Assembly: GCA_947499555.1 (NCBI GenBank)
Contig: CANMOU010000001.1
Coordinates: forward strand, 434,001-498,000
From: an uncultured Roseovarius sp.
GTDB lineage: Bacteria; Pseudomonadota; Alphaproteobacteria; Rhodobacterales; Rhodobacteraceae
DNA: 64,000 nucleotides
Reading direction: 5' to 3'
Shown here: positions 1 to 64,000 of the stretch, in pieces
How positions within the stretch are numbered: the first letter of the stretch is position 1
Layout of the letters: each line of letters begins with the position of its first letter
The notes under the pieces: generated by a model
Seen by the model: the letters and a program-made list of their open reading frames with translations, nothing else
What the model was told of the DNA's origin: nothing
Databases searched by the model: none
Made by a program: the position numbers and the translations under genes

Positions 1-617
1 CAATCACCGGCAATTACATCGACAGTTGCTCGATTGAATGGGGCAATGAGCATGATGCCACACCGGATTTCGGATCAGAGTTTTCGTTCAGCGCCTTGTC
101 CATCACCGGCAACATTTTCCTCAGCCAAAGCAGCGCGCCGTCGTTCAACTTCCTTATCGTCAAACCGTACGGCCCCGGCCATTTCATCAACGGGCTGACG
201 GTGACGGGCAACACGGTCCGGCTGGTTGATGGCTCGATTGCCCGCTTTGAGGGTATTGATACAAGCTTTGCGCCGCTTGATTTCGACAAGTTCAGAAACA
301 TCCGGTTTGAAGACAACAGCTTCTTCAACCTTAATCATCATGTCGAAAACCCGCTTGTGCTGCGCCATGATGAGCCAAGTGTGCAGGCCACATGGGTGGT
401 CGAGCCGCATCCGAACCTGCCTTTCGAGGCCCGCACGCAAACCGTCGAATCCGTGGTCCCTGACGGTGCCATTCGCGACACGGTGAATGCGGTGTATTAC
501 GGGCTGCCTTACTTTGAAGCCGGGCAGGGGCCCAATCAGGATCAGGTCAACCTGCGGTGGGAAAAAGCGGTGAGAGGCGCGGTGGTGATGCGGATCCGGA
601 TTGACGATCCGATCTAG
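1..617 (+). CDS. C-terminal part of a right-handed beta-helix (pectate-lyase-fold) protein
   Basis: The reading frame is open from the left edge (codons in phase with base 3) to a TAG at 615-617, so the N-terminus lies outside the window. About 204 residues are visible. They contain repeating units of the ITGN / LTVTGNTV / IRFEDNSF type, with regularly spaced Asn and hydrophobic residues, as in parallel beta-helix coils of the pectate lyase superfamily. No catalytic residues can be assigned from this fragment. Such proteins are usually secreted or surface-exposed and act on, or bind, polysaccharide. The substrate is unknown here. The gene converges on the next one with only 8 bases between stops. 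Confidence 0.7.
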   Translation, partial: ITGNYIDSCSIEWGNEHDATPDFGSEFSFSALSITGNIFLSQSSAPSFNFLIVKPYGPGHFINGLTVTGNTVRLVDGSIARFEGIDTSFAPLDFDKFRNIRFEDNSFFNLNHHVENPLVLRHDEPSVQATWVVEPHPNLPFEARTQTVESVVPDGAIRDTVNAVYYGLPYFEAGQGPNQDQVNLRWEKAVRGAVVMRIRIDDPI

Positions 618-625
618 CGGGCGCG

Positions 626-1276
626 TCAGAAGCGCAGCCACATCCCGACCTTGATGCGCAAATCGTCGCTGTTGATCAACCCGGTCGTCGCGCCAAGCTC
701 AATATGGCGGCCGGGTTTCGTTTCGAATACGAATGATGGTGCAAGACGCGCATAAGGCTCACCATCGCTTGGCACGCCACTTTGCAATTGCAGGATGATC
801 ATGCTGCGCGCGTTTGGTTTGATCCCAAAGGTGAAATCGGTTTCCAGCAGACCCTCCGCGTGGTCGTAAATCAGACCGCGCATATCAACGGAAATCCAGG
901 CTGAGCGCTGGAAAACCTTCGTGCCGCGCCCCCAGGACAGGGCAGGGCGCAGGGCAAGGGAATCATCGACAAACCCCGCCCCCATCTCAACCGCCGCCAC
1001 AGAGGATTGCGCGCCCGAGCGCAAAGGCCAGCGCAAAAAGGCGATCGCCTTTGTAAGGTCGGTCTGCCGCCCTCCGCCGTCAAATCCCAGAGTGACGTTG
1101 TTTTTCAGGCCGTACTCCACAAAAAGGGAGACCGGGCTGTCCTCGGGGGTCTCGGTGCTGGCCTCGATCGAAAAGCTGAGAAAACCTTTGCCTTCGTCAC
1201 GCGGCCAGGCTCCGGCCCAAAGGATCTGAGGCCAGAGAAGCAGGGAAAACAGGAGCAGCACGCGCGCACGGATCAT
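626..1276 (-). CDS. Exported outer-membrane-like protein of unknown function
   Basis: The protein has a clear signal peptide (a short Arg-containing N-region, a long Leu-rich core, then WAGAWP). The mature part is rich in alternating beta-strand-like segments with many Gly and aromatic residues and ends in WLRF, a terminal Phe typical of beta-barrel outer membrane proteins. The ATG at 1276 is preferred because GAGG lies five bases upstream; an in-frame GTG two codons earlier is possible. About 216 residues. I do not recognise a named family. From what is visible, a small outer-membrane barrel is the best guess. Confidence 0.55.
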   Translation of the reverse strand: MIRARVLLLFSLLLWPQILWAGAWPRDEGKGFLSFSIEASTETPEDSPVSLFVEYGLKNNVTLGFDGGGRQTDLTKAIAFLRWPLRSGAQSSVAAVEMGAGFVDDSLALRPALSWGRGTKVFQRSAWISVDMRGLIYDHAEGLLETDFTFGIKPNARSMIILQLQSGVPSDGEPYARLAPSFVFETKPGRHIELGATTGLINSDDLRIKVGMWLRF

Positions 1277-1340
1277 AAGCACCTCGCGCGAGCATCTTGA
1301 GGAAAGGTGGTAAACCAGAGGTTAACGGCGCTGGTCGGAT

Positions 1341-1865
1341 TTAGCCGGTTTTATCCAGTTCAACGACCGCCAGCCCCAATTTCCGGGCGGCGGCCAGTGA
1401 CAGGATACCCGACTCAAGCCCTTGCGGTGCCTGATACGCTCTGACTGCTGCCCGCGTTCGGGGGTCCATCGTGGCCGTGATCGGCCCGCGGTAAAACCCG
1501 CGTGCTTTCAGGGCACGCTGCACCGAAGCGATAAAATCGGGCGTCAGGTCCGTCGCACAAGGCGTCTCGAACCAGGTCTCAACACGCTCTTGCACGATCT
1601 CTTGACGCGTCTCGGTCTTGTAGATTGCAGGGCGCAGAACCTCTCCGTTTGCTTGTATTTCAGCCGGGTGCAAAAGCACCTGTCGGGTTACGGTCTCAAT
1701 CACGGCAGGTCGCACGGATTTGCCCCAGCAGCTGCCCGGTTTTGCCCCCGGTGGCGCGGTTTCAAGGCGCTGCACAACATCGGGTTCATCCACGCCCGAC
1801 AAAGCACTGTCACAGCCCACAAGAGCCGTACTTGCCATAATGGCAAGAAGAATGGATCTGATCAT
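1341..1865 (-). CDS. Lipoprotein with C-terminal peptidoglycan-binding domain
   Basis: The 174-residue protein starts with a lipoprotein signal peptide whose lipobox is LVGC (Cys18). A middle part rich in Glu/Thr/Arg is followed by a PG_binding_1-type domain at about residues 108-165, with the typical pattern of an initial helix (VQRALKARGFY), a G-P-I/D turn, and RTRAAVRAYQ. It is expected to be anchored in the outer or inner membrane and to contact the cell wall. There is no catalytic domain, so the role is probably structural or regulatory. The 287 bases between it and the ferredoxin gene contain no gene I can support and presumably hold both promoters. Confidence 0.7.
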   Translation of the reverse strand: MIRSILLAIMASTALVGCDSALSGVDEPDVVQRLETAPPGAKPGSCWGKSVRPAVIETVTRQVLLHPAEIQANGEVLRPAIYKTETRQEIVQERVETWFETPCATDLTPDFIASVQRALKARGFYRGPITATMDPRTRAAVRAYQAPQGLESGILSLAAARKLGLAVVELDKTG

Positions 1866-2140
1866 CTGCTCGTGCCTTTTCGGCTTTGTTTGCCTGTTAT
1901 CTTACAGTGTTTTAGCCATCGTGGAAAGCGTCGAGTATGATGGCAAGCGACGCATCACAACTGCCAAGGACCAGTCGCGGTCTGCGACGTGCCTCTGCAA
2001 ATCATCGCTTGGCCTGCATGGCGGCGCGAACGAAGGAAGAACAAACCAACTTTGTCGCAACTCTTTTACTCTCCTGTCGCATTTGGGACTGGCACACCGC
2101 CTTTCGCGACGTTACCTAGCGCGCGTGACTTGAGATGTAA

Positions 2141-2475
<335 letters not shown>

Positions 2476-2476
<1 letters not shown>

Positions 2477-3201
2477 TGCGCCTTGCGGTCGCGGCATTTG
2501 CGGCTGCACTCTCAGCCTGGGCCACACTGGCTTCGGAAGCCGAACCCTGGCAATACGAACCGCTGGAATGGGCCAGGTTCGCAGAGCCCACGGCGCGCTA
2601 TCCGCATGCCGTTTTGGGCGATGAAATCGAATATGGTGCTCTGGTTCTGAAATACCTGCCCGGTCATGCCAAATACACCATTCGTCTTCCCGAAGAACGT
2701 GTCTTTGAAGACATTGAACCGCGCCTTGTCGACATTGATCAGGACGGCAAGCGCGAGGTCATGTTGGTTGAAAGCCACAAGGCCAAAGGTGCAAGACTTG
2801 CGCTCTACAATGGCGGCGGTCTTATCGCCGCGACGCCTTATATCGGCACGCGATTTCGCTGGCTGGCCCCGCTGGGGGCCGCGGATCTCGATCGCGACGG
2901 CCACATTGAAGTGGCTTACATTGACCGGCCTCACCTGGCCAAAACCCTGCGAGTCTGGCGTTTCAAAGACGGCACCCTCACCGAGATTGCGACGCTGCCG
3001 GGCCTGACCAATCACAAGATCGGTTGGGACTATATCCCTGGCGGCATCCGAAGCTGTGGCGACACGCCTGAAATGGTCCTGGCCAGTGCAAACTGGTCCC
3101 GCATCATGGCCGTATCACTGGCCGACGGGACCCTGCACGCCAAGGACATCGGCGCCTATACCGGTCCCGAAAGCCTCAACAGAGCGCTGACCTGCCCCTG
3201 A
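2476..3201 (+). CDS. Exported FG-GAP/VCBS-like repeat protein
   Basis: The protein has 241 residues, with an Ala-rich signal peptide ending near ATLASEA. The mature part contains at least two Asp-rich calcium-loop motifs of the VCBS/FG-GAP type: DIDQDGKREV near residue 90 and DLDRDGHIEV near residue 140. These suggest a small beta-propeller that reads as a periplasmic protein. It is translationally coupled to the ferredoxin by an ATGA overlap. The function is unknown. Conserved Cys residues near the C-terminus (RSCGD, ALTCP) could form a disulfide. Confidence 0.6.
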
Positions 3202-3203
3202 TC

Positions 3204-3288
3204 TTCTTTCTTGTCCGAAATACCCCGGGGAGCGCGAGGGGCTGGCCCCTCGTATAAAGGTGCAGCGCGAGGGATTGGCCTCTCGTGC
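3204..3288. repeat. Dispersed intergenic repeat, copy 1
   Basis: The element begins TCTTTCTTGTCCGAAATACC and continues into two tandem dyads of the CGAGGGGCTGGCCCCTCG type about 14 bases apart. The same arrangement occurs at 19778-19863. In this copy the second dyad has decayed (six pairs, one of them G-T). It sits between two convergent genes. No coding function is apparent; it resembles a REP-like structured element. Confidence 0.7.
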
Positions 3289-3336
3289 AAGTCTTTTTAG
3301 AAAAGACTTGGGCCAAAAGCTTTCAGAAAGCTTTTG
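3289..3336. terminator. Two tandem hairpins between convergent genes
   Basis: Two near-perfect dyads lie four to five bases apart. The first (3289-3309) has a 9-bp stem AAGTCTTTT / AAAAGACTT with a 3-base loop. The second (3314-3336) has an 11-bp stem around CAAAAGCTTTC. They lie just 3' of purD on the minus strand and after the plus-strand VCBS gene, so a bidirectional terminator is likely. Confidence 0.55.
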
Positions 3337-3339
3337 CGC

Positions 3340-4602
3340 CTAGAGCGAGCGCCAGCCGATATCGCGGCGGCAAAACCCCTCGGGCCAGTCGATCCGGTCG
3401 ACCATTCCATAGGCCCGGTCAGCCGCTTCTTTCAGGCTGCCACCGCGCGCTGTCACGTTCAGCACTCGGCCGCCCGTGGCCACGATATGACCGCCCGACT
3501 CGCCAGTGCCTGCGTGAAACACCATGTGAAAGCTGTCTTCGCCACAGCTTTCCAGCCCTTTGATCACGCTGCCTTTTTCATATGAGCCGGGGTATCCTTT
3601 GGCGGCCATCACCACCGTCAAGGCATGATCACCGGCCCAGTTCACCCGCGCGTCTGCCAGCCGGCCTTCTGCCGCGGCCTGCATCAGGTCAAGCGCCTGC
3701 GCGCCCAGCCGCATCATCAGGACCTGGCACTCCGGATCGCCAAAACGGACATTATATTCCACCAGCCGCGGCTCACCGTCCTTGATCATCAAACCGGCAT
3801 AAAGCACGCCCTGATAGGGCATGCCGCGCGCCGCCATTTCTCTCAGCGTCGGGCGTATGATGTCGTCCAAGGCTTTCTCGGCCACGGCATCCGTAAGAAC
3901 AGGTGCCGGGGAATAGGCCCCCATGCCGCCGGTGTTAGGGCCTGTGTCCCCATCGCCGACGCGCTTGTGGTCCTGCGCCGTGCCGATGGGCAGGGCCGTC
4001 TCGCCGTCGCAAAGCACGAAGAAGGACGCTTCTTCGCCCTCCATGAACTCTTCGATCACCACCTCGGCCCCCGCGCCGCCAAAGGCCCCGCCGAACATGT
4101 CGTCAATCGCCGCATGCGCCTCTGCCACCGTCTCGGCAATGATCACGCCCTTGCCAGCGGCAAGCCCGTCAGCCTTGACCACAATGGGCGCGCCTTTCTC
4201 GTTCACATAGGATATTGCTTTTTCAGCTTCGGTAAAATGCCCATACGCGGCTGTTGGCGCGTTTGCCGCATCGCAAATCTCCTTGGTGAAACTCTTGGAG
4301 GCCTCCAACTGCGCCGCCGCCTTGGACGGGCCGAAAACCAAAAGCACAGCCTCGCGCAGCCTGTCGCCCACGCCTGCCGCCAGCGGCGCTTCGGGTCCTA
4401 TGATGACAAACTCAATTGACTCCGCCTCGCAAAAATTGACCACCGCCGCGCCATCCTCGATGTTGAGCGACGCGCATTCGGCGATCTGCGCGATACCCGC
4501 ATTGCCCGGTGCCACGATCAACTTGTCGCATTTGGGGTTCTGCATCACCGCCCAGGCCAAGGCGTGCTCGCGCCCGCCGCCACCGAGAATAAGAATGTTC
4601 AT
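3340..4602 (-). CDS. purD: Phosphoribosylamine-glycine ligase (GARS)
   Basis: PurD catalyses step 2 of de novo purine synthesis, ATP + 5-phosphoribosylamine + glycine to GAR. The 420-residue product has the usual length. It opens with MNILILGGGGREHALAWA, the nucleotide-binding fold typical of PurD. Further on are the ATP-grasp signature segments VVKADGLAAGKGV, the conserved GDGDTGPNTGGMGAYSPAP, and RFGDPECQV near the metal and ATP site. The frame is open for 67 codons upstream, but the ATG at 4602 matches the family N-terminus and has GGGGGA upstream. It is divergent from xseA with 82 bases between, where both promoters must lie. Confidence 0.96.
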   Translation of the reverse strand: MNILILGGGGREHALAWAVMQNPKCDKLIVAPGNAGIAQIAECASLNIEDGAAVVNFCEAESIEFVIIGPEAPLAAGVGDRLREAVLLVFGPSKAAAQLEASKSFTKEICDAANAPTAAYGHFTEAEKAISYVNEKGAPIVVKADGLAAGKGVIIAETVAEAHAAIDDMFGGAFGGAGAEVVIEEFMEGEEASFFVLCDGETALPIGTAQDHKRVGDGDTGPNTGGMGAYSPAPVLTDAVAEKALDDIIRPTLREMAARGMPYQGVLYAGLMIKDGEPRLVEYNVRFGDPECQVLMMRLGAQALDLMQAAAEGRLADARVNWAGDHALTVVMAAKGYPGSYEKGSVIKGLESCGEDSFHMVFHAGTGESGGHIVATGGRVLNVTARGGSLKEAADRAYGMVDRIDWPEGFCRRDIGWRSL

Positions 4603-4684
4603 CGTGTCCCCCGCTTCACCTTGGTTGCTGGGCGTTCTAAGGTGCCGCAGAACGCAACACAAGGCACCGAACAAGGCAGCGCGC

Positions 4685-6178
4685 ATGTCCGACCTGATCG
4701 ACGATCCGTCCCCTGGCGAAAACGCCCCGGAGTTTTCCGTCTCGGACCTCTCAGGTGCGATCAAACGGGTGATTGAAGGCGAGTTTTCCTTTGTCCGCGT
4801 CAAAGGAGAGGTGGGCCGCGTGAGCAGACCGCGGTCGGGTCATCTTTATCTCGATCTCAAGGATGATCGCGCGGTACTGGCCGGTGTGATCTGGAAGGGC
4901 GTGGCCGGGCGCCTGACCGTGCAGCCCGAAGAAGGGATGGAAGTGGTGGCGACAGGTCGTTTGACCACTTTTGCCGGGCAGTCGCGCTACCAGATGATCA
5001 TTGAAGATATAAAGCCCGCCGGTGTCGGCGCGTTGATGGCGATGCTGGAAAAGCGCCGTGCGCAGCTTGCAGGCGAGGGGCTTTTTGCGCCGGAGCGGAA
5101 GAAGCCTTTGCCCTACCTGCCAGAGGTGATCGGCGTTGTGACCTCCCCGTCGGGGGCGGTCATACGCGATATTCTGCACCGGCTGCGCGACCGGTTTCCG
5201 CGTAAAGTGCTCATCTGGCCAGTTGCCGTCCAGGGCGAGAAATGCGCCCCTGAAGTCACCAGAGCCATTGAGGGTTTCAACAAGCTCAGCCCCGGCGGGG
5301 CCTTGCCCCGGCCTGACCTGCTGATCGTCGCACGCGGTGGCGGCAGTATCGAGGACCTTTGGGGCTTTAACGAGGAAAGCGTCGTGCGCGCGGCAGCCGC
5401 ATCCGAGATCCCGCTGATCTCGGCAGTTGGGCACGAGACCGACACGACCCTGATCGATCACGCCGCGGATCAGCGTGCCCCAACCCCCACTGCGGCGGCG
5501 GAAATGGCGGTGCCGGTACGGCTTGATCTTTTGGGCTGGCTTGACGCACAGGGCGGGCGGCTTTTGCAGGCGCTTTCAGGGCAAGTGACGTCACGCCGTC
5601 AGCGCCTGAGCGATCTCACCCGAGCTTTGCCCCGCGCCGAAACGCTGGTGGAAGGTCCACGCCAGCGTCTGGATGCCTTATCGGAGAAACTGCCCAACGC
5701 GCTGCGGGCCACCATCCAGTTGCGGCGTGTTGCCTTGTCGGAAGCAGCAGGAGCCTTGCGCCCGGCGACATTGCGCGAGCGGGTGCAAAACCGCCGGACG
5801 GCGCTCAGTTCTCTTGCCGCGCGGCTCAACACAAATGCCCTGCGGCGCGATCTTTCCCAACGCCACCGGGACCTGTCGCACTTGTCACAGCGGTTGTCGG
5901 ATGCAGGCACACGTCAGGTCAGGGCGTGGCGCGATGGGTTGATCGCGCAAGACCGGCTGCGCGAGACGCTGGGATACAAGGCCACGCTGAAACGCGGCTA
6001 TGCCGTGGTGCGCGGCGACGGGGACGTGGTGACGACAACGGACGCAGCGGCGCAGGCGAAGGCCCTTGAGATCGAGTTTGCCGACGGTCGTCTCGAATTG
6101 GGAGATACGCCTGCCGCGCCCGTCAAAAAACCCGCCAAACCCAAAACGCCGCCACCTGAACAAGGCAATTTATTCTAA
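4685..6178 (+). CDS. xseA: Exodeoxyribonuclease VII large subunit
   Basis: XseA, with XseB, degrades single-stranded DNA in both directions. The 497-residue protein has an N-terminal OB-fold (about residues 18-115, with SFVRVKGEV and SGHLYLDLKDD), then the catalytic domain with GVVTSPSGAVIRDI, RGGGSIEDLWGFNEE and SAVGHETDTTLIDHAADQRAPTPTAAAE, and a long Arg/Gln/Leu-rich coiled-coil C-terminal half. The ATG at 4685 is chosen from the family N-terminus; the upstream open frame overlaps purD antisense and is not coding. xseB is not adjacent. The C-terminal tail is Lys/Pro-rich. Confidence 0.95.
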   Translation: MSDLIDDPSPGENAPEFSVSDLSGAIKRVIEGEFSFVRVKGEVGRVSRPRSGHLYLDLKDDRAVLAGVIWKGVAGRLTVQPEEGMEVVATGRLTTFAGQSRYQMIIEDIKPAGVGALMAMLEKRRAQLAGEGLFAPERKKPLPYLPEVIGVVTSPSGAVIRDILHRLRDRFPRKVLIWPVAVQGEKCAPEVTRAIEGFNKLSPGGALPRPDLLIVARGGGSIEDLWGFNEESVVRAAAASEIPLISAVGHETDTTLIDHAADQRAPTPTAAAEMAVPVRLDLLGWLDAQGGRLLQALSGQVTSRRQRLSDLTRALPRAETLVEGPRQRLDALSEKLPNALRATIQLRRVALSEAAGALRPATLRERVQNRRTALSSLAARLNTNALRRDLSQRHRDLSHLSQRLSDAGTRQVRAWRDGLIAQDRLRETLGYKATLKRGYAVVRGDGDVVTTTDAAAQAKALEIEFADGRLELGDTPAAPVKKPAKPKTPPPEQGNLF

Positions 6179-6190
6179 AACTTCTGGTTG

Positions 6191-6256
6191 CGGAATTTTC
6201 GAAAATTCCGATCTGGAAAACGTGTATTTTCCAATCCGTTTTCTTGCAAGAAAACG
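6191..6256. terminator. Three tandem 20-base palindromes between convergent genes
   Basis: 6191-6210 is the perfect palindrome CGGAATTTTCGAAAATTCCG. 6214-6233 is a 7-bp stem TGGAAAA/TTTTCCA. 6237-6256 is the perfect palindrome CGTTTTCTTGCAAGAAAACG. Spacers are three bases each. The cluster sits between the 3' ends of xseA and the minus-strand gene at 6262, so it is probably a bidirectional terminator. The architecture recurs at 3289-3336 and 29911-29955. Confidence 0.6.
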
Positions 6257-6261
6257 CCGGT

Positions 6262-6660
6262 TCAGACCCCGATTTCCGGTCCCAGGCACATCAATGGTTC
6301 TTTGCTCTGGTCCATCTCGTAAAGTTCGGTCTGGCCGGGCAGGTTCTCAAACAGCGCGATCAGGCCGGATGCGCCTCGTTCAAACCGCCAGCACTGATGA
6401 TCCTCGGGCTTATACTCGTAGACAAAACAGATCTGACCATCGGCTTCGTACCACGCGCCCTCCTGACAGCGCCCATCCAGGAAGGACCAGCGCACACGAC
6501 GATTGTCGAGATATTCCTCTGCCCCATAAGGCGCGCCCTGAGAGCCGAAGGTGAAGGTCTTGCCACGGGTATAGGCGTCAAACTCTGCCGCGTTCATCGC
6601 GCTTTGGCCGGTCGCCTGCATCGGCAGGGTCGTGCACAGGATCACCCACATCAATCGCAT
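6262..6660 (-). CDS. Small exported protein of unknown function next to AlkB-like gene
   Basis: The protein has about 132 residues when started at the ATG at 6660, which gives a short hydrophobic signal peptide (Trp/Val/Ile/Leu/Cys core) and then ATGQSAMNAAEF. The mature part has the pattern YTRGKTFTFGSQG, a central RVRWSFLDGRCQEG and ICFVYEYKPEDHQCW, i.e. several Trp and Cys in a compact beta-rich domain. This looks like the small periplasmic proteins common in Roseobacter genomes, but I cannot name the family. Its 5' end overlaps the 3' end of the upstream alkB-like gene by about 80 bases in another frame, so the two are probably translated from one message. Confidence 0.55.
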   Translation of the reverse strand: MRLMWVILCTTLPMQATGQSAMNAAEFDAYTRGKTFTFGSQGAPYGAEEYLDNRRVRWSFLDGRCQEGAWYEADGQICFVYEYKPEDHQCWRFERGASGLIALFENLPGQTELYEMDQSKEPLMCLGPEIGV

Positions 6661-7780
6661 GATCCGACTGTGGCAGATGCCGGCCCGGGATACCACCTGA
6701 TTTCGCCGCGGCCAGTACAGCCGGAGGAACATCCTGCGCGGTGACCTCTGGATGAACGGTCCAGGGCCTTGCCCGCCAGGCCCTGCAACGCGGGTCCATG
6801 ATCTTGCGCCAGCGTCGCGGGAAAAGCGCGAGCCCCGCCATCACCGCAATGGGATAGGGCAGCATTGGCATGGCGTCCGGCTCAAGCTGCAGGGCGGGGT
6901 AGGCGCGGTCAGGTTTGACGTGGTGGTCCGAGTGGCGCGGCGCGTTCAGCATCAGGGCCGAGGAAAACCAGTGCGGCGCATTCCACGAATGCTGCGGCCC
7001 CACCGGCTCAGGCTTGCCGTCCGGCAGAAGTTGCCGCTGCAGGCCATAGTGCTGCACATAATCGGACATCAGGATTTGCACCTGCGCGTAAAACGCGAGA
7101 AAGACCAGCATCGCAAGCCCGGCCCATCCGGCGATCATACCCGCCAGGGCCAGCATCGTGAGAGTGCCCCCGACATAAAGGATGTAGGGATGCGACAGCG
7201 CCGAATGGCCGCGCCGCAGCCGGTTTTCGGCGCGAAGACCTGCGAGAAAGGAGTGAAGGCTGGCCCGGACCGCATAACGGTAAAATCCTTCGCCGGGGCG
7301 GGGGCTGTTGGGGTCGTCCTCGCGCCCGACATGCACATGATGCACGCGCAAATGGGCGCTGGCATGCTGGCCGACCAGGAGCGAGGTGTAGATGAGCCTA
7401 CCAAGATTGTGCAGGCTGCGCTGTTTTCTGTGGATAAGCTCATGTGCCGCCGGGTGTGAAATCTGACCAAAGAAAAGCCCTGCACCAACGGCAATCACGA
7501 CCTTCTGGGCAAGGCTCAAATCCTGTGTCGGTGCGACAAACGCGATGCAAAGCAGCAGGATTAGAAAATGCGCCGCAGCAAGGGCCGCCAACAACGGGTC
7601 GGCTGCGGGAAATTCCGAGCCGGGATCGGCATTCTCGGCCTCGGTTGGCAAAAGGCGATCCATCACAAAAAGAAACCCGGTGAGATAGATCAGGCTCACC
7701 CAGGGCCAGACACCACCCAGCAGCCCCGCCAGAAGCAGGAAACAGGCCGGTGCCAATGTCACGACTGCAAACCGCTGCAC
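6578..7780 (-). CDS. AlkB-like membrane fatty-acid/alkane hydroxylase
   Basis: This is an integral-membrane di-iron monooxygenase family protein of 400 residues. There are about five hydrophobic segments (residues 5-45, 65-85, 90-105, 205-250, 305-320). The histidine motifs are HELIHRK near residue 114, HLRVHHVHVG near 143 (the family consensus has Glu at the start, here Ala-His) and APRHSDHH near 282, with YVQHYGLQR and HSWNAPHW between. The reaction would be terminal hydroxylation of an alkyl chain using rubredoxin electrons; no rubredoxin gene is nearby. The only usable start is the GTG at 7780, with AAGG upstream. The C-terminal 45 residues are polar and unlike the family, and the 3' end overlaps the next gene. 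Confidence 0.8.
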   Translation of the reverse strand: MQRFAVVTLAPACFLLLAGLLGGVWPWVSLIYLTGFLFVMDRLLPTEAENADPGSEFPAADPLLAALAAAHFLILLLCIAFVAPTQDLSLAQKVVIAVGAGLFFGQISHPAAHELIHRKQRSLHNLGRLIYTSLLVGQHASAHLRVHHVHVGREDDPNSPRPGEGFYRYAVRASLHSFLAGLRAENRLRRGHSALSHPYILYVGGTLTMLALAGMIAGWAGLAMLVFLAFYAQVQILMSDYVQHYGLQRQLLPDGKPEPVGPQHSWNAPHWFSSALMLNAPRHSDHHVKPDRAYPALQLEPDAMPMLPYPIAVMAGLALFPRRWRKIMDPRCRAWRARPWTVHPEVTAQDVPPAVLAAAKSGGIPGRHLPQSDHAIDVGDPVHDPADAGDRPKRDERGRV

Positions 7781-7994
7781 GATATTGCGCCTTACTTGTC
7801 AAACCACGGCACAGGACACGCGCCGTCCTGAGCCAGAGACCAGACAAACCGGGCGGTTAATGTGCAAATTATGCGGCATTTGAGGGATTTATTGTTTCCA
7901 GATCGTCAACGACAGGCGGAATTGGGCGCGATTGCCTTCTTTTCATCCGGGCGCAGGAAGGTTAGGGGAAAGACAGGCAAACCCCGGGTGACGC

Positions 7995-9431
7995 ATGGCA
8001 TTTTTCCGCAAGCTCAGAGACAGGCTTTTCAAATCCTCATCCAAGATCGAAGAGGGGCTTGATGCCATTGTCGAGGACGGTGGTGAGGAAGAGGTTGTCG
8101 ATGCGCCGGTAGAGGATGCCGCGCCAACGCCGGAGCCAGACCCTGATCCGGAGCCGACGCCTGAGCCCGAACCTGAGCCTGTTCCGACGCCTGAACCAGA
8201 GCCGCTGCCGGACCCCGAGCCAGAGCCTGTTCCGGCACCTGAGCCTGAACCGGAGCCTGAACCGGAGCCGGGGCCCGAACCGACGCCGGTGCCTCAACCG
8301 GACCCGGAGCCCGAACCCGAGCCCGAACCGGCGCCCAAACCAGAACCTGAACCGGAAATACCGCCTCTGCCAATCGAGCAGCCGGAACCAGCACCGGTTG
8401 AAATTCCGGCCGAGCCGCCTGCGCCGGAGCCGATGCCCGAAACCGATCCTGCACCGGCACCTACTCCGGTGGAAATCCCCTTCGAGACGCCAAGCGAAGA
8501 GGCGAAAACTGTTGAACCGACCGAGCCGGAAACCCCCTCCCAGAAGCCGGGTCTGCTTGGTCGCCTTCTTGGCCGGGGCGAGAAGAAAACAGTCGTTCGC
8601 CGCGTGCTCGATGACGATATGATTGAACAGCTCGAGGAATTGCTGATCACGGCGGATATGGGCGTTGACACCGCCTTGCGGGTGACCGCGAACATGGCCG
8701 AGGGGCGCATGGGCCGCAAACTCTCCACGCAAGAGATCAAGGAACTTTTGTCATCAGAGATTGCCCGCATCATGGAACCCGTCGCACGCCCCATGCCGCT
8801 TTACCCCAGACGGCCGCAGGTGGTGCTTGTGGTGGGCGTAAACGGCTCGGGGAAGACCACGACGATTGGCAAGCTTGCCAGCCAGTTCAAGGCGGCGGGC
8901 AAATCGGTGGTGATTGCCGCCGGTGACACGTTCCGCGCCGCTGCCGTGGAGCAATTGCAGATCTGGGGTGACAGGGCAGGGGTGCCGGTGCTCACCGCGC
9001 CAGAGGGGTCCGATCCGGCCAGCCTGGCCTTTGACGCCATGGATCAGGCCGAACGCGATGGGGCTGATCTTCTGATGATCGACACGGCAGGACGGTTGCA
9101 GAACCGCGCCGACCTGATGGAAGAGCTGGCCAAGATCGTGCGCGTCATTCGGAAGAAAGATGACAGCGCCCCGCATAACACGCTCTTGGTGCTGGATGCC
9201 ACGACCGGGCAAAACGCGCTGAGCCAGGTTAAGACATTCCAGGAAATGGCCGATGTGTCCGGCCTTGTCATGACCAAGCTTGACGGCACGGCGAAGGGCG
9301 GCGTTCTGGTGGCGCTGGCCGACAAGTTTGGCCTGCCGATCCATGCCATCGGTGTGGGCGAGCAGATAGACGATCTGGCCCCGTTCGATCCTGAGGATTT
9401 TGCCGATGCCCTGACGGGGCTGGAACGATGA
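7995..9431 (+). CDS. ftsY: Signal recognition particle receptor FtsY with long Pro/Glu N-domain
   Basis: FtsY is the SRP receptor GTPase that delivers ribosome-nascent chains to SecYEG. The 478-residue protein starts with a short basic amphipathic segment ([13 protein letters not shown]). Residues about 45-165 are almost entirely Pro-Glu/Pro-Asp repeats, a low-complexity acidic A-domain. The NG domain fills about 185-478: [10 protein letters not shown] (P-loop, about 281-290), [27 protein letters not shown] (about 361), and [10 protein letters not shown] (about 426). All GTPase motifs are intact. The next gene overlaps its stop by four bases. Confidence 0.95.
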
Positions 9432-10312
9432 TACGCGGGTTTGCGCTGGCCCTTTGCCTGACCGCATCAGCTGCACTGGCCGAAGAAACACCGCCGCCTA
9501 TGTCCGCACAAGACTGCCTGAGCGGTTGGCAGGGCTTTACATACATGACAAACATGCCGCCGCGCCTGAGTGCCATTCAGCCTGATGTGACACCGCAAGG
9601 CTGGTGCCGGATTGATCGCAGCAATGGCGATTTGCGCGACAATGATTTCGCATCGGTCGATTGGCGCGGCGCGGATGTGGCGCTCGCGGTCGAGCGCAAA
9701 GGCTTTCCCACAGATTTCGAAGCACATTTCCGCGGGATCAGCCTTGTTGAAGGGCTCAAGTTGAAACTTGGACCCGGCCATGAGCGCGCGGTGGGAGAGT
9801 TGCGGATCAAGGCGCAGCGCGATCCGGACAACACCGAATTTCTGATCGAGAGATTCATCTTTGATTTCGGCAATCTGGGTGAGATTGCGGTAGCGGCGTC
9901 AGGCGATGGCATTGATCTCGATTCCATAGAGCGCATGCAGCTGTCGCTTGGAGGATTGCGCATCAAGTCGCTGGAACTTGACCTCAGGACGACCGATGAT
10001 CTTTCTCGCGCGCTGACCCCGGTGATCGAAGATGCCGCGCCATTGCGGGATTGGCCTCTTATCCTTGGCCGCATGCCTAACCAGATGTTCACACCGGGCA
10101 GCCGGGAGGCCCTGATGCAATTTGCCCGTGCCCTGCCGGCTGCGCGTGGGCGGCTAACCCTGAGCATCCACTCAGATACGGGGCTTGGTTTGTTGCAACT
10201 TGTTGGTGCCATGATGTCATTTGACAAAAGCGATGGGCGCGTCTGGGATATGGCCGCCGCGATCGCGCAGCTGCTGAACGGATCGCGCATCGACGCTTCC
10301 TGGACCCGATGA
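9428..10312 (+). CDS. Exported protein of unknown function coupled to ftsY
   Basis: The 294-residue protein has a typical signal peptide (an Ala/Leu core ending ASAALAEE). The mature part has two Cys near the N-terminus (QDCLSGW, GWCRIDR), then long stretches of alternating hydrophobic residues such as [22 protein letters not shown] and [15 protein letters not shown], which resemble AsmA/DUF945-like repeated beta-strands. It is probably periplasmic. It overlaps ftsY (ATGA) and is followed after seven bases by an EamA transporter, so it belongs to the ftsY operon. No family name can be given with confidence. Confidence 0.6.
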
Positions 10313-10331
10313 GCCAAATGTGCGCCCGAGA

Positions 10332-11234
10332 ATGAGTGACTGGCTCATCTCTATCGAAGGCACCGAGGCCGGGCACCAACTTGCCCTTGCACTCGCTATT
10401 CTGGCAGCCTTTCTGCATGCCGTTTTCGGTGCGCTGCAAAAGGGGCGGCATGATCCCTGGCTTACACGCGGGGCGATCGACTTCAGCTATGCGGCGATGG
10501 CAGCGCCCTTTGCCTTTTTCGTGGTGCCCTGGCCTGAACCACAGATGTGGGTGATCTTCGCCACCGCTTGGGCCATCCACACGGTCTATAAGGTGTTGCA
10601 GGCCATGGCCTACACCCGGGGGGCCTATACTGTCGTTTACCCGGTGGCACGCGGCACCGGGCCGCTTTTTACCGTGATCGGCGCATATCTGCTTTTCGGG
10701 GAAACCTTCACCGGGGCGCAATGGCTGGGTGTCGGCGTGCTTTTGGCGGGCATTTATGGGCTGGCCATCTACAATTTGCGTACGCTGACGGTGGATCGTG
10801 CCACGATGCCAGCCGCCCTGACACTGGCGGTGATCACCGGCCTTTTCGTGGCACTTTACACGACCTACGACGCCTACGGCATCCGCGCCACCGCCGATCC
10901 GTTCACGTTTCTGGCGTGGTTCTTTTTCTTTGACGGGCTGGTGTTTCCGGTCATCGCCTGGGTTCGACGCAACAGGATGAGCGCGCCACCGGATCTCGGC
11001 CCGCTGATGATCCGGGGGGTCTTCGGTGGCGTGACGGCGTTCCTGTCTTTCGGCTCCATCATGCTCGCCACACGGCTCGACAAGGTCGGAGAGGCGGCGG
11101 TCCTGCGCGAAACATCAACGGTCTTCGCGGCCTTCATAGGCTGGCTGGTCCTGAAAGAGACCGTCGGCCCGCGCCGGATTGCGCTGATGGCATTGATTGC
11201 AGCGGGCGCTGTGATAGTTGAGATGGGCGGATAG
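10332..11234 (+). CDS. EamA-family (DMT) transporter
   Basis: A roughly 300-residue inner-membrane protein with ten predicted hydrophobic helices arranged as two EamA repeats (about residues 15-140 and 155-300). Typical small-residue helices include TRGAYTVVYPVARGTGPLFTVIGAYLLFGE at the end of repeat 1 and VLRETSTVFAAFIGWLVLKE at the end of repeat 2. Such proteins export small metabolites or amino acids; the substrate cannot be read from sequence. The start is uncertain: ATG 10332 is taken, but GTG 10320 is in frame and neither has a strong Shine-Dalgarno sequence. It lies between the ftsY-coupled gene and yciB. Confidence 0.85.
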   Translation: MSDWLISIEGTEAGHQLALALAILAAFLHAVFGALQKGRHDPWLTRGAIDFSYAAMAAPFAFFVVPWPEPQMWVIFATAWAIHTVYKVLQAMAYTRGAYTVVYPVARGTGPLFTVIGAYLLFGETFTGAQWLGVGVLLAGIYGLAIYNLRTLTVDRATMPAALTLAVITGLFVALYTTYDAYGIRATADPFTFLAWFFFFDGLVFPVIAWVRRNRMSAPPDLGPLMIRGVFGGVTAFLSFGSIMLATRLDKVGEAAVLRETSTVFAAFIGWLVLKETVGPRRIALMALIAAGAVIVEMGG

Positions 11235-11249
11235 ATAGAAAGGCTCGAT

Positions 11250-11864
11250 ATGAGTGACAAAAGCGTCTCGCCAATGGCCAAGACCATTCTGGAGTTTGGT
11301 CCAATCCTGGGGTTCTTCGTGGCCTATCTCTGGCTCAAGGATCGCACCTTTACCATTGGCGGAACCGAATATGAGGGATTCGTGGCGGTGACTGCCGGAT
11401 TCATCCCCGTCTTTCTTATCTGCATGGGCATTTTGTGGAAACTGACCGGACATCTGTCAAAGATGCAGGCGGTCACGGCGGTGCTGCTGGTTGTCTTCGG
11501 AGGGCTGAGTGTCTGGTTCAATGACCCACGGTTTTTCAAGATGAAACCGACGATTATCTACCTGCTCTTCGGCGGCGTGCTGTCTTTGGGTCTCATGCGC
11601 GGGACGTCCTTTCTGCAATATGTCATGGACGGTGTGATGCCACTGAGCCGCGAGGGCTGGATGATCCTGACGCGGCGACTGGCATATTTCTTCTTTGGTC
11701 TCGCGGTCCTGAACGAGATTGTCTGGCGGACCATGAGCGAAGAGACCTGGGTCTACTTCAAGACCTTCGGCCTTACGGCGGCGATTTTCCTGTTCTTCAT
11801 GCTGCAGGGGAAGCTCTTTTCGGAACATGGCCCGGACAGTTCCGAAGACACACAATCGGAATAA
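11250..11864 (+). CDS. yciB: Inner membrane septation protein A (YciB/IspZ)
   Basis: The 204-residue protein has about five transmembrane segments and family hallmarks: the opening KTILEFGPILGFFVAYL, the central KMKPTIIYLLFGGVLSLGL, and the C-terminal WMILTRRLAYFFFGLAVLNE. YciB is linked to cell-envelope synthesis and division-septum positioning. The length is slightly above the usual 180 because of an acidic C-terminal tail (GPDSSEDTQSE). It is the last gene of the ftsY run, 15 bases after the EamA gene, and a following gene begins 46 bases later. Confidence 0.92.
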   Translation: MSDKSVSPMAKTILEFGPILGFFVAYLWLKDRTFTIGGTEYEGFVAVTAGFIPVFLICMGILWKLTGHLSKMQAVTAVLLVVFGGLSVWFNDPRFFKMKPTIIYLLFGGVLSLGLMRGTSFLQYVMDGVMPLSREGWMILTRRLAYFFFGLAVLNEIVWRTMSEETWVYFKTFGLTAAIFLFFMLQGKLFSEHGPDSSEDTQSE

Positions 11865-11910
11865 TTATCATCGAATTCTCTCGTCATTGCCTCTGAATTG
11901 ACGCATTTCG

Positions 11911-12552
11911 GTGGAAAGACTCGGCCTCATGAAGAGCCGCTGGTCGTCAAAAGTTCTGGACGCTGTGTCCTCTGTGCCCCCGATGCGGGTTGAGTACCTT
12001 ATTCCTATCGTGGTCATCTTGATCCTTTGGATTGGTCTCTCAAGTCTGGGGTTGGCCAAAGACAAGAGCTTCGTTCTTGTGCTGGTCATCGGACAGACCT
12101 ACGCGATCTGGCGCAACCTGCCCACCGCAGCCGCACAGCTTTCCCAGCCGGGACGCGATCGCTCTCGTTTGATCCTTTGGCCTGTGGGCGTGATGCTTGT
12201 TCTTGCGGTCAGTCAGTTGCTCATCAGCAGCCCGCTTTTCAGTCAGCGCATTCTTTCGGCAGCCTGCGTATTTGTACTTTTGGTCATGATCCTGGGCATG
12301 CGGCGGGAAGAAGACGTATTGGAACGGGTCTCACCAAACTCGGTCGTGCGCGGCAAGGTGATGGCGCGCGTATCTCTTTTGCGCGTAAACGCGCTTGCCG
12401 CAGGCACTGTTCTGGTCGTCAATGAACTGCTGATCCAATCTGCGTCCCTGACTGTCTGGATGACGGGCATGGCCCTTTTCGCCATGGTGCTTCACGCCCT
12501 TTACTGGTTCATGGTGCTCATGGTCATGCCAGGCGAAGACAAAACGGCCTGA
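11911..12552 (+). CDS. Polytopic membrane protein of unknown function
   Basis: The product has about 213 residues if the GTG at 11911 is used, or 207 from the ATG at 11929. It has roughly six hydrophobic segments, arranged as three pairs separated by short charged loops such as LGMRREEDVLERV and GKVMARVSLLRV. There are no recognisable catalytic motifs. It follows yciB after 46 bases in the same direction and may be read through from it. I cannot assign a family. It ends about 95 bases before the SAM-II riboswitch that opens the next unit. Confidence 0.55.
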   Translation: MERLGLMKSRWSSKVLDAVSSVPPMRVEYLIPIVVILILWIGLSSLGLAKDKSFVLVLVIGQTYAIWRNLPTAAAQLSQPGRDRSRLILWPVGVMLVLAVSQLLISSPLFSQRILSAACVFVLLVMILGMRREEDVLERVSPNSVVRGKVMARVSLLRVNALAAGTVLVVNELLIQSASLTVWMTGMALFAMVLHALYWFMVLMVMPGEDKTA

Positions 12553-12645
12553 CGTATTGCGCTGCAGGCCGGAATTCGGCCCACAATCTTCTGTTACCAA
12601 TCAAAGTCAGAGTTGACGCGCCTCTTCCCCTTGGGGTAGAGCGGC

Positions 12646-12701
12646 GACGTGGCGATTTGTTACCGGATTGCGGGCCACGTTAAACATGCCGCTAAAGAGG
12701 C
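12646..12701 (+). promoter_or_regulatory. SAM-II riboswitch aptamer ahead of metZ
   Basis: The conserved SAM-II core is visible. A P1 stem ACGTGGC (12647-12653) pairs with GCCACGT (12674-12680). The loop holds GATTTGTTACCGGATTGC, and the 3' part is TTAAACATGCCGCTAAAGAG, matching the family pattern GAUUU..ACCG.AUUGC and ..AAAUG..GCUAAAnAGG that forms the pseudoknot around S-adenosylmethionine. Placement ahead of a methionine-biosynthesis gene fits the known class. Binding of SAM should lower metZ expression. Confidence 0.88.
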
Positions 12702-12710
12702 GAGAGAGAT

Positions 12711-12744
12711 GCTCCCTTTGGTTTGTCCGGTGGGGGCTTTTTTT
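12711..12744 (+). terminator. Attenuator hairpin of the SAM-II riboswitch
   Basis: GCTCCC (12711-12716) can pair with GGGGGC (12732-12737), and seven T residues follow directly (12738-12744). This is an intrinsic terminator inside the metZ leader, ten bases after the aptamer and 40 bases before the start codon. CTAAAGAGG at the aptamer 3' edge can partly pair with CTCCCTTTG, giving a plausible antiterminator that SAM binding would disrupt. Confidence 0.55.
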
Positions 12745-12783
12745 GTCCCCGCAGCATGGTGGAACTGGACCTGGAGATTGGTC

Positions 12784-13965
12784 ATGGACAAGAAATGGAA
12801 CACGCGCACCAAGCTGGTGCATAGCGGAACGCGGCGCAGCAAGTACAACGAAGTGAGCGAGGCGATCTTCCTCACCCAGGGCTTTGTTTACGACAGTGCC
12901 GAAGCGGCTGAGGCGCGCTTTCTGGAAGCAGGTGAGGATGAGTTCATATATGCCCGCTACGGCAACCCCACAGTGGCGATGTTCGAAAACCGCATCGCGG
13001 CACTGGAAGGGGCTGAAGACGCCTTTGCGACGGCAAGCGGTATGGCGGCGGTTTCGGGCGCGCTGATGTCCATGCTCAAGGCCGGCGATCACGTGGTTTC
13101 GGCCCGTGCGCTGTTCGGGTCCTGCCTTTACGTGCTCGAAGAGGTGCTGACGCGCTACGGTGTTGAGGTGACCTTTGTCGATGGCACCAATCTAGAAGCC
13201 TGGAAATCCGCCATCCGGCCAGACACATCTTTGGTCTTTTTTGAGACCATCGCCAATCCTACGTTAGAGGTCATTGACCTGTGCGCCGTGGCCGACTTGG
13301 CCCATGCGGTCGATGCCAAAGTGGTGGTCGACAACGTCTTTGCCACGCCGGTCTTTTCCAGAGCGATAGAGCAGGGCGCGGATGTCGTCGTCTACTCGGC
13401 TACCAAACATATTGATGGGCAGGGCCGCGCGTTGGGCGGTGTCATTCTTGGCACCAAGGAGTACATCCGCAAAACTGTCGAACCTTACATGAAGCACACG
13501 GGTGGCTCCATGTCGCCGTTTACCGCATGGGTGATGCTCAAGGGGTTAGAGACGATTGATCTGCGGGTCCGTGCACAAGTCGAGGGCGCGGAAGCGATTG
13601 CCGACGCATTGCAAAGCCACGCGAAGCTTGAACGTGTGATTTACCCTGGCCACCCAAATCATGCGCAATATGACTTGGTCAAAAGTCAGATGGGCAAGGG
13701 CGGCACGGTTGTCTCGCTTGATATCCAGGGCGGGCAGGCGGCAGCCTTCCGCTTTCTCAACGCGCTTGAGATTGTCCTGATCTCGAACAATCTGGGCGAC
13801 GCCAAGTCAATCGCCACGCATCCCGCCACCACGACCCACCAGCGCCTTGCGGACGACCAGAAGGAGGCTTTGGGCATCACGCCCGGACTGATCCGCCTGA
13901 GCGTCGGTATTGAGGACAAGGATGATCTTGTGGCCGATATCCTGCAGGCGCTAGAGGCGGTCTGA
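12784..13965 (+). CDS. metZ: O-succinylhomoserine sulfhydrylase
   Basis: This PLP enzyme of the Cys/Met metabolism family makes homocysteine from O-succinylhomoserine and sulfide. The 393-residue protein shows YARYGNPTVAMFENRIAALE, TASGMAAVSGAL, FFETIANPTLEVIDL and the PLP lysine motif YSATKHIDGQGRALGG with Lys near 208, then the C-terminal HPATTTHQRL and LIRLSVGIED. The ATG at 12784 follows GGAG and matches the family N-terminus (KWNTRTKLVHSG). It is controlled by the SAM-II riboswitch and attenuator upstream. It consumes sulfide directly, which may matter for the H2S-producing cluster at 45-53 kb. Confidence 0.9.
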   Translation: MDKKWNTRTKLVHSGTRRSKYNEVSEAIFLTQGFVYDSAEAAEARFLEAGEDEFIYARYGNPTVAMFENRIAALEGAEDAFATASGMAAVSGALMSMLKAGDHVVSARALFGSCLYVLEEVLTRYGVEVTFVDGTNLEAWKSAIRPDTSLVFFETIANPTLEVIDLCAVADLAHAVDAKVVVDNVFATPVFSRAIEQGADVVVYSATKHIDGQGRALGGVILGTKEYIRKTVEPYMKHTGGSMSPFTAWVMLKGLETIDLRVRAQVEGAEAIADALQSHAKLERVIYPGHPNHAQYDLVKSQMGKGGTVVSLDIQGGQAAAFRFLNALEIVLISNNLGDAKSIATHPATTTHQRLADDQKEALGITPGLIRLSVGIEDKDDLVADILQALEAV

Positions 13966-14139
13966 GCAGAAGCTGACCGGCAGATGGCGGGTTTGCAGGG
14001 GCGATCCCTGAGTGTCATCTTCTGTCAGGAGGAATAACTGATCCGCGATCTTCCCGCTGACGTATTTGTGAATGTAGTCGCAATTTCCGGCGCTTGGCCC
14101 TATATGGTGCCCTGTCGGTACTGAACGAGGACCCCGGCC

Positions 14140-15240
14140 ATGAATATTCAGACAACAGATTTGGGCAAAGCAATGGATCGTGCGGAGGCCGAAGAAGCGC
14201 TCGCGCGGCTGCGCGCATGGGCCGAACAGGCAACGCCCGAAGAAGTGGCTGATCTTGATCCGGCCGTGGCACGACTGTTGCCACAGGGCGAGGTGTCGAA
14301 CTATCCGCTTTTGAGCCGTGACTATGCTGAGGATTTTGCGCCTGATGCGGCGTACAAGGCGACAATGCCTGATCTGCAGAACGGGCCGTCCTCCCTTATC
14401 CGGGGCGCGAAGAAACAGCTTCAGCATGTCGGCATTTCTAATTTCCGCCTGCCCATCCGGTTTCACACCCGGGACAATGGCGATCTGACGCTTGAAACCT
14501 CGGTAACAGGCTCGGTTAGCCTTGAGGCCGAGAAAAAAGGCATCAACATGTCGCGCATCATGCGCAGCTTCTACAAGCATGCCGAAAAAACCTTTAGTTT
14601 TGAGGTAATTGAAGCGGCGCTCGATGATTATATCAGCGATCTCGAGTCCTTTGATGCTCGCATTCAGATGCGGTTTTCCTACCCGATGAAGATCAAGTCA
14701 CTTCGGTCAGGGCTTGAAGGGTACCAGTATTACGATATCGCGCTGGAATTGGTCGAAATGGACGGTGTCCGCCGCAAATTCATGCATCTCGACTATGTCT
14801 ATTCGTCCACATGCCCTTGCTCGCTTGAGCTTAGCGAACATGCCCGTCAGGTGCGCGGACAACTGGCCACGCCACATTCGCAGCGCTCGGTTGCGCGGAT
14901 TTCGGTGGAAGTGGCTTGCGACAACTGTGTCTGGTTTGAAGACCTGATCGACAATGCGCGCGAAGCGGTCGCGACAGAAACCCAGGTGATGGTCAAACGC
15001 GAAGATGAACAGGCCTTTGCCGAACTGAACGCCGCTAACCCGATTTTCGTGGAAGATGCCGCGCGGCTCTTCTGTGAACAGCTTTTGAATGATGCGCGGA
15101 TTGGTGATTTCCGCGTCATTGCCAGCCATCAGGAAAGCTTGCACAGCCATGATGCGGTGAGCATCCTGACGCATGGCGACACTTTCAGTGCGGAAAGCCT
15201 TGATCCAAAACTCTTCTCGACGCTGATCCACGTCGGCTAA
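14140..15240 (+). CDS. folE2: GTP cyclohydrolase FolE2 (type IB)
   Basis: FolE2 converts GTP to 7,8-dihydroneopterin triphosphate at the start of folate synthesis and, unlike FolE, does not depend strictly on zinc. The 366-residue protein has the family features: VGISNFRLPIRFHTRDNG, GINMSRIMRSFY, the metal-ligand segment SSTCPCSLELSEHA with the catalytic Cys near residue 225, TPHSQRS near 244, and EDAARLFCEQLLND. GAGGA lies ahead of the ATG at 14140; a second ATG five residues in from LGKA is possible. I looked for a Zur-type palindrome upstream and did not see one. Confidence 0.92.
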   Translation: MNIQTTDLGKAMDRAEAEEALARLRAWAEQATPEEVADLDPAVARLLPQGEVSNYPLLSRDYAEDFAPDAAYKATMPDLQNGPSSLIRGAKKQLQHVGISNFRLPIRFHTRDNGDLTLETSVTGSVSLEAEKKGINMSRIMRSFYKHAEKTFSFEVIEAALDDYISDLESFDARIQMRFSYPMKIKSLRSGLEGYQYYDIALELVEMDGVRRKFMHLDYVYSSTCPCSLELSEHARQVRGQLATPHSQRSVARISVEVACDNCVWFEDLIDNAREAVATETQVMVKREDEQAFAELNAANPIFVEDAARLFCEQLLNDARIGDFRVIASHQESLHSHDAVSILTHGDTFSAESLDPKLFSTLIHVG

Positions 15241-15268
15241 GCCTGCCGCCGTCGCATCAGAGCAGGTG

Positions 15269-15327
15269 TGCCTAAAATTTAGGCAGAAAATGTTGCGGTG
15301 CGGCATAATATTGCTGCAGCGCAACAT
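15269..15327. promoter_or_regulatory. Two strong dyads upstream of the phasin-like gene
   Basis: 15269-15285 is a perfect 17-base inverted repeat, TGCCTAAA-A-TTTAGGCA. 15290-15327 is a longer dyad: outer arms ATGTTGCG/CGCAACAT, one mismatch, inner arms TGCGGCA/TGCTGCA, centre TAATAT. The TGC/GCA-rich arms recall the sites bound by the polyhydroxybutyrate regulator PhaR in Paracoccus and Rhodobacter. Assignment to PhaR is inference. The first dyad may instead terminate folE2. Confidence 0.5.
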
Positions 15328-15441
15328 TTGTGTTTACAGGTATACGCAGCCTCTTTTGCTGCACCTGCAAAGAGTATAGGAGATGCCTCACGAAATAATT
15401 GGCGTGATGCCGGTGTGATCGATTCGGAAAGGACGTTCGCT

Positions 15442-16248
15442 GTGGATCCATTTTTAGTACCTCTCAAATACTCCCTCGCGAGCCTGCGGATGGCGGGCTA
15501 CGTCGTGGAAAACAACATTAAAATCGCGCAAGCGGCCAGCAAGGCTGCGATTGATGCGCAGCTTTACTTCGTTGGCCTGCGCGCCGCGGACGTGACGACG
15601 ACCCATTCGGCTCGCGCCAAAGCCATCGCGGCCCCCAAGCCCAAAGTGAAGGCGGCTGCGAAAAAGAAAGCGGTCAAGAAAGTCGCTGCACCCAAAGCTG
15701 TGGCCAAGCCCAAACCCTTTGCCAAAGCTCCCGTCGCCAAGTCAAAGGTTACGAAGCTTGAGACGGTGAAAGCAAAAGCGCCCAGCGTGCCAAAACCTGC
15801 CCCCAAGCCAAAAGCAGCAGCGGCACCCAAAGCAACGCAGGCGGCGTCAAAATCAGTTGTGGCGAAGGCAGAGACGAAGAAACTTGCCGCGGCCGCGCCC
15901 AAGGCGGTTTCGGTACCTGCTAATCCAAAACCGGTTTCGGCACCTGCCAAAAAGACGGCAACTGCGAAGGCACCGACATCGGCAAAATCCAAACCAAGCG
16001 CGCCTGTCGCGGCCAAACCTGCCGCACCCAAGCCTGTCGCAGCCAAACCAGCCGCACCGATGCCGGCGGCGGCAACTAAGCCTGCACCAACGGCCGCTGT
16101 GGCCCAGCTGCAACCAAAGGCCACCAAGGCCGTCGCGGCAGAGCCGAAGCCTGCTCAATCGGTATCGAGTGATCCGAAACGCCCGCGCAAACCTTCTGCG
16201 CCGCCCTCCATGCCAGCACCAATCAGCGAGGCGGCGAAAAAAGGCTAA
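15442..16248 (+). CDS. Phasin-like protein with histone-H1-like Lys/Ala/Pro tail
   Basis: About 268 residues from the GTG at 15442, which has AAGGA nine bases upstream; the frame is open further upstream but runs through the dyad region. Residues 1-55 form an amphipathic helical block (VPLKYSLASLRMAGYVVENN, then QAASKAAIDAQLYFVG) of the sort seen in phasins. Residues about 60-260 are almost pure Ala, Lys and Pro, with units like AAKPAAPKPVA repeated. Such a tail could bind DNA or coat granules. The TGC/GCA dyads upstream and the strong terminator downstream make it a single-gene unit. No PHB synthase gene is in the window, so the phasin call is tentative. Confidence 0.5.
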   Translation: MDPFLVPLKYSLASLRMAGYVVENNIKIAQAASKAAIDAQLYFVGLRAADVTTTHSARAKAIAAPKPKVKAAAKKKAVKKVAAPKAVAKPKPFAKAPVAKSKVTKLETVKAKAPSVPKPAPKPKAAAAPKATQAASKSVVAKAETKKLAAAAPKAVSVPANPKPVSAPAKKTATAKAPTSAKSKPSAPVAAKPAAPKPVAAKPAAPMPAAATKPAPTAAVAQLQPKATKAVAAEPKPAQSVSSDPKRPRKPSAPPSMPAPISEAAKKG

Positions 16249-16279
16249 GTCTTTCATTACCTGTCTATTTTACCAATCG

Positions 16280-16312
16280 CCCCGGGTTGCAGCAGATGCA
16301 ATCCGGGGTTTT
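16280..16312 (+). terminator. Intrinsic terminator of the phasin-like gene
   Basis: A 12-bp stem, CCCCGGGTTGCA (16280-16291) with TGCAATCCGGGG (16297-16308), with one G-T pair and a five-base loop, is followed by TTTTC. It lies 32 bases after the stop codon. Confidence 0.85.
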
Positions 16313-16394
16313 CATATTGGCATGCCTCCACTGCGATGCCGGTGCCTATGTTGAAGACAGGGAGGAAACCGACCTTTCAACAAGAGGTTTCCAA

Positions 16395-16592
16395 ATGGCA
16401 CACACTATCCTTTCCTTGATCCGCAACGGCGGGTCGGCACTGCGGTCTGCTTTTGAAGCGCAAGCCCTTGCCTCATCCCGGCGCGAAGCAATCGTGGCGC
16501 TGCAAGCCAAATCGGACGCAGAGCTGGCGCGCATGGGCATCAAACGCGACGAGATTGCGCAGCACGTCTTTCGGGACCTGTTCTACGCGTAA
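16395..16592 (+). CDS. DUF1127-like small protein
   Basis: A 65-residue basic protein starting at ATG 16395 with AGAGG upstream; the longer open frame runs into the preceding terminator. The C-terminal half (RREAIVALQAKSDAELARMGIKRDEIAQHVFRDLF) has the DUF1127 pattern of an Arg-rich helix, then L-x-x-M/L-G-I-x-R-x-D/E-I. In Rhodobacter sphaeroides a DUF1127 protein (CcaF1) has been described as an RNA-binding regulator, so a role in RNA turnover or stress is possible. It is the first of two such genes in the window (see 30898-31092). Confidence 0.65.
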   Translation: MAHTILSLIRNGGSALRSAFEAQALASSRREAIVALQAKSDAELARMGIKRDEIAQHVFRDLFYA

Positions 16593-16608
16593 ACCCTCAA
16601 AGACCGTC

Positions 16609-16640
16609 CCGGCTGGCGCGTGATCTGATGTGCCAGCCGG
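16609..16640 (+). terminator. Hairpin after the DUF1127-like gene
   Basis: A perfect 9-bp stem, CCGGCTGGC (16609-16617) with GCCAGCCGG (16632-16640), lies 17 bases after the stop codon. A weaker dyad (CACCGG..CCGGTG) with an internal TTTTT follows at about 16651-16683. A terminator is likely although no T-run follows the main stem directly. Confidence 0.45.
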
Positions 16641-16729
16641 ATGACGGGTTCACCGGCCCTGAGGATTTTTCCATGTGCCGGTGAGGGCTTCGCTTGACAC
16701 CGACACGGCCACCGGCCAACTCTGCGCGC

Positions 16730-18178
16730 ATGTTAGACTTTCGCCCTGTGGGATATGTGATTGGCCTGACGGTCATGGCGCTTGGTCTGGCGATGCTTCT
16801 GCCAATGCTGGTTGACGTGGCAGAGGGCCGCGAACACTGGCTGGTCTTTGCTGAAAGCTCGGTCCTGACAGTTCTCGTTGGGGGGCTTGTTGCCCTGGCC
16901 TGCCGCAATGGCGTGGGCGAGGGGCTGACCATTCAGCAAACCTTTCTTCTCACCACCGGCGTCTGGGTGGCCCTGCCGATTTTCGGTGCCCTGCCTTTCA
17001 TTCTTGGCGCGACAGATGCGCGACTTGTCGATGCCATTTTCGAAGCGATGTCCGGGTTAACAACAACCGGCTCCACTGTGTTGTCAGGCCTTGAGGAATT
17101 GCCGAAAGGCTTGCTTCTCTGGCGCGGCATCATGCAATGGCTTGGCGGGATCGGGATTATCGTTGTCGCGATGGTGTTCCTGCCGGAATTGCGTGTTGGC
17201 GGGATGCAGATCTTCCGCAGCTCCGGCTTTGATACCATGGGTAAGATCCTGCCGCGCGCGACCGAGATTTCCTCTCGGATCTCAGTGATTTATCTATCGC
17301 TGACCTTGCTCTGCGTGACGGGCTACATCCTGTCCGGGATGAACCCGTTTGACGCAACCGTACACGCAATGACAACCGTCGCCACAGGTGGATTTGCCAA
17401 TTACGATGCGTCATTTGCGGCCTTCGGGGCGGCAACCGAGTATGTTGCGGTGGCCTTCATGATGCTCGCGGCATTGCCTTTTCTGCGCTACGTCCAACTG
17501 ACAGCTGGCACCGCGCGCCCCTTGCTCACCGATCCGCAAATTCGCGGGTTTTTCCTGACTGCACTGGTCTTTGTCGCAATCCTCTGCGCCTGGCGCATGC
17601 TGGAAGCGGAAAGCGTGAGTGAACCGGTTTTCCGCAAAGTGCTTTTCAACACAGTCTCGATCCTGACCGGAACCGGATATGCCAGTGCGGACTACATGCA
17701 ATGGGGCGGCTTTCCTGTCACCATCATCTTCTTTATCGGGTTGATCGGCGGCTGTGCTGGCTCGACTTCCTGTTCGATCAAGATTTTCCGCTACCAGCTG
17801 CTCTTTGCCTCGGTTCGGGCGCAGCTGCGGCGCATCTACACCCCGCATGGCATTTTCACACCGCGCTACAATGGGCGCGCCATCGAAGATGATGTCCTGA
17901 GCTCGGTCATGAGCTTTTTCATCTTCTTCGTGGCCACGCTTGGCGTGATCTCCGTTCTGCTGGGCTTCACCGGGCTCGATTTCACCACCTCGATTTCCGG
18001 GGCAGGGGCCGCGCTGGCCAATATCGGGCCGGGGCTTGGCGACACAATCGGACCGGCGGGCAATTTCGCTAATCTCAATGACACCGCCAAATGGATCCTG
18101 ACCGCCGCCATGCTGATCGGGCGGCTTGAACTGATGGCGGTCTATGTTCTTTTCACTCTGGCGTTCTGGAGAGCGTGA
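16730..18178 (+). CDS. trkH: Trk-type potassium uptake membrane subunit TrkH
   Basis: The 482-residue polytopic protein has the four pore-loop repeats of the Trk/Ktr/HKT superfamily: MSGLTTTGSTVLSG near residue 107, MTTVATGGFANYDASF near 215, NTVSILTGTGYASADY near 308, and ANIGPGLGDTIGP near 428 (third and fourth repeats are the less canonical ones). GGCAGSTSCSIKIFRYQ is the conserved helix after pore 3. It imports K+ (often with H+ or Na+) together with the NAD-binding regulator TrkA, which is not in this window. ATG 16730 fits the family start but has a poor Shine-Dalgarno; a TTG at 16694 is possible. It is coupled to the next gene. Confidence 0.92.
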   Translation: MLDFRPVGYVIGLTVMALGLAMLLPMLVDVAEGREHWLVFAESSVLTVLVGGLVALACRNGVGEGLTIQQTFLLTTGVWVALPIFGALPFILGATDARLVDAIFEAMSGLTTTGSTVLSGLEELPKGLLLWRGIMQWLGGIGIIVVAMVFLPELRVGGMQIFRSSGFDTMGKILPRATEISSRISVIYLSLTLLCVTGYILSGMNPFDATVHAMTTVATGGFANYDASFAAFGAATEYVAVAFMMLAALPFLRYVQLTAGTARPLLTDPQIRGFFLTALVFVAILCAWRMLEAESVSEPVFRKVLFNTVSILTGTGYASADYMQWGGFPVTIIFFIGLIGGCAGSTSCSIKIFRYQLLFASVRAQLRRIYTPHGIFTPRYNGRAIEDDVLSSVMSFFIFFVATLGVISVLLGFTGLDFTTSISGAGAALANIGPGLGDTIGPAGNFANLNDTAKWILTAAMLIGRLELMAVYVLFTLAFWRA

Positions 18179-19764
18179 TGACCCAAAGACCCCTTGGCGC
18201 GCAAATTTCGCACATGCTGAAATCTCGTGGTGTGGATGTGATTTTCGGCATTCCGGGTGTGCACAATGTCGAGATGTATCGCGGCATAGAAGAGGCCGGG
18301 ATCACCCATGTTCTGGCCCGTCACGAACAGGGTGCGGGCTTTATGGCCGATGGCTATGCCCGTGCCTCTGGCAAGCCCGGCGTGGCCTATGTGATCACCG
18401 GACCTGGGCTGACCAATATCATGACGCCGATGGGCCAAGCCTATTCCGATAGCGTGCCTTTGCTGGTGATCTCTTCGTGCCTTGATGAGACAGCCGCCAA
18501 ACGCGGCCAGTTGCACCAGCTGCGCAATCAGGAAGAAGCGGCGCGCTGTGTGTGTGATTGGAGCCATGAAGTGAAGTCAGCAGAGGCGGCTTACGCGCTG
18601 ATTGACCGGGCATTCAATGAATTTCTGACAAACCGACCGCGGCCCAAACATATTCAGGTGCCAATTGAAATAGGCGGTGCTCTGGCGGATGCGGCCCCGG
18701 ATCGGCCAGAAGCGCCGCTTGAGCGCACAGTGGCCACGCCTGCGCAAATCGACAAGGTCGCCAAGGCGCTTACTGCTGCCAGGCGTCCATTGATCCTTTT
18801 CGGAGGTGGCGCAAAGGCGGGCGCTGATGTCGCCACGTTTACCGCAGAGCGCTGCGCCGCCGCCACGATGACAACCTATGCTGGGCGCGGGATCATCCAT
18901 CCGGATCATCTCCTCGACCTCGGAGCCTATCTTGCCCGGCCAGACAGTGCTCAGGTGATCGCGCAGGCGGACCTTGTTCTGGTCATCGGCTCCGAATTGG
19001 CAGAGGTGGATCTTTGGCGCGATGAACTGGGTCACACGTGTGAGATGATCCGTGTTGATCTGGATGCAACGGAACTCGACCATCCAGCGGCAGGCATGTC
19101 GATTGTTGCCGATGCCGGAGCCTTTCTCCGCGACCTGTCGAGGGCGTTGCCAGCTTCTGGAAAAAGCGACTGGAGCGCAGAAGACATCAGTGCCCATAAA
19201 GCCCGCTGGCGCGCCGAGACGGATGCCGAACGTCCCGGTATCGTTGCCGTGGCCGACGCTTTGCGCGCCGCCGTGCCCGAAGACACGATGATCTATTCCG
19301 ACATGACTCAGTTTGCCTATGTCGCCAAAGAGGTCTGGCCGATGACGCGTCCGGGCCATTGGCATCACCCGTTCGGCTACGGCACGCTGGGGTATGGCAT
19401 GCCGGCGGCAATCGGCGGGGCAGTCGCGCGGAAAGGCCTGCCGACGCTCGCCATCTGTGGCGACAGCGGGTTTCAGTACACGCTGCAGGAACTGGGCACG
19501 GCCGTGGAGCTGGGCCTGCCTTTGCCGATCATCCTGTGGAACAATGGCAAGCTCAAAGAGATCGAGGATTGCATGATCCGCAGTCAGATCGCGCCCAACG
19601 CGGTGATCGCGCGCAACCCTGATTTCGTTGCTCTGGCCAAGGCCTATGGGGCGCATGCGAACGCCCCGGCAAGCTTGGAAGAGATGCAAACAGCAGTCAC
19701 AAAAGCTTTCACCGCAGACCGCCCGACGCTTATCCATGTCAAGGCGGGCATCGCTGACAGCTAA
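18178..19764 (+). CDS. ThDP-dependent decarboxylase, probably 5-guanidino-2-oxopentanoate decarboxylase
   Basis: The 528-residue protein belongs to the acetolactate synthase/pyruvate decarboxylase superfamily. The N-terminal domain has the ThDP-activating Glu in ARHEQGAGFMADGYAR (about residue 50) and GPGLTNIMTPMGQAYSDS; the central domain has RPLILFGGGAKAG; the C-terminal domain has the ThDP-binding GDSGFQYTLQELGTAVE..NNGKLKEIE near 425-460. Roseobacter relatives of this subtype are usually called AruI, acting in the arginine transaminase route (2-ketoarginine to 4-guanidinobutyraldehyde). The specificity is inferred from overall resemblance. It starts in the TGATG overlap with the trkH stop. 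Confidence 0.7.
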   Translation: MTQRPLGAQISHMLKSRGVDVIFGIPGVHNVEMYRGIEEAGITHVLARHEQGAGFMADGYARASGKPGVAYVITGPGLTNIMTPMGQAYSDSVPLLVISSCLDETAAKRGQLHQLRNQEEAARCVCDWSHEVKSAEAAYALIDRAFNEFLTNRPRPKHIQVPIEIGGALADAAPDRPEAPLERTVATPAQIDKVAKALTAARRPLILFGGGAKAGADVATFTAERCAAATMTTYAGRGIIHPDHLLDLGAYLARPDSAQVIAQADLVLVIGSELAEVDLWRDELGHTCEMIRVDLDATELDHPAAGMSIVADAGAFLRDLSRALPASGKSDWSAEDISAHKARWRAETDAERPGIVAVADALRAAVPEDTMIYSDMTQFAYVAKEVWPMTRPGHWHHPFGYGTLGYGMPAAIGGAVARKGLPTLAICGDSGFQYTLQELGTAVELGLPLPIILWNNGKLKEIEDCMIRSQIAPNAVIARNPDFVALAKAYGAHANAPASLEEMQTAVTKAFTADRPTLIHVKAGIADS

Positions 19765-19777
19765 GGTTCACCGCCTG

Positions 19778-19863
19778 TTTCTTTCTTGTCTGAAATACCC
19801 CGGGGAGCGCGAGGGGCTGGCCCCTCGCAAAAAGGTGCAGCGCGAGGGGCTGGCCCCTCGCAT
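19778..19863. repeat. Dispersed intergenic repeat, copy 2
   Basis: This matches copy 1 at 3204-3288: TTTCTTTCTTGTCTGAAATA, then CCCCGGGGAGCG, then two perfect CGAGGGGCTGGCCCCTCG dyads separated by the same AAAGGTGCAGCG linker. Both dyads are intact here, each a 7-bp stem with a CTGG loop. It again lies between convergent genes. Confidence 0.75.
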
Positions 19864-19886
19864 CCGTCGCCCGCTCTAAGCCCGGA

Positions 19887-21647
19887 TCAATCCCAACAGC
19901 TGACCAGCACGGTCATGCCAGAGGCGCGATCGGTGAGCGCTTCAAGCCCAACCTCGGTCTCATCGCGTGAGGCTTCGGTGCTGACGCCCACCTCATCCAG
20001 AAGCGACTGGATCACATCCGCCTTGGCGGCAAAGCTCACACCCTCGGGCAGCTGGCGTCCGCCCTGCGTGTCGGGCAGAAGCATGCCCAGAACAGCACCA
20101 CCGGCATCAACAACCGGCCCGCCCGCATCTCCGTCAAGCGCACTGAGCGCAAGCCGTTTGAGATCCGGCTCACCGTTCAGACCTTGCAGATCGGCAAGTT
20201 GGCCAAATGTCACCGTAGGTGCGCCCAAGACGCCGCCATAGGAATAGCCCGCGACGGCCACGTCTGATTTCAAGCGCGGCTCGCTTTGGCGGAAGGCGGC
20301 AACGCCAATGGGCGCCAGCCTCTCAAGCGGGCGCAGCACGGCAATCCCGCGCGCCGCATCCTGCGCGGCAATCTCTGCCTCAAACCGTTCATCAATGGTG
20401 ATCCGACGGCATTCCGCCACCACTTCAGAAGTGGTGACAACCGTTCCCGCCCGGTCGACATAGAACCCCGATCGCGACAGGCGCGGTTTGCGGATTTCCA
20501 GCCCGGCGATAAGGTCGATGCTTTGTGTGCCGCTGCCTTCGGCCGGGTCCAGCACGGCCTCGGTCGGCGCAAAGCTTTTCTGCATTTCCGCCAGAAGCCG
20601 CGTCCGGCGCTCTTCATCGCCCGCGGGCCAGATCAGCGAGAAGCCCTTCAGCCGCCCCTGATCAAGCGTCACCTCGGTATGGGAGATAATCTTGCTCCCT
20701 TCACCGATCAGGGTGAAGCTGTTGCTGTTGAGCTCTCGCGGACCAGTTTCCGGAACGATTGCCAATGTCTGCATAATGTCGAAAAGCCCGGTTAGTGTGG
20801 CGCGGTTGCCTTCCTGACTGATCAGCAGGACCTTGGCCTCACCATCGCCGGAGTAATGGGCAAAGGGCGGCTCATATTTCTCAAAGCGAACCTGCGCCGT
20901 GGGCATCTTGATCTCAACCCCGGCCTTGGCGTCGCGCACGAGCCGAATATCAAGCCCGTCCAGAACAGAGTTGTATTGCTGCAAAAGTACCGCGCGCTGG
21001 CGCGTGGTCAGAACACCGGTGACCTCAAAATTATTGGCCTCCTGCCAGCGCGCCATGGAGTTGCGTGTGCCCCGGCCAAAGGCGGCATCAATGCGCCCTT
21101 GATAGAACCCGGCCCATTCCAGGGCGATCTGCAACTCGGCGCGCTCTTCGCGGCTCAGCTGCGCTTCGCTGTTGCGTGCCTGGCGTACCGTCTCATCCGC
21201 AGGCTCGGGTGCTGGCGGTTCTGGTGTGGCGGTGTTCTGGGTGCTGTCCTCACTGGTTTGTGGCTGGACGGTCTCTGTCTCGGCTGTCCGTGGAACCAGC
21301 AGGGCCGGATTGCCCAAAAGATTCGTGCCCACAGGCCAGAATTGCTGCCGGTAATCAGTGACTTGAGAAATATAGCTGTCGCGCGGAATAAGCCGCGCCG
21401 CGCGCAGATTGCGCAGAATGGCCTGCGCGTCACCCGGCGCGTAGGGGCCAAGCGCAACCGCGTACCAACCGCCGCGCAGGGTAAACCCGTTCACATCCTG
21501 CACCCGCGACGCATAGCGCCGCACGGCGGCCTCCCCAGCCGTCAGACTGGGATGGGCTTCGACCTGCACGAAGACCTGTTGCTGAGCCGAGGCAGGCGCG
21601 AGTCCGATACATACAAAAAACACCAGCGATACCAAAAACCGCGTCAT
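19887..21647 (-). CDS. SPOR-like / peptidoglycan-binding / trypsin-fold protein lacking catalytic residues
   Basis: The start is ATG 21647, with AAGGGGA upstream, giving about 586 residues. The order is: signal peptide ending APASAQQQ; a SPOR-like segment (FVQVEAHPS..GGWYAVALGPYA, about 23-75); a Pro/Glu/Thr linker; a PG_binding_1 domain (QIALEWAGFYQGRIDAAFGR, about 165-225); an unassigned middle domain; and a trypsin-like domain (about 385-550). In that domain the usual TNAHVV is TTSEVV (no His, near 402) and the usual GDSGGP is GDAGGP (Ser to Ala, near 505). The fold landmarks remain, so it is probably a periplasmic, cell-wall-bound pseudoprotease acting by binding. Two Cys remain near the ends of the domain. 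Confidence 0.75.
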   Translation of the reverse strand: MTRFLVSLVFFVCIGLAPASAQQQVFVQVEAHPSLTAGEAAVRRYASRVQDVNGFTLRGGWYAVALGPYAPGDAQAILRNLRAARLIPRDSYISQVTDYRQQFWPVGTNLLGNPALLVPRTAETETVQPQTSEDSTQNTATPEPPAPEPADETVRQARNSEAQLSREERAELQIALEWAGFYQGRIDAAFGRGTRNSMARWQEANNFEVTGVLTTRQRAVLLQQYNSVLDGLDIRLVRDAKAGVEIKMPTAQVRFEKYEPPFAHYSGDGEAKVLLISQEGNRATLTGLFDIMQTLAIVPETGPRELNSNSFTLIGEGSKIISHTEVTLDQGRLKGFSLIWPAGDEERRTRLLAEMQKSFAPTEAVLDPAEGSGTQSIDLIAGLEIRKPRLSRSGFYVDRAGTVVTTSEVVAECRRITIDERFEAEIAAQDAARGIAVLRPLERLAPIGVAAFRQSEPRLKSDVAVAGYSYGGVLGAPTVTFGQLADLQGLNGEPDLKRLALSALDGDAGGPVVDAGGAVLGMLLPDTQGGRQLPEGVSFAAKADVIQSLLDEVGVSTEASRDETEVGLEALTDRASGMTVLVSCWD

Positions 21648-21817
21648 CACATCCCCTTGCCCAGATAAATTGCGAGACCTGAGCCATGTTTTATCAAATC
21701 TCACGGAAGGTGCATCCTAAATTTGGAGCTGCGCGGAATTGACCCCGGCGCGCCTCCGGCTTAGGGAGTGGCGACAGAGATTTTGGCCGCGATGAAAGGC
21801 CAGGGCAGAGGATGACG

Positions 21818-22762
21818 ATGGCTGAAACCCCGATGAAACCGCGCTCCTTCCAGGAGGTCATCCTGCGATTGCAAGGGTATTGGGCCGCGCAGGGCTGTGC
21901 TGTGATGCAGCCTTATGACATGGAAGTGGGGGCGGGCACCTTTCATCCTGCCACAACGCTGCGCTCGCTTGGCACGCGGCCCTGGGCTGCGGCCTATGTG
22001 CAGCCCTCGCGCCGCCCGACGGATGGCCGCTACGGCGAAAATCCCAACCGGCTGCAGCATTATTACCAGTACCAGGTGCTGATAAAACCCAGCCCGCCGG
22101 ACCTGCAGGCGCTTTATCTAGGCAGCCTCGAGGCCATCGGCATCGACATGGGCCTGCATGACATCCGCTTTGTGGAAGATGACTGGGAAAGCCCCACGCT
22201 CGGCGCTTGGGGTCTGGGCTGGGAGGTTTGGTGTGATGGCATGGAAGTCAGCCAGTTCACCTATTTCCAACAGGTTGGCGGGCATGATTGCCATCCGGTC
22301 TCAGGCGAACTCACCTACGGGTTGGAGCGTTTGGCCATGTATGTGCTCGGTGTCGATCACGTGATGGATATGCCGTTCAACGACCCCGACGCGCCGATTG
22401 CCCTGAAGTATGGCGATGTCTTCCGGCAGACGGAACAAGAGTATTCCCGCTGGAATTTCGATGTGGCCAATACCGAGGTTCTTCTGCGCCATTTTGAAGA
22501 GGCCGAGGCGGAGTGTGAGGCAATCCTGCGTCAGGAGGCCACTGATCCCAAGACGGGCAAGACCATCATCATGGCGCACCCGGCCTATGACCAGTGCATC
22601 AAGGCCAGCCACATCTTCAACCTTCTCGATGCGCGGGGTGTGATCTCGGTCACCGAGCGGCAGGCCTATATTGGTCGCGTCCGGGCGCTGGCCAAGAAAT
22701 GCGCCGATGCGTTTATCCTGACCGAGGCGGGCGGTGCCGGGACACAAGAGGCCACAGCCTAA
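21818..22762 (+). CDS. glyQ: Glycyl-tRNA synthetase alpha subunit
   Basis: GlyQ carries the class II catalytic core of the alpha2beta2 bacterial GlyRS. Hallmarks are [57 protein letters not shown] and TYFQQVGG, with [14 protein letters not shown] as motif 3. The length (314) is normal. ATG 21818 is preferred because AGAGG is six bases upstream; ATG 21812 overlaps that site. The operon continues with a short membrane-anchored protein and glyS. The C-terminal Gly/Ala/Thr tail is slightly longer than usual. Confidence 0.96.
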
Positions 22763-22763
22763 A

Positions 22764-23288
22764 ATGGGCAAACTCATTGGCATTGGCATATTGCTCTGCG
22801 CGCTCCTCGCGGGCGGGGCGATGTATTACCTGCAGGTTTACCATTTCTATGAAGAGGTCACGTCGACGGGGACGGACGACGTTCAGTTGACAGCCATCGC
22901 CTCTGGCACGCCGGAACCGATTATTTACCAGGATTTTCAGGCCATTGACGCCGGCAGCTCACCCATACGCTACCGCGCCTGCTTCTCCACGGAATTGAGC
23001 CCTGCGGCACTTGCCGAGACCTATCAGATTTACGAGGATGCCGAGCCGCTGACAGCACCGGGCTGGTTTGATTGTTTTGATGCCGAGGCCGTTGGCGGTG
23101 CACTGGAAGATGGCAGCGCGCTTGCCTTTTTGGGCGTCGAGAATGTGCTTTACGGCATTGACCGCGTGGTGGTCATCACCGATGAGGGCAAAGGCTATGC
23201 CTGGCAGCAGATCAACGCCTGTGGCGAGGTTGTGTTTGACGGCAACCCCGTGCCAGAAGGCTGCCCTGAACCGCCGCAAGGAATCTGA
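22764..23288 (+). CDS. Membrane-anchored protein of unknown function between glyQ and glyS
   Basis: The 174-residue protein starts one base after the glyQ stop. Residues 3-23 form a single hydrophobic helix (signal anchor). The rest is a compact domain with four Cys (YRACFST, WFDCFDA, INACGEV, PEGCPEP), suggesting one or two disulfides in the periplasm. The insertion of this gene between glyQ and glyS is typical of Rhodobacterales; a DUF number (DUF6446) comes to mind but I cannot confirm it. There is no obvious link to translation. It is coupled to glyS by a three-base gap. Confidence 0.6.
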   Translation: MGKLIGIGILLCALLAGGAMYYLQVYHFYEEVTSTGTDDVQLTAIASGTPEPIIYQDFQAIDAGSSPIRYRACFSTELSPAALAETYQIYEDAEPLTAPGWFDCFDAEAVGGALEDGSALAFLGVENVLYGIDRVVVITDEGKGYAWQQINACGEVVFDGNPVPEGCPEPPQGI

Positions 23289-23291
23289 CTC

Positions 23292-25469
23292 ATGCCTGAT
23301 CTTCTGATCGAACTTTTTTCTGAGGAAATCCCGGCGCGCATGCAGGCGCACGCCGCCGAGGACCTCAAGAAACGCGTGACGGACGGGTTGGTCGATGCGG
23401 GGTTGACCTATGCATCTGCCGCCGGGTTTGCGACACCGCGCAGGCTGGCTTTGACGGTCGAGGGATTGGCGAGTGAATCGCCCACTCTTCAAGAAGAGCG
23501 CAAGGGGCCGCGGGTCGATGCGCCGGAAAAGGCGATCGAGGGGTTTCTGCGTGGGTCTGGATTGACGCGCGACGATCTGGAGATCCGTGATGAGAAAAAA
23601 GGTCAGGTCTTTTTCGCGAAGATCTCCAAACCGGGGCGGCCTGCCTCGGACATAATTGCCGAGGTGCTGGAAGACACGATCCGCAACTTTCCCTGGCCCA
23701 AATCCATGCGATGGGGGGCGGGCAGTCTGCGGTGGGTGCGGCCCTTGCATTCTATCCTGTGTATTTTGACCGACGAGATCGGAGAGGCGACTGTCGTGCC
23801 TCTTGAGATTGACGGGATCACCGCTGGAAATGCGACGCTGGGTCATCGGTTCATGTCCAAACCCGGAGACTGGATCGTGCCCGGCAGTTTCGAGGATTAT
23901 GAGGCCGAACTCAAAGCCGAGAAAGTCATCCTGCGCGCCGAAGAACGCGCCGAGATCATCTGGCAGGAGGCCAGCAACCAAGCGTTCGCCGCCGGGCTGG
24001 AGGTGGTCGAAGATCAGGGGCTCCTGCGCGAGGTGGCGGGGCTCGTGGAATGGCCTGTGGTTCTGATGGGCGCGATTGACGCGGAATTTCTCGATTTGCC
24101 GCCCGAGGTGCTGCAGACCAGCATGCGGGAACATCAGAAGTTCTTTTCCGTCAAGAACGCCAAGACAGGCCGGATTGAGCGCTTCATCACCGTTGCTAAC
24201 CGCGAAACGGCGGATCACGGCGCGACCATTCTGGCGGGCAATCAAAAGGTGCTCTCGGCGCGGCTCTCAGACGCGAAGTTCTTTTGGGAGAATGACCTGC
24301 GCGTGGCCAAAGAGGGTATGGCGCCGTGGCTGGAGAGCCTGAAAAACGTGACTTTCCACAATAAGCTGGGGTCACAGGCCGAGCGGATTGAGCGTATCGC
24401 CATGCTCGCGCGGGAACTGGCGGATGTGACAGGCGCGGATGCTGATCTCGCAGAGCAAGCTGCACGCGTCGCCAAGGCCGACTTGAGTTCCGAGATGGTT
24501 TATGAGTTCCCGGAACTTCAAGGGCTTATGGGGCGGTATTACAGCGAGGCGGCTGGTCTGCCAGCGGAGATCGCAGCGGCGTGTGAAGAGCACTACTCGC
24601 CGCTGGGGCCGTCTGATGCGGTACCCACAGCGCCTGTTTCAGTTACTGTGGCTTTGGCCGATAAGTTGGATACATTTACGGCATTTTGGGCCATGAACGA
24701 ACTTCCCTCCGGTTCCAAAGACCCATTCGGCTTGAGAAGAGCAGCGTTGGGATTGTTCAGGATAGTACTGGAGAACAATACAAAACTGAAACTTTCTCAA
24801 GTGCTTAGCGAAAGTTTTGATTCACGTTTAAAGCAAACAACTAAGGTTCTGAGACGTTATATTACGACCGGCAGCTCCGATGAAAAAATGCAAATCGTCG
24901 AAGAACAAATTAGTGCTCTTTGGCAAACTTCTGAAAAACGGCGTGATGGGCTGTTGGTTTTTCTCCACGACCGACTCAAAGTTTTCCTGCGCGACGAAGG
25001 CATCCGTCATGATGTGATCGACGCCTGTATCGCGATGGAGGGCAATGACGATCTGGCGCTGCTCGTGAAGCGCGCGCGCGCATTGCAGGAGGTTCTCTCA
25101 ACCGAAGACGGCGAAAACCTCGTTCAGGGGTTCAAACGCGCCGACAACCTTCTCACCCAAGCCGAGGAAAAGGATGGTGTTGAATACTCCTTCGGCGCGG
25201 ACCCGAAATTTGCCGAGGACGAGACCGAAAAAGCCCTCTTTGCCGCCCTCGATGCGGCAGATGCGAAGATCGCCAAAGCCAGCAAAGAAGAAGATTTCAC
25301 CACCGCCATGGCTGCCATGGCCGATCTGCGCGGGCCGATTGATGCGTTTTTCGAGGCTGTACAGATCAACAGCGACAATGAAATTCTGCGCCGCAACAGA
25401 TTGAACCTGCTTCATAAAATCCGTGAAATCTGTCTGCAGGCGGCTGATCTTCGCAAACTGGAAGGCTAG
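23292..25469 (+). CDS. glyS: Glycyl-tRNA synthetase beta subunit
   Basis: GlyS binds tRNA-Gly and, with GlyQ, forms the tetrameric synthetase. The 725-residue protein has the family start (LLIELFSEEIPARMQ), GFATPRRLAL, the HD-like central region, SKDPFGLRRAALG, and a C-terminal anticodon-binding domain (DKIAKASKEEDFTTAMAAMADLRGPID type). A stretch at about 24640-24960 (residues about 450-556) is visibly richer in A+T and uses codons such as AAA, TTT, AGT and ATA that are rare in the flanks, although the protein remains in frame and family-like. That patch may be a recombinational replacement. The gene is otherwise normal. Confidence 0.95.
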   Translation: MPDLLIELFSEEIPARMQAHAAEDLKKRVTDGLVDAGLTYASAAGFATPRRLALTVEGLASESPTLQEERKGPRVDAPEKAIEGFLRGSGLTRDDLEIRDEKKGQVFFAKISKPGRPASDIIAEVLEDTIRNFPWPKSMRWGAGSLRWVRPLHSILCILTDEIGEATVVPLEIDGITAGNATLGHRFMSKPGDWIVPGSFEDYEAELKAEKVILRAEERAEIIWQEASNQAFAAGLEVVEDQGLLREVAGLVEWPVVLMGAIDAEFLDLPPEVLQTSMREHQKFFSVKNAKTGRIERFITVANRETADHGATILAGNQKVLSARLSDAKFFWENDLRVAKEGMAPWLESLKNVTFHNKLGSQAERIERIAMLARELADVTGADADLAEQAARVAKADLSSEMVYEFPELQGLMGRYYSEAAGLPAEIAAACEEHYSPLGPSDAVPTAPVSVTVALADKLDTFTAFWAMNELPSGSKDPFGLRRAALGLFRIVLENNTKLKLSQVLSESFDSRLKQTTKVLRRYITTGSSDEKMQIVEEQISALWQTSEKRRDGLLVFLHDRLKVFLRDEGIRHDVIDACIAMEGNDDLALLVKRARALQEVLSTEDGENLVQGFKRADNLLTQAEEKDGVEYSFGADPKFAEDETEKALFAALDAADAKIAKASKEEDFTTAMAAMADLRGPIDAFFEAVQINSDNEILRRNRLNLLHKIREICLQAADLRKLEG

Positions 25470-25558
25470 CCAGACAGGGGCAAACTGTCCATTCTGCCTG
25501 ACGCCTCTTGCCTAATAAATCAGCATAGTTATGCTGCGTGCGAGAAGGAAACGCCGCA

Positions 25559-28099
25559 GTGCAGCAAAACGACCCGAATATCACCCTGATCACGCAATCT
25601 GCGCCAATGGCAGCCACCACCCATGGGGGCCGGGCAAAATGTCTGCAGCGCCTTGTGCGGCTGGATCTGCCGGTGCCGCGCACCGTGGCGCTTTCCTTTG
25701 ATGCGGTGAATGCGATTGCGTCAGGTGAAACCCCGGATATGCCGGCTCTGCTGGGACCTTTTGGCGAGTCCTGCGTGCTGTGTGTGCGGCCTTCCTCGGA
25801 AGACCCCGATTGGGGCGGGCCGGGGGCCATTCTGAACATCGGCATGAACGATGCGCGCTACGTGGAACTGTCTGACCGCATCGGCAAGAAAGCCGCGGCA
25901 ACGCTTTACCTGCGCTTTGTGCAGGCCTTCGCCGTTGATGTGGCCCGTCTTGATCCTGACCTGTTCGAAGATTTGTCGGACGACCCGATCGAAGCGGTGG
26001 GCGAGGCGCTTGCCGCCTACGAAGAGGATGTGGAAGAGCCGTTTCCTCAAGATACCGGTGAGCAGCTTCTTGAAGTGCTGAAATCCATGGCGCGCGCCTG
26101 GCAGGGCACCACGGCCCGGCTGTTGCGCCAGGCCAAGGGCGCGCCCGCGGATGCCGGGCTTGGCCTTGTGGTGCAGGAAATGGCTCTGGGGCTTGGCGAA
26201 GGGGTCTGTGGCTCCGGCGTGATGCAATTGGTCAACTCGGTCACCGGAGATCGCCAGTGCACGGGCCGGTATCTGAGCCAAAGCCAGGGTCGCGAGGCCC
26301 TTGATCAGGCCGAGAATGCGATGTTTCTGCAAAAAGATGCGCGCGGGCCGTCGCTGGAAGAGCTTGCGCCCGAGGCATTTGCCGACCTCAAAACCTACAC
26401 CAAGCTGATGCGGGAACGGCTGCGCGAAGAGATGCAGTCGGAATTCACCATCGAGAATGGCAAGGTGTTCCTGCTCGATGGCGTGCGCGTGGCGCGCAAT
26501 GCGCGGGCGGCGGTGTCCATTGCCGTGGCGCTGGCCGAGGATGGGATCATCACCCGCGAAGAGGCATTGATGCGCATTGAGCCGCGAGCGCTGAATGAGC
26601 TTTTGCACCGCCAGATCGACCCCGAAGCGCCACGTGACGAACTGGCGCGGGGGATCGGCGCCAGCCCCGGTGCCGCCTCGGGCAAGATTGTCTTTACCGC
26701 CGCCGACGCACAGGCCGCTGAGGCCCGCGATGAGGCAACCATTCTTGTGCGCCGTGAAACCAGCCCCGAGGACATTCGTGGCATGCACGCCGCCGCCGGT
26801 GTCCTGACCGAACGGGGCGGCATTACAAGCCACGCCGCCGTCATCGGGCGCGGCATCGGCAAACCTTGCGTTGTCGGGGCCAACGAAATCACCTTCCAGC
26901 CCAAACGCAAGCGGCTGATCTTTCCCGATGGCCGCGTGTTCAGGGCAGGCGACGTGATCACCATTGATGGCAGCAGTGGCGAGGTGCTGGCCGGGAAACC
27001 ACGGATGCTCGAGGCGGCGCGTGATGACAGTTTCAGAACCCTGATGGCCTGGGCCGATGAAACCCGCGATATCGAAGTGCGCGCGAATGCCGACACGCCG
27101 GAAGACGCGCTGGTGGCTCAGAAATTCAAGGCACAGGGCATTGGGTTGTGCCGGACCGAGCATATGTTTGTCGATCCAAGCCGCCTGATCGCCATTCGCG
27201 AAATGATTTTTGCCGATACCAGCGAAGATCGCGCCTCGGCGCTCGAGGTGCTCTTGCCCATGCAACGCGCCGATTTCATCGATCTTTTCCGCATCATGCA
27301 GGGCCGCCCCGTCTGCATCCGTCTTTTTGACCCGCCCTTGCATGAATATCTGCCCTCAGAGAGGGATGGCATCCGGGAACTGGCCGAGGCGCTGGATCTG
27401 CCCTTGACCGAGGTGACGGCACGGGTTGAGGCGCTGGACGAATATAACCCGATGCTGGGGATGCGCGGTGTGCGCCTTGGCATCGCTGTGCCGGAAATCT
27501 ACGAGATGCAGGCGCGCGCAATCTTTGAGGCGACCGTGGCGGCCAGCCACGAAGGTGAGCCAGTCGTGCCCGAGATCATGATCCCGCTTGTATCGGCCGT
27601 GCGCGAGGTTGAACTCGTCAAGAAAAGCGTCGATGCGGTGGCCGCCGCCGTGCGCACCGAGACCGGGCAGGACTTCACCTATCGCCTGGGCGTGATGGTC
27701 GAGACGCCCCGCGCGGCCCTCAGGGCGCATGAGATTGCCCAGCATGTTGCCTTCCTGAGTTTTGGGACGAACGACCTGACCCAGATGACCTATGGGTTAA
27801 GCCGCGATGACGCCGGACGTTTCATGTCGGCCTATGTGCAGCAGGGGGTCTACCCTGAGGATCCGTTCCATGTTCTGGATGTGGATGGTGTCGGAGAGCT
27901 TCTGGAAATCGGCGCAAAGCGCGGGCGCGAGGCGGCACCAGAGCTGACCTTGTCAATCTGCGGCGAACATGGTGGCAATCCCGAATCAATCGCATTTTGC
28001 CGAAATGCCGGTTTTGACTACGTTTCCTGCTCGCCTTTCCGGGTTCCGGTGGCGCGACTTGCTGCCGCACAGCTGGCTGTAAAAGACCGGATTTCGTAA
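25559..28099 (+). CDS. Pyruvate phosphate dikinase-like PEP-utilising enzyme with degenerate ATP-grasp domain
   Basis: The product has 846 residues from the GTG at 25559 (AGAAGG upstream), a little short for PPDK. The phosphohistidine domain is intact (GGITSHAAVIGRG, His near 424), as is the PEP/pyruvate barrel: GLCRTEHMF, RLFDPPLHEYLP, EYNPMLGMRGVRLG, FGTNDLTQMTYGLSRDD and CGEHGGNP near 800. The N-terminal ATP-grasp half is altered: the usual SMPGMMDTVLN is DWGGPGAILN, and the LQTR motif that holds an essential Arg is LDGV. It may therefore not use ATP normally, or may have another phosphodonor. Family membership is certain; activity is not. It is monocistronic, 89 bases after glyS. Confidence 0.8.
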   Translation: MQQNDPNITLITQSAPMAATTHGGRAKCLQRLVRLDLPVPRTVALSFDAVNAIASGETPDMPALLGPFGESCVLCVRPSSEDPDWGGPGAILNIGMNDARYVELSDRIGKKAAATLYLRFVQAFAVDVARLDPDLFEDLSDDPIEAVGEALAAYEEDVEEPFPQDTGEQLLEVLKSMARAWQGTTARLLRQAKGAPADAGLGLVVQEMALGLGEGVCGSGVMQLVNSVTGDRQCTGRYLSQSQGREALDQAENAMFLQKDARGPSLEELAPEAFADLKTYTKLMRERLREEMQSEFTIENGKVFLLDGVRVARNARAAVSIAVALAEDGIITREEALMRIEPRALNELLHRQIDPEAPRDELARGIGASPGAASGKIVFTAADAQAAEARDEATILVRRETSPEDIRGMHAAAGVLTERGGITSHAAVIGRGIGKPCVVGANEITFQPKRKRLIFPDGRVFRAGDVITIDGSSGEVLAGKPRMLEAARDDSFRTLMAWADETRDIEVRANADTPEDALVAQKFKAQGIGLCRTEHMFVDPSRLIAIREMIFADTSEDRASALEVLLPMQRADFIDLFRIMQGRPVCIRLFDPPLHEYLPSERDGIRELAEALDLPLTEVTARVEALDEYNPMLGMRGVRLGIAVPEIYEMQARAIFEATVAASHEGEPVVPEIMIPLVSAVREVELVKKSVDAVAAAVRTETGQDFTYRLGVMVETPRAALRAHEIAQHVAFLSFGTNDLTQMTYGLSRDDAGRFMSAYVQQGVYPEDPFHVLDVDGVGELLEIGAKRGREAAPELTLSICGEHGGNPESIAFCRNAGFDYVSCSPFRVPVARLAAAQLAVKDRIS

Positions 28100-28268
28100 A
28101 CAATACGTCCTTCCGCGACAGATTTGCCAAGGATTTGACCCAAAAACCTTGCATTTGTTGCCGCTTGGCGGAATCGCGCCTATGCCGTGCTAGACCGATG
28201 GTGCCGTATTTCTTATACGCGCCGTCAATTGTGGCCAATGTGCGGCCAAGAAAGACCTGGGGGCTAAG

Positions 28269-28877
28269 ATGAAAAAGCTGACAGCGCTCGCGCTGGTGGC
28301 ATTTGGTTCGGCTGTGACTGCCGAGCCGGACGCCGGCCATTTCTCTGCGCATAATCATCGTGTCATGAGCGCGATACCGGACTCGATTATCGTCAATCCG
28401 GAAGATGTCGAGATCAACGTGAATTACACCCGCGACTGGGTCGAGGGTCAGAACTTCACCGGAGGCGACGATCAGTGGCGTTGCCTGGCCGAAGCGATTT
28501 ACTTCGAGGCGCGGGGCGAAAGCGTGAAAGGGCAGTTTGCCGTGGCTGAGGTGATCCTGAACCGCGTCGACAGTGCGACCTTCCCCGATACGATCTGCGA
28601 CGTCGTGCATCAGGGCACGGGCCGCAAGTACCAGTGCCAGTTCACCTACACGTGCGATGGCTACAAAGAGGTCATCAATGAGCCAAAGACCTTCAAACGT
28701 GTTGGCAAGGTGGCGCAGGTGATGGTGCAGAATGGTGCGCCACGTGACCTGACGGATGGGGCCACGCATTATCATACCAAGGCGGTCAACCCGCGTTGGG
28801 CGCGTCAGTTCCCGCGCACAACCACAATTGGCGTGCACCATTTCTACCGCATGCCGACACGTGTGACATCGAACTGA
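28269..28877 (+). CDS. Exported cell-wall hydrolase of the SleB family
   Basis: The 202-residue protein has a short signal peptide (KKLTALALVAFGSAVTAEP). The Hydrolase_2/SleB domain fills about residues 70-195, with the catalytic-Glu region CLAEAIYFEARGE near 72-84, AEVILNRVDS, CQFTYTCDG and ATHYHTKAVNPRW. Members cleave peptidoglycan glycan strands as lytic transglycosylases or amidases. In non-sporulating Rhodobacterales a role in wall remodelling during growth is expected. It stands alone, with 169 bases of non-coding sequence upstream. Confidence 0.85.
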   Translation: MKKLTALALVAFGSAVTAEPDAGHFSAHNHRVMSAIPDSIIVNPEDVEINVNYTRDWVEGQNFTGGDDQWRCLAEAIYFEARGESVKGQFAVAEVILNRVDSATFPDTICDVVHQGTGRKYQCQFTYTCDGYKEVINEPKTFKRVGKVAQVMVQNGAPRDLTDGATHYHTKAVNPRWARQFPRTTTIGVHHFYRMPTRVTSN

Positions 28878-28993
28878 AGCGGGGCAGGGCCGGGAGCCTA
28901 GAAACCGGTTGACATGCCCCTCTGCGCCGTTAAAAGGCGGGCTTCATGACGCATTTCGCGGGGCGACGACCGCCCTGCTGCAGGAGACATAAA

Positions 28994-29161
28994 ATGGCGA
29001 AGCCGACCACCATCAAGATCCGCCTGAACTCGACTGCGGGCACGGGGCATTTCTATGTCACCAAGAAAAACGCACGCACCATGACCGAGAAGATGGTGGT
29101 GCGCAAATACGACCCCGTTGCGCGCAAGCATGTCGAATACAAGGAAGGCAAGATCAAGTAA
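28994..29161 (+). CDS. rpmG: 50S ribosomal protein L33
   Basis: The 55-residue basic protein has the L33 pattern [51 protein letters not shown] (quoted in parts). It belongs to the Cys-free type, without the zinc ribbon. The ATG at 28994 follows CAGGAG. A good intrinsic terminator follows at 29187-29213. Confidence 0.96.
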
Positions 29162-29186
29162 GATCTGCTGTCCGTTGTTTTGAAAA

Positions 29187-29213
29187 GGCCGCGCCAGAGG
29201 GTGCGGCTTTTTT
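29187..29213 (+). terminator. Intrinsic terminator of rpmG
   Basis: The stem GGCCGCGCC / GGTGCGGC encloses an AGA loop and is followed by TTTTTT. It lies about 25 bases after the rpmG stop. Confidence 0.85.
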
Positions 29214-29231
29214 GTTTGAGGGGCTTCAGGA

Positions 29232-29771
29232 ATGGTGCAGCGCGTCGCGATCGTTGGGCAACCGGGATCTGGCAAGAGCACACTCGCCCTTCGTCTGGGC
29301 GAAATCACAGGCTTGCCGGTTTTCCACATGGATCACATCCATTGGCGGCCTGGGTGGCAAGAGCGGGACCGCACCGAGCGCGTGGCATTGGCGTTAGAGA
29401 TTTTGGCAAAGCGGGCCTGGATCTTGGAAGGTGGTTTGTCGATAATCAACGAAACCCGCGCTGCACGTGCGGAGGTGCTGATCTGGCTGGATTTTCCGTT
29501 GGGCCTGCGCGTCTGGAGGGTTCTCAAGCGCACGATCTTTTACTTCGGGCGGAGCAGACCTGACTTACAGCGCGATTGCCGCGAGGGTTTGAACCCCGAG
29601 ATGTTCCGGTTCTGGCGATACATTTTTCGCACGCGTCACAGTGCGCGAAAAAGAATAGAGGCGTCCCTGGTGACTGCGCCCGATACACTCAATGTCATTC
29701 GACTGACCAACCCAAGGCAAGTCAGTGAATTCCTCTCCAAAGTTGGACGGGATGAGTGGAGCCTTACTTAG
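29232..29771 (+). CDS. P-loop kinase of the adenylate kinase / topology-modulation type
   Basis: The 179-residue protein has a Walker A motif GQPGSGKST at residues 9-17, HMDHIHWRPGW (the conserved region after strand 2), and a lid-like Arg-rich region LKRTIFYFGRSRPD. This is the family often annotated as FlaR or DNA topology modulation protein, relatives of adenylate and shikimate kinases with unknown substrates. The C-terminus carries a predicted beta-strand/helix LNVIRLTNPRQVSEFL typical of the group. It has its own RBS-like GAGGGGC and follows the rpmG terminator. Confidence 0.75.
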   Translation: MVQRVAIVGQPGSGKSTLALRLGEITGLPVFHMDHIHWRPGWQERDRTERVALALEILAKRAWILEGGLSIINETRAARAEVLIWLDFPLGLRVWRVLKRTIFYFGRSRPDLQRDCREGLNPEMFRFWRYIFRTRHSARKRIEASLVTAPDTLNVIRLTNPRQVSEFLSKVGRDEWSLT

Positions 29772-29910
29772 ACCGTCGGCTTGTCGCAAAATCTCAGGCC
29801 AGATCGGCGTGGCCGGGTGTGTGGCCCACAGGACAGGTGCCTTGTCACTTCGTGTCGGACAAGAGATGCTGGTTCAGCGCCAAGTGACGAGCAAATGATT
29901 GATCAGAGAG

Positions 29911-30004
29911 CGAACTTTTTGCAAGAGTTCGGGCCGGTTTCTTTTGAAGAAACCGCAACCCGTAAAGCAAAAGAAAAAGGCCGGTCGCTTTGACCGGCCT
30001 TTTT
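29911..30004. terminator. Two tandem mini-hairpins followed by a strong bidirectional terminator
   Basis: 29911-29931 is a 9-bp stem CGAACTTTT/AAGAGTTCG with one G-T pair. 29935-29955 is a perfect 9-bp stem CGGTTTCTT/AAGAAACCG. 29974-30004 is a 13-bp stem AAAAAGGCCGGTC/GACCGGCCTTTTT with a five-base loop, which has A- and T-runs suited to termination on both strands. It lies between the convergent P-loop kinase and Bax-inhibitor genes. Confidence 0.8.
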
Positions 30005-30025
30005 GATTTGTATCTCTCGACTCGT

Positions 30026-30760
30026 TTAGTCGTTCGACATGAAGAGGTAGAGGATCGAGCGGAACATCGCGATGAAGCTGATGTAAAGGCTCAGCGCGCC
30101 GACGATGGCGGCTTTCTCAAGATAAACCTCTGCCTCAGGTCCGCCATGTGTGCGGGCATGCAAGTATTCGTTCTTGATGCTTTGCGTGTAGAACGCAGTC
30201 AGACCGGCGAAGATGACCAGCGCAAGAACGTTGATGGTCAGGAACATTGCTTCGCTTTGGATGCCGAAAATCCAGATGCCAAGGCCAAGGGCAACAAGAC
30301 CCCATGCGCCCATGATCAGGAAGGCACCGATCGGGCCAAGATCACGCTTGGTCGTGTAGCCAAAGAGCGACAGGCCCAGGAAGGCCACGGCAGTGATCAT
30401 GAAGGCCGATGCGATCTGGCCCAGATTAAACAGAACGAAGATCGACGCCAGCGAAGCGCCGGTAAGCGCCGCATAGCCCCAGAAGATGCCGTTCAGAACC
30501 GGCACGGACAGGCGGCTGAAGCTGAAGTTCAGCACCAGAACGAGTGCCAGCGGTCCGAACACCACCGCGTAGAAGAGCGGCGTGTTGAACACGATGCTCA
30601 GAGCATAGGCGCTGTTGCCGATTGCATAAGCAATCGCGGCGGTCACCACCATGGCCGCGGACATCAGTCCGTAGACCTTGTTCATGTGGGCGCGTAGACC
30701 TTCGTCGATAGCAGCCGTACGCGCGCCTGTTGACGTCTGCATCGTTTCGAATTCAGCCAT
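30026..30760 (-). CDS. Bax inhibitor-1 / YccA family membrane protein
   Basis: The product is about 244 residues from the ATG at 30760, which has GGAGG six bases upstream. There are seven hydrophobic helices: AAMVVTAAIAYAIG, FYAVVFGPLALVLVLN, GASLASIFVLFNLGQIASAF, GPIGAFLIMGAWGLVALGLG and others. The C-terminal part SIKNEYLHARTHGG..KAAIVGALSLYISFIAMFRSILYL matches the BI-1 C-terminal helix pattern. Bacterial members are pH-sensitive calcium leak channels or modulators of the FtsH protease. It stands alone in the genome here, with a terminator downstream. Confidence 0.92.
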   Translation of the reverse strand: MAEFETMQTSTGARTAAIDEGLRAHMNKVYGLMSAAMVVTAAIAYAIGNSAYALSIVFNTPLFYAVVFGPLALVLVLNFSFSRLSVPVLNGIFWGYAALTGASLASIFVLFNLGQIASAFMITAVAFLGLSLFGYTTKRDLGPIGAFLIMGAWGLVALGLGIWIFGIQSEAMFLTINVLALVIFAGLTAFYTQSIKNEYLHARTHGGPEAEVYLEKAAIVGALSLYISFIAMFRSILYLFMSND

Positions 30761-30897
30761 TAAAGCCTCCGATAAGTGTCCCAAGAAAGCCCTCAGCGAG
30801 CTTTGTCTATAATATCGGGAAGGTTGAACAGCTTTTCAAGCAATTCTGAGGCGAAAAATTGACAGAAATACTCTGTTTCATCGCCTCAGTCCTTTTC

Positions 30898-31092
30898 TCA
30901 GCCAAAAACGTCCCAAATCGGGCGTTTCGCTTCGCGGTCTGCTTCCTCGCGGGTCAGGCCGATATCGCGCAAAGCGCTGTCATCAAGGCGTGCCAGGGCG
31001 CGACGTTCGCGGTAAACTGCGAACATATCACCCAAAGAGGCGCGGCGGGGGCCACAGGCGACGTGTGAACGGCGGGAAGACAAAATAAGCAT
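30898..31092 (-). CDS. DUF1127 small protein
   Basis: The 64-residue Arg-rich protein has the DUF1127 core YRERRALARLDDSALRDIGLTREEADREA. AAGGAC precedes the ATG at 31092. It faces the LysR gene at 31219 across 126 bases. Compared with the gene at 16395 it is the more canonical member (DIGLTREEA). A role in post-transcriptional regulation has been shown for relatives; here it is inferred. Confidence 0.85.
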   Translation of the reverse strand: MLILSSRRSHVACGPRRASLGDMFAVYRERRALARLDDSALRDIGLTREEADREAKRPIWDVFG

Positions 31093-31218
31093 GGGTCTGT
31101 CCTTTCAATTTTGGTGATGCGTTTCCGCGTTACATCTTTTCTGTTGATATATGTGGCATGGGATGTATTATTTTGGAAATGAATGTTTGTCCGGATTATC
31201 ATCAAGGATTGTGATGAA

Positions 31219-32091
31219 ATGAGAAATCTCGATATGACCACGCTGCGCTCTTTTATGACGGTGGCCGAGCAGGGTGGCGTCACCCGTGCGGCGCAGGTGC
31301 TGAACCTGACCCAATCCGCGGTATCAATGCAGCTCAAACGCCTCGAAGAGATGTTGGGCATCGAATTGATGGATCGCTCGACGCGCCGGATCGCGCTGAC
31401 CGCGTCGGGTGAACAGCTTCTGACCTATGCGCGGCGCATCGTCGATCTCAATGATGAGGCGGTGGGGCGTCTGGCGGATGAGGTGTTCGAGGGCGAGCTT
31501 ACCCTGGGCGTGCCACATGACATTGTCTACCCGGTCATCCCGCGGGTACTGAAAACCTTCAACGCGGTCTTTCCGCGCGTCAATGTCATCCTGAAATCGT
31601 CAAGCACCTTGAAACTGCACGAGGCGCAGAAGCGTGGTGAGGTCGATCTGATCCTGACCACCGAAGAACAGCTGACCCCGGGCGGCGAGACGCTCACCGA
31701 AATGCCGCTCAAATGGGTGGGCGCGATGGGCGGGCAGGCCTGGCGCAAGCGGCCTCTCAGGCTTGGTTTTTGCAAGTTCTGCATTTTCCGGCCTATCGTT
31801 CTGCGCCGCTTGGACGCGATGGGCATTCCGTGGGAACTGGCGATTGAATCCGACGAAGATCGCTCAGTAGAGGCATTGATCAGCGCCGATCTCGCTGTCG
31901 GTGCGCTGCTTGAGGCAAGCATCCCGCCGCACCAGGAAGCGATCAATATGCCGGGGCAACTGCCGGATCTGGGTGTTCAGAAGATCAATATGTATGGCGC
32001 TGCGGGCCGCGATGAGATTGCCGCGAAACTGGCCGATCTTCTGCGACAGGGGTATCGCGCGACGCCGCCCGCCTTGGTGCGTCAGGCGTAA
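31219..32091 (+). CDS. LysR-family transcriptional regulator
   Basis: The product has 290 residues from the ATG at 31219; AAGGA is about ten bases upstream. The winged helix-turn-helix is at residues about 4-62 (TTLRSFMTVAEQGGVTRAAQ, then LNLTQSAVSMQLKRLEE and ELMDRSTRRIALT). The effector domain follows, with GELTLGVPHDIVYPVIPRVL. It is divergent from the DUF1127 gene and ends three bases from the convergent quinone oxidoreductase gene. Neither neighbour is clearly its target, and its ligand is unknown. Confidence 0.9.
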   Translation: MRNLDMTTLRSFMTVAEQGGVTRAAQVLNLTQSAVSMQLKRLEEMLGIELMDRSTRRIALTASGEQLLTYARRIVDLNDEAVGRLADEVFEGELTLGVPHDIVYPVIPRVLKTFNAVFPRVNVILKSSSTLKLHEAQKRGEVDLILTTEEQLTPGGETLTEMPLKWVGAMGGQAWRKRPLRLGFCKFCIFRPIVLRRLDAMGIPWELAIESDEDRSVEALISADLAVGALLEASIPPHQEAINMPGQLPDLGVQKINMYGAAGRDEIAAKLADLLRQGYRATPPALVRQA

Positions 32092-32094
32092 ACT

Positions 32095-33066
32095 CTATCC
32101 GATATCGCCCATCGTAATGACGACCTTGCCGGTGGATTTGCGACTGCGCAACAGCTCAAGCCCCTCGGCCGCCTGTTCAAGCGGCAGGCTGTGGCTGATA
32201 TGCGGCTTGATCCGCCCTGCCTCGTACCAGGCCAGAAGCTGCGTCAGGCTGTTGGTGATCACCTCTGGCCTGAAGGCAAGGTAGCCACCCCAGTAAAGAC
32301 CCAGCACCGACAGGTTCTTGACCAGAAGATGATTTGCCGGAATTTGCGGGATGTCGCCGCTGGCAAAGCCGATGGCCAGCAATCGGGCTTCGGGTTTGCA
32401 GGCCCGGAAAGCTGCCTTGAACTGATCCCCGCCCACCGGGTCATAGACCACGTCAAGACCACCCAGGGCACGGCAGATCTCGCGAATATCCTCGGATTTG
32501 GCATCAATCACGTGATCGGCGCCTGCCGCTTTGGCCACCTCAAGTTTCTCGGCACCACGCGCGCAGGCGATGACCTTTGCGCCCATCACCTTGCCGATTT
32601 CAACGGCTGTCAGGCCAACGCCGCCTGCGGCACCCAGCACCAGAAGCGTTTCACCGGCACGAAGCTGTGCCTTGTGATCAAGTGCAACATGGCTGGTGCC
32701 ATAAGCAATCTGAAAGGCGGCTGCCTCTTCATAGCTCATCGCTTCAGGCAGTCTGACGGCCCGGTTTGCCGCAAAGACACCAAACTCGGCCAGTCCGCCT
32801 TGACCACCGAACACGGCAACACGATCTCCGGCAATGAAATCCGTCACACCGGCGCCCGTTGCCTCGACCCGCCCGGCCACTTCCATTCCAAGCGTGAAGG
32901 GCGGCTTGGGCGTGTCCTGATACTCGCCCTTGATCATCAGCAGATCTGCAAAATTAAGACCGCAGGCTCCGATCCGCACCAAGATCTCCCCGTCGCCCGC
33001 TACCGGAACCGGGCAGTCGCGCAGAACAGGAGCGGTGTCAGGCGAATCGATTCCGTAAGCGCGCAT
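32095..33066 (-). CDS. NADPH:quinone oxidoreductase-like MDR protein
   Basis: The product has 323 residues from the ATG at 33066, with AAAGGGA upstream. It is a medium-chain reductase without the zinc ligands of alcohol dehydrogenases: a GroES-like N-terminus (CGLNFADLLMIKGEYQ, PFTLGMEVAGRVEATGAGV), then the NADPH-binding Rossmann motif LVLGAAGGVGLTAVEIGK near 148-165, and YDPVGGDQFKAAFR. This is typical of quinone or enone reductases such as Qor. An acryloyl-CoA reductase (AcuI) is a relative, but it lacks some subfamily features I would expect and the N-terminus points to Qor. Detoxification of enones or quinones is the default guess. Confidence 0.8.
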   Translation of the reverse strand: MRAYGIDSPDTAPVLRDCPVPVAGDGEILVRIGACGLNFADLLMIKGEYQDTPKPPFTLGMEVAGRVEATGAGVTDFIAGDRVAVFGGQGGLAEFGVFAANRAVRLPEAMSYEEAAAFQIAYGTSHVALDHKAQLRAGETLLVLGAAGGVGLTAVEIGKVMGAKVIACARGAEKLEVAKAAGADHVIDAKSEDIREICRALGGLDVVYDPVGGDQFKAAFRACKPEARLLAIGFASGDIPQIPANHLLVKNLSVLGLYWGGYLAFRPEVITNSLTQLLAWYEAGRIKPHISHSLPLEQAAEGLELLRSRKSTGKVVITMGDIG

Positions 33067-33130
33067 GTGAAATTGTCCCTTTCTGTGGATAACTGGCGGG
33101 TTTGGCGCACTGGTTGGCGGAAACGTCGCT

Positions 33131-33239
33131 TGTATGCAAGAAAATCGTGTCGCTACAAGGTCTGCATACAGGGATGGGAGCGTCGTATACTCGTTTAAAT
33201 TGTAAAATTTCCTAAAAATCACGCTATCGTTTAGCGATA
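33131..33239. promoter_or_regulatory. Inverted repeats in the divergent qor / praR-like intergenic region
   Basis: TGTATGCA (33131-33138) and TGCATACA (33163-33170) form an exact 8-bp inverted repeat with 24 bases between. TATCG-TTTAG-CGATA (33225-33239) is a second, smaller dyad in an A+T-rich stretch. The 307 bases from 33067 to 33373 hold no gene. The sites could bind the adjacent XRE regulator or a TetR-type protein; this is inference. Confidence 0.4.
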
Positions 33240-33373
33240 AAGCTTGTTTTCTGATGGATGAGTGATACTTTTCCCCTACGCAACAGGGATGCGCTAAGCC
33301 TAAACTAAGACTGAAAGACAGGGTCATCCAGGGCTGTAGACCGTCTATCTAACGAATTGAAAGGATTGTGCCC

Positions 33374-33745
33374 ATGCCGCACCCAGTAGATGTGCATGTC
33401 GGCAAACGCATACGTCATCGCAGATGGCTTGTGGGTATGACACAACAACAACTCGCCGAAAGCGTTGGGATTAAATTCCAGCAAATTCAGAAGTATGAGA
33501 CCGGTGCAAACCGGGTAAGCGCGTCTCGTCTTTGGGATATCTCCGCCTCCCTAGATGTCGATGTGAGCTTCTTTTTTGAAGGTCTCGAGAAAGAGGGCGG
33601 CCAAAAGCCAGCCGAAGCCGATGCGCCGAACGATCTTTTGGGCGATAAGGAAGCGCTCGACCTCGTTCGGTCTTATTACGCGATTCCCGAAAACCAGCGT
33701 CGCCGCTTGTTTGATCTGGCCCGGGTGCTTAGCGACGTGGCTTGA
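33374..33745 (+). CDS. XRE-family regulator resembling PraR/PhrR
   Basis: The 123-residue protein starts at ATG 33374, with AAAGGA upstream. The helix-turn-helix runs from PVDVHVGKRIRHRRWLVGMT to QLAESVGIKFQQIQKYETGAN and RVSASRLWDIS, the signature of the alphaproteobacterial PraR/PhrR group. The C-terminal helix (IPENQRRRLFDLARVL) probably dimerises. PraR homologs repress bacteriophage-like, quorum-sensing or envelope genes in rhizobia. The A+T-rich upstream region with the dyads suggests autoregulation. It is followed after 56 bases by hisN. Confidence 0.8.
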   Translation: MPHPVDVHVGKRIRHRRWLVGMTQQQLAESVGIKFQQIQKYETGANRVSASRLWDISASLDVDVSFFFEGLEKEGGQKPAEADAPNDLLGDKEALDLVRSYYAIPENQRRRLFDLARVLSDVA

Positions 33746-33801
33746 GCCACAGCCCGACCCGGTTTACTCATGCCGCCTAAGAGCGGCATGAGGACGATCG
33801 C

Positions 33802-34596
33802 ATGAACCAATCTGATATTGTCGAAACCGCGCATGCGATGGCAGATGCGGCACGCGATGCGATCCTGCCGTGGTTTCGCTCGGGCGATATCGGCGTCGAG
33901 AACAAGGCCGATGCCACGCAATCCTATGATCCTGTCACCCACGCGGATCGTGCGGCGGAAAAGGCGATGCGGGCCGTGCTTGCCGAACGCCGTCCGGATG
34001 ACGCGATCCTTGGCGAGGAATTCGGCGCCAGCAGCGGACGCACCGGCCTGATCTGGGTTCTTGATCCGATCGACGGAACACGTGGGTTTGTGTCTGGGAC
34101 ACCCACATGGGGGGTTCTTATTGCGCTCTCTGATGATAACGGGCCGGTCTATGGCCTCATTGATCAGCCCTATATCGGAGAGCGGTTCGAAGGCGGGCTT
34201 GGACGCGCCGAAATGGTTGGGCCGAGGGGACGTCAGCCGCTTAACACGCTAGGCAATCGCGCCTTGAGCGAAGCGGTGGTTTTCACCACTTTTCCGGAAG
34301 TCGGCACCAAAGCCGAAGCGGCAGCCTTTCGCGCCGTGGCGCAGCGGGCGCAATTCGCCCGTTACGGGATGGATTGTTATGCCTATGCCCTTTTGGCTGC
34401 AGGGCAGGTTGATCTGGTGATCGAGGCCGGTCTGAACGCATATGATATTCAGGCGCCAATTGCTGTGATCCACTCGGCCGGCGGGATCGTGACCGATTGG
34501 CAGGGTGGGCCTGCCCATCATGGCGGACAGGTCGTGGCGGCGGCCGGGCGCATGCAGCATCGGGCGGCACTGGAGATATTGGCTGAGTATTCGTAA
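33802..34596 (+). CDS. hisN: Inositol-monophosphatase-family protein, probably histidinol-phosphatase
   Basis: The 264-residue Mg-dependent phosphatase has metal motifs DPVTHADRAAE near 43-53, GEEFG (about 72), WVLDPIDGTRGFVSG (about 90-104) and GLNAYDIQAPIAVIHSAGG (about 210-230). The last segment, with its central A-Y-D-I-Q, matches the HisN type rather than SuhB or CysQ. It would dephosphorylate L-histidinol phosphate. No other his gene is nearby, so the assignment rests on motif style alone. A PraR-like gene precedes it; the coupling is not obviously meaningful. Confidence 0.75.
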   Translation: MNQSDIVETAHAMADAARDAILPWFRSGDIGVENKADATQSYDPVTHADRAAEKAMRAVLAERRPDDAILGEEFGASSGRTGLIWVLDPIDGTRGFVSGTPTWGVLIALSDDNGPVYGLIDQPYIGERFEGGLGRAEMVGPRGRQPLNTLGNRALSEAVVFTTFPEVGTKAEAAAFRAVAQRAQFARYGMDCYAYALLAAGQVDLVIEAGLNAYDIQAPIAVIHSAGGIVTDWQGGPAHHGGQVVAAAGRMQHRAALEILAEYS

Positions 34597-34670
34597 GTGT
34601 CTGCCGCACAATCGCGCGAGCCCTACGGAGGGCGCTTTCTGTGAACGCCCACCTGGCTTAGAGTTAGGCC

Positions 34671-35123
34671 ATGATGATCCGCTTCCTGACCCTCGCGGCA
34701 CTTTCTTGGACGCTGACGGCAACCTTGCCAGCCGCGCAGGAGTTGCAGGATTTCGGGGCCTCTGCGAGCGTGTGGCTCAATGACTATCGCGCGTCCAATG
34801 ACAGATCGGCTGTCACCGTCTCGTCCCGTCTGACACAGGCCGCCGCTGTGCATGCGCGCGATATGGCCCGCCGCGGGTTCTTTAGCCATCAGGGGTCCAA
34901 TGGCAGTTCCGTCGCGGACCGGGCGCGAAAAGAGGGATATCGCTATTGCTTTGTGGCCGAGAACATCGCCAAAGGGCAAAGAGATCTGGGTGAGGTCCTG
35001 CAAGGCTGGTCACGATCCAAAGGCCATCGCCGCAACATGCTAAGCCGCGAGGTGCAGGAATTTGCGCTGGTCCGGGCGCCTGGCAATATCTGGGTCATGG
35101 TGATGGGGCGACCCGGCTGCTAG
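34671..35123 (+). CDS. Secreted CAP/SCP-domain protein
   Basis: The 150-residue protein has a signal peptide ending LPAAQELQ. The CAP domain follows: WLNDYRASNDRSAV, the metal-site His in AAAVHARDMARRGFFSHQGSNGSSVADRARKEGYR (quoted in parts), VAENIAKGQ, GWSRSKGHRRNMLS and FALVRAPGNIWVMVMGRPGC. Both conserved His of the CAP cavity (HARDM and GHRRN) and the Glu in AEN are present. Function in bacteria is mostly unknown. The 258 bases to the next gene hold no supportable gene. Confidence 0.85.
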   Translation: MMIRFLTLAALSWTLTATLPAAQELQDFGASASVWLNDYRASNDRSAVTVSSRLTQAAAVHARDMARRGFFSHQGSNGSSVADRARKEGYRYCFVAENIAKGQRDLGEVLQGWSRSKGHRRNMLSREVQEFALVRAPGNIWVMVMGRPGC

Positions 35124-35381
35124 GCGCCAGATCGCCCTCGAACCCAACAAAGGGGCGTGTCTCGACCGCCCACACACGTCACACACACCGTACTCATTAG
35201 GCGGCCGCACGACACATCGGCGGTTCTACGCCGACTTTGTGGCGTGAATGGGGGCAGATCACGGTGCGGCCAAGACGCTTTCGCGGCACCGGGCCACAAT
35301 GATTGACACCTGTGGGCCATTGCCGCGCGCGAAGGGCTGTGTCAGATCAAGGACAGGCGAATTGGCAAAGGGGAGGCCGCG

Positions 35382-36611
35382 ATGCAGCTTGGGATGAGAC
35401 CGCAGGCCGAGGAAAAGCTGGCAAAAGTCCGCGCCATGGTGCGCGACGAGATTGCGCCGCTCAATGCCGAGTACCACGCCGAGATTGGCAAGGGCGACCG
35501 TTGGCAATTCACGCCACGACAAACCGAGATCCTCGAGGGATTGAAAGCCCGCGCCAAGGCGGCCGGCCTTTGGAATTTCTGGCTGACAGATCATGACGGG
35601 GGGATGGATCTCACGACCGTGGAATACGCCTATTTCGCAGAGGAAATGGGCAAGACGCCTTTGGGGGCAGAGGTCTTCAATTGCAATGCGCCGGATACGG
35701 GCAACATGGAGGTCTTCGTAAAATACGGCACGGACGCGATGAAATCGCGTTGGCTTGAGCCGCTATTGGACGGGAATATTCGCTCGGCCTACCTGATGAC
35801 GGAACCCGATGTGGCAAGCTCGGACGCCACCAACATTTCAATGTCCTGTGTGCGGGATGGCGATGACTACGTGCTCAACGGCGAAAAATGGTGGGCCACG
35901 GGTGCAGGGGACCCGCGATGTGCGGTCTATATCGTGATGGTGCGCACCGGTGATGCCGAGATCTTGAAACATCAGCGCCATTCGATGATCGTCGTGCCAA
36001 GTGACAATGCGGGCATCGAAAAGCTTCGGCCGATGCAGGTCTACGGGGCCGACGATGCGCCGCACGGTCATATGCATATAAAGTTCACCGATGTCCGCGT
36101 GCCTGCCGAAAGCCTGCTTCTGGGCGAGGGACGGGGCTTTGAGATTGCTCAGGGTCGTCTGGGGCCGGGGCGCATCCACCATTGCATGCGCGCCATCGGT
36201 CAGGCCGAGGCGGCGCTTGAACTGATGTGCCGTCGCGCCCTGGAACGCCACGCCTTCGGCAAGCCACTGGCACAGCTTGGGGCGAATTTCGACATTCTGG
36301 CAGAGGCCCGCATGGAGATCGAACAGGCGCGCCTCTTGTGCCTCAAAGCCGCCTGGATGATGGATCAGGGCGATGCCCGCGCCGCAGCCCCCTGGATTCA
36401 CCAGATCAAGGTGGTGGCGCCGCGCATGGCGCTAAAAGTCGTGGACGAGGCGGTGCAGGTGTTCGGTGCAGAAGGCATTTCGCAGGATACTGAACTGGCT
36501 GCCATGTGGACACACCTGCGCACCTTGCGTCTGGCGGACGGGCCGGACGCGGTGCATCGCAGGCAAGTGGCACGGGCCGAACTACGTAAATACACTCAGG
36601 AAAAGCTCTGA
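35382..36611 (+). CDS. Acyl-CoA dehydrogenase (ACAD10/11-like)
   Basis: The 409-residue FAD enzyme has ACAD signatures: GLWNFWLTDHDGGMDLTTVEYAYFAEEMGKTPLG, YLMTEPDVASSDATNI, VLNGEKWWATGAGDPRC, and the C-terminal ERHAFGKPLAQLGANF and QVFGAEGISQDTELAAMWTHLRTLRLADGPDAVH (quoted in parts). This style (VASSDATNI, long C-terminal half) is that of ACAD10/11 relatives, which use branched or hydroxylated acyl-CoAs. The DmdC step of the DMSP pathway needs an acyl-CoA dehydrogenase; this gene lies 10 kb upstream of the sulfur cluster and is only a weak candidate. A hairpin terminator follows. Confidence 0.88.
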   Translation: MQLGMRPQAEEKLAKVRAMVRDEIAPLNAEYHAEIGKGDRWQFTPRQTEILEGLKARAKAAGLWNFWLTDHDGGMDLTTVEYAYFAEEMGKTPLGAEVFNCNAPDTGNMEVFVKYGTDAMKSRWLEPLLDGNIRSAYLMTEPDVASSDATNISMSCVRDGDDYVLNGEKWWATGAGDPRCAVYIVMVRTGDAEILKHQRHSMIVVPSDNAGIEKLRPMQVYGADDAPHGHMHIKFTDVRVPAESLLLGEGRGFEIAQGRLGPGRIHHCMRAIGQAEAALELMCRRALERHAFGKPLAQLGANFDILAEARMEIEQARLLCLKAAWMMDQGDARAAAPWIHQIKVVAPRMALKVVDEAVQVFGAEGISQDTELAAMWTHLRTLRLADGPDAVHRRQVARAELRKYTQEKL

Positions 36612-36640
36612 AAAATAACCCGTTGGTTTTGGGTATTTTT
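36610..36640 (+). terminator. Intrinsic terminator of the acyl-CoA dehydrogenase gene
   Basis: AAAAATAACCC (36611-36621) pairs with GGGTATTTTT (36631-36640) with one bulged A. It directly follows the stop codon and ends in TTTTT. Confidence 0.65.
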
Positions 36641-36715
36641 ACAAGAAAGAAGCCAGTCTCTGCAGACTGTTTTTCGGCCCTCGACAATGGCCCGGCGCAG
36701 CGTCTTAATGCCGCT

Positions 36716-37621
36716 ATGATGTCGGAGCAAAACGCACGGCCCGGCTGGGGCATTTTTTGGATGGTGGTGACGGGGCTGCATTTTGTCGGCGTCACAGCAC
36801 TGGTCAAGCTTTTGGGAACTCGCATTCCCGCGCCCGAAGCGGCGTTTCTGCGCTATGTGCTGGGGTTGGTCTTCCTGCTGCCCATGCTTGGCACGCTCAG
36901 CCGTCTGCGAATGGACCGGGGCACATGGGGCCTTTTCGCGGCGCGCGGTGTGGCGCATTCGTTGGGGGTGGGGCTTTGGTTTTTCGCCATGGCCCGGATC
37001 CCCATCGCAGATGTGACAGCGATGAATTACCTTTCTCCCATCTATGTGACACTTGGCGCGGCGCTGTTTCTGGGTGAGAAGCTTGCCCTGCGTCGCGTGC
37101 TGGCGATTTTGGTGGCGCTTGCCGGCGCTCTGATCATCCTGCGTCCAGGCTTTCGCGAGGTGGGACCAGGGCATCTTGCGATGATCTTTACGGCGATTTT
37201 CTTCGGCGCCTCTTACCTGCTGGCCAAAACGCTGTCAGAGCGCTGCAGCCCGGGGCTTGTGGTGGCAATGTTGTCGATCACCGTGACCATCGGGCTTGCC
37301 CCTGTGGCGTTGTCCAACTGGGTGACACCGACAGCCTATGAACTCTTGGTGCTCTGTGGTGTCGCGACACTTGCCACCGGAGGCCATTACACGATGACAC
37401 TGGCCTTCCGCGCGGCACCACTGGCCATCACGCAGCCGGTTACTTTTCTGCAACTGGTTTGGGCGGTGGGTCTGGGTCTTCTCGTCTTCGGAGAGCCATT
37501 CGACCCCTGGGTCATTTTCGGCGGGATGGTGATTGTCGCGTCAGTCAGCTTCATCAGTTGGCGCGAGGCGATTTTGAAACGTCGTGCTGTCACACCCAAT
37601 GTGACCCAGACGAAAGTCTGA
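36716..37621 (+). CDS. EamA-family (DMT) transporter
   Basis: The product is about 301 residues from the ATG at 36716. The open frame extends upstream to a TTG at 36623, but that stretch contains the terminator of the preceding gene. It has ten hydrophobic helices in two EamA repeats: LGTRIPAPEAAFLRYVLGLVFLLPM, YLSPIYVTLGAALFLGEKLALRR, and in the second half GGHYTMTLAFRAAPLAITQPVTFLQLVWAVGLGLLVFGEPFDPWVIFGG (quoted in parts). It probably exports a small metabolite or amino acid. It ends near a small A+T-rich region. Confidence 0.85.
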   Translation: MMSEQNARPGWGIFWMVVTGLHFVGVTALVKLLGTRIPAPEAAFLRYVLGLVFLLPMLGTLSRLRMDRGTWGLFAARGVAHSLGVGLWFFAMARIPIADVTAMNYLSPIYVTLGAALFLGEKLALRRVLAILVALAGALIILRPGFREVGPGHLAMIFTAIFFGASYLLAKTLSERCSPGLVVAMLSITVTIGLAPVALSNWVTPTAYELLVLCGVATLATGGHYTMTLAFRAAPLAITQPVTFLQLVWAVGLGLLVFGEPFDPWVIFGGMVIVASVSFISWREAILKRRAVTPNVTQTKV

Positions 37622-37626
37622 TCGCC

Positions 37627-37794
37627 TTAGCGCAGCTTGTCTTCAAATAGCACGAGAAGCTCGTCCCGTGTAATCGTCGGAACGGAATCGTAGCCTTGGT
37701 CAAATTGATCAGAGAATTGATCAGCTATGGGCAAACCAACGGCGGTCGCAAAGGCCCGCTGCGCCGAGAGGCTCAATTTGATCAGTTGAGTCAT
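37627..37794 (-). CDS. Small hypothetical protein
   Basis: A possible 55-residue protein from the ATG at 37794, with GGAGATGG upstream. The sequence is MTQLIKLSLSAQRAFATAVG, then LPIADQFSDQF and an acidic C-terminus VLFEDKLR. It shows no family resemblance and lies in a lower-G+C stretch. It is convergent with the EamA gene (6-base gap). The good ribosome-binding site is the main support. Confidence 0.35.
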   Translation of the reverse strand: MTQLIKLSLSAQRAFATAVGLPIADQFSDQFDQGYDSVPTITRDELLVLFEDKLR

Positions 37795-38114
37795 ATTCCA
37801 TCTCCACTCATCCCACACAGAGCCCCCGTTCCGGTGGAAGTACCGAAGCTCAATGTGCAGCAACAAGTCAGTCGATCAAGTTGTAGCCCTTTTGAACAAG
37901 TTAAACCCAAAGGGGAAAAGTGAATTAAAGCAGATATTTACATGGGGGTTCTATCGAAATGACGTGGCGTCACAAAGCCATGTTGGCCGAGAGCATTTTT
38001 TCCGCTTTGGCCACGAAGACGGTTGCGAGGTTTGGATTGTCTCTAACGGCCTATCAGTCGGGTGATTCAAAAGTGATTCATTTTTGTGCAAACATCGCCC
38101 AAGCTGTTGAAAAC
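37795..38114. other. A+T-rich intergenic stretch without a supportable gene
   Basis: These 320 bases are visibly richer in A+T than the flanks. One short plus-strand open frame (37853-38065) has no good ribosome-binding site or family pattern. I see no tRNA, repeat or insertion-sequence end. Confidence 0.5.
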
Positions 38115-38148
38115 AAAAAAACCCCCGAGGCCGCGCCCCGGGGGTTTT
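38115..38148 (-). terminator. Intrinsic terminator of the binding-protein gene
   Basis: On the minus strand the stem AAAACCCCCG / CGGGGGTTTT encloses a GC-rich loop and is followed by seven T residues. It lies about 20 bases beyond the stop at 38169. Confidence 0.88.
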
Positions 38149-38168
38149 GACTGCGAATTGCACGCGGT

Positions 38169-39725
38169 TTATGCGAAGGACCAGCGCTCGGCCCAGCGTT
38201 CGCCGTCCATATCCCAGTTCGAGCCCATCGCCTCTGGCGTTTTGAGCTTGTTGGATGTGGCGAAAACGTAGTTTGCAAACATCGGGATGATGACGCCGCC
38301 CTGGTTGGAGACGATGTCCTGCATTTCGTAGTACATCTCCTGACGTTTTGCAGCGTCCAGTTCGGCACGCGCTTCGACCATGAGAGCCTCGAACCGGTCA
38401 TGGCACCAGAAGCTGTCATTCCAGTCAGCCCCACAGCTGTAAGCGGTGGCAAACATCTGGTCCTGCACCGGACGACCCGACCAGTAAACGGCCGAGAAGG
38501 GTTTCTTCATCCACACGTCTGACCAGTAGCCATCGTTCGGCTCCCGCACGACCTTGAGGTCGATGCCCGCTGCCTTGGCGGAGTTCTGGAAGAGAACGCC
38601 CGCATCCACCGCACCAGCAAAGGCGGCATCCGCTGCCGAGAGGCTGACCTCAAGACTGTCGAGACCAGCTTCCTTGAGATAGAACTTGGCTTTGTCAGGG
38701 TCGTAGGTCTTCTGCTCAAGATCCTTGTTGTAGTAAAGCTGACCCTGGCCAACCGGAATATCGTTCCCAACCGAGCCGTAGCCGAAGAGAATTTTCTCGA
38801 CCATTTCTTCGCGGTTGATGGCGTATTTCAGAGCCTGACGCACATTGTTGTCGTCAAACGGCGCCTGATTGGTGGACATCGCGAAAGTGTAGTGCTGGGT
38901 GCCTGCCACCGAATGGATGGCGAGGTTCGCGTTGCGCTCCAGAAGGCCCACTGTCTTGAGGTCGACCCGGTCAACCACATCAACGTCGCCGGACACCAAA
39001 GCGGTTGTCCGCGCGTTCTGGTCCACAAGGGCCAGCATTTCGATGCTGTCAAAGAAGCCCACGCTGTCGCGCCAATGGTTCGGGTTGCGTTCCATTGAGA
39101 TGCTGACACCGAAGTTTTTCTCCTTCAGGATGTAGCTGCCGCAGCCGTCGCCGGATTCCCAATCAATAGTATCGTCTTTTGCCGGGTGGATGGTCAGGTG
39201 ATAATCCGACAGAATGAAGGGGAAGTCAGCGTTGCCGCCTGAGAGTTCGACCACGACATTGCCGCCATCGACCTTCATATTCTCGATCGGCGCTACAAGA
39301 GGACCCGCCGCCGAGGTTGAGTCTTCGCCGCGGTGGAAGTTCAGTGAGGCGACCACGTCTTCTGGTGTCAGCGGTTTGCCCGAGTGGAAGGTTACCCCCT
39401 CACGAATTTTGAAGGTCCAGGTTTTGGCGTCTGCAGTCGCTTCCCAGCTTTCGGCCAGCTCTGGTTGCAGTGAGCCGTCCGGGGCCACCTCGGTCAGACG
39501 ACCATGGATGGCAAATGCCATGCCGATGGTGAAGCCGTTTTCCCATGTGCCCGGGTTCAGCGTATCGGTGGTCTGGCCGTGGCCTTTACCAACACGAAGA
39601 TGCCCGCCACGCTTGGGCGCAGCATAAGCCGCACCGCCCAAGGGCAGGGTCGCTGCCATGGCCGTTGCAGCGGTTGTTTTCAGAAATCCACGGCGGTCAA
39701 GCAAGCCGCCTTTGATGATCGACAT
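38169..39725 (-). CDS. Tat-exported peptide/opine-type ABC transporter substrate-binding protein
   Basis: The product has 518 residues from the ATG at 39725, with GGGAG upstream. The N-terminus carries a twin-arginine motif LLDRRGFLKTTAAT and a hydrophobic Ala-rich region ending GGAAYAAP. The mature part is a family 5 extracellular solute-binding protein (SBP_bac_5): TLNPGTWENGFTIGMAF, LAESWEATADAKTWTFKIREGVTFHSGKPLTPEDVVASL (quoted in parts), and VRQALKYAINREEMVEKILFGYG. These bind peptides, nickel, or small organic solutes. No permease or ATPase gene follows here, which is unusual. It faces betI across 343 bases, so a choline-type or betaine-type solute is conceivable, but family 5 is not the usual one for betaine. 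Confidence 0.85.
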   Translation of the reverse strand: MSIIKGGLLDRRGFLKTTAATAMAATLPLGGAAYAAPKRGGHLRVGKGHGQTTDTLNPGTWENGFTIGMAFAIHGRLTEVAPDGSLQPELAESWEATADAKTWTFKIREGVTFHSGKPLTPEDVVASLNFHRGEDSTSAAGPLVAPIENMKVDGGNVVVELSGGNADFPFILSDYHLTIHPAKDDTIDWESGDGCGSYILKEKNFGVSISMERNPNHWRDSVGFFDSIEMLALVDQNARTTALVSGDVDVVDRVDLKTVGLLERNANLAIHSVAGTQHYTFAMSTNQAPFDDNNVRQALKYAINREEMVEKILFGYGSVGNDIPVGQGQLYYNKDLEQKTYDPDKAKFYLKEAGLDSLEVSLSAADAAFAGAVDAGVLFQNSAKAAGIDLKVVREPNDGYWSDVWMKKPFSAVYWSGRPVQDQMFATAYSCGADWNDSFWCHDRFEALMVEARAELDAAKRQEMYYEMQDIVSNQGGVIIPMFANYVFATSNKLKTPEAMGSNWDMDGERWAERWSFA

Positions 39726-40068
39726 ATTCAGTTCTCCCTGTCTTATGTGTCGGTTCATTCATATGTAAGTCTGTGCTGAGTTGTCGTTGTGTTGTGTCTC
39801 AATCCCCATTCCAAATGGCGTGCCACGGCGCGACCTGTCTATCGTCGCTACTCTGCTGTGTGACGCCATACTGTCCGTTTCAGCACTGCGCCGACAGGTT
39901 AGACGGCACATCCCAAACGATGCAACGGCAAACTGAGACCCGGTGCATCATCTTTTCGAGATTGCCGCATTTCAGGCTTTTGCTGTCGCGGTTGCGAGAA
40001 AATCGGTTATTGGTTGACGAGTCAATTAAAAAAGCCTACCGCGAAATAAAAGGCGCACGGGAGGTCTG
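39726..40068. promoter_or_regulatory. Divergent intergenic region with a BetI-like dyad
   Basis: The 343 bases between the binding-protein gene and betI contain TTGAC-GA-GTCAA at 40014-40025, an exact 5-bp inverted repeat in the A+T-rich ATTGGTTGACGAGTCAATTA. It lies about 45 bases ahead of the betI start, where an autoregulatory BetI site would be. GGGAGG precedes the betI ATG. The rest holds no supportable gene. Confidence 0.5.
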
Positions 40069-40656
40069 ATGCCGAAGATTGGGATGGAACCGATTCGACG
40101 CTCAGCGCTTGTTGAAGCGACGATTAGCGAGATTGGTGAGCAGGGGTCGCTCGATGTGACGGTCAGCCAGATTGCCCGCCGCGCGGGTATGTCGAGTGCG
40201 CTGGCGCATCACTATTTCGGTTCGAAGGAACAGATCTTCGCCGCGGCCATGCGCCATATTCTGACGCTTTACGGCGCCGAGGTGCGTGGTGCAATGATCA
40301 TGGCCAAGACCCCACGCGACCGGATCGAAGCCATCGTTCGCGCAAGTTTCGCACCTGCGCAGTTTCGGCCCGAAATGGTGGCCGCCTGGCTCAATTTCTA
40401 CGTTCAGGCGCAGAAATCGGCAGAAGCGCGCAGGCTTTTGCACATCTACCAGCACCGGCTGCGTTCCAATCTTCACCACGCCTTTCGCCAGTTGGCCCCC
40501 ATGGATGCGCGGACATTGACACGTGGTCTCGCGGCGATGATCGACGGTTTGTATATCCGCCAGGCGCTGCACAAGGCACCGCTGTCAGGCGAAGAGGCCA
40601 TCAACGTGCTCTTGCATTACATCGACACATCTCTGTCGCAGGAACCACACGAATGA
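40069..40656 (+). CDS. betI: BetI, choline-responsive TetR-family repressor
   Basis: The 195-residue protein has the TetR helix-turn-helix (ALVEATISEIGEQGSLDVTVSQIARRAGMSSALAHHYFGSKEQIF quoted in parts; the HTH is at about 30-53) in the form characteristic of BetI (ALAHHYFGSKEQI). The C-terminal ligand domain contains FRPEMVAAWLNFYVQA, also typical. BetI represses bet genes until choline binds. It is the first gene of the operon betI-betC-gst-betA, with four-base or one-base overlaps throughout. A dyad ahead of the gene may be its operator. Confidence 0.92.
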   Translation: MPKIGMEPIRRSALVEATISEIGEQGSLDVTVSQIARRAGMSSALAHHYFGSKEQIFAAAMRHILTLYGAEVRGAMIMAKTPRDRIEAIVRASFAPAQFRPEMVAAWLNFYVQAQKSAEARRLLHIYQHRLRSNLHHAFRQLAPMDARTLTRGLAAMIDGLYIRQALHKAPLSGEEAINVLLHYIDTSLSQEPHE

Positions 40657-42161
40657 CACGGCCTAACATCCTGATTTTCATGGTGGATCAGCTGAACGGC
40701 ACGCTCTTTCCGGATGGGCCGGCCGATTGGCTGCATGCGCCAAATCTGAAAAAGCTCGCGGCACGCTCAACCCGGTTTGCCAATGCCTACACCGCCAGCC
40801 CGCTTTGCGCGCCGGGCCGAGCGAGCTTCATGTCGGGTCTACTGCCCTCGCGCAGCCGGGTCTATGACAACGCCGCCGAATTTGCCGCCGACATTCCAAC
40901 CTATGCGCATCACCTGCGCCGCGCGGGCTACCAGACCTGTCTTTCCGGGAAGATGCATTTTGTTGGCCCCGATCAATTGCACGGGTTTGAGGAACGCCTG
41001 ACCACCGACATCTATCCGGCGGATTTCGGCTGGACGCCGGATTACCGCAAGCCGGGGGAACGCATCGACTGGTGGTATCACAACATGAGCTCGGTCACCG
41101 GTGCAGGCGTGGCCGAGATCTCCAACCAGATGGAATATGACGATGAGGTGGCCTACAACGCGACCCGCAAGGTGTATGATCTGGCCCGTGGCAAAGATGC
41201 GCGTCCGTGGTGTCTGACGGTGAGCTTCACGCACCCGCACGACCCCTATGTGGCGCGCAGGAAATATTGGGATTTATATAGCAATTGCCAACACTTATTG
41301 CCCGACGTTCCCGCAATGAGCTACACGGATCACGACCCGCACGCACAGCGGATTTTTGACGCCAATGACTGGCGCAGTTTTGACATCACCGAAGACGATA
41401 TCCGCCGCTCCCGCCGCGCTTACTTCGCCAATATCTCTTATCTCGACGACAAGATCGGCGAGGTCATCGAGGCGCTTGAAACCACAAGGCAAGAGGCCGT
41501 GATCCTCTTTGTCTCCGATCACGGCGATATGTTGGGGGAACGGGGCCTTTGGTTCAAAATGTGCTTCTATGAGGGCTCGTCCCGCGTGCCTTTGATGATT
41601 TCAAGCCCCGATATGACACCGGGTCTTGTCACCGATCCGGTGAGCACCATCGATGTCTGCCCAACGCTCTGCGCGCTCGCAGGCGCCGATATGGAAGAGA
41701 TTGCGCCATGGACCACAGGCGAAAGCCTTGTTTATCTGGGCCAGGGTGGGTCGCGGGATGCCCCTGTCGCTATGGAATACGCCGCCGAGGCCTCCTACGC
41801 GCCGCTGGTGTCGCTGCGTTATGGCAAATGGAAGTACAACCGCTGCGCGCTCGATCCTGATCAGCTCTTTGATCTGGAGGCCGATCCGCATGAGCTGACC
41901 AATCTGGCGGACAGGCCAGAGCATGCTGGCACGCTGAGCCAGTTGCGTGCCAAATCCGAAGATCGCTGGGATCTAGATGCATTCGACGCGCAAGTCCGCG
42001 AAAGCCAGGCCCGCCGCTGGGTGGTCTATGAGGCATTGCGACAGGGCGGGTATTACCCATGGGATTACCAGCCGCTGCAAAAGGCATCGGAACGCTACAT
42101 GCGCAACCACATGGACCTAAACATTGTCGAGGAAAGTCAACGCTTTCCGAGGGGTGAGTGA
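40653..42161 (+). CDS. betC: Choline-sulfatase
   Basis: BetC hydrolyses choline-O-sulfate to choline and sulfate. The 502-residue sulfatase has the formylglycine signature SPLCAPGRASFMSG, Cys near residue 52 (the usual choline-sulfatase motif is CSPSR; here CAPGR, still C-x-P-x-R). Other sulfatase metal residues are MVDQLNG at the N-terminus and VSDHGDMLGERGLWFKMCFYEGSSRVPL near 285-315 (quoted in parts). The C-terminal region carries the Trp/Tyr-rich tail WVVYEALRQGGYYPWDYQPLQ typical of the family. A sulfatase-maturing enzyme is not in the window. Confidence 0.93.
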   Translation: MTRPNILIFMVDQLNGTLFPDGPADWLHAPNLKKLAARSTRFANAYTASPLCAPGRASFMSGLLPSRSRVYDNAAEFAADIPTYAHHLRRAGYQTCLSGKMHFVGPDQLHGFEERLTTDIYPADFGWTPDYRKPGERIDWWYHNMSSVTGAGVAEISNQMEYDDEVAYNATRKVYDLARGKDARPWCLTVSFTHPHDPYVARRKYWDLYSNCQHLLPDVPAMSYTDHDPHAQRIFDANDWRSFDITEDDIRRSRRAYFANISYLDDKIGEVIEALETTRQEAVILFVSDHGDMLGERGLWFKMCFYEGSSRVPLMISSPDMTPGLVTDPVSTIDVCPTLCALAGADMEEIAPWTTGESLVYLGQGGSRDAPVAMEYAAEASYAPLVSLRYGKWKYNRCALDPDQLFDLEADPHELTNLADRPEHAGTLSQLRAKSEDRWDLDAFDAQVRESQARRWVVYEALRQGGYYPWDYQPLQKASERYMRNHMDLNIVEESQRFPRGE

Positions 42162-42808
42162 TGTTGACAATCTACGGGCGCGCGACCTCTTCCAACGTTC
42201 AACTGGTTATGTGGGCGGTGGGTGAGCTTGGACTGTCATACGAGCGGCTGGATTATGGGCATGTGTATGGCGGCTTGGATACGGATGAATTCGCCGCTCT
42301 TAATCCGCATCGCAAAGTTCCCGTTCTGAAAGATGGTGATCTGGTCGTATGGGAAAGCGCGGCGATCCTGCGCTATCTGGCGGCAACCTATGCCGACGGA
42401 GGGGCCTTCTGGCCTGCGGATCCAGTCGCTCGCGCGCAAATCGACATGTGGGCCGAATGGGGAAAAATGGCCATGTGCCATTCCTTTACGGTCCCGATCT
42501 TCTGGTCACGGGTGCGGACAGCCGCCACTGACCGTGACAAGGTTGCGCTTGCCAAGGCTGTCGCCCATTTCGACGATCTGACCCATGTTCTCGCAAATCA
42601 GCTTCAAGATCAGACCTTTGTTTGTGGAAATGATCTGACCACAGCCGATATTGTCATCGGGCATCTGCTCTTTCGCTGGTTTGATATTGATGTGCCGCGC
42701 AGCGCGAATCCTGCCGTCGAAGCGTATTACCAACGTCTGGCGCAACGCCCTGCCTATCGTGAACATGTCATGGTCTCATACGAGCCGCTGCGGGTGGAGG
42801 GCGCATGA
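42161..42808 (+). CDS. Glutathione S-transferase family protein
   Basis: The 215-residue protein has an N-terminal thioredoxin-like GST fold ([30 protein letters not shown]), with [27 protein letters not shown] forming the glutathione-binding VPVL-cis-Pro and ESxAI motif. The C-terminal helical domain contains [14 protein letters not shown]. The catalytic Ser/Tyr is probably in TSSN near residue 10. It overlaps betC (one base) and betA (four bases), so it is a full member of the bet operon, an unusual position. It may detoxify an aldehyde or quinone by-product of choline oxidation; this is inference. Confidence 0.88.
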
Positions 42809-44463
42809 TGGAAGCCGAGTACGTCATCGTCGGTGCCGGCAGCGCAGGCTGCGCCATGGCCTACCGGCTGAGCGAGGCTGGCCATTCGGTGCTTGTGATC
42901 GAACATGGCGGCACGGATGCAGGCCCTTTCATTCAGATGCCCGGCGCGCTCAGCTATCCGATGAACATGAGCATGTATGACTGGGGCTACCGCACCGAGC
43001 CTGAGCCGCATCTGAACAATCGCTGTCTTGCCGCGCCTCGTGGCAAGGTCATAGGCGGCTCTTCGTCGATCAATGGCATGGTTTATGTGCGCGGCCACGC
43101 GCGGGACTTTGATCATTGGCGCGATCAGGGGGCTGATGGTTGGGGGTATGCCGATGTGCTGCCCTATTTCAAACGGCAGGAAAACTGGACCGATGGCGGC
43201 CATGGGGGCGATCCGGACTGGCGCGGGCGGGCTGGCCCGTTGCATGTGACACGCGGTGCGATGGCCAATCCGCTCACCCGGGCCTTTATCGAGGCGGGTG
43301 GGCAGGCGGGATACCAGATCACGTCCGACTACAATGGCCAGCAGCAAGAGGGCTTTGGGCCCTTTGAGATGACCGTGCACAAGGGCCAGCGCTGGTCGGC
43401 TGCCAATGCCTATCTCAAACCGGCGTTGAAGAATGGCAAATGTGATGTCATCCGTGGGCTGGCCGGGCGCGTGATCATCAAGGATGGCCGCGCCACCGGC
43501 GTTGAAATAACCCGCCAAGGCCAACGCGAGGTGATCGGCGCGCGCGCCGAGGTGATCCTCTCAGCTTCGGCGTTTAACACCCCGAAATTGCTTATGCTTT
43601 CCGGTATTGGCCCGGCCGCGCATCTTGCCGAACATCAGATCGACGTGATCGCGGATCGCCCCGGTGTGGGCGGCAACCTGCAGGACCATCTGGAGGTTTA
43701 TGTACAGATGGCCGCAAGCCAGCCGGTAAGCCTTTACAAATACTGGAACCTGCCAGGCAAGGCATTGGTAGGGCTCACCTGGCTTTTGGGCAAGACCGGG
43801 CCGGGCGCGTCGAACCAGTTTGAATCCTGCGGCTTCATCCGCTCGGACAGGGGTGTGGATTACCCCGATGTGCAGTTCCACTTCCTGCCCATCGCGGTGC
43901 GCTATGATGGGCAGGCGGCAGCAGAGGGGCACGGATTTCAGGCTCATGTCGGCCCTATGCGTAGCGAAAGCCGGGGCCGTGTGAGCCTGCGCTCGGGAAA
44001 TCCGGCGGACGCCCCGGTGATCAAGTTCAATTACATGAGCGAAGACAGCGACTGGCGCGATTTCCGCCGCTGCATCCGGCTCACGCGGGAAATTTTTGAG
44101 CAGGACGCGTTCAAACCCTTTGTGCGCCACGAAATACAGCCCGGCGCGGCGCTGCAATCGGATGATGAGATAGACGGCTTCATCCGCGAACACGCTGAAA
44201 GCGCCTACCACCCTTGCGGCACCTGCCGAATGGGGCGGGCAGATGACAAGGACGCCGTAGTGGACCCCGAGGGGCGCGTGATTGGCGTGGCTGGGCTGCG
44301 TGTCGCCGACAGCTCTGTCTTTCCGCGCATTCCCAACGGCAATCTCAACGCGCCCTCGATCATGGTGGGCGAGAAGATGGCCGATCATGTCCTGGGTCAG
44401 CACCTGCCAGCCGAGAATGCCGAACCGTGGATTCATCCGCATTGGAAAACCGCACAGCGGTGA
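42805..44463 (+). CDS. betA: Choline dehydrogenase
   Basis: BetA, an FAD-dependent GMC oxidoreductase, oxidises choline to betaine aldehyde. The 552-residue protein has the FAD motif [19 protein letters not shown] near 5-25, GMC signature 1 ([24 protein letters not shown]) near 84-106, signature 2 ([18 protein letters not shown]) and the C-terminal active-site region [12 protein letters not shown] near 470 with its catalytic His. It is the last gene of the bet operon. betB (betaine aldehyde dehydrogenase) does not follow and must be elsewhere if present; BetA can also oxidise the aldehyde. Confidence 0.93.
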
Positions 44464-44547
44464 GCCTCAGATTGATCCGGATCAAGGTGTTCAGGCGGCG
44501 AATGGGCGACGCTTGGTGTGCTGACACATGACAAGAGGGAGATATCG

Positions 44548-44784
44548 ATGTCGCATACCCCGCATGAGCTTCACGAAGAGTTTCCGGACCACGCCGAGCG
44601 GATCACCGCGCTCAAGGTCTCAAGCGCGCATTTTGCCCGGCTGATGTACGAATATCACCAAGTCAACCGCGCCGTGCACAATGCCGAGACGAATGTGACA
44701 CCGGTCTCGGAGGCGGCTGAAACAGACATGCGCAAAACCCGCGCGCGGCTGAAGGATGAGATTTATCAGATGCTTGTGGGGTGA
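44548..44784 (+). CDS. DUF465 (YdcH-like) small protein
   Basis: The 78-residue acidic/helical protein begins at ATG 44548, with GAGGGAG upstream. The pattern HELHEEFPDHAERITALKVSSAHFARLMYEYHQVNRAVHNAE (in parts) and the C-terminal LKDEIYQML match DUF465, a family of short coiled-coil proteins of unknown function. It follows betA after 84 bases with a separate RBS. The next 142 bases to the IclR stop contain nothing I can name. Confidence 0.88.
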   Translation: MSHTPHELHEEFPDHAERITALKVSSAHFARLMYEYHQVNRAVHNAETNVTPVSEAAETDMRKTRARLKDEIYQMLVG

Positions 44785-44926
44785 AGCGTTGGGCGGTGGC
44801 TTTCAGCCCATTCTTCCGAATGCTGCGAGACGTTCGAATGTCCGACGTTGCACTTTTGTTTGTGTGTAGCGGAGGTCAGCTCAAATCAGATTTAGAAGAG
44901 GCCCACATTCGAAGACCACCTAAAAA

Positions 44927-45688
44927 TTAGCCTGATATTTTGGCATCCTGCGCCGGGTCCCAGCCCAAATTTGCAGACATTTCACGCGCAATATGGGAGA
45001 TCTGGGGACCAAGTTTTTCGCGGAACGCTGGCGTAAAGACCCGTACCGATCCGGTTGCACCGATGGACATCGTGGAACCTGGCCCGCTTGGCGCAAGAGG
45101 AGCTGCCACCGAACACATGCCGCGCTCAATCTCTTCCACGCATTCTGCGAAGCCGCGCTTGCGAATGGTGTCAAACTCGGCTTCCAAGTCCTGCACGTTT
45201 GTCAGGGTGAATTCGGTATAGGCGCGCAGCCGGCCTTCCATTTCGCCGGTTAAAAACAAGTCGGGTGAGAATGCGGCAACGGCCTTAGAGCAAGAACAGG
45301 CATGCAAGGGTCGTTTCCCTAAACCGGGATGGAGATAGGAGACCCCAGTGTCAGGTGTTTCAACGTGAATAATTTCCACGGATTTTCCGCGCAGACGGGA
45401 CAGGAAAAATGCGGTGCCATATTGTTTAGCGGCTTGCTTTAGCGCAGGCGCAATCACCTCAAGCAGTGCCCGGTCAGAGTGGTCACTTTTCGTGATCCGC
45501 TTCAGGCGGGAGCCGATTGTGAATGTACCACGGGAAACAGGTTCCAGAAGACCCACACCGACGAGGTCCTGCACCAACCGGTAGGCAGACGGCTTAGGCA
45601 GGTCAGAATGGGCGCAAATCTCAGCCACTGTTGCCTCGCCTTTTTGTGCAACAACTTCGAGGATGAAGGTCAGGCGTTCCAGGTGCAT
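44927..45688 (-). CDS. IclR-family regulator divergent from the sulfur cluster
   Basis: The product has 253 residues from the ATG at 45688, with AAGG eight bases upstream; an in-frame TTG at 45745 is less likely. The N-terminal winged helix (LERLTFILEVVAQKGEATVAEICAHSDLPKPSAYRLVQDLVG in parts) covers residues 1-60. The IclR effector domain follows, with GTAFFLSRLRGKSVEIIHVE, HACSCSKAVAAF and the C-terminal FGPQ-like region (VRVFTPAFREKLGPQISHIAREM). It is divergent from the methanethiol oxidase gene across 72 bases and is the obvious regulator of the eight-gene run. The inducer is unknown. HACSCSKA contains two Cys in the ligand pocket region. Confidence 0.9.
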   Translation of the reverse strand: MHLERLTFILEVVAQKGEATVAEICAHSDLPKPSAYRLVQDLVGVGLLEPVSRGTFTIGSRLKRITKSDHSDRALLEVIAPALKQAAKQYGTAFFLSRLRGKSVEIIHVETPDTGVSYLHPGLGKRPLHACSCSKAVAAFSPDLFLTGEMEGRLRAYTEFTLTNVQDLEAEFDTIRKRGFAECVEEIERGMCSVAAPLAPSGPGSTMSIGATGSVRVFTPAFREKLGPQISHIAREMSANLGWDPAQDAKISG

Positions 45689-45700
45689 ATTTTTACCTTG

Positions 45701-45730
45701 CGAGAATCTTTTTATCAGATTACGAGAATC
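45701..45730. promoter_or_regulatory. Direct repeat CGAGAATC in the IclR/mtoX divergent promoter region
   Basis: CGAGAATC occurs exactly at 45701-45708 and 45723-45730, 22 bases start to start (about two helical turns). It lies between the IclR start at 45688 and the methanethiol oxidase start at 45761. A dimeric or tetrameric regulator site is likely; IclR as the binder is inference from position. Confidence 0.5.
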
Positions 45731-45760
45731 CTCAAGTGATCGCAAGGGAGGATTGTGAAG

Positions 45761-47116
45761 ATGGACGGAGCATGTTGTGGCCCGGGGTATGCAAGCCCGG
45801 CCGAGGCGATCAAAGCGCCGCGTGAAAAACTGCTATACACCATCGCCATCTACACCGGGACCGGCATCCAGAAGCCTGACTATCTGGCGACGGTAGATGC
45901 AGATCCCGAAAGCCCCACTTATTCACAAGTCATCCATCGCTTAGAGATGCCCGGCATCGGGGATGAGTTGCATCACATGGGTTGGAATGCCTGTTCTTCC
46001 TGCCACGACGACGCGGGTATGAGCCGTAACTACCTGCTGGTGCCAGGCGTGCGGTCCAACAATATCCATGTGATCGACACAGCGACGGACCCGTTTGCAC
46101 CGCGCCTTCATAAGGTGATTGACGGGGCCGAGATCAAGTCAAAAACCAATCTGAGCGGCCCGCACACGGTGCATTGTCTGGGCTCTGAGATCATCATTTC
46201 CTTCCTAGGAGACGCACAGGGCGAAGCGCCCGGTGGCTATCTGCACCTCAACAAAGAATTCGAGATCGTTGGTCGTTGGGAAAACTCAATGGGCGATATC
46301 CCCTTCGGCTATGATTTTTGGTACCAGCCGCGCCACAACGTGATGGTCAGTTCGGAATGGGCGGCCCCCAACACATTCATGCCAGGGTTTGATCTGGAGG
46401 AAGTGGGCCACCTGAAATACGGTCGCCGCCTGCACATCTGGGATTTTGAGAAAAAGGTGCCGGTCGAGACGATGTATCTCGGCGAAGACGGCCTGATCCC
46501 GTTGGAAGTAAAGTTTCTGCATGATCCCGACAGTTCGCATGGGTTCTGCGGTGCCGCGCTCAGCGCCAATGTCATCCATTTCTGGAAGTCCGAAGCAGGG
46601 AAATGGGAATGGGAAAAAATCATTGATGTGGAGAATGAGCCGCATCCCGAATGGCCGATCCCCGTTCCCGGAGTGATGTCGGCCATCCTTGTATCGATGG
46701 ACGACAAATACCTCTACCTCAACAACTGGCTGCATGGCGATATGCGCCAATACGACATCTCTGATCCGCATAAACCGGTACTGACGGGGCAGGTCTGGAT
46801 GGGCGGGCTTTTGGGTAAAGCGCCCGAGGTCAACGGTGTCAAAGTGGCAGGCGGGCCGCAGATGTATCAGCTCTCGCTTGATGGCAAGCGGCTCTATGTC
46901 ACGACCTCGCTGTTCTCGACCTGGGACAACCAATTCTATCCAGAGATACGCACGCAGGGTGGCGTCATGCTGATGATCGACTGTGATGTCGAAAACGGCG
47001 GTATGAAAATCAACGAAGATTTCGTTGTTGATTTCGGCCAGGAACCAAATGGCCCCAGTCGTTGCCATGAAACCCGCTATCCCGGTGGCGACTGCACAAG
47101 CGACATCTGGCTGTGA
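45761..47116 (+). CDS. mtoX: SBP56 / methanethiol oxidase, cytosolic type
   Basis: The 451-residue protein is a selenium-binding-protein-56 homolog, a family shown to oxidise methanethiol to formaldehyde, H2O2 and H2S in Hyphomicrobium and humans. It closely follows the animal SELENBP1 pattern: CCGPGYASPAEAIKAPRE, IHRLEMPGIGDELHHMGWNACSSC (in parts), GYDFWYQPRHNVMVSSEWAAP, NNWLHGDMRQYDISDP, AGGPQMYQLSLDGKRLY and RYPGGDCTSDIW. There is no signal peptide, whereas the Hyphomicrobium enzyme is periplasmic. The ATG at 45761 (GGGAGG upstream) is chosen over the GTG at 45755. The stop overlaps the ferredoxin start. Confidence 0.88.
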   Translation: MDGACCGPGYASPAEAIKAPREKLLYTIAIYTGTGIQKPDYLATVDADPESPTYSQVIHRLEMPGIGDELHHMGWNACSSCHDDAGMSRNYLLVPGVRSNNIHVIDTATDPFAPRLHKVIDGAEIKSKTNLSGPHTVHCLGSEIIISFLGDAQGEAPGGYLHLNKEFEIVGRWENSMGDIPFGYDFWYQPRHNVMVSSEWAAPNTFMPGFDLEEVGHLKYGRRLHIWDFEKKVPVETMYLGEDGLIPLEVKFLHDPDSSHGFCGAALSANVIHFWKSEAGKWEWEKIIDVENEPHPEWPIPVPGVMSAILVSMDDKYLYLNNWLHGDMRQYDISDPHKPVLTGQVWMGGLLGKAPEVNGVKVAGGPQMYQLSLDGKRLYVTTSLFSTWDNQFYPEIRTQGGVMLMIDCDVENGGMKINEDFVVDFGQEPNGPSRCHETRYPGGDCTSDIWL

Positions 47117-47481
47117 GCGAGACGCGCACCATCACAATCGCCAACCGCGATGATGCGACCTATCAGGTCGACGCCCGCCGTCCGTTGCTGGACGCTTTGC
47201 GCGAACAGGGTGTCGATCTGCCCTATGGCTGCAAATACGGCGGCTGCATCACCTGTGCTGCCAAATTGACCTCTGGCGAAGTGGATCAGCGCCGCCAGGT
47301 GGCGTTGAACAATCGCCAGATCAACAATGGCTATGTCTTGCTGTGTGTGGCCCGCGCTTTGAGCGATTGCACTTTGGAGATTGGCGTCGAAAGCCACGAC
47401 AAACTTTATCGCAACCCCTTCCTTGATCCGCTGGAGCCGCATGAGCTCAAGGCGGACATCGCGACCCCTAAGGAGGCCTAG
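47113..47481 (+). CDS. Plant-type [2Fe-2S] ferredoxin in the sulfur cluster
   Basis: The 122-residue protein has the cluster motif YGCKYGGCITCAAKL (C-x4-C-x2-C, Cys near 36, 41, 44) with the fourth Cys in VLLCVARAL near 74. This spacing is that of plant-type/phthalate-dioxygenase-reductase ferredoxins. The C-terminus extends past the core (NPFLDPLEPHELKADIATPK). It starts with GTG in an overlap of four bases with mtoX. It may pass electrons to or from an oxygenase-type step; no partner reductase is in the cluster. Confidence 0.88.
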   Translation: MSETRTITIANRDDATYQVDARRPLLDALREQGVDLPYGCKYGGCITCAAKLTSGEVDQRRQVALNNRQINNGYVLLCVARALSDCTLEIGVESHDKLYRNPFLDPLEPHELKADIATPKEA

Positions 47482-47946
47482 ATGCCCGAAGCCGACATAG
47501 ATCATCTGTATCACTACGCGCCGGAATATCTGGCGGAGATCCTGCGTTCGGTCAAAACCATTGCGATGGTGGGCGCCAGTGGCGACAAGACCAAGTTCAG
47601 CTATGGCGTGCTGCGTGTGCTGCACGAAACCGGCTACGACATGATCCCGGTGAACCCAAACCCAAAGCTGACCGAAATCCGCGGCATACCTGTCGTTCAT
47701 TCGCTGGAAGAGATCGACCGGCCCGTGGATATGGTTGAGGTATTCCGCCCGAAAGAAGAGTTATACGCGATCACCGAGAAAGCCATTGCAATCGGCGCCA
47801 AGGTGCTCTGGGGACAAATCGGGGTTTATGATGACCGCGCGGCGAAACTGGCCGAAGAAGCAGGCCTGAAAGTGGTGATGAACCGCTGCCCCAAGATCGA
47901 GCTGTTCCGCCCGTTCTGGAAGCCCCGTCTTGACCTCGCGATTTGA
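47482..47946 (+). CDS. CoA-binding (YccU-like) protein
   Basis: The 154-residue protein has a Rossmann-type CoA_binding_2 domain: TIAMVGASGDKTKFSYGVLRVLHETGYDMIPVNPNP (in parts) near 25-60, VDMVEVFRPKEEL and KVLWGQIGVYDDRAAKLAEEAGLKVVMNRCPKIE (in parts), with the family's conserved Cys near 144 in NRCPKIE. Such proteins bind CoA and are often in CoA-thioester operons. It starts directly after the ferredoxin stop and precedes the rhodanese gene. Confidence 0.85.
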   Translation: MPEADIDHLYHYAPEYLAEILRSVKTIAMVGASGDKTKFSYGVLRVLHETGYDMIPVNPNPKLTEIRGIPVVHSLEEIDRPVDMVEVFRPKEELYAITEKAIAIGAKVLWGQIGVYDDRAAKLAEEAGLKVVMNRCPKIELFRPFWKPRLDLAI

Positions 47947-48068
47947 CTGAGAGCGGCACAGAAACTCATGTGGCCTCTGCTTGTGCTTGCGGGTGTAGCG
48001 GGCCCCTGGACTGGCCGCTCACCGCAATACTGGACTGGTTTAAAACCAATCGAAAAAGGAAACCAAAC

Positions 48069-48458
48069 ATGGCTCAGACGATCACCAAAAGCGTGAAAGA
48101 CATCGTAAAGGCGGCCTTGTCAGCGGTGCCAGCGATCAGTGCCGACGAGGCATTGGCCTTGGTAGGCTCGCCCGATCACGTTTTTGTCGATCTGCGCGAT
48201 GGCACGGAACAGGTCAAAACCGGTGTCATTGCGGGTGCCATAACGTCGTCGCGCGGCATGATGGAATTTCATATCGACCCGGAAAGTCCGGCGCACAAGC
48301 CGGAGTTCAATCAAGATAAGACTTACGTGTTCTATTGTGCATCGGGTGGGCGTTCTGCCATGGCGGCGGTGGTGGCCATGGAAATGGGGCTGTCGCCCGT
48401 TGTGAACCTGACCGGAGGCGTTGGCGCCTGGAAAAAGGCCGGGGGCGCGCTGGAGTAA
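48069..48458 (+). CDS. Rhodanese-domain sulfurtransferase
   Basis: The 129-residue single-domain rhodanese starts at ATG 48069 with AAGGA upstream. The active-site loop is YCASGGRSA with the catalytic Cys near 90 (C-A-S-G-G-R-S, a rhodanese pattern). HVFVDLRDGTEQVKTGVIAGAI gives the first half of the fold. It would transfer sulfane sulfur between thiols, feeding or draining the persulfide dioxygenase encoded three bases downstream. A 13-base palindrome TGGTTTAAAACCA (48037-48049) lies upstream, a possible processing or operator site. Confidence 0.88.
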   Translation: MAQTITKSVKDIVKAALSAVPAISADEALALVGSPDHVFVDLRDGTEQVKTGVIAGAITSSRGMMEFHIDPESPAHKPEFNQDKTYVFYCASGGRSAMAAVVAMEMGLSPVVNLTGGVGAWKKAGGALE

Positions 48459-48461
48459 ATC

Positions 48462-49358
48462 ATGGAACCTTCAACAAATTTCCCAAATCTCAACATGGCA
48501 ACAAAGCCTGAGGTCGAAGGATTTTTTGATCCCGCAAGCAATACGATTTCCTATGTCGTCAAAGACCCCGCAACAGGCGCCTGTGCGATCATCGACAGCG
48601 TTTTGGACATGGATTATGCAGCAGGGCGGATCACCTACGACAGTGCGGATCGTTTGATTGACGCCATTCAGACCCAAGATTTGTCACTGGAATGGATCAT
48701 CGAAACGCATGTCCATGCCGATCACCTGTCTGCGGCACCCTATATTCAGGGTAGGCTGGGTGGCAAAATCGGTGTGGGCGCAGGCATCAAGGAAATTCAG
48801 GACACCTTCGGCAAGATTTTCAATGAAGGTACAGAATTTCAACGCGATGGGTCGCAGTTTGATGCTTTGTTCGAGGATGGCGACACCTACTCCATTGGCG
48901 AAATGACCGCCTTTGTGATTGCCACGCCGGGCCACACACCCGCCTGCATGGTGCATGTGATTGGCGACGCCGCCTTTGCCGGTGACACGCTCTTTATGCC
49001 CGACGGCGGCTCTGCGCGCGCTGATTTCCCAGGGGGTGATGCAGGGCAGCTTTACGATTCCATCCAAACGGTGCTGAGCCTGCCGGACGAGATGCGCCTG
49101 TTCATCTGCCACGACTATGGTCCCGGTGGGCGCGCCATTGCCTGGGAGACCACCATTGGCCAGCAACGCGCCGACAACATCCATGTGGGTGCTGGCAAAT
49201 CGCGCGAAGATTTCATCAAGTTCCGCACCGAGCGTGACGCACAACTGGCGATGCCCAAACTGATTATTCCGTCTCTGCAAGTGAATATGCGGGCGGGTGA
49301 AATCCCGTGCGACGAAAGTGGCGCGCCGATGCTGAAAGTTCCACTCAATGGCTTATGA
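48462..49358 (+). CDS. Metallo-beta-lactamase-fold persulfide dioxygenase-like protein
   Basis: The 298-residue protein has the MBL motif THVHADHLSAAPYIQ near residues 81-95, ATPGHTPACMVHVIGDAAFAGDTLFMPDGGSAR (in parts, second His and Asp ligands) and FICHDYGPGGRAIAWETTIGQQRADN (in parts, third His). The layout matches ETHE1/Blh-type proteins that oxidise glutathione persulfide to sulfite, or bind sulfide-derived thiols. In the cluster it would remove the sulfur released by the methanethiol oxidase. The C-terminus (LIIPSLQVNMRAGEIPCDESGAPMLKVPLN, in parts) is the subfamily tail. It is preceded by the rhodanese and followed by the enoyl-CoA hydratase. Confidence 0.85.
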   Translation: MEPSTNFPNLNMATKPEVEGFFDPASNTISYVVKDPATGACAIIDSVLDMDYAAGRITYDSADRLIDAIQTQDLSLEWIIETHVHADHLSAAPYIQGRLGGKIGVGAGIKEIQDTFGKIFNEGTEFQRDGSQFDALFEDGDTYSIGEMTAFVIATPGHTPACMVHVIGDAAFAGDTLFMPDGGSARADFPGGDAGQLYDSIQTVLSLPDEMRLFICHDYGPGGRAIAWETTIGQQRADNIHVGAGKSREDFIKFRTERDAQLAMPKLIIPSLQVNMRAGEIPCDESGAPMLKVPLNGL

Positions 49359-49365
49359 GGGCGAA

Positions 49366-50166
49366 ATGCAAAACGATGATCTGATCTTGCGGACCGACAC
49401 CGATGGCGTTGCCGTTCTGACTCTGAACGCGCCCAAGTCGATTAATGCGTTGTCAGAGGCGATGCTACGCGCTCTGTCAGACACATTTGACCAAATCGCA
49501 GAAGATCGCAGTGTCAAAGCGGTAATCCTGCGTAGCGGCGGGAACCACTTTTGTGCCGGTCATAACCTCAAAGAAATGTCAGCGCGCAGGGCGGATGCCG
49601 ACGGTGGATTTCAGTATTTCCAAGACCTGTTTGCCACATGTTCGGCGATGATGCTTCGGGTGGTGCGATTGCCCCAACCGGTAATCGCCGAGGTCAAGGG
49701 GATTGCCACAGCGGCGGGGTGTCAGCTTGTTGCGTCCTGTGATCTGGCGGTGGCCGCCGACAACGCAACCTTCGCGACATCAGGCGTGAACATCGGACTG
49801 TTCTGCTCAACCCCTATGGTCGCGCTTTCCCGGAATGTCCCGCGCAAGATGGCGATGGAGATGCTGCTATTGGGGGAATTCCTGCCCGCCGCACGTGTCG
49901 CTGAAATGGGCTTGGTGAACCGAGTGGTCCCTTTGTCAGAGCTCGAAACAACTTCCATGGAGATGGCCCGTATCATCGCTGACAAATCCCCTTCGGCCGT
50001 CAAAATCGGCAAGCGGGCCTTTTATGAGCAGGCCGAAATGCCTTTGGAAGAGGCCTATGCCTTTGCCGGTCGCACGATGGCGGAAAACATGATGGCAAAA
50101 GACGCCGAGGCCGGTATCGGCGCCTTCACCCGCAAAGAACCGATGCCGGAATGGACCGGGGAATGA
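49366..50166 (+). CDS. Enoyl-CoA hydratase/isomerase family protein (ECHDC3-like)
   Basis: The product has 266 residues from the ATG at 49366, with GAGGG five bases upstream; an ATG at 49348 overlaps the preceding gene. It is a crotonase-fold protein: HFCAGHNLKEMSARRADADGGF, VIAEVKGIATAAGCQLVASCDLAVA, and FATSGVNIGLFCSTPMVALSRN. In standard hydratases two Glu (rat crotonase E144 and E164) are catalytic. The first aligns here with Gly in FATSGV, while MAMEMLLLGE keeps the second. This matches ECHDC3 proteins, whose reaction is unclear. In this context a DmdD-like or acryloyl-CoA step is possible. It may not hydrate classical substrates. Confidence 0.85.
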   Translation: MQNDDLILRTDTDGVAVLTLNAPKSINALSEAMLRALSDTFDQIAEDRSVKAVILRSGGNHFCAGHNLKEMSARRADADGGFQYFQDLFATCSAMMLRVVRLPQPVIAEVKGIATAAGCQLVASCDLAVAADNATFATSGVNIGLFCSTPMVALSRNVPRKMAMEMLLLGEFLPAARVAEMGLVNRVVPLSELETTSMEMARIIADKSPSAVKIGKRAFYEQAEMPLEEAYAFAGRTMAENMMAKDAEAGIGAFTRKEPMPEWTGE

Positions 50167-51773
50167 TGTACGAGGGCGCGGAGCTTGCCCGTAACGCAGC
50201 AAACCACACGGCCCTGTCACCAGTCTCGATCCTCAAACGCGTCGAGCGCGTGCATCCAGAGCTTCCGGCGCAATTCCATGGCCGCATCCGGCGCAACTGG
50301 GGCGAGGTTGCAGTACGGTGCAAACGTCTGGCCTCTGCCCTGGCACAACGCGGTATCGGCAAGGGCGATACCGTTGCCCTGATCGCGCCGAACATCCCCG
50401 AGGCGCTGGAATGCGCACTGGCTGTACCTATGCTGGGTGCGGTTCTGAACGCCAACAACACAAGGCTGGATGCAGGCACGATCGCTTATATTCTGGACCA
50501 CGGTGAAGCGAGGGTTCTGCTGGTCGATACCGAATTTTCGGCGGTTGCAGCCGAAGCGATTGCGCAGTCGGGTCGTGACCTTTTGATCGTCGATATCGAA
50601 GATAGCGAAGGACCGGGCGGCGAGAAAATCGGCGCACTGACCTATGATGCCCTGCTGGCCGAGGGCGACGCGGACTTCGCCTATGCCCTACCGGATGACG
50701 AATGGGATGCACTTGTCCTGAACTATACCTCTGGCACCACAGGACGGCCCAAGGGCGTTGTCTATTCCCATCGCGGTGCCTGGACCAATGCGGTCAACAA
50801 CGTCGTCACCTGGGAAATGCCGCATCATCCGGTCTACCTTTGGACGTTGCCACTGTTTCACTGCAACGGCTGGTGTTTTCCCTGGACCATCACCATGCTT
50901 GCCGGAACCCATGTGTTCCTGCGCGCGCCCCGGGCCGATGCGATCTATGATGCCTTTGCAGATCACGGTGTCACCCATCTGTGCGGCGCGCCGATCATCA
51001 TGTCGATGATCTCGAGCGCGGCGGAGAAACGCGGCTTTCCGCAAAAGATAAAGATGATGACCGCCGCCGCCCCTCCGCCTGCCAGCGTGATCGCGGGGAT
51101 GGAGGCGATGGGTATTTCTATCACGCACGTCTATGGCCTGACCGAAGTCTATGGCCCGGCCGTTGTTTGCGCGGAGAAACCCGATTGGGCAGCACTGCCA
51201 CCGGAAGAACAGGCAAGCCTGAAAGCCCGCCAAGGCGTCGCGTATGAATTGCAGGAAGACGTGCTGGTTCTGAACCCCGACACCGGCGAGCCAGTTCCAT
51301 GGGATGGCGAAACGTTGGGCGAGATTGTGTTTCGCGGCAACATCGTCATGAAGGGCTATCTGAAAGCGCCCGAAGAGACTGCCAAAGCCTTCAAGGATGG
51401 CTGGTTCTGGTCAGGCGACATCGCGGTGCAGCACACCGATGGCTATATCGAGATCCGGGATCGGTCCAAAGACATCATCATCTCGGGCGGGGAAAACATT
51501 TCGTCCATCGAGGTGGAAAAGGCGCTTTATTCGCACCCTGCCGTCAGCCTCTGTGCCGTCGTGGCGATGCCGGACGAGAAATGGGGCGAAGTGCCTTGCG
51601 CCTTTGTCGAGCTTTCCGGCGAGGCCACGGAGAATGAGCTTCTAGCCCATGCCAAGACCCGCCTTGCCGGCTACCAACGCCCCAAGAAAGTGATTTTCGG
51701 CGAACTGCCCAAAACCACCACCGGGAAAATCCGCAAAAACGAACTCCGCGATTTGGTCCGCCCGAAAAGCTGA
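50166..51773 (+). CDS. AMP-forming acyl-CoA synthetase (DmdB-like)
   Basis: The 535-residue enzyme of the ANL superfamily has AMP-binding motif YTSGTTGRPKGVVYSHRG near 187-204, HVYGLTEVYGPAVVC, the hinge WFWSGDIAVQHTDGYIEIRDRSKDIIISGGENISS (in parts, near 417-445) and the catalytic Lys in PKTTTGKIRKNELR near 526. This subtype is shared with the methylmercaptopropionyl-CoA ligase DmdB and fatty-acyl ligases. In the cluster it probably activates a short-chain or methylthio acid to its CoA thioester. The start lies in the TGATG overlap with the preceding stop. Confidence 0.85.
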   Translation: MYEGAELARNAANHTALSPVSILKRVERVHPELPAQFHGRIRRNWGEVAVRCKRLASALAQRGIGKGDTVALIAPNIPEALECALAVPMLGAVLNANNTRLDAGTIAYILDHGEARVLLVDTEFSAVAAEAIAQSGRDLLIVDIEDSEGPGGEKIGALTYDALLAEGDADFAYALPDDEWDALVLNYTSGTTGRPKGVVYSHRGAWTNAVNNVVTWEMPHHPVYLWTLPLFHCNGWCFPWTITMLAGTHVFLRAPRADAIYDAFADHGVTHLCGAPIIMSMISSAAEKRGFPQKIKMMTAAAPPPASVIAGMEAMGISITHVYGLTEVYGPAVVCAEKPDWAALPPEEQASLKARQGVAYELQEDVLVLNPDTGEPVPWDGETLGEIVFRGNIVMKGYLKAPEETAKAFKDGWFWSGDIAVQHTDGYIEIRDRSKDIIISGGENISSIEVEKALYSHPAVSLCAVVAMPDEKWGEVPCAFVELSGEATENELLAHAKTRLAGYQRPKKVIFGELPKTTTGKIRKNELRDLVRPKS

Positions 51774-51803
51774 TCCCCCATCACATAAAACTGGATACAC
51801 GTC

Positions 51804-52958
51804 ATGTCCCACGAACTTAACTTTGCCCAATTCAGCTTTGGCACGCAGGTGCGAAAATCCCCTTATTCCGACGCCGCTTTACGTTGGGGGGCCAAGGGAT
51901 TTTCCGTCTACAACCACATGTACATCCCGCGCGATTTTGGCGATCCGCATCAGAACTTCTGGAACCTCGTCAATGAGGCGATCCTGTGTGACGTCTCTGT
52001 CGAGCGTCAGGTCGAGATCAAAGGACCGGACGCGGCAAAGTTTACCCAATTCCTCAGTTGTCGTGACCTGTCTAAATGCCAGGTTGGACAATGCAAATAT
52101 GTGCTGATCACCGACCAGCACGGCGGGATAATCAATGACCCGATCCTGTTGAAACTGGCCGAGGATCATTTTTGGCTGTCCATTGCCGACAGTGACGTCC
52201 TGCTCTGGGCGCGCGGCATTGCAGTGAATTCCGGCATGGATGTGGAGATTTCCGAGCCCGATGTGTCGCCGTTGCAGCTGCAAGGCCCCAAGTCCCGCGA
52301 CGTCCTGCGCGCAGCCTTTGGCGATGCCCCGACCGAGCTTAAATATTACCGGTTCATGGAATTTGACTGGGGCGGTGTGCCTTTGATTATTTCACGCACC
52401 GGATGGTCAAGCGAGCTTGGTTACGAGATTTTCCTGCGCGATGGATCACAAGGTGACAGGCTTTGGGAACATCTGATGGCCGTTGGCACACCTTTGGGTC
52501 TCAAGCCTGGCCATACATCGAGCATTCGCAGGATCGAGGCGGGCATGTTGTCATACCACGCGGATATGAACCTTGCGAACAACCCCTATGAGCTGGGCAT
52601 GGGGCGTCTTGTCGATCTGGACATGGAGGCTGATTTTGTCAGCAAGGCGGCCTTAACCAAGATCAAGGAACAGGGCGTGTCACAACAGCTTGTCGGTCTG
52701 GAAATTGACGGTGATCCTTTTATCGGATCCAATGATTTCTTTTGGCCCATTATGAAGGATGGCGAGCAGGTCGGTACAGTCACGTCTGCGATCTATTCCC
52801 CGAGACTGGAAAAAAACATCGCACTTGCGATGATCAGCATCGACTACGCAGCATCAGGCAGGGCACTACAGGTAGATAAGTTGAACGAAACGCGTACGTG
52901 CACAGTCGTGCCGATTCCGTTTTACGACCCGAAGAAATCGCTTGCCTCAGCGAGCTGA
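51804..52958 (+). CDS. GcvT-family THF methyltransferase resembling DMSP demethylase DmdA
   Basis: The 384-residue protein has the aminomethyltransferase (GcvT/DmdA) fold. It follows DmdA closely in N-terminal RKSPYSDAALRWGAKGFSVYNHMYIP, ERQVEIKGPDAAKF, LSCRDLSKCQVGQC, DSDVLLWARGIA, DVSPLQLQGPKS and RTGWSSELGYEIF (DmdA has SGWSKQGG there). The C-terminus has RRIEAGMLSYHADMNLANNPYELGMG. DmdA transfers a methyl of DMSP to THF giving methylmercaptopropionate. The substitution of KQGG by SELG and the changed GHTSSI segment leave the substrate uncertain; it could be a paralog for another S- or N-methyl donor. Last gene of the operon. Confidence 0.8.
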   Translation: MSHELNFAQFSFGTQVRKSPYSDAALRWGAKGFSVYNHMYIPRDFGDPHQNFWNLVNEAILCDVSVERQVEIKGPDAAKFTQFLSCRDLSKCQVGQCKYVLITDQHGGIINDPILLKLAEDHFWLSIADSDVLLWARGIAVNSGMDVEISEPDVSPLQLQGPKSRDVLRAAFGDAPTELKYYRFMEFDWGGVPLIISRTGWSSELGYEIFLRDGSQGDRLWEHLMAVGTPLGLKPGHTSSIRRIEAGMLSYHADMNLANNPYELGMGRLVDLDMEADFVSKAALTKIKEQGVSQQLVGLEIDGDPFIGSNDFFWPIMKDGEQVGTVTSAIYSPRLEKNIALAMISIDYAASGRALQVDKLNETRTCTVVPIPFYDPKKSLASAS

Positions 52959-53152
52959 ATGGACCGCTGCATGGGTTTAGTCGCCTGCGCGGCGAAGCGT
53001 TTCCCGCCAATGCAGTCCGCGTTATAAAATACGGAGCATAAGTGATTTCCGTGACTACGATCATAGAAAACGACGGTTTCGTGTTGCCGAATTGGAAGCG
53101 GAAATTGGTGCATATCTCAGCGAAAGTTAACAAAGTCCCACTTAACCGCCAT

Positions 53153-54553
53153 TCACCCCACCTTATAGGGCAGCACTCCACGTTCATCGGGTGTCACCTG
53201 CAGCCGTCGCTCCAGCGGCGGCACTGATCTTTGGTGGCAATCCGTGCGTTCGCAAATTCGGCAGGAAATTCCAATCGGCTCGAATGCGCGGGCGTTGCCC
53301 AGATCCAGATCATCAGCATAGACCAGTGCATCGGCATGGCGCACCTCGCACCCCAACGCCACGGCAAAGCGCCGCACGGGCGCGCCGAAATGGCCACCTG
53401 ATTTGCTCACATCCCGGGCTAGGCTGATGTAACGCACGCCATCGGGTGTCTCGGCCAGTTGCCGCAGGAAACGGCCCGGTGTCTCGAACGCCCGGTGGAC
53501 ATTCCACAGCGCACAGGCTCCACCAAACCGGGCAAATTGCAGCCGTGTGGCCGAGTGCCGCTTGGTGATCGTGCCCGCCTGATCCACGCGCACGAAGAAA
53601 AACGGCACACCTTTGGCCCCGGGTCGTTGCAGCGTGGATAGCCTGTGGCAAACCTGCTCAATCGACGCGCCAAACCGCGTGGCCAGCACCTCCAGATCAT
53701 GTCTATGCGTCTGAGCCGCCCGCAGAAACGCACCATAGGGCATCAACGCCGCCCCGGCGAAATAGTTGGCGAGGCCAATTTTGGCGATGGAGCGCGCCGC
53801 CTCGGTCTGAAATCGCGCCAGATCAAGCGTGGCCTCCAAGAGCTTATCCTGCGTCAGAAGCGCAAGCTGCAACAGTATCTGAAAAGTTCGGGTTTCCGGC
53901 GCGGCCAGGGTAGAGAGATAAAGAATCCCTTCCTGCGCATCAAAGCGGCGCAGATATGGCCCGTCACTGGCGGCAATCTTGATCCCAAGCTGGGCCAACC
54001 GCGCCTCGGCCAGGTCCCGGATATGCCGGGGATCTTCCGTGCCAGAGGCGAAATGTTCCGCCGCGCGATCCACCGCGTCGATGTAATTGTCGCAGTAATG
54101 AAAGAAATCGCGCACCTCATCCCAAGGGCTGGTCTGAATGCGCGCATCCTCTCGCCCCAATGCCTCATCAAGGCTGGCCAGCCGCTCATGGGTTTCGCGA
54201 TAGGCTCGGTGCAATTCCAGAAACGCGCGCGCCAGCGCCGGAGCATTCGACGCGGTCAGACGCAGGTCGCTGACAGGCGGCATATCATCGGCAAAGACCG
54301 GATCGGCGAGCGCCTCGCGCATGTCGCTTACCAATCGCTCTGAATCTGCGCTACTGAGCTCTGTGACATCAAAGCCAAATTCCTGCGCCAGGGCCAAAAC
54401 CACGGTCGTGCTGATCGGGCGCTTGTTGTTTTCCATCTGGTTGAGGTAGGGCAGGGAAATCCCTAATTTCTCGGCAAAATCTTTCTGTGTGAGGGTCAGC
54501 GTCCGACGCATGTCCCGCAGTTTCACACCGGCGTAAAGTTTCTGAGCGCGCAT
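53153..54553 (-). CDS. pccR: PccR/ScfR, short-chain acyl-CoA-responsive XRE regulator
   Basis: The 466-residue protein has an XRE helix-turn-helix at about residues 13-60 (MRRTLTLTQKDFAEKLGIS, LPYLNQMENNKRPISTT), a middle ImmA/IrrE-like domain, and the C-terminal short-chain fatty-acyl domain with conserved Cys (GISCRICERTDCHQRSVPPLERR in parts). This arrangement is the ScfR family, of which PccR controls propionyl-CoA carboxylase in Rhodobacter sphaeroides. Its position one gene group from pccB fits. TTTGCAAA-type octamers lie 13-42 bases from its start codon, suggesting autoregulation. It converges on the DmdA-like gene with a 194-base gap. Confidence 0.9.
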   Translation of the reverse strand: MRAQKLYAGVKLRDMRRTLTLTQKDFAEKLGISLPYLNQMENNKRPISTTVVLALAQEFGFDVTELSSADSERLVSDMREALADPVFADDMPPVSDLRLTASNAPALARAFLELHRAYRETHERLASLDEALGREDARIQTSPWDEVRDFFHYCDNYIDAVDRAAEHFASGTEDPRHIRDLAEARLAQLGIKIAASDGPYLRRFDAQEGILYLSTLAAPETRTFQILLQLALLTQDKLLEATLDLARFQTEAARSIAKIGLANYFAGAALMPYGAFLRAAQTHRHDLEVLATRFGASIEQVCHRLSTLQRPGAKGVPFFFVRVDQAGTITKRHSATRLQFARFGGACALWNVHRAFETPGRFLRQLAETPDGVRYISLARDVSKSGGHFGAPVRRFAVALGCEVRHADALVYADDLDLGNARAFEPIGISCRICERTDCHQRSVPPLERRLQVTPDERGVLPYKVG

Positions 54554-54565
54554 CAGTCATCCAAA

Positions 54566-54595
54566 TTTGCGAAATTGCGAAGTGTATTTTGCAAA
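54566..54595. promoter_or_regulatory. PccR-type octamer boxes ahead of pccR
   Basis: TTTGCGAA (54566-54573) is followed directly by ATTGCGAA (54574-54581), and TTTGCAAA occurs at 54588-54595. These match or nearly match the TTTGCAAA box described for PccR. The block lies within 13-42 bases of the pccR start, over the presumed promoter or leader. Confidence 0.7.
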
Positions 54596-54626
54596 CTCTG
54601 GTGTCGTGCGCAAGAGGCCCGTCCGA

Positions 54627-54923
54627 TTAAAACGTAACGCGAACCCCGTCGCGAAACACTTGCCGCCATTCCAAAATGGTGCATGTCTTGCGCAATCCTG
54701 TCGGGTAAAAAGGATCGGATTTGATCAGCGCGTCGACATCTTCCGCCTCGCGCAGGGCAACAAGCCAGAGCCCGCCGCGCCCCGATCCATCGGGTGCAAA
54801 CAAAGGTCCAGCGGCGGTAATCTTATCTGCATTGGTTTCCAGAAAGGCAAGATGGTCGGCCATATGCGCCTGCCGCAGATGTTCTTTGCCTTTGGCATCT
54901 TCAAAAAGCACGATGTAGGTCAT
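54627..54923 (-). CDS. YciI-family protein
   Basis: The 98-residue protein has the YciI pattern: TYIVLFEDAKGKEHLRQAHMADHLAFLE (in parts; conserved His-x3-His), then AAGPLFAPDGSGRGGLWLV and DPFYPTGLRKTCTILEWRQV (in parts). YciI proteins are small alpha/beta-barrel dimers of unclear catalytic role. It is divergent from the LysR gene across 93 bases and is the likely target of that regulator. A plausible start is ATG 54923 with GGAGG-like sequence (GGAGGAGAATC) upstream. Confidence 0.88.
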   Translation of the reverse strand: MTYIVLFEDAKGKEHLRQAHMADHLAFLETNADKITAAGPLFAPDGSGRGGLWLVALREAEDVDALIKSDPFYPTGLRKTCTILEWRQVFRDGVRVTF

Positions 54924-55016
54924 GATTCTCCTCCTGTGAGTTCAGGCAGTCTGATCACGGTAAATCTGCAGAGTAGGCTGGAAATGTGCCGAGCCGTGCT
55001 GCAAGAATGCAGCAAC

Positions 55017-55871
55017 ATGCAATGGGATGATCTGAAATACCTTCTTGCCTTGATGCGCGGTGGAAGCCTTGGACAGGCGGCACGCGCGCTCAACGTTGAC
55101 AAGACCACCGTCGCACGGCGGCTTGCGTCTTTGGAAGCCGCCTTGGGTGAGCCCATTATTGAGCGCGGGGCCAGCGGGCAAGTGCGGTTGGCAGAGGCGG
55201 GGCGGCGTGTGGCGCAACGCGCCGAAGCCATGGAGGATGCCGCCCGTCAGATACAGGCGGATTTTGGGGCGCAGCCAGGCGCTCTGGCCGGGCGCGTTCG
55301 TCTGAGCGTCGTGCCACTTCTCGCTCATCATGTGTTGCTGCCGCAGGTTGGTGCTTTGGCACAGGCTGCTCCAGGCCTAGGGTTGGAGCTACTGGCCGAG
55401 AGCCGTGACGCCGATCTTCTGGAAGGGGACGCTGACATGGCTTTGCGTCTGGCACGGCCACGTCACGGCGGGCGGGGCGTGGTTGCGCGAAAACTCGGTC
55501 AGCTTGAATATCGATGCTATGCGGCGCGCTCGACGATTGGAGAGTTGCCATGGATCGGTTACGAGCCGGCAATGCAGCATCTCGAAATTGCGCAAGTTAT
55601 TGAGGCGCTTGCAGTGCGGTCCGGTGCTCAACGAGCCGACCTGTCCTTCAACGATGCGGAAGGCGTCTTGTGTGCGCTGCGGCTTGGGTTGGGACAATCA
55701 TTGCTGCCTCGGGCCGTCGGCGACAGGCTGCCCGAACTCAGGCGCGTTGAGTTGGGCGATGCACACGTGCCTTCACGTGAAATCTGGCGCCTCACGCGGC
55801 GCGATCTTGCGGGTCTGGACCGCATACGTGCCGTTCACAGCTGGCTGGACATGGTCTTCAGCGTGGCGTGA
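55017..55871 (+). CDS. LysR-family regulator
   Basis: The product has 284 residues from the ATG at 55017; ATG 54984 is in frame and also possible. The HTH is at residues about 3-60 (WDDLKYLLALMRGGSLGQAARALNVDKTTVARRLASLEAALGE in parts). The effector half contains SLNDAEG-like LSFNDAEGVLCALRLGLGQSLLPRAVGD. This is the WDD-x-R-x-LAL subtype often found beside metabolic genes. It faces yciI and ends in a 14-base overlap with the convergent MFS gene. Confidence 0.85.
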   Translation: MQWDDLKYLLALMRGGSLGQAARALNVDKTTVARRLASLEAALGEPIIERGASGQVRLAEAGRRVAQRAEAMEDAARQIQADFGAQPGALAGRVRLSVVPLLAHHVLLPQVGALAQAAPGLGLELLAESRDADLLEGDADMALRLARPRHGGRGVVARKLGQLEYRCYAARSTIGELPWIGYEPAMQHLEIAQVIEALAVRSGAQRADLSFNDAEGVLCALRLGLGQSLLPRAVGDRLPELRRVELGDAHVPSREIWRLTRRDLAGLDRIRAVHSWLDMVFSVA

Positions 55872-57081
55872 GCGCCAGCTGATTTTCCCGCCAGATCACG
55901 AAGCTGATCGCCACGACACCGGCAGCAGACGTCCCCACCATGATCCACAAGAGCGGAAAGGCCCCTGTGCCAGGGGCCAGAAGCGCGCCTGCCAGCGCCG
56001 AAAGCGCGGCACCGCCGCCGATCATCAGCGCGCCGGCCAACCCGCTTGCCGTCCCGGCCAGATGCGGGCGGACAGATAGGGCGCCCGCGGTGGCATTGGG
56101 GATGGTCATGCCGTTGCCCAGCCCCATCAGGGTCATGAGGCCAAAGAAGATGTAGGCCGAGCCGGCCCCCGCATAGAACAGGAATAGGTTCAGGGCGATC
56201 CCGCCCGTGGTGACAAGCGTGCCCCAAAGCACCATGCGGTTCACCCCGACACGCACGGAAAACCGGCCCGAAGCGAAATTACCGAGGAAATAGCCAATGG
56301 CGGGTGCCCCGAAGAAAAGGCCCAACTCCGAAGGAGAGAGCCCGAAGACCTTGTCGCCCACATAGGGTGCACCGCCGAGATAGGCAAAGAACGACCCAGA
56401 GGTGAGGGCGGAGGCAAGCGCATAGCCCCAGAACCTTGGTGAGGCGAAAAGGGCGGGATATTCCTTCAGTTGTTCGGCAAAGCTACGGCCCTGCAAGGGC
56501 GCGGTCTCTCCCAGATCCGACCAGGCTAGCCATGTGACCACAGCCCCCAAAGCAAAGAGCGCCCAGAAGCTTGCCTGCCAGCCAAAAGCCTCGTCAAGCA
56601 CGCCGCCTATTGCCGGGCCGATCATCGGCACCACGGCCATGCCCATCGTCACATAGCCGATCATCGAGGCCGCCTGTGCCTCGGGCACCATATCGCGCAC
56701 CACCGCGCGGCTGAGCACCATCGCGGCCACAATCGTGGCCTGGATCATGCGAAAGGCCAGGAACACCCAGACATTTGTAGAAAGGATGCAGCCCAACGTC
56801 GCCAGCAAGAAGATGACCAGGCCGCCGAGGATCACCGGTCTGCGGCCAAACCGGTCCGAGATTGGCCCCAGCAGAAGCTGCAGCGCGGCGTTCACGCCAA
56901 GATAGACCGCAACGGAAAGCTGCATCAGGCGGTAATCCGTCTCGAAATACGCCGTCATTCCGGGCAGCGAAGGCAGGAAGATATTCAGCGCAAGCGCAGA
57001 GAGCCCGGCCAGAAGGATCAGTGTGACAATATGGGGTGGTGTGGCGCGATCAAAAAGCCGCGCCGGTCTTTGCGGTTGCAT
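55858..57081 (-). CDS. Bcr/CflA-type MFS drug exporter
   Basis: The 407-residue protein has twelve predicted helices. The MFS A motif LLLGPISDRFGRRPVILGGL follows helix 2, and RMIQATIVAAMVLSRAVVRDMVPEAQAASMIGYVTMGMAVVPMIGPAIGG (in parts) is the drug-proton antiporter motif C region, typical of Bcr/CflA. Its substrate is unknown. Its 3' end overlaps the lysR gene by 14 bases. Its 5' end faces pccB, with the PccR boxes in the 196-base gap, so PccR might also affect it. Confidence 0.9.
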   Translation of the reverse strand: MQPQRPARLFDRATPPHIVTLILLAGLSALALNIFLPSLPGMTAYFETDYRLMQLSVAVYLGVNAALQLLLGPISDRFGRRPVILGGLVIFLLATLGCILSTNVWVFLAFRMIQATIVAAMVLSRAVVRDMVPEAQAASMIGYVTMGMAVVPMIGPAIGGVLDEAFGWQASFWALFALGAVVTWLAWSDLGETAPLQGRSFAEQLKEYPALFASPRFWGYALASALTSGSFFAYLGGAPYVGDKVFGLSPSELGLFFGAPAIGYFLGNFASGRFSVRVGVNRMVLWGTLVTTGGIALNLFLFYAGAGSAYIFFGLMTLMGLGNGMTIPNATAGALSVRPHLAGTASGLAGALMIGGGAALSALAGALLAPGTGAFPLLWIMVGTSAAGVVAISFVIWRENQLALTPR

Positions 57082-57158
57082 AGCACTTGCTTAGGCGCGT
57101 CCACCGGGGAAGTCCATCACATAGGCGCTGTGCGCCTGGCGCAGGGGACGCAGGCGGA

Positions 57159-57214
57159 TTTGCAACTTTGCAATTTTACTTTCCTGCTTATCCTGAGATT
57201 TGCAAATTTGCTCA
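57159..57214. promoter_or_regulatory. PccR-type tandem octamers ahead of pccB
   Basis: Two pairs of abutting octamers occur: TTTGCAAC-TTTGCAAT (57159-57174) and TTTGCAAA-TTTGCTCA (57199-57214). The pairs are 40 bases apart and precede the pccB start by 64-119 bases. The match to the TTTGCAAA box and the presence of the same boxes at pccR support PccR control of pccB. Confidence 0.75.
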
Positions 57215-57277
57215 ATTTTCCTTTCGCCGACCCGGTCCACAATCTATGGTCCGCGCGAGTGATCAAGGGGGCTCCCG

Positions 57278-58810
57278 ATGAAAGATATCCTGCAGGAACT
57301 GGAAAATCGCCGTGGTCAGGCGCGGCTTGGCGGTGGTGAAAAGCGCGTTGCCGCGCAGCATGGCAAAGGTAAGCTGACAGCGCGCGAACGTGTCGAATTA
57401 CTGCTCGATGAAGGCAGTTTCGAAGAGTTTGACATGTTTGTCACCCATCGCTGCAGTGATTTCGGCATGGAGGCCAACAAACCGCATGGCGATGGCGTTG
57501 TCACCGGCTGGGGCACAATCAATGGCCGTCAAGTCTATGTTTTCTCACAGGACTTCACGGTTCTGGGTGGCTCTGTATCGAACACCCATGCACAGAAGAT
57601 TTGCAAGATCATGGACATGGCCGTGCAGAACGGTGCGCCGGTGATTGGCATCAACGACTCAGGCGGCGCGCGCATTCAGGAAGGTGTGGACAGCCTTGCA
57701 GGCTACGGTGATGTCTTTCAGCGCAACATCGAGGCCTCGGGCGTGGTGCCGCAGATAAGCGTGATCACCGGGCCTTGCGCCGGCGGTGCGGTCTACTCGC
57801 CTGCGATGACCGACTTCATCTTCATGGTGCGCGACAGCTCTTACATGTTCGTGACCGGCCCGGATGTGGTTAAAACCGTGACCAATGAACAGGTCAGCGC
57901 CGAGGAACTGGGCGGCGCGTCCACCCATACCAAGAAATCGTCCGTGGCCGATGGCGCATTTGAAAACGATGTTGAGGCCATGGCCGAGGTCCGCCGTCTG
58001 GTTGATTTCCTGCCGCTTAACAACCGCGAGGCTGTGCCGGTGCGGCCCTTCTTTGACGATGTGGACCGGATGGAAACCTCGCTCGACACGCTGGTGCCCG
58101 ACAATCCCAACATGCCTTATGACATGAAAGAGCTGATCACCAAGCTGGCCGATGAAGGCGATTTTTACGAAATTCAGGAGGATTTCGCCAAGAACATCAT
58201 CACCGGATTTATCCGGCTTGAGGGGCGGACTGTGGGCGTCGTGGCCAATCAGCCGATGGTGCTAGCGGGATGCCTTGACATTGACAGCTCGCGCAAGGGC
58301 GCGCGGTTTGTACGGTTCTGCGATTGCTTTGAAATTCCGATCCTGACGCTTGTGGATGTGCCGGGGTTCCTGCCGGGCACGTCACAGGAACATGACGGCG
58401 TGATCAAGCATGGCGCAAAGCTCCTCTTTGCCTATGGCGAGGCGACGGTGCCGAAGGTGACCGTGATCACCCGCAAAGCCTATGGCGGGGCCTATGTTGT
58501 GATGTCCTCCAAACATCTGGCGGGCGACATCAACTATGCCTGGCCCACCTCCGAGATTGCCGTGATGGGCGCCAAAGGCGCGACCGAGATCATCCACCGC
58601 GCCGATCTCAATGACCCTGACAAGATCGCCCAGCACACCGCCGATTACGAGGCCCGCTTTGCCAACCCGTTTGTGGCCGCCGAACGTGGCTTTATCGACG
58701 AGGTGATCCAACCCCGCAGTACGCGGAAACGGGTCAGCCGGGCCTTTGCCGCGCTGCGCAACAAGAAGCGCAAACTGCCGTGGAAAAAGCACGACAATAT
58801 TCCGTTGTGA
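57278..58810 (+). CDS. pccB: Propionyl-CoA carboxylase beta subunit
   Basis: PccB is the carboxyltransferase half of PCC, making (S)-methylmalonyl-CoA from propionyl-CoA and carboxybiotin. The 510-residue protein has the family length and signatures: [70 protein letters not shown] (in parts), [13 protein letters not shown], and the C-terminal [39 protein letters not shown] (in parts) with [13 protein letters not shown]. The ATG follows GGGGG. It is controlled by PccR boxes. The alpha subunit gene lies 2.6 kb downstream, separated by small genes. Confidence 0.95.
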
Positions 58811-58834
58811 GGCAGGATTACTACCGCCACTCAA

Positions 58835-58852
58835 GGCGGGGTGAACCCCGCC
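58835..58852. repeat. REP-like palindrome after pccB
   Basis: GGCGGGGTGAACCCCGCC is a perfect 7-bp stem with a TGAA loop, followed by CTACG. Elements of the type GTAGGGCGGGG-TTCA-CCCCGCC are common dispersed palindromes in alphaproteobacteria. It sits between pccB and the next small gene, 25 bases after the stop. It may stabilise or end the upstream message. Confidence 0.6.
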
Positions 58853-58867
58853 CTACGGGAGGATGAC

Positions 58868-59080
58868 ATGCAAAAACTCTACAAAAACCAGGCCTTCACC
58901 ATCGCCCATGCCGATGATGGCAAATTCGTAGGCGAGGGGCTGCGCGCCTTCTTCGAGTACCGTCAACTGGGCATCTCTGAGGCCACGAAAGGTAAGTTTG
59001 ACGCGCATGTGATCCGGGCGGTGCCTGGGATGGAGAGCCCGGCGGAGTTTGCCACCAATCCGGAAGATGCCCCGAAATGA
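58868..59080 (+). CDS. Small hypothetical protein in the pcc locus
   Basis: The 70-residue protein has GGGAGGAT upstream of the ATG at 58868. Its start is LYKNQAFTIAHADDGKFVGE and it contains YRQLGISEATKGKFDAHVIRA; the rest is Ser/Pro/Ala with an acidic end. No signal peptide or membrane segment is present. I do not recognise it, although similar short genes follow pccB in related genomes. It overlaps the next gene by four bases. Confidence 0.5.
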   Translation: MQKLYKNQAFTIAHADDGKFVGEGLRAFFEYRQLGISEATKGKFDAHVIRAVPGMESPAEFATNPEDAPK

Positions 59081-59505
59081 GGTTTGCGCGTCTGACATAT
59101 CCTTTGCTCGCGCTCTGGGGCGCAGCGGCCTGGGCCGTGACGCCCGAGGATGTGGCGACGCGGATATCGGATGCGCGGTTTGAAACCGCCACGACGGTGC
59201 TTTTTGAGGCAAAAGATGGCTCTGAGAAGCAGCGCGAAGTGTTTCTTTGGGTCTATCAGAGCCGATTGGGCCAGATCCTGAACTCTCGCGCACCCAATGA
59301 GGCGGAAACGGCCGAGTTGAAGCGGCTCTGCAAGCAGATGCACAGGCTGGCCTCAACATCCAAAGTTGGCGCGTTTGACGGCTATGGCATTGAACTGGCC
59401 AATGGTACTGGCGACACCTCTCGTCTGCCCGTGTCGCGCCGGGTGGTGTTTTTCTTCTGGGACGAGGGCCGCTGCCTGACGCCCAGCCGGGGGAAAATCC
59501 AGTGA
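59077..59505 (+). CDS. Exported small protein in the pcc locus
   Basis: The 142-residue protein has a signal peptide (Arg-Phe-Ala, then LTYPLLALWGAAAWAVTPE). The mature part contains FETATTVLFEAKDGSEKQREV and C-terminal RRVVFFFWDEGRCLTPSR, with two Cys (LKRLCKQ and GRCLTP). No family is recognised. It overlaps its neighbours on both sides by four bases, so it is translationally coupled to the genes before and after. It is probably periplasmic. Confidence 0.55.
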   Translation: MRFARLTYPLLALWGAAAWAVTPEDVATRISDARFETATTVLFEAKDGSEKQREVFLWVYQSRLGQILNSRAPNEAETAELKRLCKQMHRLASTSKVGAFDGYGIELANGTGDTSRLPVSRRVVFFFWDEGRCLTPSRGKIQ

Positions 59506-59891
59506 GGTTGCGGCTTGCCTCTCTTCTGGCGCTGGCCGCCGCACCGGTTCTTGCCGCCGAGGAAGCCCCGATCGCCTTGCCATCAGGCCTACAGGCGCAT
59601 TTGCAGGAAACGATCACTGATCAGCCCGGAAGCGGTCTTGTGTACCGCTTCCGTTTTTTCGCCCCGGAATTCACCGGGCAGGAGGATTTCGACATCCAGA
59701 CAGCTGATCTGGAACATCTGTGCAATGACTACGCCATACCGCGCATCGCCGAGATCGGCCCACAGCCCAACCGCATCGTCATATCCCTAGCGGATCGGCC
59801 GTCAGAATTTGGACAATTTGATGAGGCGGTCATGCAGATTTTCGAGACGTTTTCGCTGCAAAGCGACACCTGTATCTTGGAGCTGTTCTGA
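59502..59891 (+). CDS. Exported small protein in the pcc locus
   Basis: The 129-residue protein starts with GTG in a four-base overlap (GTGA). It has a signal peptide (RLRLASLLALAAAPVLAAEE). The mature part has the pattern YRFRFFAPEFTGQEDFDIQTADLEHLCNDY (in parts) and ends FSLQSDTCILELF, with two Cys. Relatives in Rhodobacterales have sometimes been mislabelled acetolactate synthase; I believe a DUF number exists but cannot confirm it. The function is unknown. Confidence 0.55.
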   Translation: MRLRLASLLALAAAPVLAAEEAPIALPSGLQAHLQETITDQPGSGLVYRFRFFAPEFTGQEDFDIQTADLEHLCNDYAIPRIAEIGPQPNRIVISLADRPSEFGQFDEAVMQIFETFSLQSDTCILELF

Positions 59892-60105
59892 TGCAAACAC
59901 AATATCTTGCGGATGAAACGCTCTGCCTTGGGACGTTTGAGGCTTTCCAGACACAGCCCAGGCGCTTTGATGCGAATGCATATCAAATGCCACATTGCTC
60001 CGGTATGCTGAGGGCTGGTTGCAAAAATGCGAACCAAACCTCGGAAGACGAGCAGGCGAGGTGTAAATCCTATCGTCTGCTCACGTACAGAGACAGGAGA
60101 CTAAC

Positions 60106-60246
60106 ATGTCGAACAGTATCAAGGGCCTCATGGCTCTGGCCCTCGTGGCCTTTGTTGGCGCTTGCGCGCAGCAAGAAGAAGAATTTGTTGTGGTTGATCC
60201 AGAGCCGATCTCAACCGAGCCGGTCCATACCGGTAAGTACAAGTAA
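60106..60246 (+). CDS. Very small lipoprotein
   Basis: The 46-residue protein starts at ATG 60106 with AGGAG nine bases upstream. It has a short signal peptide MALALVAFVGAC with lipobox VGAC (Cys20), then an acidic tail (QQEEEFVVVDPEPISTEP) ending HTGKYK. It is below usual gene-calling length. It resembles the small entericidin-like or Lpp-like lipoproteins of Roseobacter genomes only in style. A hairpin at 60263-60290 follows. Confidence 0.65.
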   Translation: MSNSIKGLMALALVAFVGACAQQEEEFVVVDPEPISTEPVHTGKYK

Positions 60247-60262
60247 GGTTTTTGACCTTGTG

Positions 60263-60290
60263 TCAGGGCAGGCTTTTGAGCCTGTCCTGA
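60263..60290 (+). terminator. Hairpin after the small lipoprotein gene
   Basis: TCAGGGCAGGC (60263-60273) pairs with GCCTGTCCTGA (60280-60290) through an 11-bp stem with one G-T pair and a TTTTGA loop. There is no T-run directly after it, so it is either a weak terminator or a 3' stabiliser. Confidence 0.5.
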
Positions 60291-60330
60291 GACAGATCCG
60301 GCGGTGCCTTCGGAAATCCGGAGGCGGATC

Positions 60331-60690
60331 ATGCTAAAACACCGCGGCTTTCCCGGACGTCTTCCGGGCAGTGATTTCCAATTCACCATCAGGCGCGCAA
60401 ACCCCAAAGGGGTCACACCATTGGTGGCGCGAGAGCGGTTCCGTGACCGCAGGCCTGCGGATCGTCGGGCGGATACCGCATTTATGCGCGCGCTTTGGGA
60501 GCATTTTGGTGATCAGCCCTTTGAGCGTGGCAATCTGGATGCCGGGCGGCTGAGCTGGCTTTGGGGTCGCGAAGTGATACCCGCAGAAGATCCTTTTGAT
60601 GCCGAGAGTTATGAGGCCCTGCTGATTCTGGATGTGTCCAAGGCACGCGCTTCTTTCCCCGAAGCCTTTGAGGAAGGGGAATTTCCATGA
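60331..60690 (+). CDS. Hypothetical protein
   Basis: The 119-residue protein is read from ATG 60331 with GGAGG eight bases upstream. It is basic in the N-terminal half (HRGFPGRLPGSDFQFTIRR, RERFRDRRPADRRADTAF) and acidic in the C-terminal half (PFDAESYEALLILDVSKAR, FPEAFEEGEFP). There is no signal peptide. I cannot assign a family. Confidence 0.5.
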   Translation: MLKHRGFPGRLPGSDFQFTIRRANPKGVTPLVARERFRDRRPADRRADTAFMRALWEHFGDQPFERGNLDAGRLSWLWGREVIPAEDPFDAESYEALLILDVSKARASFPEAFEEGEFP

Positions 60691-61066
60691 ATCTGGCGCA
60701 ATTCACCCCCCAAACGAGCATATTTTCGCCGATCGGTTGCGTGAATACGCAAATTACAGCCGACTTTGAACCTCTTCGTTCAGGTCGCTTGGCGCAGGGC
60801 GTTTTGCCGGCCATGTTGGAGCTCATAGACGTGGCCTTCCCCCAATGGGCCGACACACACCGTCTATACCGTTACCCTTACCCTAATGGGCGGTCCCGTA
60901 CTATTTTGTACGGGCCGCCTGTTTCTTTTGGGCCCGCTGAATTTGCCAGAAAAAACAGGCAAACGCTTGCGCAAAAAGGGGAGAAAGGCATATATGCCTT
61001 CGATACTGGAACAAATCCGGTCATACGTGCGTTAGACAATAACGCTAATCAAAGAGGCTTATCGAC
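60691..61066. other. 376-base intergenic region with a strong terminator
   Basis: An open frame starting at 60687 runs through this region and into the next lipoprotein gene in another frame, but it crosses the strong hairpin at 60889-60919 and has no family pattern, so I do not call it. The hairpin and the -10/-35-like upstream sequence of the next gene are the only contents I can support. Confidence 0.5.
60889..60929 (+). terminator. Intrinsic terminator
   Basis: GGCGGTCCCGTAC (60889-60901) pairs with GTACGGGCCGCC (60908-60919) over a TATTTT loop, with one mismatch, followed by TGTTTCTTTT. It separates the genes at 60331 and 61067. Confidence 0.75.
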
Positions 61067-61276
61067 ATGCAACTTACCAAATCATTCCCCTGCGCGCTCG
61101 TTCTGCTGGGCACACTGGCTGCTTGCGGCGACACGGTGGGCGAACAGGCTATTATCGGTGGTGCAGCCGGTGTGGGCACCGCAGCCGTTGTCGGCGGCTC
61201 GCTTGCAACCGGCGCCGTTGTTGGCGCGGGCGCAAACGTGGCCTACTGCCAGCTTACAGACGCCAACTGCAACTGA
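61067..61276 (+). CDS. Small glycine-zipper lipoprotein
   Basis: The 69-residue protein starts at ATG 61067 with AAAGAGG upstream. It has a lipoprotein signal peptide with lipobox LAAC (Cys20). The mature part is GDTVGEQ, then a Gly/Ala-rich membrane-inserting stretch (IIGGAAGVGTAAVVGGSLAT, GAVVGAGANVA) of the glycine-zipper type, with two Cys near the end (AYCQLTDANCN). Such proteins insert in or span the outer membrane. It stands alone between two terminators and just ahead of pccA. Confidence 0.75.
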   Translation: MQLTKSFPCALVLLGTLAACGDTVGEQAIIGGAAGVGTAAVVGGSLATGAVVGAGANVAYCQLTDANCN

Positions 61277-61317
61277 TCTGAACCGGCCCCGAACGCGGGC
61301 CGGACTTAAGACGAATG

Positions 61318-61353
61318 ACCGTTCGTGCGCTTCGGCGCAGGGGCGGTTTTTTT
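61318..61353 (+). terminator. Intrinsic terminator before pccA
   Basis: An inner stem TGCGC-TTCG-GCGCA with outer ACCG/CGGT pairs is followed by seven T residues (61347-61353). A second stem, CCGGCCC..GGGCCGG, lies just before it at about 61283-61303. Confidence 0.8.
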
Positions 61354-61407
61354 ATGGCAAACCCTTCGCGACATGGCGTGACGAGGGGATGAAGAGAGGA
61401 CTTGTGA

Positions 61408-63453
61408 ATGTTTAAGAAGATCCTGATCGCCAACCGCGGCGAAATTGCCTGCCGCGTGATCAAGACAGCGCGCAAAATGGGGATTGCCACCGTTGCCATC
61501 TATTCGGATGCCGACCGCAATGCGCTGCATGTGAAGATGGCGGATGAGGCGGTGCATATCGGCCCGCCACCGGCGTCAGAGTCCTACATCGTGATCGACA
61601 AGGTTATGGACGCCATCAAGCAAACCGGCGCCGAAGCGGTGCACCCGGGCTATGGCTTTCTGTCGGAGAACCCGAAATTTGCCGAGGCGCTGGAGAAAGC
61701 CGGTGTCGCCTTTATCGGGCCGCCCAAAGGCGCGATTGAAGCAATGGGTGACAAGATCACCTCGAAGAAGATTGCCCAGGAAGCCAAGGTCAGCACGGTG
61801 CCGGGCTATATGGGGCTTATCGCGGATGCTGATGAGGCCGTGAAGATTTCCAACGAGATCGGGTATCCTGTGATGATCAAGGCCTCTGCCGGTGGCGGCG
61901 GCAAGGGCATGCGGATCGCCTGGTCCGATGAAGAAGCGCGCGAGGGTTTTCAAAGCTCGAAGAACGAGGCGGCCAACTCCTTTGGCGATGACCGGATCTT
62001 CATCGAGAAATTCGTCACCCAACCGCGCCATATCGAGATTCAGGTTTTGTGCGACCAGCACGGCAATGGCGTTTTCCTGCATGAGCGGGAATGCTCCATC
62101 CAGCGCCGCAACCAGAAAGTGGTTGAGGAAGCGCCGAGCCCGTTTCTGGATGCCAAGACCCGCAAGGCGATGGGAGAGCAATCCCTCGCTCTGGCCCATG
62201 CGGTGGGGTATGCGAGTGCAGGCACGGTCGAGTTCATCGTTGATGGCAATAAGAACTTCTACTTCCTTGAGATGAACACACGGCTTCAGGTCGAACACCC
62301 TGTGACGGAACTCATCACTGGTGTGGACCTTGTCGAACAGATGATCCGCGTGGCGGCGGGCGAAAAGCTCAAGATCAAGCAAAGCGACCTGAAAATCGGT
62401 GGCTGGGCGATTGAGAACCGGCTTTATGCCGAGGACCCCTATCGCAATTTCCTGCCATCAATCGGGCGGCTTACGCGCTATCGCCCACCGGTCGAGGTTG
62501 CCGCAGGCCCGATGCTGGAGGCAGGGACCTGGCATGATGATGCGCCCACAGGCGAGACCGGCGTGCGAAATGATACCGGCGTCTATGAGGGCGGCGAGAT
62601 CAGCATGTATTACGACCCGATGATCGCCAAACTTTGTACCTGGGGCCCGGATCGCGGCGCGGCTATCGAGTCAATGCGCGTGGCGCTGGACAGTTTCGAG
62701 GTTGAAGGGATCGGGCACAACCTGCCTTTCGTGGCCGCTGTGATGGACCACCCGAAATTCATCTCTGGCGACATGACCACCGCCTTTATCGAGGAAGAAT
62801 ATCCCGATGGGTTCGACGGGGTCGAACTTGATCACAGCAGTCTGCGTCGCATCGCGGCGAGCGCGGCGGCGATGCACCGGGTGGCCGAGATCCGTCGCAC
62901 CCGCGTGTCGGGCCGCATGGACAATCACGAACGCAAAGTGGGCGAGGATTGGGTCGTTTCGTTGCAGGGGCAGGACCACGTCGTCAAGATCGCCGCTGAC
63001 CGGGAAGGCTCTACCGTGGCATTCGACGATGGCGCGAGCCTGCGTGTGGCCAGCGACTGGACCCCGGGAGACCAGCTTGCAAAGCTGGATGTGGACGGAA
63101 CGCCTTTGGTGCTCAAGGTTGGCAAGATTTCCGGTGGCTTCCGCATCCGCAATCGTGGCGCGGATATCAAGGTGCATGTCCGCACCCCAAGGCAGGCAGA
63201 GCTGGCGACGTTAATGCCCGAGAAACTCCCGCCTGATACATCGAAAATGCTGCTTTGCCCGATGCCGGGCCTGATTGTCAGTGTCAACGTCTCCGAAGGT
63301 GACGAGGTTCAGGAGGGTCAGGCGCTTTGCACGGTCGAAGCCATGAAGATGGAGAATATTCTACGCGCCGAGAAGAAAGGCGTGGTGTCGAAGATCAACG
63401 CCGGTCCGGGTGACAGCCTGGCGGTGGATGACGTGATCATGGAGTTTGAATAG
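61408..63453 (+). CDS. pccA: Propionyl-CoA carboxylase alpha subunit (biotin-dependent)
   Basis: PccA carboxylates biotin with ATP and bicarbonate. The 681-residue protein has the biotin carboxylase domain (residues about 1-450: KKILIANRGEIACRVIKTAR, GYGFLSENPKFAEAL, SAGGGGKGMRIAW, HERECSIQRRNQKVVEEAP and FLEMNTRLQVEHPVTE), a BT/linker domain, and the biotinyl domain at the C-terminus with the attachment Lys in VEAMKMENILRAEK near 650. The ATG is at 61408. It lies 2.6 kb after pccB, separated by small genes with their own terminators, so it has a separate promoter. No TTTGCAAA box was noticed in front of it. Confidence 0.95.
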   Translation: MFKKILIANRGEIACRVIKTARKMGIATVAIYSDADRNALHVKMADEAVHIGPPPASESYIVIDKVMDAIKQTGAEAVHPGYGFLSENPKFAEALEKAGVAFIGPPKGAIEAMGDKITSKKIAQEAKVSTVPGYMGLIADADEAVKISNEIGYPVMIKASAGGGGKGMRIAWSDEEAREGFQSSKNEAANSFGDDRIFIEKFVTQPRHIEIQVLCDQHGNGVFLHERECSIQRRNQKVVEEAPSPFLDAKTRKAMGEQSLALAHAVGYASAGTVEFIVDGNKNFYFLEMNTRLQVEHPVTELITGVDLVEQMIRVAAGEKLKIKQSDLKIGGWAIENRLYAEDPYRNFLPSIGRLTRYRPPVEVAAGPMLEAGTWHDDAPTGETGVRNDTGVYEGGEISMYYDPMIAKLCTWGPDRGAAIESMRVALDSFEVEGIGHNLPFVAAVMDHPKFISGDMTTAFIEEEYPDGFDGVELDHSSLRRIAASAAAMHRVAEIRRTRVSGRMDNHERKVGEDWVVSLQGQDHVVKIAADREGSTVAFDDGASLRVASDWTPGDQLAKLDVDGTPLVLKVGKISGGFRIRNRGADIKVHVRTPRQAELATLMPEKLPPDTSKMLLCPMPGLIVSVNVSEGDEVQEGQALCTVEAMKMENILRAEKKGVVSKINAGPGDSLAVDDVIMEFE

Positions 63454-63459
63454 ACGGCG

Positions 63460-63975
63460 ATGGCCTGCCCTGAGCGGCATATCTTTCCGGCGATGCTTGT
63501 CGGGGCGACCATTCTGGCGGGGTGTGCGCGCGACGATGAAGTGTCGATGCGGGCTCGTCTGGCGACATGGTTTTCGCTTGGAGACACGCTGGCATTCGCC
63601 TCTGAGCGCGGCTGCGCGGCGGGGGCGTTTCGCGTCTTGGACGCGACCCCGAACGCGGCGCTCCCGGTTGAGACGGATCTCGGAGCGATGCTTCGCGCTT
63701 TGCCCACACGCGGGATTGCCGCAGTGGATGATCCAGACTTGTCACCGGACGAGGCGATGCGCCGGGCCGCGAATGCCGAACGCGCCATGGGTATGGCCAT
63801 GCGACGGGCCGCACTGGAGGCGCGATCCTGCATGCAGGGCGATCTTGGCGCGGAATTCCGAAGATTGCTGACACGCGCCGAAACCGTTCTGGCCTATCAC
63901 GCCGATGAGCGGGCGGTGCTTTTGCTTGACCGGCGCAACCGGGTTCTGGTCGTGGCGATGGGGGAAGGGGAATGA
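63460..63975 (+). CDS. Lipoprotein of unknown function
   Basis: The 171-residue protein starts six bases after the pccA stop. The lipobox LAGC (Cys22) follows a short signal peptide. The mature part is helical and Arg/Ala/Leu-rich (EAMRRAANAERAMGMAMRRAALEARSC, in parts) with several Cys. In related genomes a lipoprotein of this kind separates pccA from methylmalonyl-CoA mutase genes; I cannot name it. It overlaps the next gene by four bases. Confidence 0.6.
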   Translation: MACPERHIFPAMLVGATILAGCARDDEVSMRARLATWFSLGDTLAFASERGCAAGAFRVLDATPNAALPVETDLGAMLRALPTRGIAAVDDPDLSPDEAMRRAANAERAMGMAMRRAALEARSCMQGDLGAEFRRLLTRAETVLAYHADERAVLLLDRRNRVLVVAMGEGE

Positions 63976-64000
63976 GTGCGCTTTCTCAGCTGTCCCCGCG
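63972..64000 (+). CDS. Start of the next gene (partial)
   Basis: ATG at 63972 overlaps the previous stop by four bases and has GGGGAAGGGG upstream. Only the first nine codons (MSALSQLSP) are inside the window. The context (pccB-pccA) makes a propionyl- or methylmalonyl-CoA gene possible, but nothing in the visible sequence shows it. Confidence 0.5.

Follow-up and report, generated by a model that had tools for sequence, protein, structure and literature searches.

A mobile IclR-linked cassette predicted to couple a second clade of DmdA-like demethylases to methanethiol oxidation and persulfide handling

Described systems and the layout of the operon

Turnover of DMSP, a methyl-sulfur compound made by algae, governs the amount of reduced sulfur that escapes the ocean as gas. 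In the DmdABCD system of Ruegeria pomeroyi and Pelagibacter, a THF-dependent demethylase, an acyl-CoA ligase and a crotonase-fold enzyme act along a path leading to methanethiol. The operon described here, found in a 64,000-nucleotide stretch of DNA from an uncultured Roseovarius sp. (the window), encodes the same three enzyme types, but its demethylase (DmdA2) belongs to another clade, its ligase is of the PRK08162 subfamily and its crotonase is devoid of the DmdD glutamates; moreover, it has no DmdC inside and methanethiol oxidation is built in. The dmdA-acuH-dmdB cluster of SAR92 H231 (PMC10746254; locus L263) contains collinear relatives of DmdA2 (68% identical), the CoA-binding protein (50%), the crotonase (57%) and the ligase (55%), but differs in gene order, and the SBP56, ferredoxin, rhodanese, dioxygenase and IclR genes were not matched there. 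As in our operon, an IclR gene adjoins that of an SBP56-family oxidase in the R. pomeroyi mtoX operon (SPOA0268-0272), where methanethiol is reported to induce both genes (PMC5739008). However, MtoX belongs to another SBP56 clade (the window SBP56 reaches 151.5 bits in the MtoX model NF052453, against a cut-off of 650, and we rejected its identification as MtoX on this basis), and its partners are SCO1 and MauG instead of a ferredoxin, a rhodanese and a dioxygenase. The methanethiol oxidases RdMTO and RlMTO share three cysteine motifs with the window SBP56 at nearly the same spacing; their genes were studied singly, and the terms 'operon', 'gene cluster' and 'rhodanese' are absent from the main text of that work (Cao et al. 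2024, PMC10936201). On Marinovum algicola pMaD9 (MALG_05023-05029), genes for an acyl-CoA synthetase, DmdA and SBP56 occur in one run, but this DmdA is canonical (680.8 bits versus the cut-off of 410), the SBP56 belongs to a different clade, SBP56-B (83%), a gene of the alcohol dehydrogenase family lies between them, and no crotonase or persulfide genes are annotated in the run. Finally, in the mitochondrial-type sulfide unit, SELENBP1, rhodanese and ETHE1 act in successive steps as methanethiol oxidase, rhodanese and persulfide dioxygenase; the window differs in having a single bacterial operon, coupled upstream to methyl-sulfur catabolism, without an SQR gene. The enzyme types were already known; the novelty lies in how they are assembled and in the crotonase step. 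A literature search over titles, abstract openings and open-licence text found no description of the eight-gene operon, which does not show its absence from print.

The locus comprises the following features:

44927-45688, minus strand: divergent IclR-family regulator (PF01614 and PF09339; start taken from the 96%-identical P30 copy)
45689-45760, no strand: intergenic region with the CGAGAATC direct repeat (sequence inspection), putative control region
45761-47116 (alternative GTG start at 45755), plus strand: SBP56, predicted cluster-1 methanethiol oxidase (PF05694, 681.2 bits)
47113-47481, plus strand: [2Fe-2S] ferredoxin, Fer2 (PF00111, 61.6 bits)
47482-47946, plus strand: CoA_binding_2 protein, presumably YccU-like, probable auxiliary (PF13380, 124.4 bits)
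48069-48458, plus strand: rhodanese, predicted sulfane-sulfur carrier (PF00581, 55.4 bits; start taken from P30)
48462-49358, plus strand: MBL-fold, persulfide-dioxygenase-like protein (C-terminal part of the Blh model NF040641, 368.6 bits)
49366-50166, plus strand: crotonase-fold protein of the ECHDC3/PRK08139 type, with neither catalytic glutamate (PRK08139, 390.2 versus 313 bits)
50163-51773, plus strand: AMP-forming acyl-CoA synthetase of the PRK08162 subfamily (825.8 versus 677 bits)
51804-52958, plus strand: DmdA2, predicted THF-dependent sulfonium demethylase (PRK12486, 377.5 bits; tree; Trp201; SAR92 relative)

The initial annotation had described eight tightly packed genes in one direction facing an IclR gene, and the ORFs agreed with it: all eight lie on the plus strand (45761-52958), where neighbours overlap by 4 bases or stand 0-30 bases apart, with a single larger gap of 122 bases ahead of the rhodanese gene. 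Its product families were likewise recovered by profile searches (Pfam, NCBIfam), and some gene starts were refined by comparison with the copy on plasmid pP30_b. The regulator is predicted to respond to methanethiol or to the pathway, by analogy with R. pomeroyi. GAGAATC/ACGAGAA-like pairs occurred in several of 34 aligned intergenic regions; no operator palindrome or inverted repeat was found in the control region, a scan for sigma-70-like promoters gave no excess (3 found versus 4.1 expected), and counts in the terminator scan were also at or below chance.

We consider it reasonably probable that this mobile, IclR-controlled cassette serves to mineralise DMSP, or else a dimethylsulfonio-carboxylate closely resembling it, in parallel to the canonical route. 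DmdA2 would transfer one S-methyl group to tetrahydrofolate, as suggested by others' work on a relative assigned to its clade by elimination, and the synthetase would convert the methylthio acid into its CoA ester. The crotonase may then participate in methanethiol release, possibly after oxidation by a DmdC-type dehydrogenase encoded elsewhere. SBP56 would turn methanethiol into formaldehyde plus a persulfide bound to the enzyme, by analogy with published cluster-1 oxidases, the rhodanese could hand that sulfane sulfur on to a low-molecular thiol and the MBL-fold dioxygenase could oxidise the thiol-bound sulfane sulfur to sulfite, with the ferredoxin and the CoA-binding protein as likely accessories. 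A package covering the whole path from a methylated sulfur compound to sulfite had been proposed before; THF demethylation, CoA-thioester chemistry, methanethiol oxidation and persulfide handling are retained from it, in a conserved set, whereas its mapping of individual enzymes proved partly wrong.

The demethylase clade and its probable substrate

The demethylase had initially been given the role of DmdA. Yet it scored 377.5 bits in the NCBIfam DMSP-demethylase model PRK12486, below the cut-off of 410, and fell outside the tree clade containing P. ubique and roseobacter DmdA. Nor is it the genome's canonical dmdA, an identification that we rejected because that copy sits outside the operon and its product passes the same model with 681.3 bits. 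In a tree of 65 rows (without L098, L099 and L180; P. ubique and several others are long branches and the root is uncertain), five DmdA rows grouped together (100/100), as did 48 DmdA2 rows (95/76 as a fork), with other lineages intervening. The DmdA2 clade was present in 48 of 295 family genomes, counting only genes with at least 62% identity and including the broken copies of G187 and G246. If its members do demethylate DMSP, the capacity for this reaction has been undercounted, with a second clade missed by the standard model cut-off.

The H231 relative points to this substrate. The only candidate for the SAR92 H231 DmdA that was studied experimentally shares 68% identity with the window DmdA2 and likewise stays below the PRK12486 cut-off (373.7 versus 410 bits). 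Compared with canonical DmdA from the window genome, it is the one H231 homologue with 39% identity (the next reaches 26%), which agrees with the 37.9-40.2% identity to R. pomeroyi DmdA reported for the SAR92 dmdA genes (PMC10746254). By elimination, the gene assayed in that study appears to be a DmdA2 member, and those called acuH and dmdB are presumably the adjoining crotonase and ligase genes; the identification rests on elimination instead of an accession, as the L263 unit has no trailing dmdC although the order given in PMC10746254 is dmdA-acuH-dmdB-dmdC. With the H231 gene, an R. pomeroyi dmdA mutant again produced methanethiol from DMSP, at 37.2% of the wild-type level, and H231 itself is reported to release no detectable methanethiol from DMSP (PMC10746254). 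Because a relative this close was assayed, DMSP is the best substrate guess for the window DmdA2. Residue Trp201, kept in all 134 tblastn matches of at least 60% identity, falls, by numbering offset and alignment, where PMC7487153 has W171, a tryptophan described there as key for binding DMSP, but it is not decisive for DMSP since the canonical DmdA of L022 has a tyrosine at this position.

The conserved tryptophan also speaks against an activity on N-methyl or O-methyl compounds, in which DmdA2 would be a GcvT-type demethylase for these substrates and SBP56 would have another role. GcvT-type enzymes accept many methyl donors, DmdA2 gives 238.4 bits in the TMAO demethylase model (under its cut-off of 1100) and C1 genes flank the Lichenihabitans relative; nevertheless, SBP56, the rhodanese and the persulfide-dioxygenase-like protein encoded next to it are sulfur enzymes, and we regard such an activity as very improbable.

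The same downstream route might instead start from a different sulfonium or methylthio compound, for instance dimethylsulfonioacetate (DMSA), with DmdA2 acting on that compound and canonical DmdA on DMSP. The genome already holds, besides canonical DmdA, a ligase with 6ihk as best PDB match (which we take to be DmdB; 707.9 bits in PRK07008, below the cut-off of 822) and, outside the operon, a dehydrogenase with 6ijc as best match (presumably DmdC), which makes a second set for DMSP seem superfluous. In addition, two DmdA2 units occur on a single plasmid (pP30_b), and R. pomeroyi is reported to form methanethiol from DMSA by an unknown route, DmdA being cited as not accepting this compound (PMC7221440). 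On the other hand, the H231 relative works on DMSP in complementation (PMC10746254), DmdA2 and SBP56 are also present in genomes without canonical DmdA, and nothing found here links DmdA2 directly to DMSA; we judge this alternative unlikely, and DMSP remains our preferred substrate.

Elsewhere, DmdA2 relatives were found among folate genes (Lichenihabitans) or HisD/SnoaL/MetE-like genes (L219, L231), contexts so different that the clade may have several substrates; the flanking genes of these distant relatives widened the substrate question and did not settle it. Transporters beside DmdA2 in relatives were mixed, TRAP in L058 and L075 and oligopeptide ABC in L065, and did not settle it either.

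The proposed route from methylthio acid to sulfite

The DmdB and DmdD roles first ascribed to the operon ligase and crotonase had to be abandoned. The ligase scored 287.8 bits in the MMPA-CoA ligase (DmdB) model PRK07008 (cut-off 822) and belongs to PRK08162 instead. The crotonase, which matches human ECHDC3 (2vx2, E 1.8e-62), carries Gln126 and Gly146 at the two catalytic glutamate positions (aligned to a canonical hydratase, with residues counted from the ORF start at 49348). The same Gln/Gly pair appeared in 81 of 81 matches covering both positions, these residue counts being tblastn matches in which overlapping loci (e.g., L055 and L209) repeat some genes. DmdD requires both glutamates, Glu121 and Glu141 (PMC3660561), and we rejected the identification of the crotonase as DmdD. 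With neither DmdD glutamate in the crotonase and a ligase that is not DmdB, the canonical DmdB and DmdD steps do not explain methanethiol release by this operon.

DmdC had also been noted as missing, which is true of the operon, but a DmdC-type gene exists elsewhere in the genome and may not be needed. DmdC-type dehydrogenases (E 1e-100) occurred in 33 of 35 genomes searched, 17 of 18 with DmdA2 and 16 of 17 without, and failed to discriminate DmdA2 genomes; that of G136 was only 42% identical. In G268 (99% complete, with a DmdA2-OsmC-crotonase-ligase unit, L082), no PF12806 dehydrogenase was found, other acyl-CoA dehydrogenases being possible. The absence of a DmdC-type gene from the unit, the invariant Gln/Gly pair and the G268 result leave room for a tentative and rather doubtful alternative, in which the glutamate-less crotonase would cleave methanethiol straight off the methylthioacyl-CoA, bypassing DmdC and DmdD, and the product would be oxidised to persulfide and channelled to the rhodanese and the dioxygenase. 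Methylthiopropionyl-CoA would then yield acryloyl-CoA by beta-elimination, which AcuI could reduce.

SBP56 carries Cys78, Cys139 and Cys445 in the motifs GWNAC, HTVHC and GGDC, the three motifs of cluster-1 methanethiol oxidases. All three cysteines were kept in 51 of 53 window-type tblastn matches (the other two had a valine at the third) and in the 18 SBP56-B matches of adequate length. Their spacing is 61/306 in the window protein, close to the 61/305 of RdMTO, and the SBP56-B cysteines (76/140/456) match the RlMTO numbering. For oxidases that carry these cysteine motifs, sulfane sulfur has been reported as the product (PMC10936201) in place of the H2S and H2O2 that the initial annotation had expected alongside formaldehyde. 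A sulfane-sulfur product suits the presence of the rhodanese and persulfide-dioxygenase genes, and the gene set in turn gives genomic support to that recent claim.

The rhodanese active-site cysteine (FYCASGG) was kept in all 20 tblastn matches covering the site. The MBL protein reached 368.6 of the 625 bits set for the full Blh model NF040641, matching model positions 134-422 alone; its PDB relatives are 9g8t, 4efz, 4ysk (which we take to be a persulfide dioxygenase) and ETHE1 4chl. Alignments revealed the HxHADH, GHT and GDT motifs, presumably the metal motifs of persulfide dioxygenases, placing it in a persulfide-dioxygenase-related fold. The ferredoxin is likely an electron carrier for the oxidase/persulfide part.

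Recurrence, linkage and mobility

Lack of conservation in relatives had been named beforehand as an argument against the proposed unit, but the gene set was conserved. An 8.3-kb cassette (44805-53139) gave one blastn alignment to the Phaeobacter inhibens conjugative plasmid pP30_b (L194, 13003-21337), with 88.76% identity over 8336 columns, and the operon gene order is the same there and in Roseovarius albus (L200). Of 79 tabulated loci, which comprise L194 and the 78 top-ranking ones among 577 confirmed candidates, 10 had collinear genes for SBP56, Fer2, the CoA-binding protein, the crotonase, the ligase and the DmdA-like protein. This recurring gene order indicates that the arrangement is more than chance. 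If our reading is correct, DMSP demethylation, methanethiol oxidase and persulfide enzymes can spread as one conjugative-plasmid cassette, with little methanethiol escaping.

In the family sample, at least 7 of the 48 DmdA2 genes (window counted) share their fetched locus with a window-type SBP56 and at least 4 with SBP56-B, in several arrangements; these are lower bounds because several loci end at contig ends. No SBP56 gene was found in the fetched locus of 37 of the 48, and 15 of the 48 genomes had no SBP56 match whatever at the threshold used. DmdA2 and any SBP56 co-occurred in 33 of 48 genomes versus 15.0 expected (Fisher p 6.6e-9). Among genomes without canonical DmdA, SBP56 was present in 9 of 17 with DmdA2 versus 17 of 161 without (p 8.7e-5), the association being weaker among those with canonical DmdA (24 of 31 versus 42 of 86, p 0.006). 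These tests ignore kinship; window-type SBP56 was counted at 66% identity or more, including a broken copy (G014) and fragments (G056, G139, G160), and dropping 8 weak matches left 117 of 125 genomes in the DmdA set.

The same linkage bears on the idea of a DmdA-like passenger gene. In that view, SBP56, the ferredoxin, the CoA-binding protein, the rhodanese and the dioxygenase would form the real unit, an operon for methanethiol/persulfide detoxification, and the remaining three products (crotonase, ligase and DmdA2) would serve unrelated acyl-CoA or C1 metabolism. DmdA2 was found within 9 kb in none of 33 window-type SBP56 loci, which had been chosen as not DmdA2-adjacent, and DmdA2 was absent from 25 of the 40 genomes that carry a window-type SBP56. 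However, crotonase and ligase genes follow the SBP56 module without adjoining DmdA2 in L140, L141, L144 and L147, and a second such pair follows DmdA2 without SBP56 in other loci (one of the comparisons behind this did not include L098, L093, L094 and L095). Occurring with either half, the pair joins the SBP56 and DmdA2 halves. As DmdA2 also shows several different linkages to two SBP56 clades, we find a passenger role quite improbable.

Against our DMSP reading we counted the PRK12486 cut-off failure, the intervening tree lineages, the crotonase without glutamates, the operon having neither dehydrogenase nor transporter gene, and the varied contexts, as well as DmdA2 genes and genomes without SBP56, L263 without dmdC and the methanethiol-negative result reported for H231 (PMC10746254).

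Comparison of 40 SBP56 loci (33 window-type and 7 SBP56-B) placed Fer2 after the window-type gene in 32 of 33 cases (missing in L161) and the CoA-binding gene adjoining it in 29 of 33 (missing in L167-L170). In three gammaproteobacterial loci (L256, L257 and L263), the CoA-binding gene lies between DmdA2 and the crotonase.

Composition and mobility of the operon

The window contains a run of eight plus-strand genes facing an IclR gene, with the following order of families:

45761-52958, plus strand: SBP56, [2Fe-2S] ferredoxin, CoA_binding_2, rhodanese, MBL, crotonase, AMP-forming synthetase, GCV_T

The compact spacing described in the initial annotation, with 4-base overlaps, 0-30-base gaps and a single 122-base gap, was confirmed. 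The starts of five genes (IclR, SBP56, rhodanese, crotonase and ligase) were reset to match an annotated plasmid copy. Neither DmdC nor a sulfide:quinone oxidoreductase is encoded among the operon genes.

The plasmid copy is carried by pP30_b of Phaeobacter inhibens P30, a plasmid of conjugative type, which matched positions 44805-53139 in a single alignment (88.8% DNA identity) containing the same nine genes in identical order. Similarity ended just beyond the IclR gene on one side and the DmdA-like gene on the other. About 9 kb from this cassette, pP30_b has a second unit composed of an Lrp/AsnC regulator, a DmdA-like protein, OsmC, an enoyl-CoA hydratase and an acyl-CoA synthetase. The full set also occurs in Roseovarius albus (locus L200), with 93-98% protein identity over the best pieces for the eight genes and 89% for IclR. 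Reduced sets that lack the dioxygenase alone, or the dioxygenase together with the rhodanese, were found under the record names Roseicyclus, Tateyamaria, Pararhodobacter and Alterinioella, among others.

Immediately to the right of the cassette (53153-54553, minus strand) lies an HTH/IrrE-like regulator with a ScfRs domain (PF09856), of the short-chain acyl-CoA regulator type. The region 40069-44463 encodes a TetR-type regulator, a sulfatase, a glutathione-S-transferase-like protein and a GMC oxidoreductase, assigned by reading translations, and resembles choline-O-sulfate use.

A predicted second demethylase clade

The possibility that the DmdA-like gene of the operon is the canonical dmdA of this genome was ruled out: the canonical copy is separate, scores 681.3 bits in the NCBIfam model (cut-off 410) and, by our reading, is followed by an acuI-like gene. 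The window protein reached 377.5 bits in the same model, under the cut-off. In a 65-row tree, with several long branches and some weak supports, it grouped with 47 rows apart from DmdA; this clade, DmdA2, was found in 48 of 295 family genomes.

According to a study on SAR92 strains (PMC10746254), their dmdA genes show 37.9-40.2% identity to R. pomeroyi DmdA, are transcriptionally upregulated with DMSP, lie in the order dmdA-acuH-dmdB-dmdC and brought methanethiol production back in a dmdA mutant of R. pomeroyi, to 37.2% of the wild-type level in the case of H231; H231 cultures themselves yielded no detected methanethiol. The sole homologue near the published identity in the H231 genome (G295:C3:266758-267816; 39% to the canonical DmdA of the window's genome, the rest being 23-26%) is the DmdA2 of locus L263, which shares 68% identity with the window protein. 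Because no other homologue comes near that identity, the tested H231 enzyme appears, by elimination, to be a DmdA2 relative of the window protein. It scored 373.7 bits, also under 410; should this identification hold, functional enzymes fall below the model's threshold. Two arguments speak against the identification: the order in L263 (DmdA2, CoA-binding, crotonase, ligase, then an unrelated gene, with DmdC-type genes elsewhere) differs from the published one, and H231 is without detectable methanethiol.

Since the enzyme classes are known and others have, by elimination, already tested one relative of the demethylase, the operon is a variant within DMSP demethylation and methanethiol oxidation and not a new category. 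The novelty lies in the mobile set of these eight genes, a second demethylase clade tied to cluster-1 oxidases and persulfide enzymes, and a glutamate-free crotonase. No description of this operon appeared in the titles and abstract openings that our literature searches returned.

DmdA2 relatives occur in other contexts. One, 55% identical, comes from a lichen-associated bacterium, in which it lies on a conjugative plasmid (L198, 8618-13185) together with methylene-THF reductase, PurU and FolD; methyl groups may enter C1 metabolism there, in a terrestrial setting. In each of three Marinobacterium contigs (L235, L236, L238), a pair of DmdA2 genes separated by a few kb occurs with an Lrp gene; in L235, a formyltransferase-domain gene adjoins one of them. 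A set of HisD-like, LacI, SnoaL, MetE-like and alpha/beta-hydrolase genes lies beside canonical DmdA and SBP56-B, the second SBP56 clade, on the Marinovum plasmid pMaD9 (L199, 9463-17347), and beside DmdA2 in two other alphaproteobacterial contigs (L219, 3836-9803; L231, 3715-9845); the set may represent a pathway tied to both demethylase clades.

Predicted methanethiol oxidation and the crotonase step

The window SBP56 has all three cysteine motifs of the cluster-1 methanethiol oxidases (Cys78, 139 and 445), with a spacing of 61/306, near the 61/305 derived from the residue numbers of RdMTO. In a study of these enzymes (PMC10936201), the product of three representative oxidases was sulfane sulfur, and RpMTO gave no detected H2O2, where earlier work had assumed H2S and H2O2. 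A sulfane-sulfur product would call for a rhodanese and a persulfide dioxygenase, and the gene content of the operon, with both and no sulfide:quinone oxidoreductase, fits this need. The genome's second SBP56 gene (G000:C4:118792-120168, locus L172) belongs to SBP56-B, whose cysteine numbers (76/140/456) are exactly those of RlMTO. The gene after it codes for a membrane protein of 219 aa, which is present with SBP56-B in 7/7 loci (L172-L178); a Pfam search of a homologue of this partner gave no match.

DmdD requires Glu121 and Glu141, E121A abolishing its activity, and released no methanethiol from methylthiopropionyl-CoA, according to PMC3660561. The operon crotonase, of the PRK08139/ECHDC3 type, has Gln and Gly at these two positions, as do all 81 tblastn hits covering both, including the SAR92 one. 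It is therefore unlikely, judging from these residues, that this protein, or the SAR92 neighbour presumably called acuH, works like DmdD. The window's genome has a DmdC-type gene whose best PDB hit is 6ijc, which we take to be DmdC, and such genes were present in 33 of 35 genomes searched (threshold E 1e-100). Genome G268 (99% complete) carries a DmdA2-OsmC-crotonase-ligase unit (L082), and a PF12806 search found no dehydrogenase of that family in it, though it may still encode ordinary acyl-CoA dehydrogenases. Given a crotonase without the glutamates, an operon without DmdC and G268 without a PF12806 match, we retain, as the boldest reading and one less likely than not, a release of methanethiol without a dehydrogenase.

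Linkage of demethylase and oxidase, and regulation

Two modules recur among relatives. In 32 of 33 loci the ferredoxin comes after window-type SBP56 (SBP56-A, predicted cluster-1 methanethiol oxidase), and in 29 of 33 the CoA-binding gene adjoins that SBP56 gene. In many relatives, the DmdA-like gene has an Lrp regulator before it and OsmC, crotonase and ligase after it. As the crotonase-ligase pair is present in both modules, even where just one is at hand, we read it as the link between demethylation and methanethiol oxidation.

In the 295-genome sample, kinship ignored, 33 of the 48 genomes with DmdA2 also had an SBP56 gene of any type, where 15.0 were expected (p 6.6e-9), and 15 of the 48 had one of the window type, where 6.5 were expected (p 0.00036). 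SBP56 was likewise associated with canonical DmdA (66/117 genomes, p 4.7e-14, kinship ignored), and we therefore split the DmdA2 test by canonical DmdA. With kinship again ignored, SBP56 was found in 9/17 genomes with DmdA2 versus 17/161 without it where canonical DmdA was absent (p 8.7e-5), and in 24/31 versus 42/86 where it was present (p 0.006). Physical linkage is stronger evidence than this co-occurrence: 11 of the 48 DmdA2 genes had an SBP56 gene in the same fetched locus, where simple arithmetic, with each copy covering ~20 kb of 3.7 Mb, gives a chance expectation of less than one case. It counts against the linkage that the other 37 had none there. There were at least four arrangements:

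SBP56-A upstream of and collinear with DmdA2
SBP56-A downstream of DmdA2, with its own IclR (L081)
SBP56-B downstream of DmdA2, collinear (L056, L071)
SBP56-B on the opposite strand to DmdA2 (L073, L097)

In R. pomeroyi, both mtoX and the IclR gene adjoining it are induced by methanethiol, according to PMC5739008, which suggests by analogy that the IclR of the window operon may respond to the same signal. The IclR-SBP56 intergenic region (45689-45760) and the aligned regions of loci L054, L055, L140, L146 and L209 contain repeated GAGAATC/ACGAGAA-like words, a possible regulator site.
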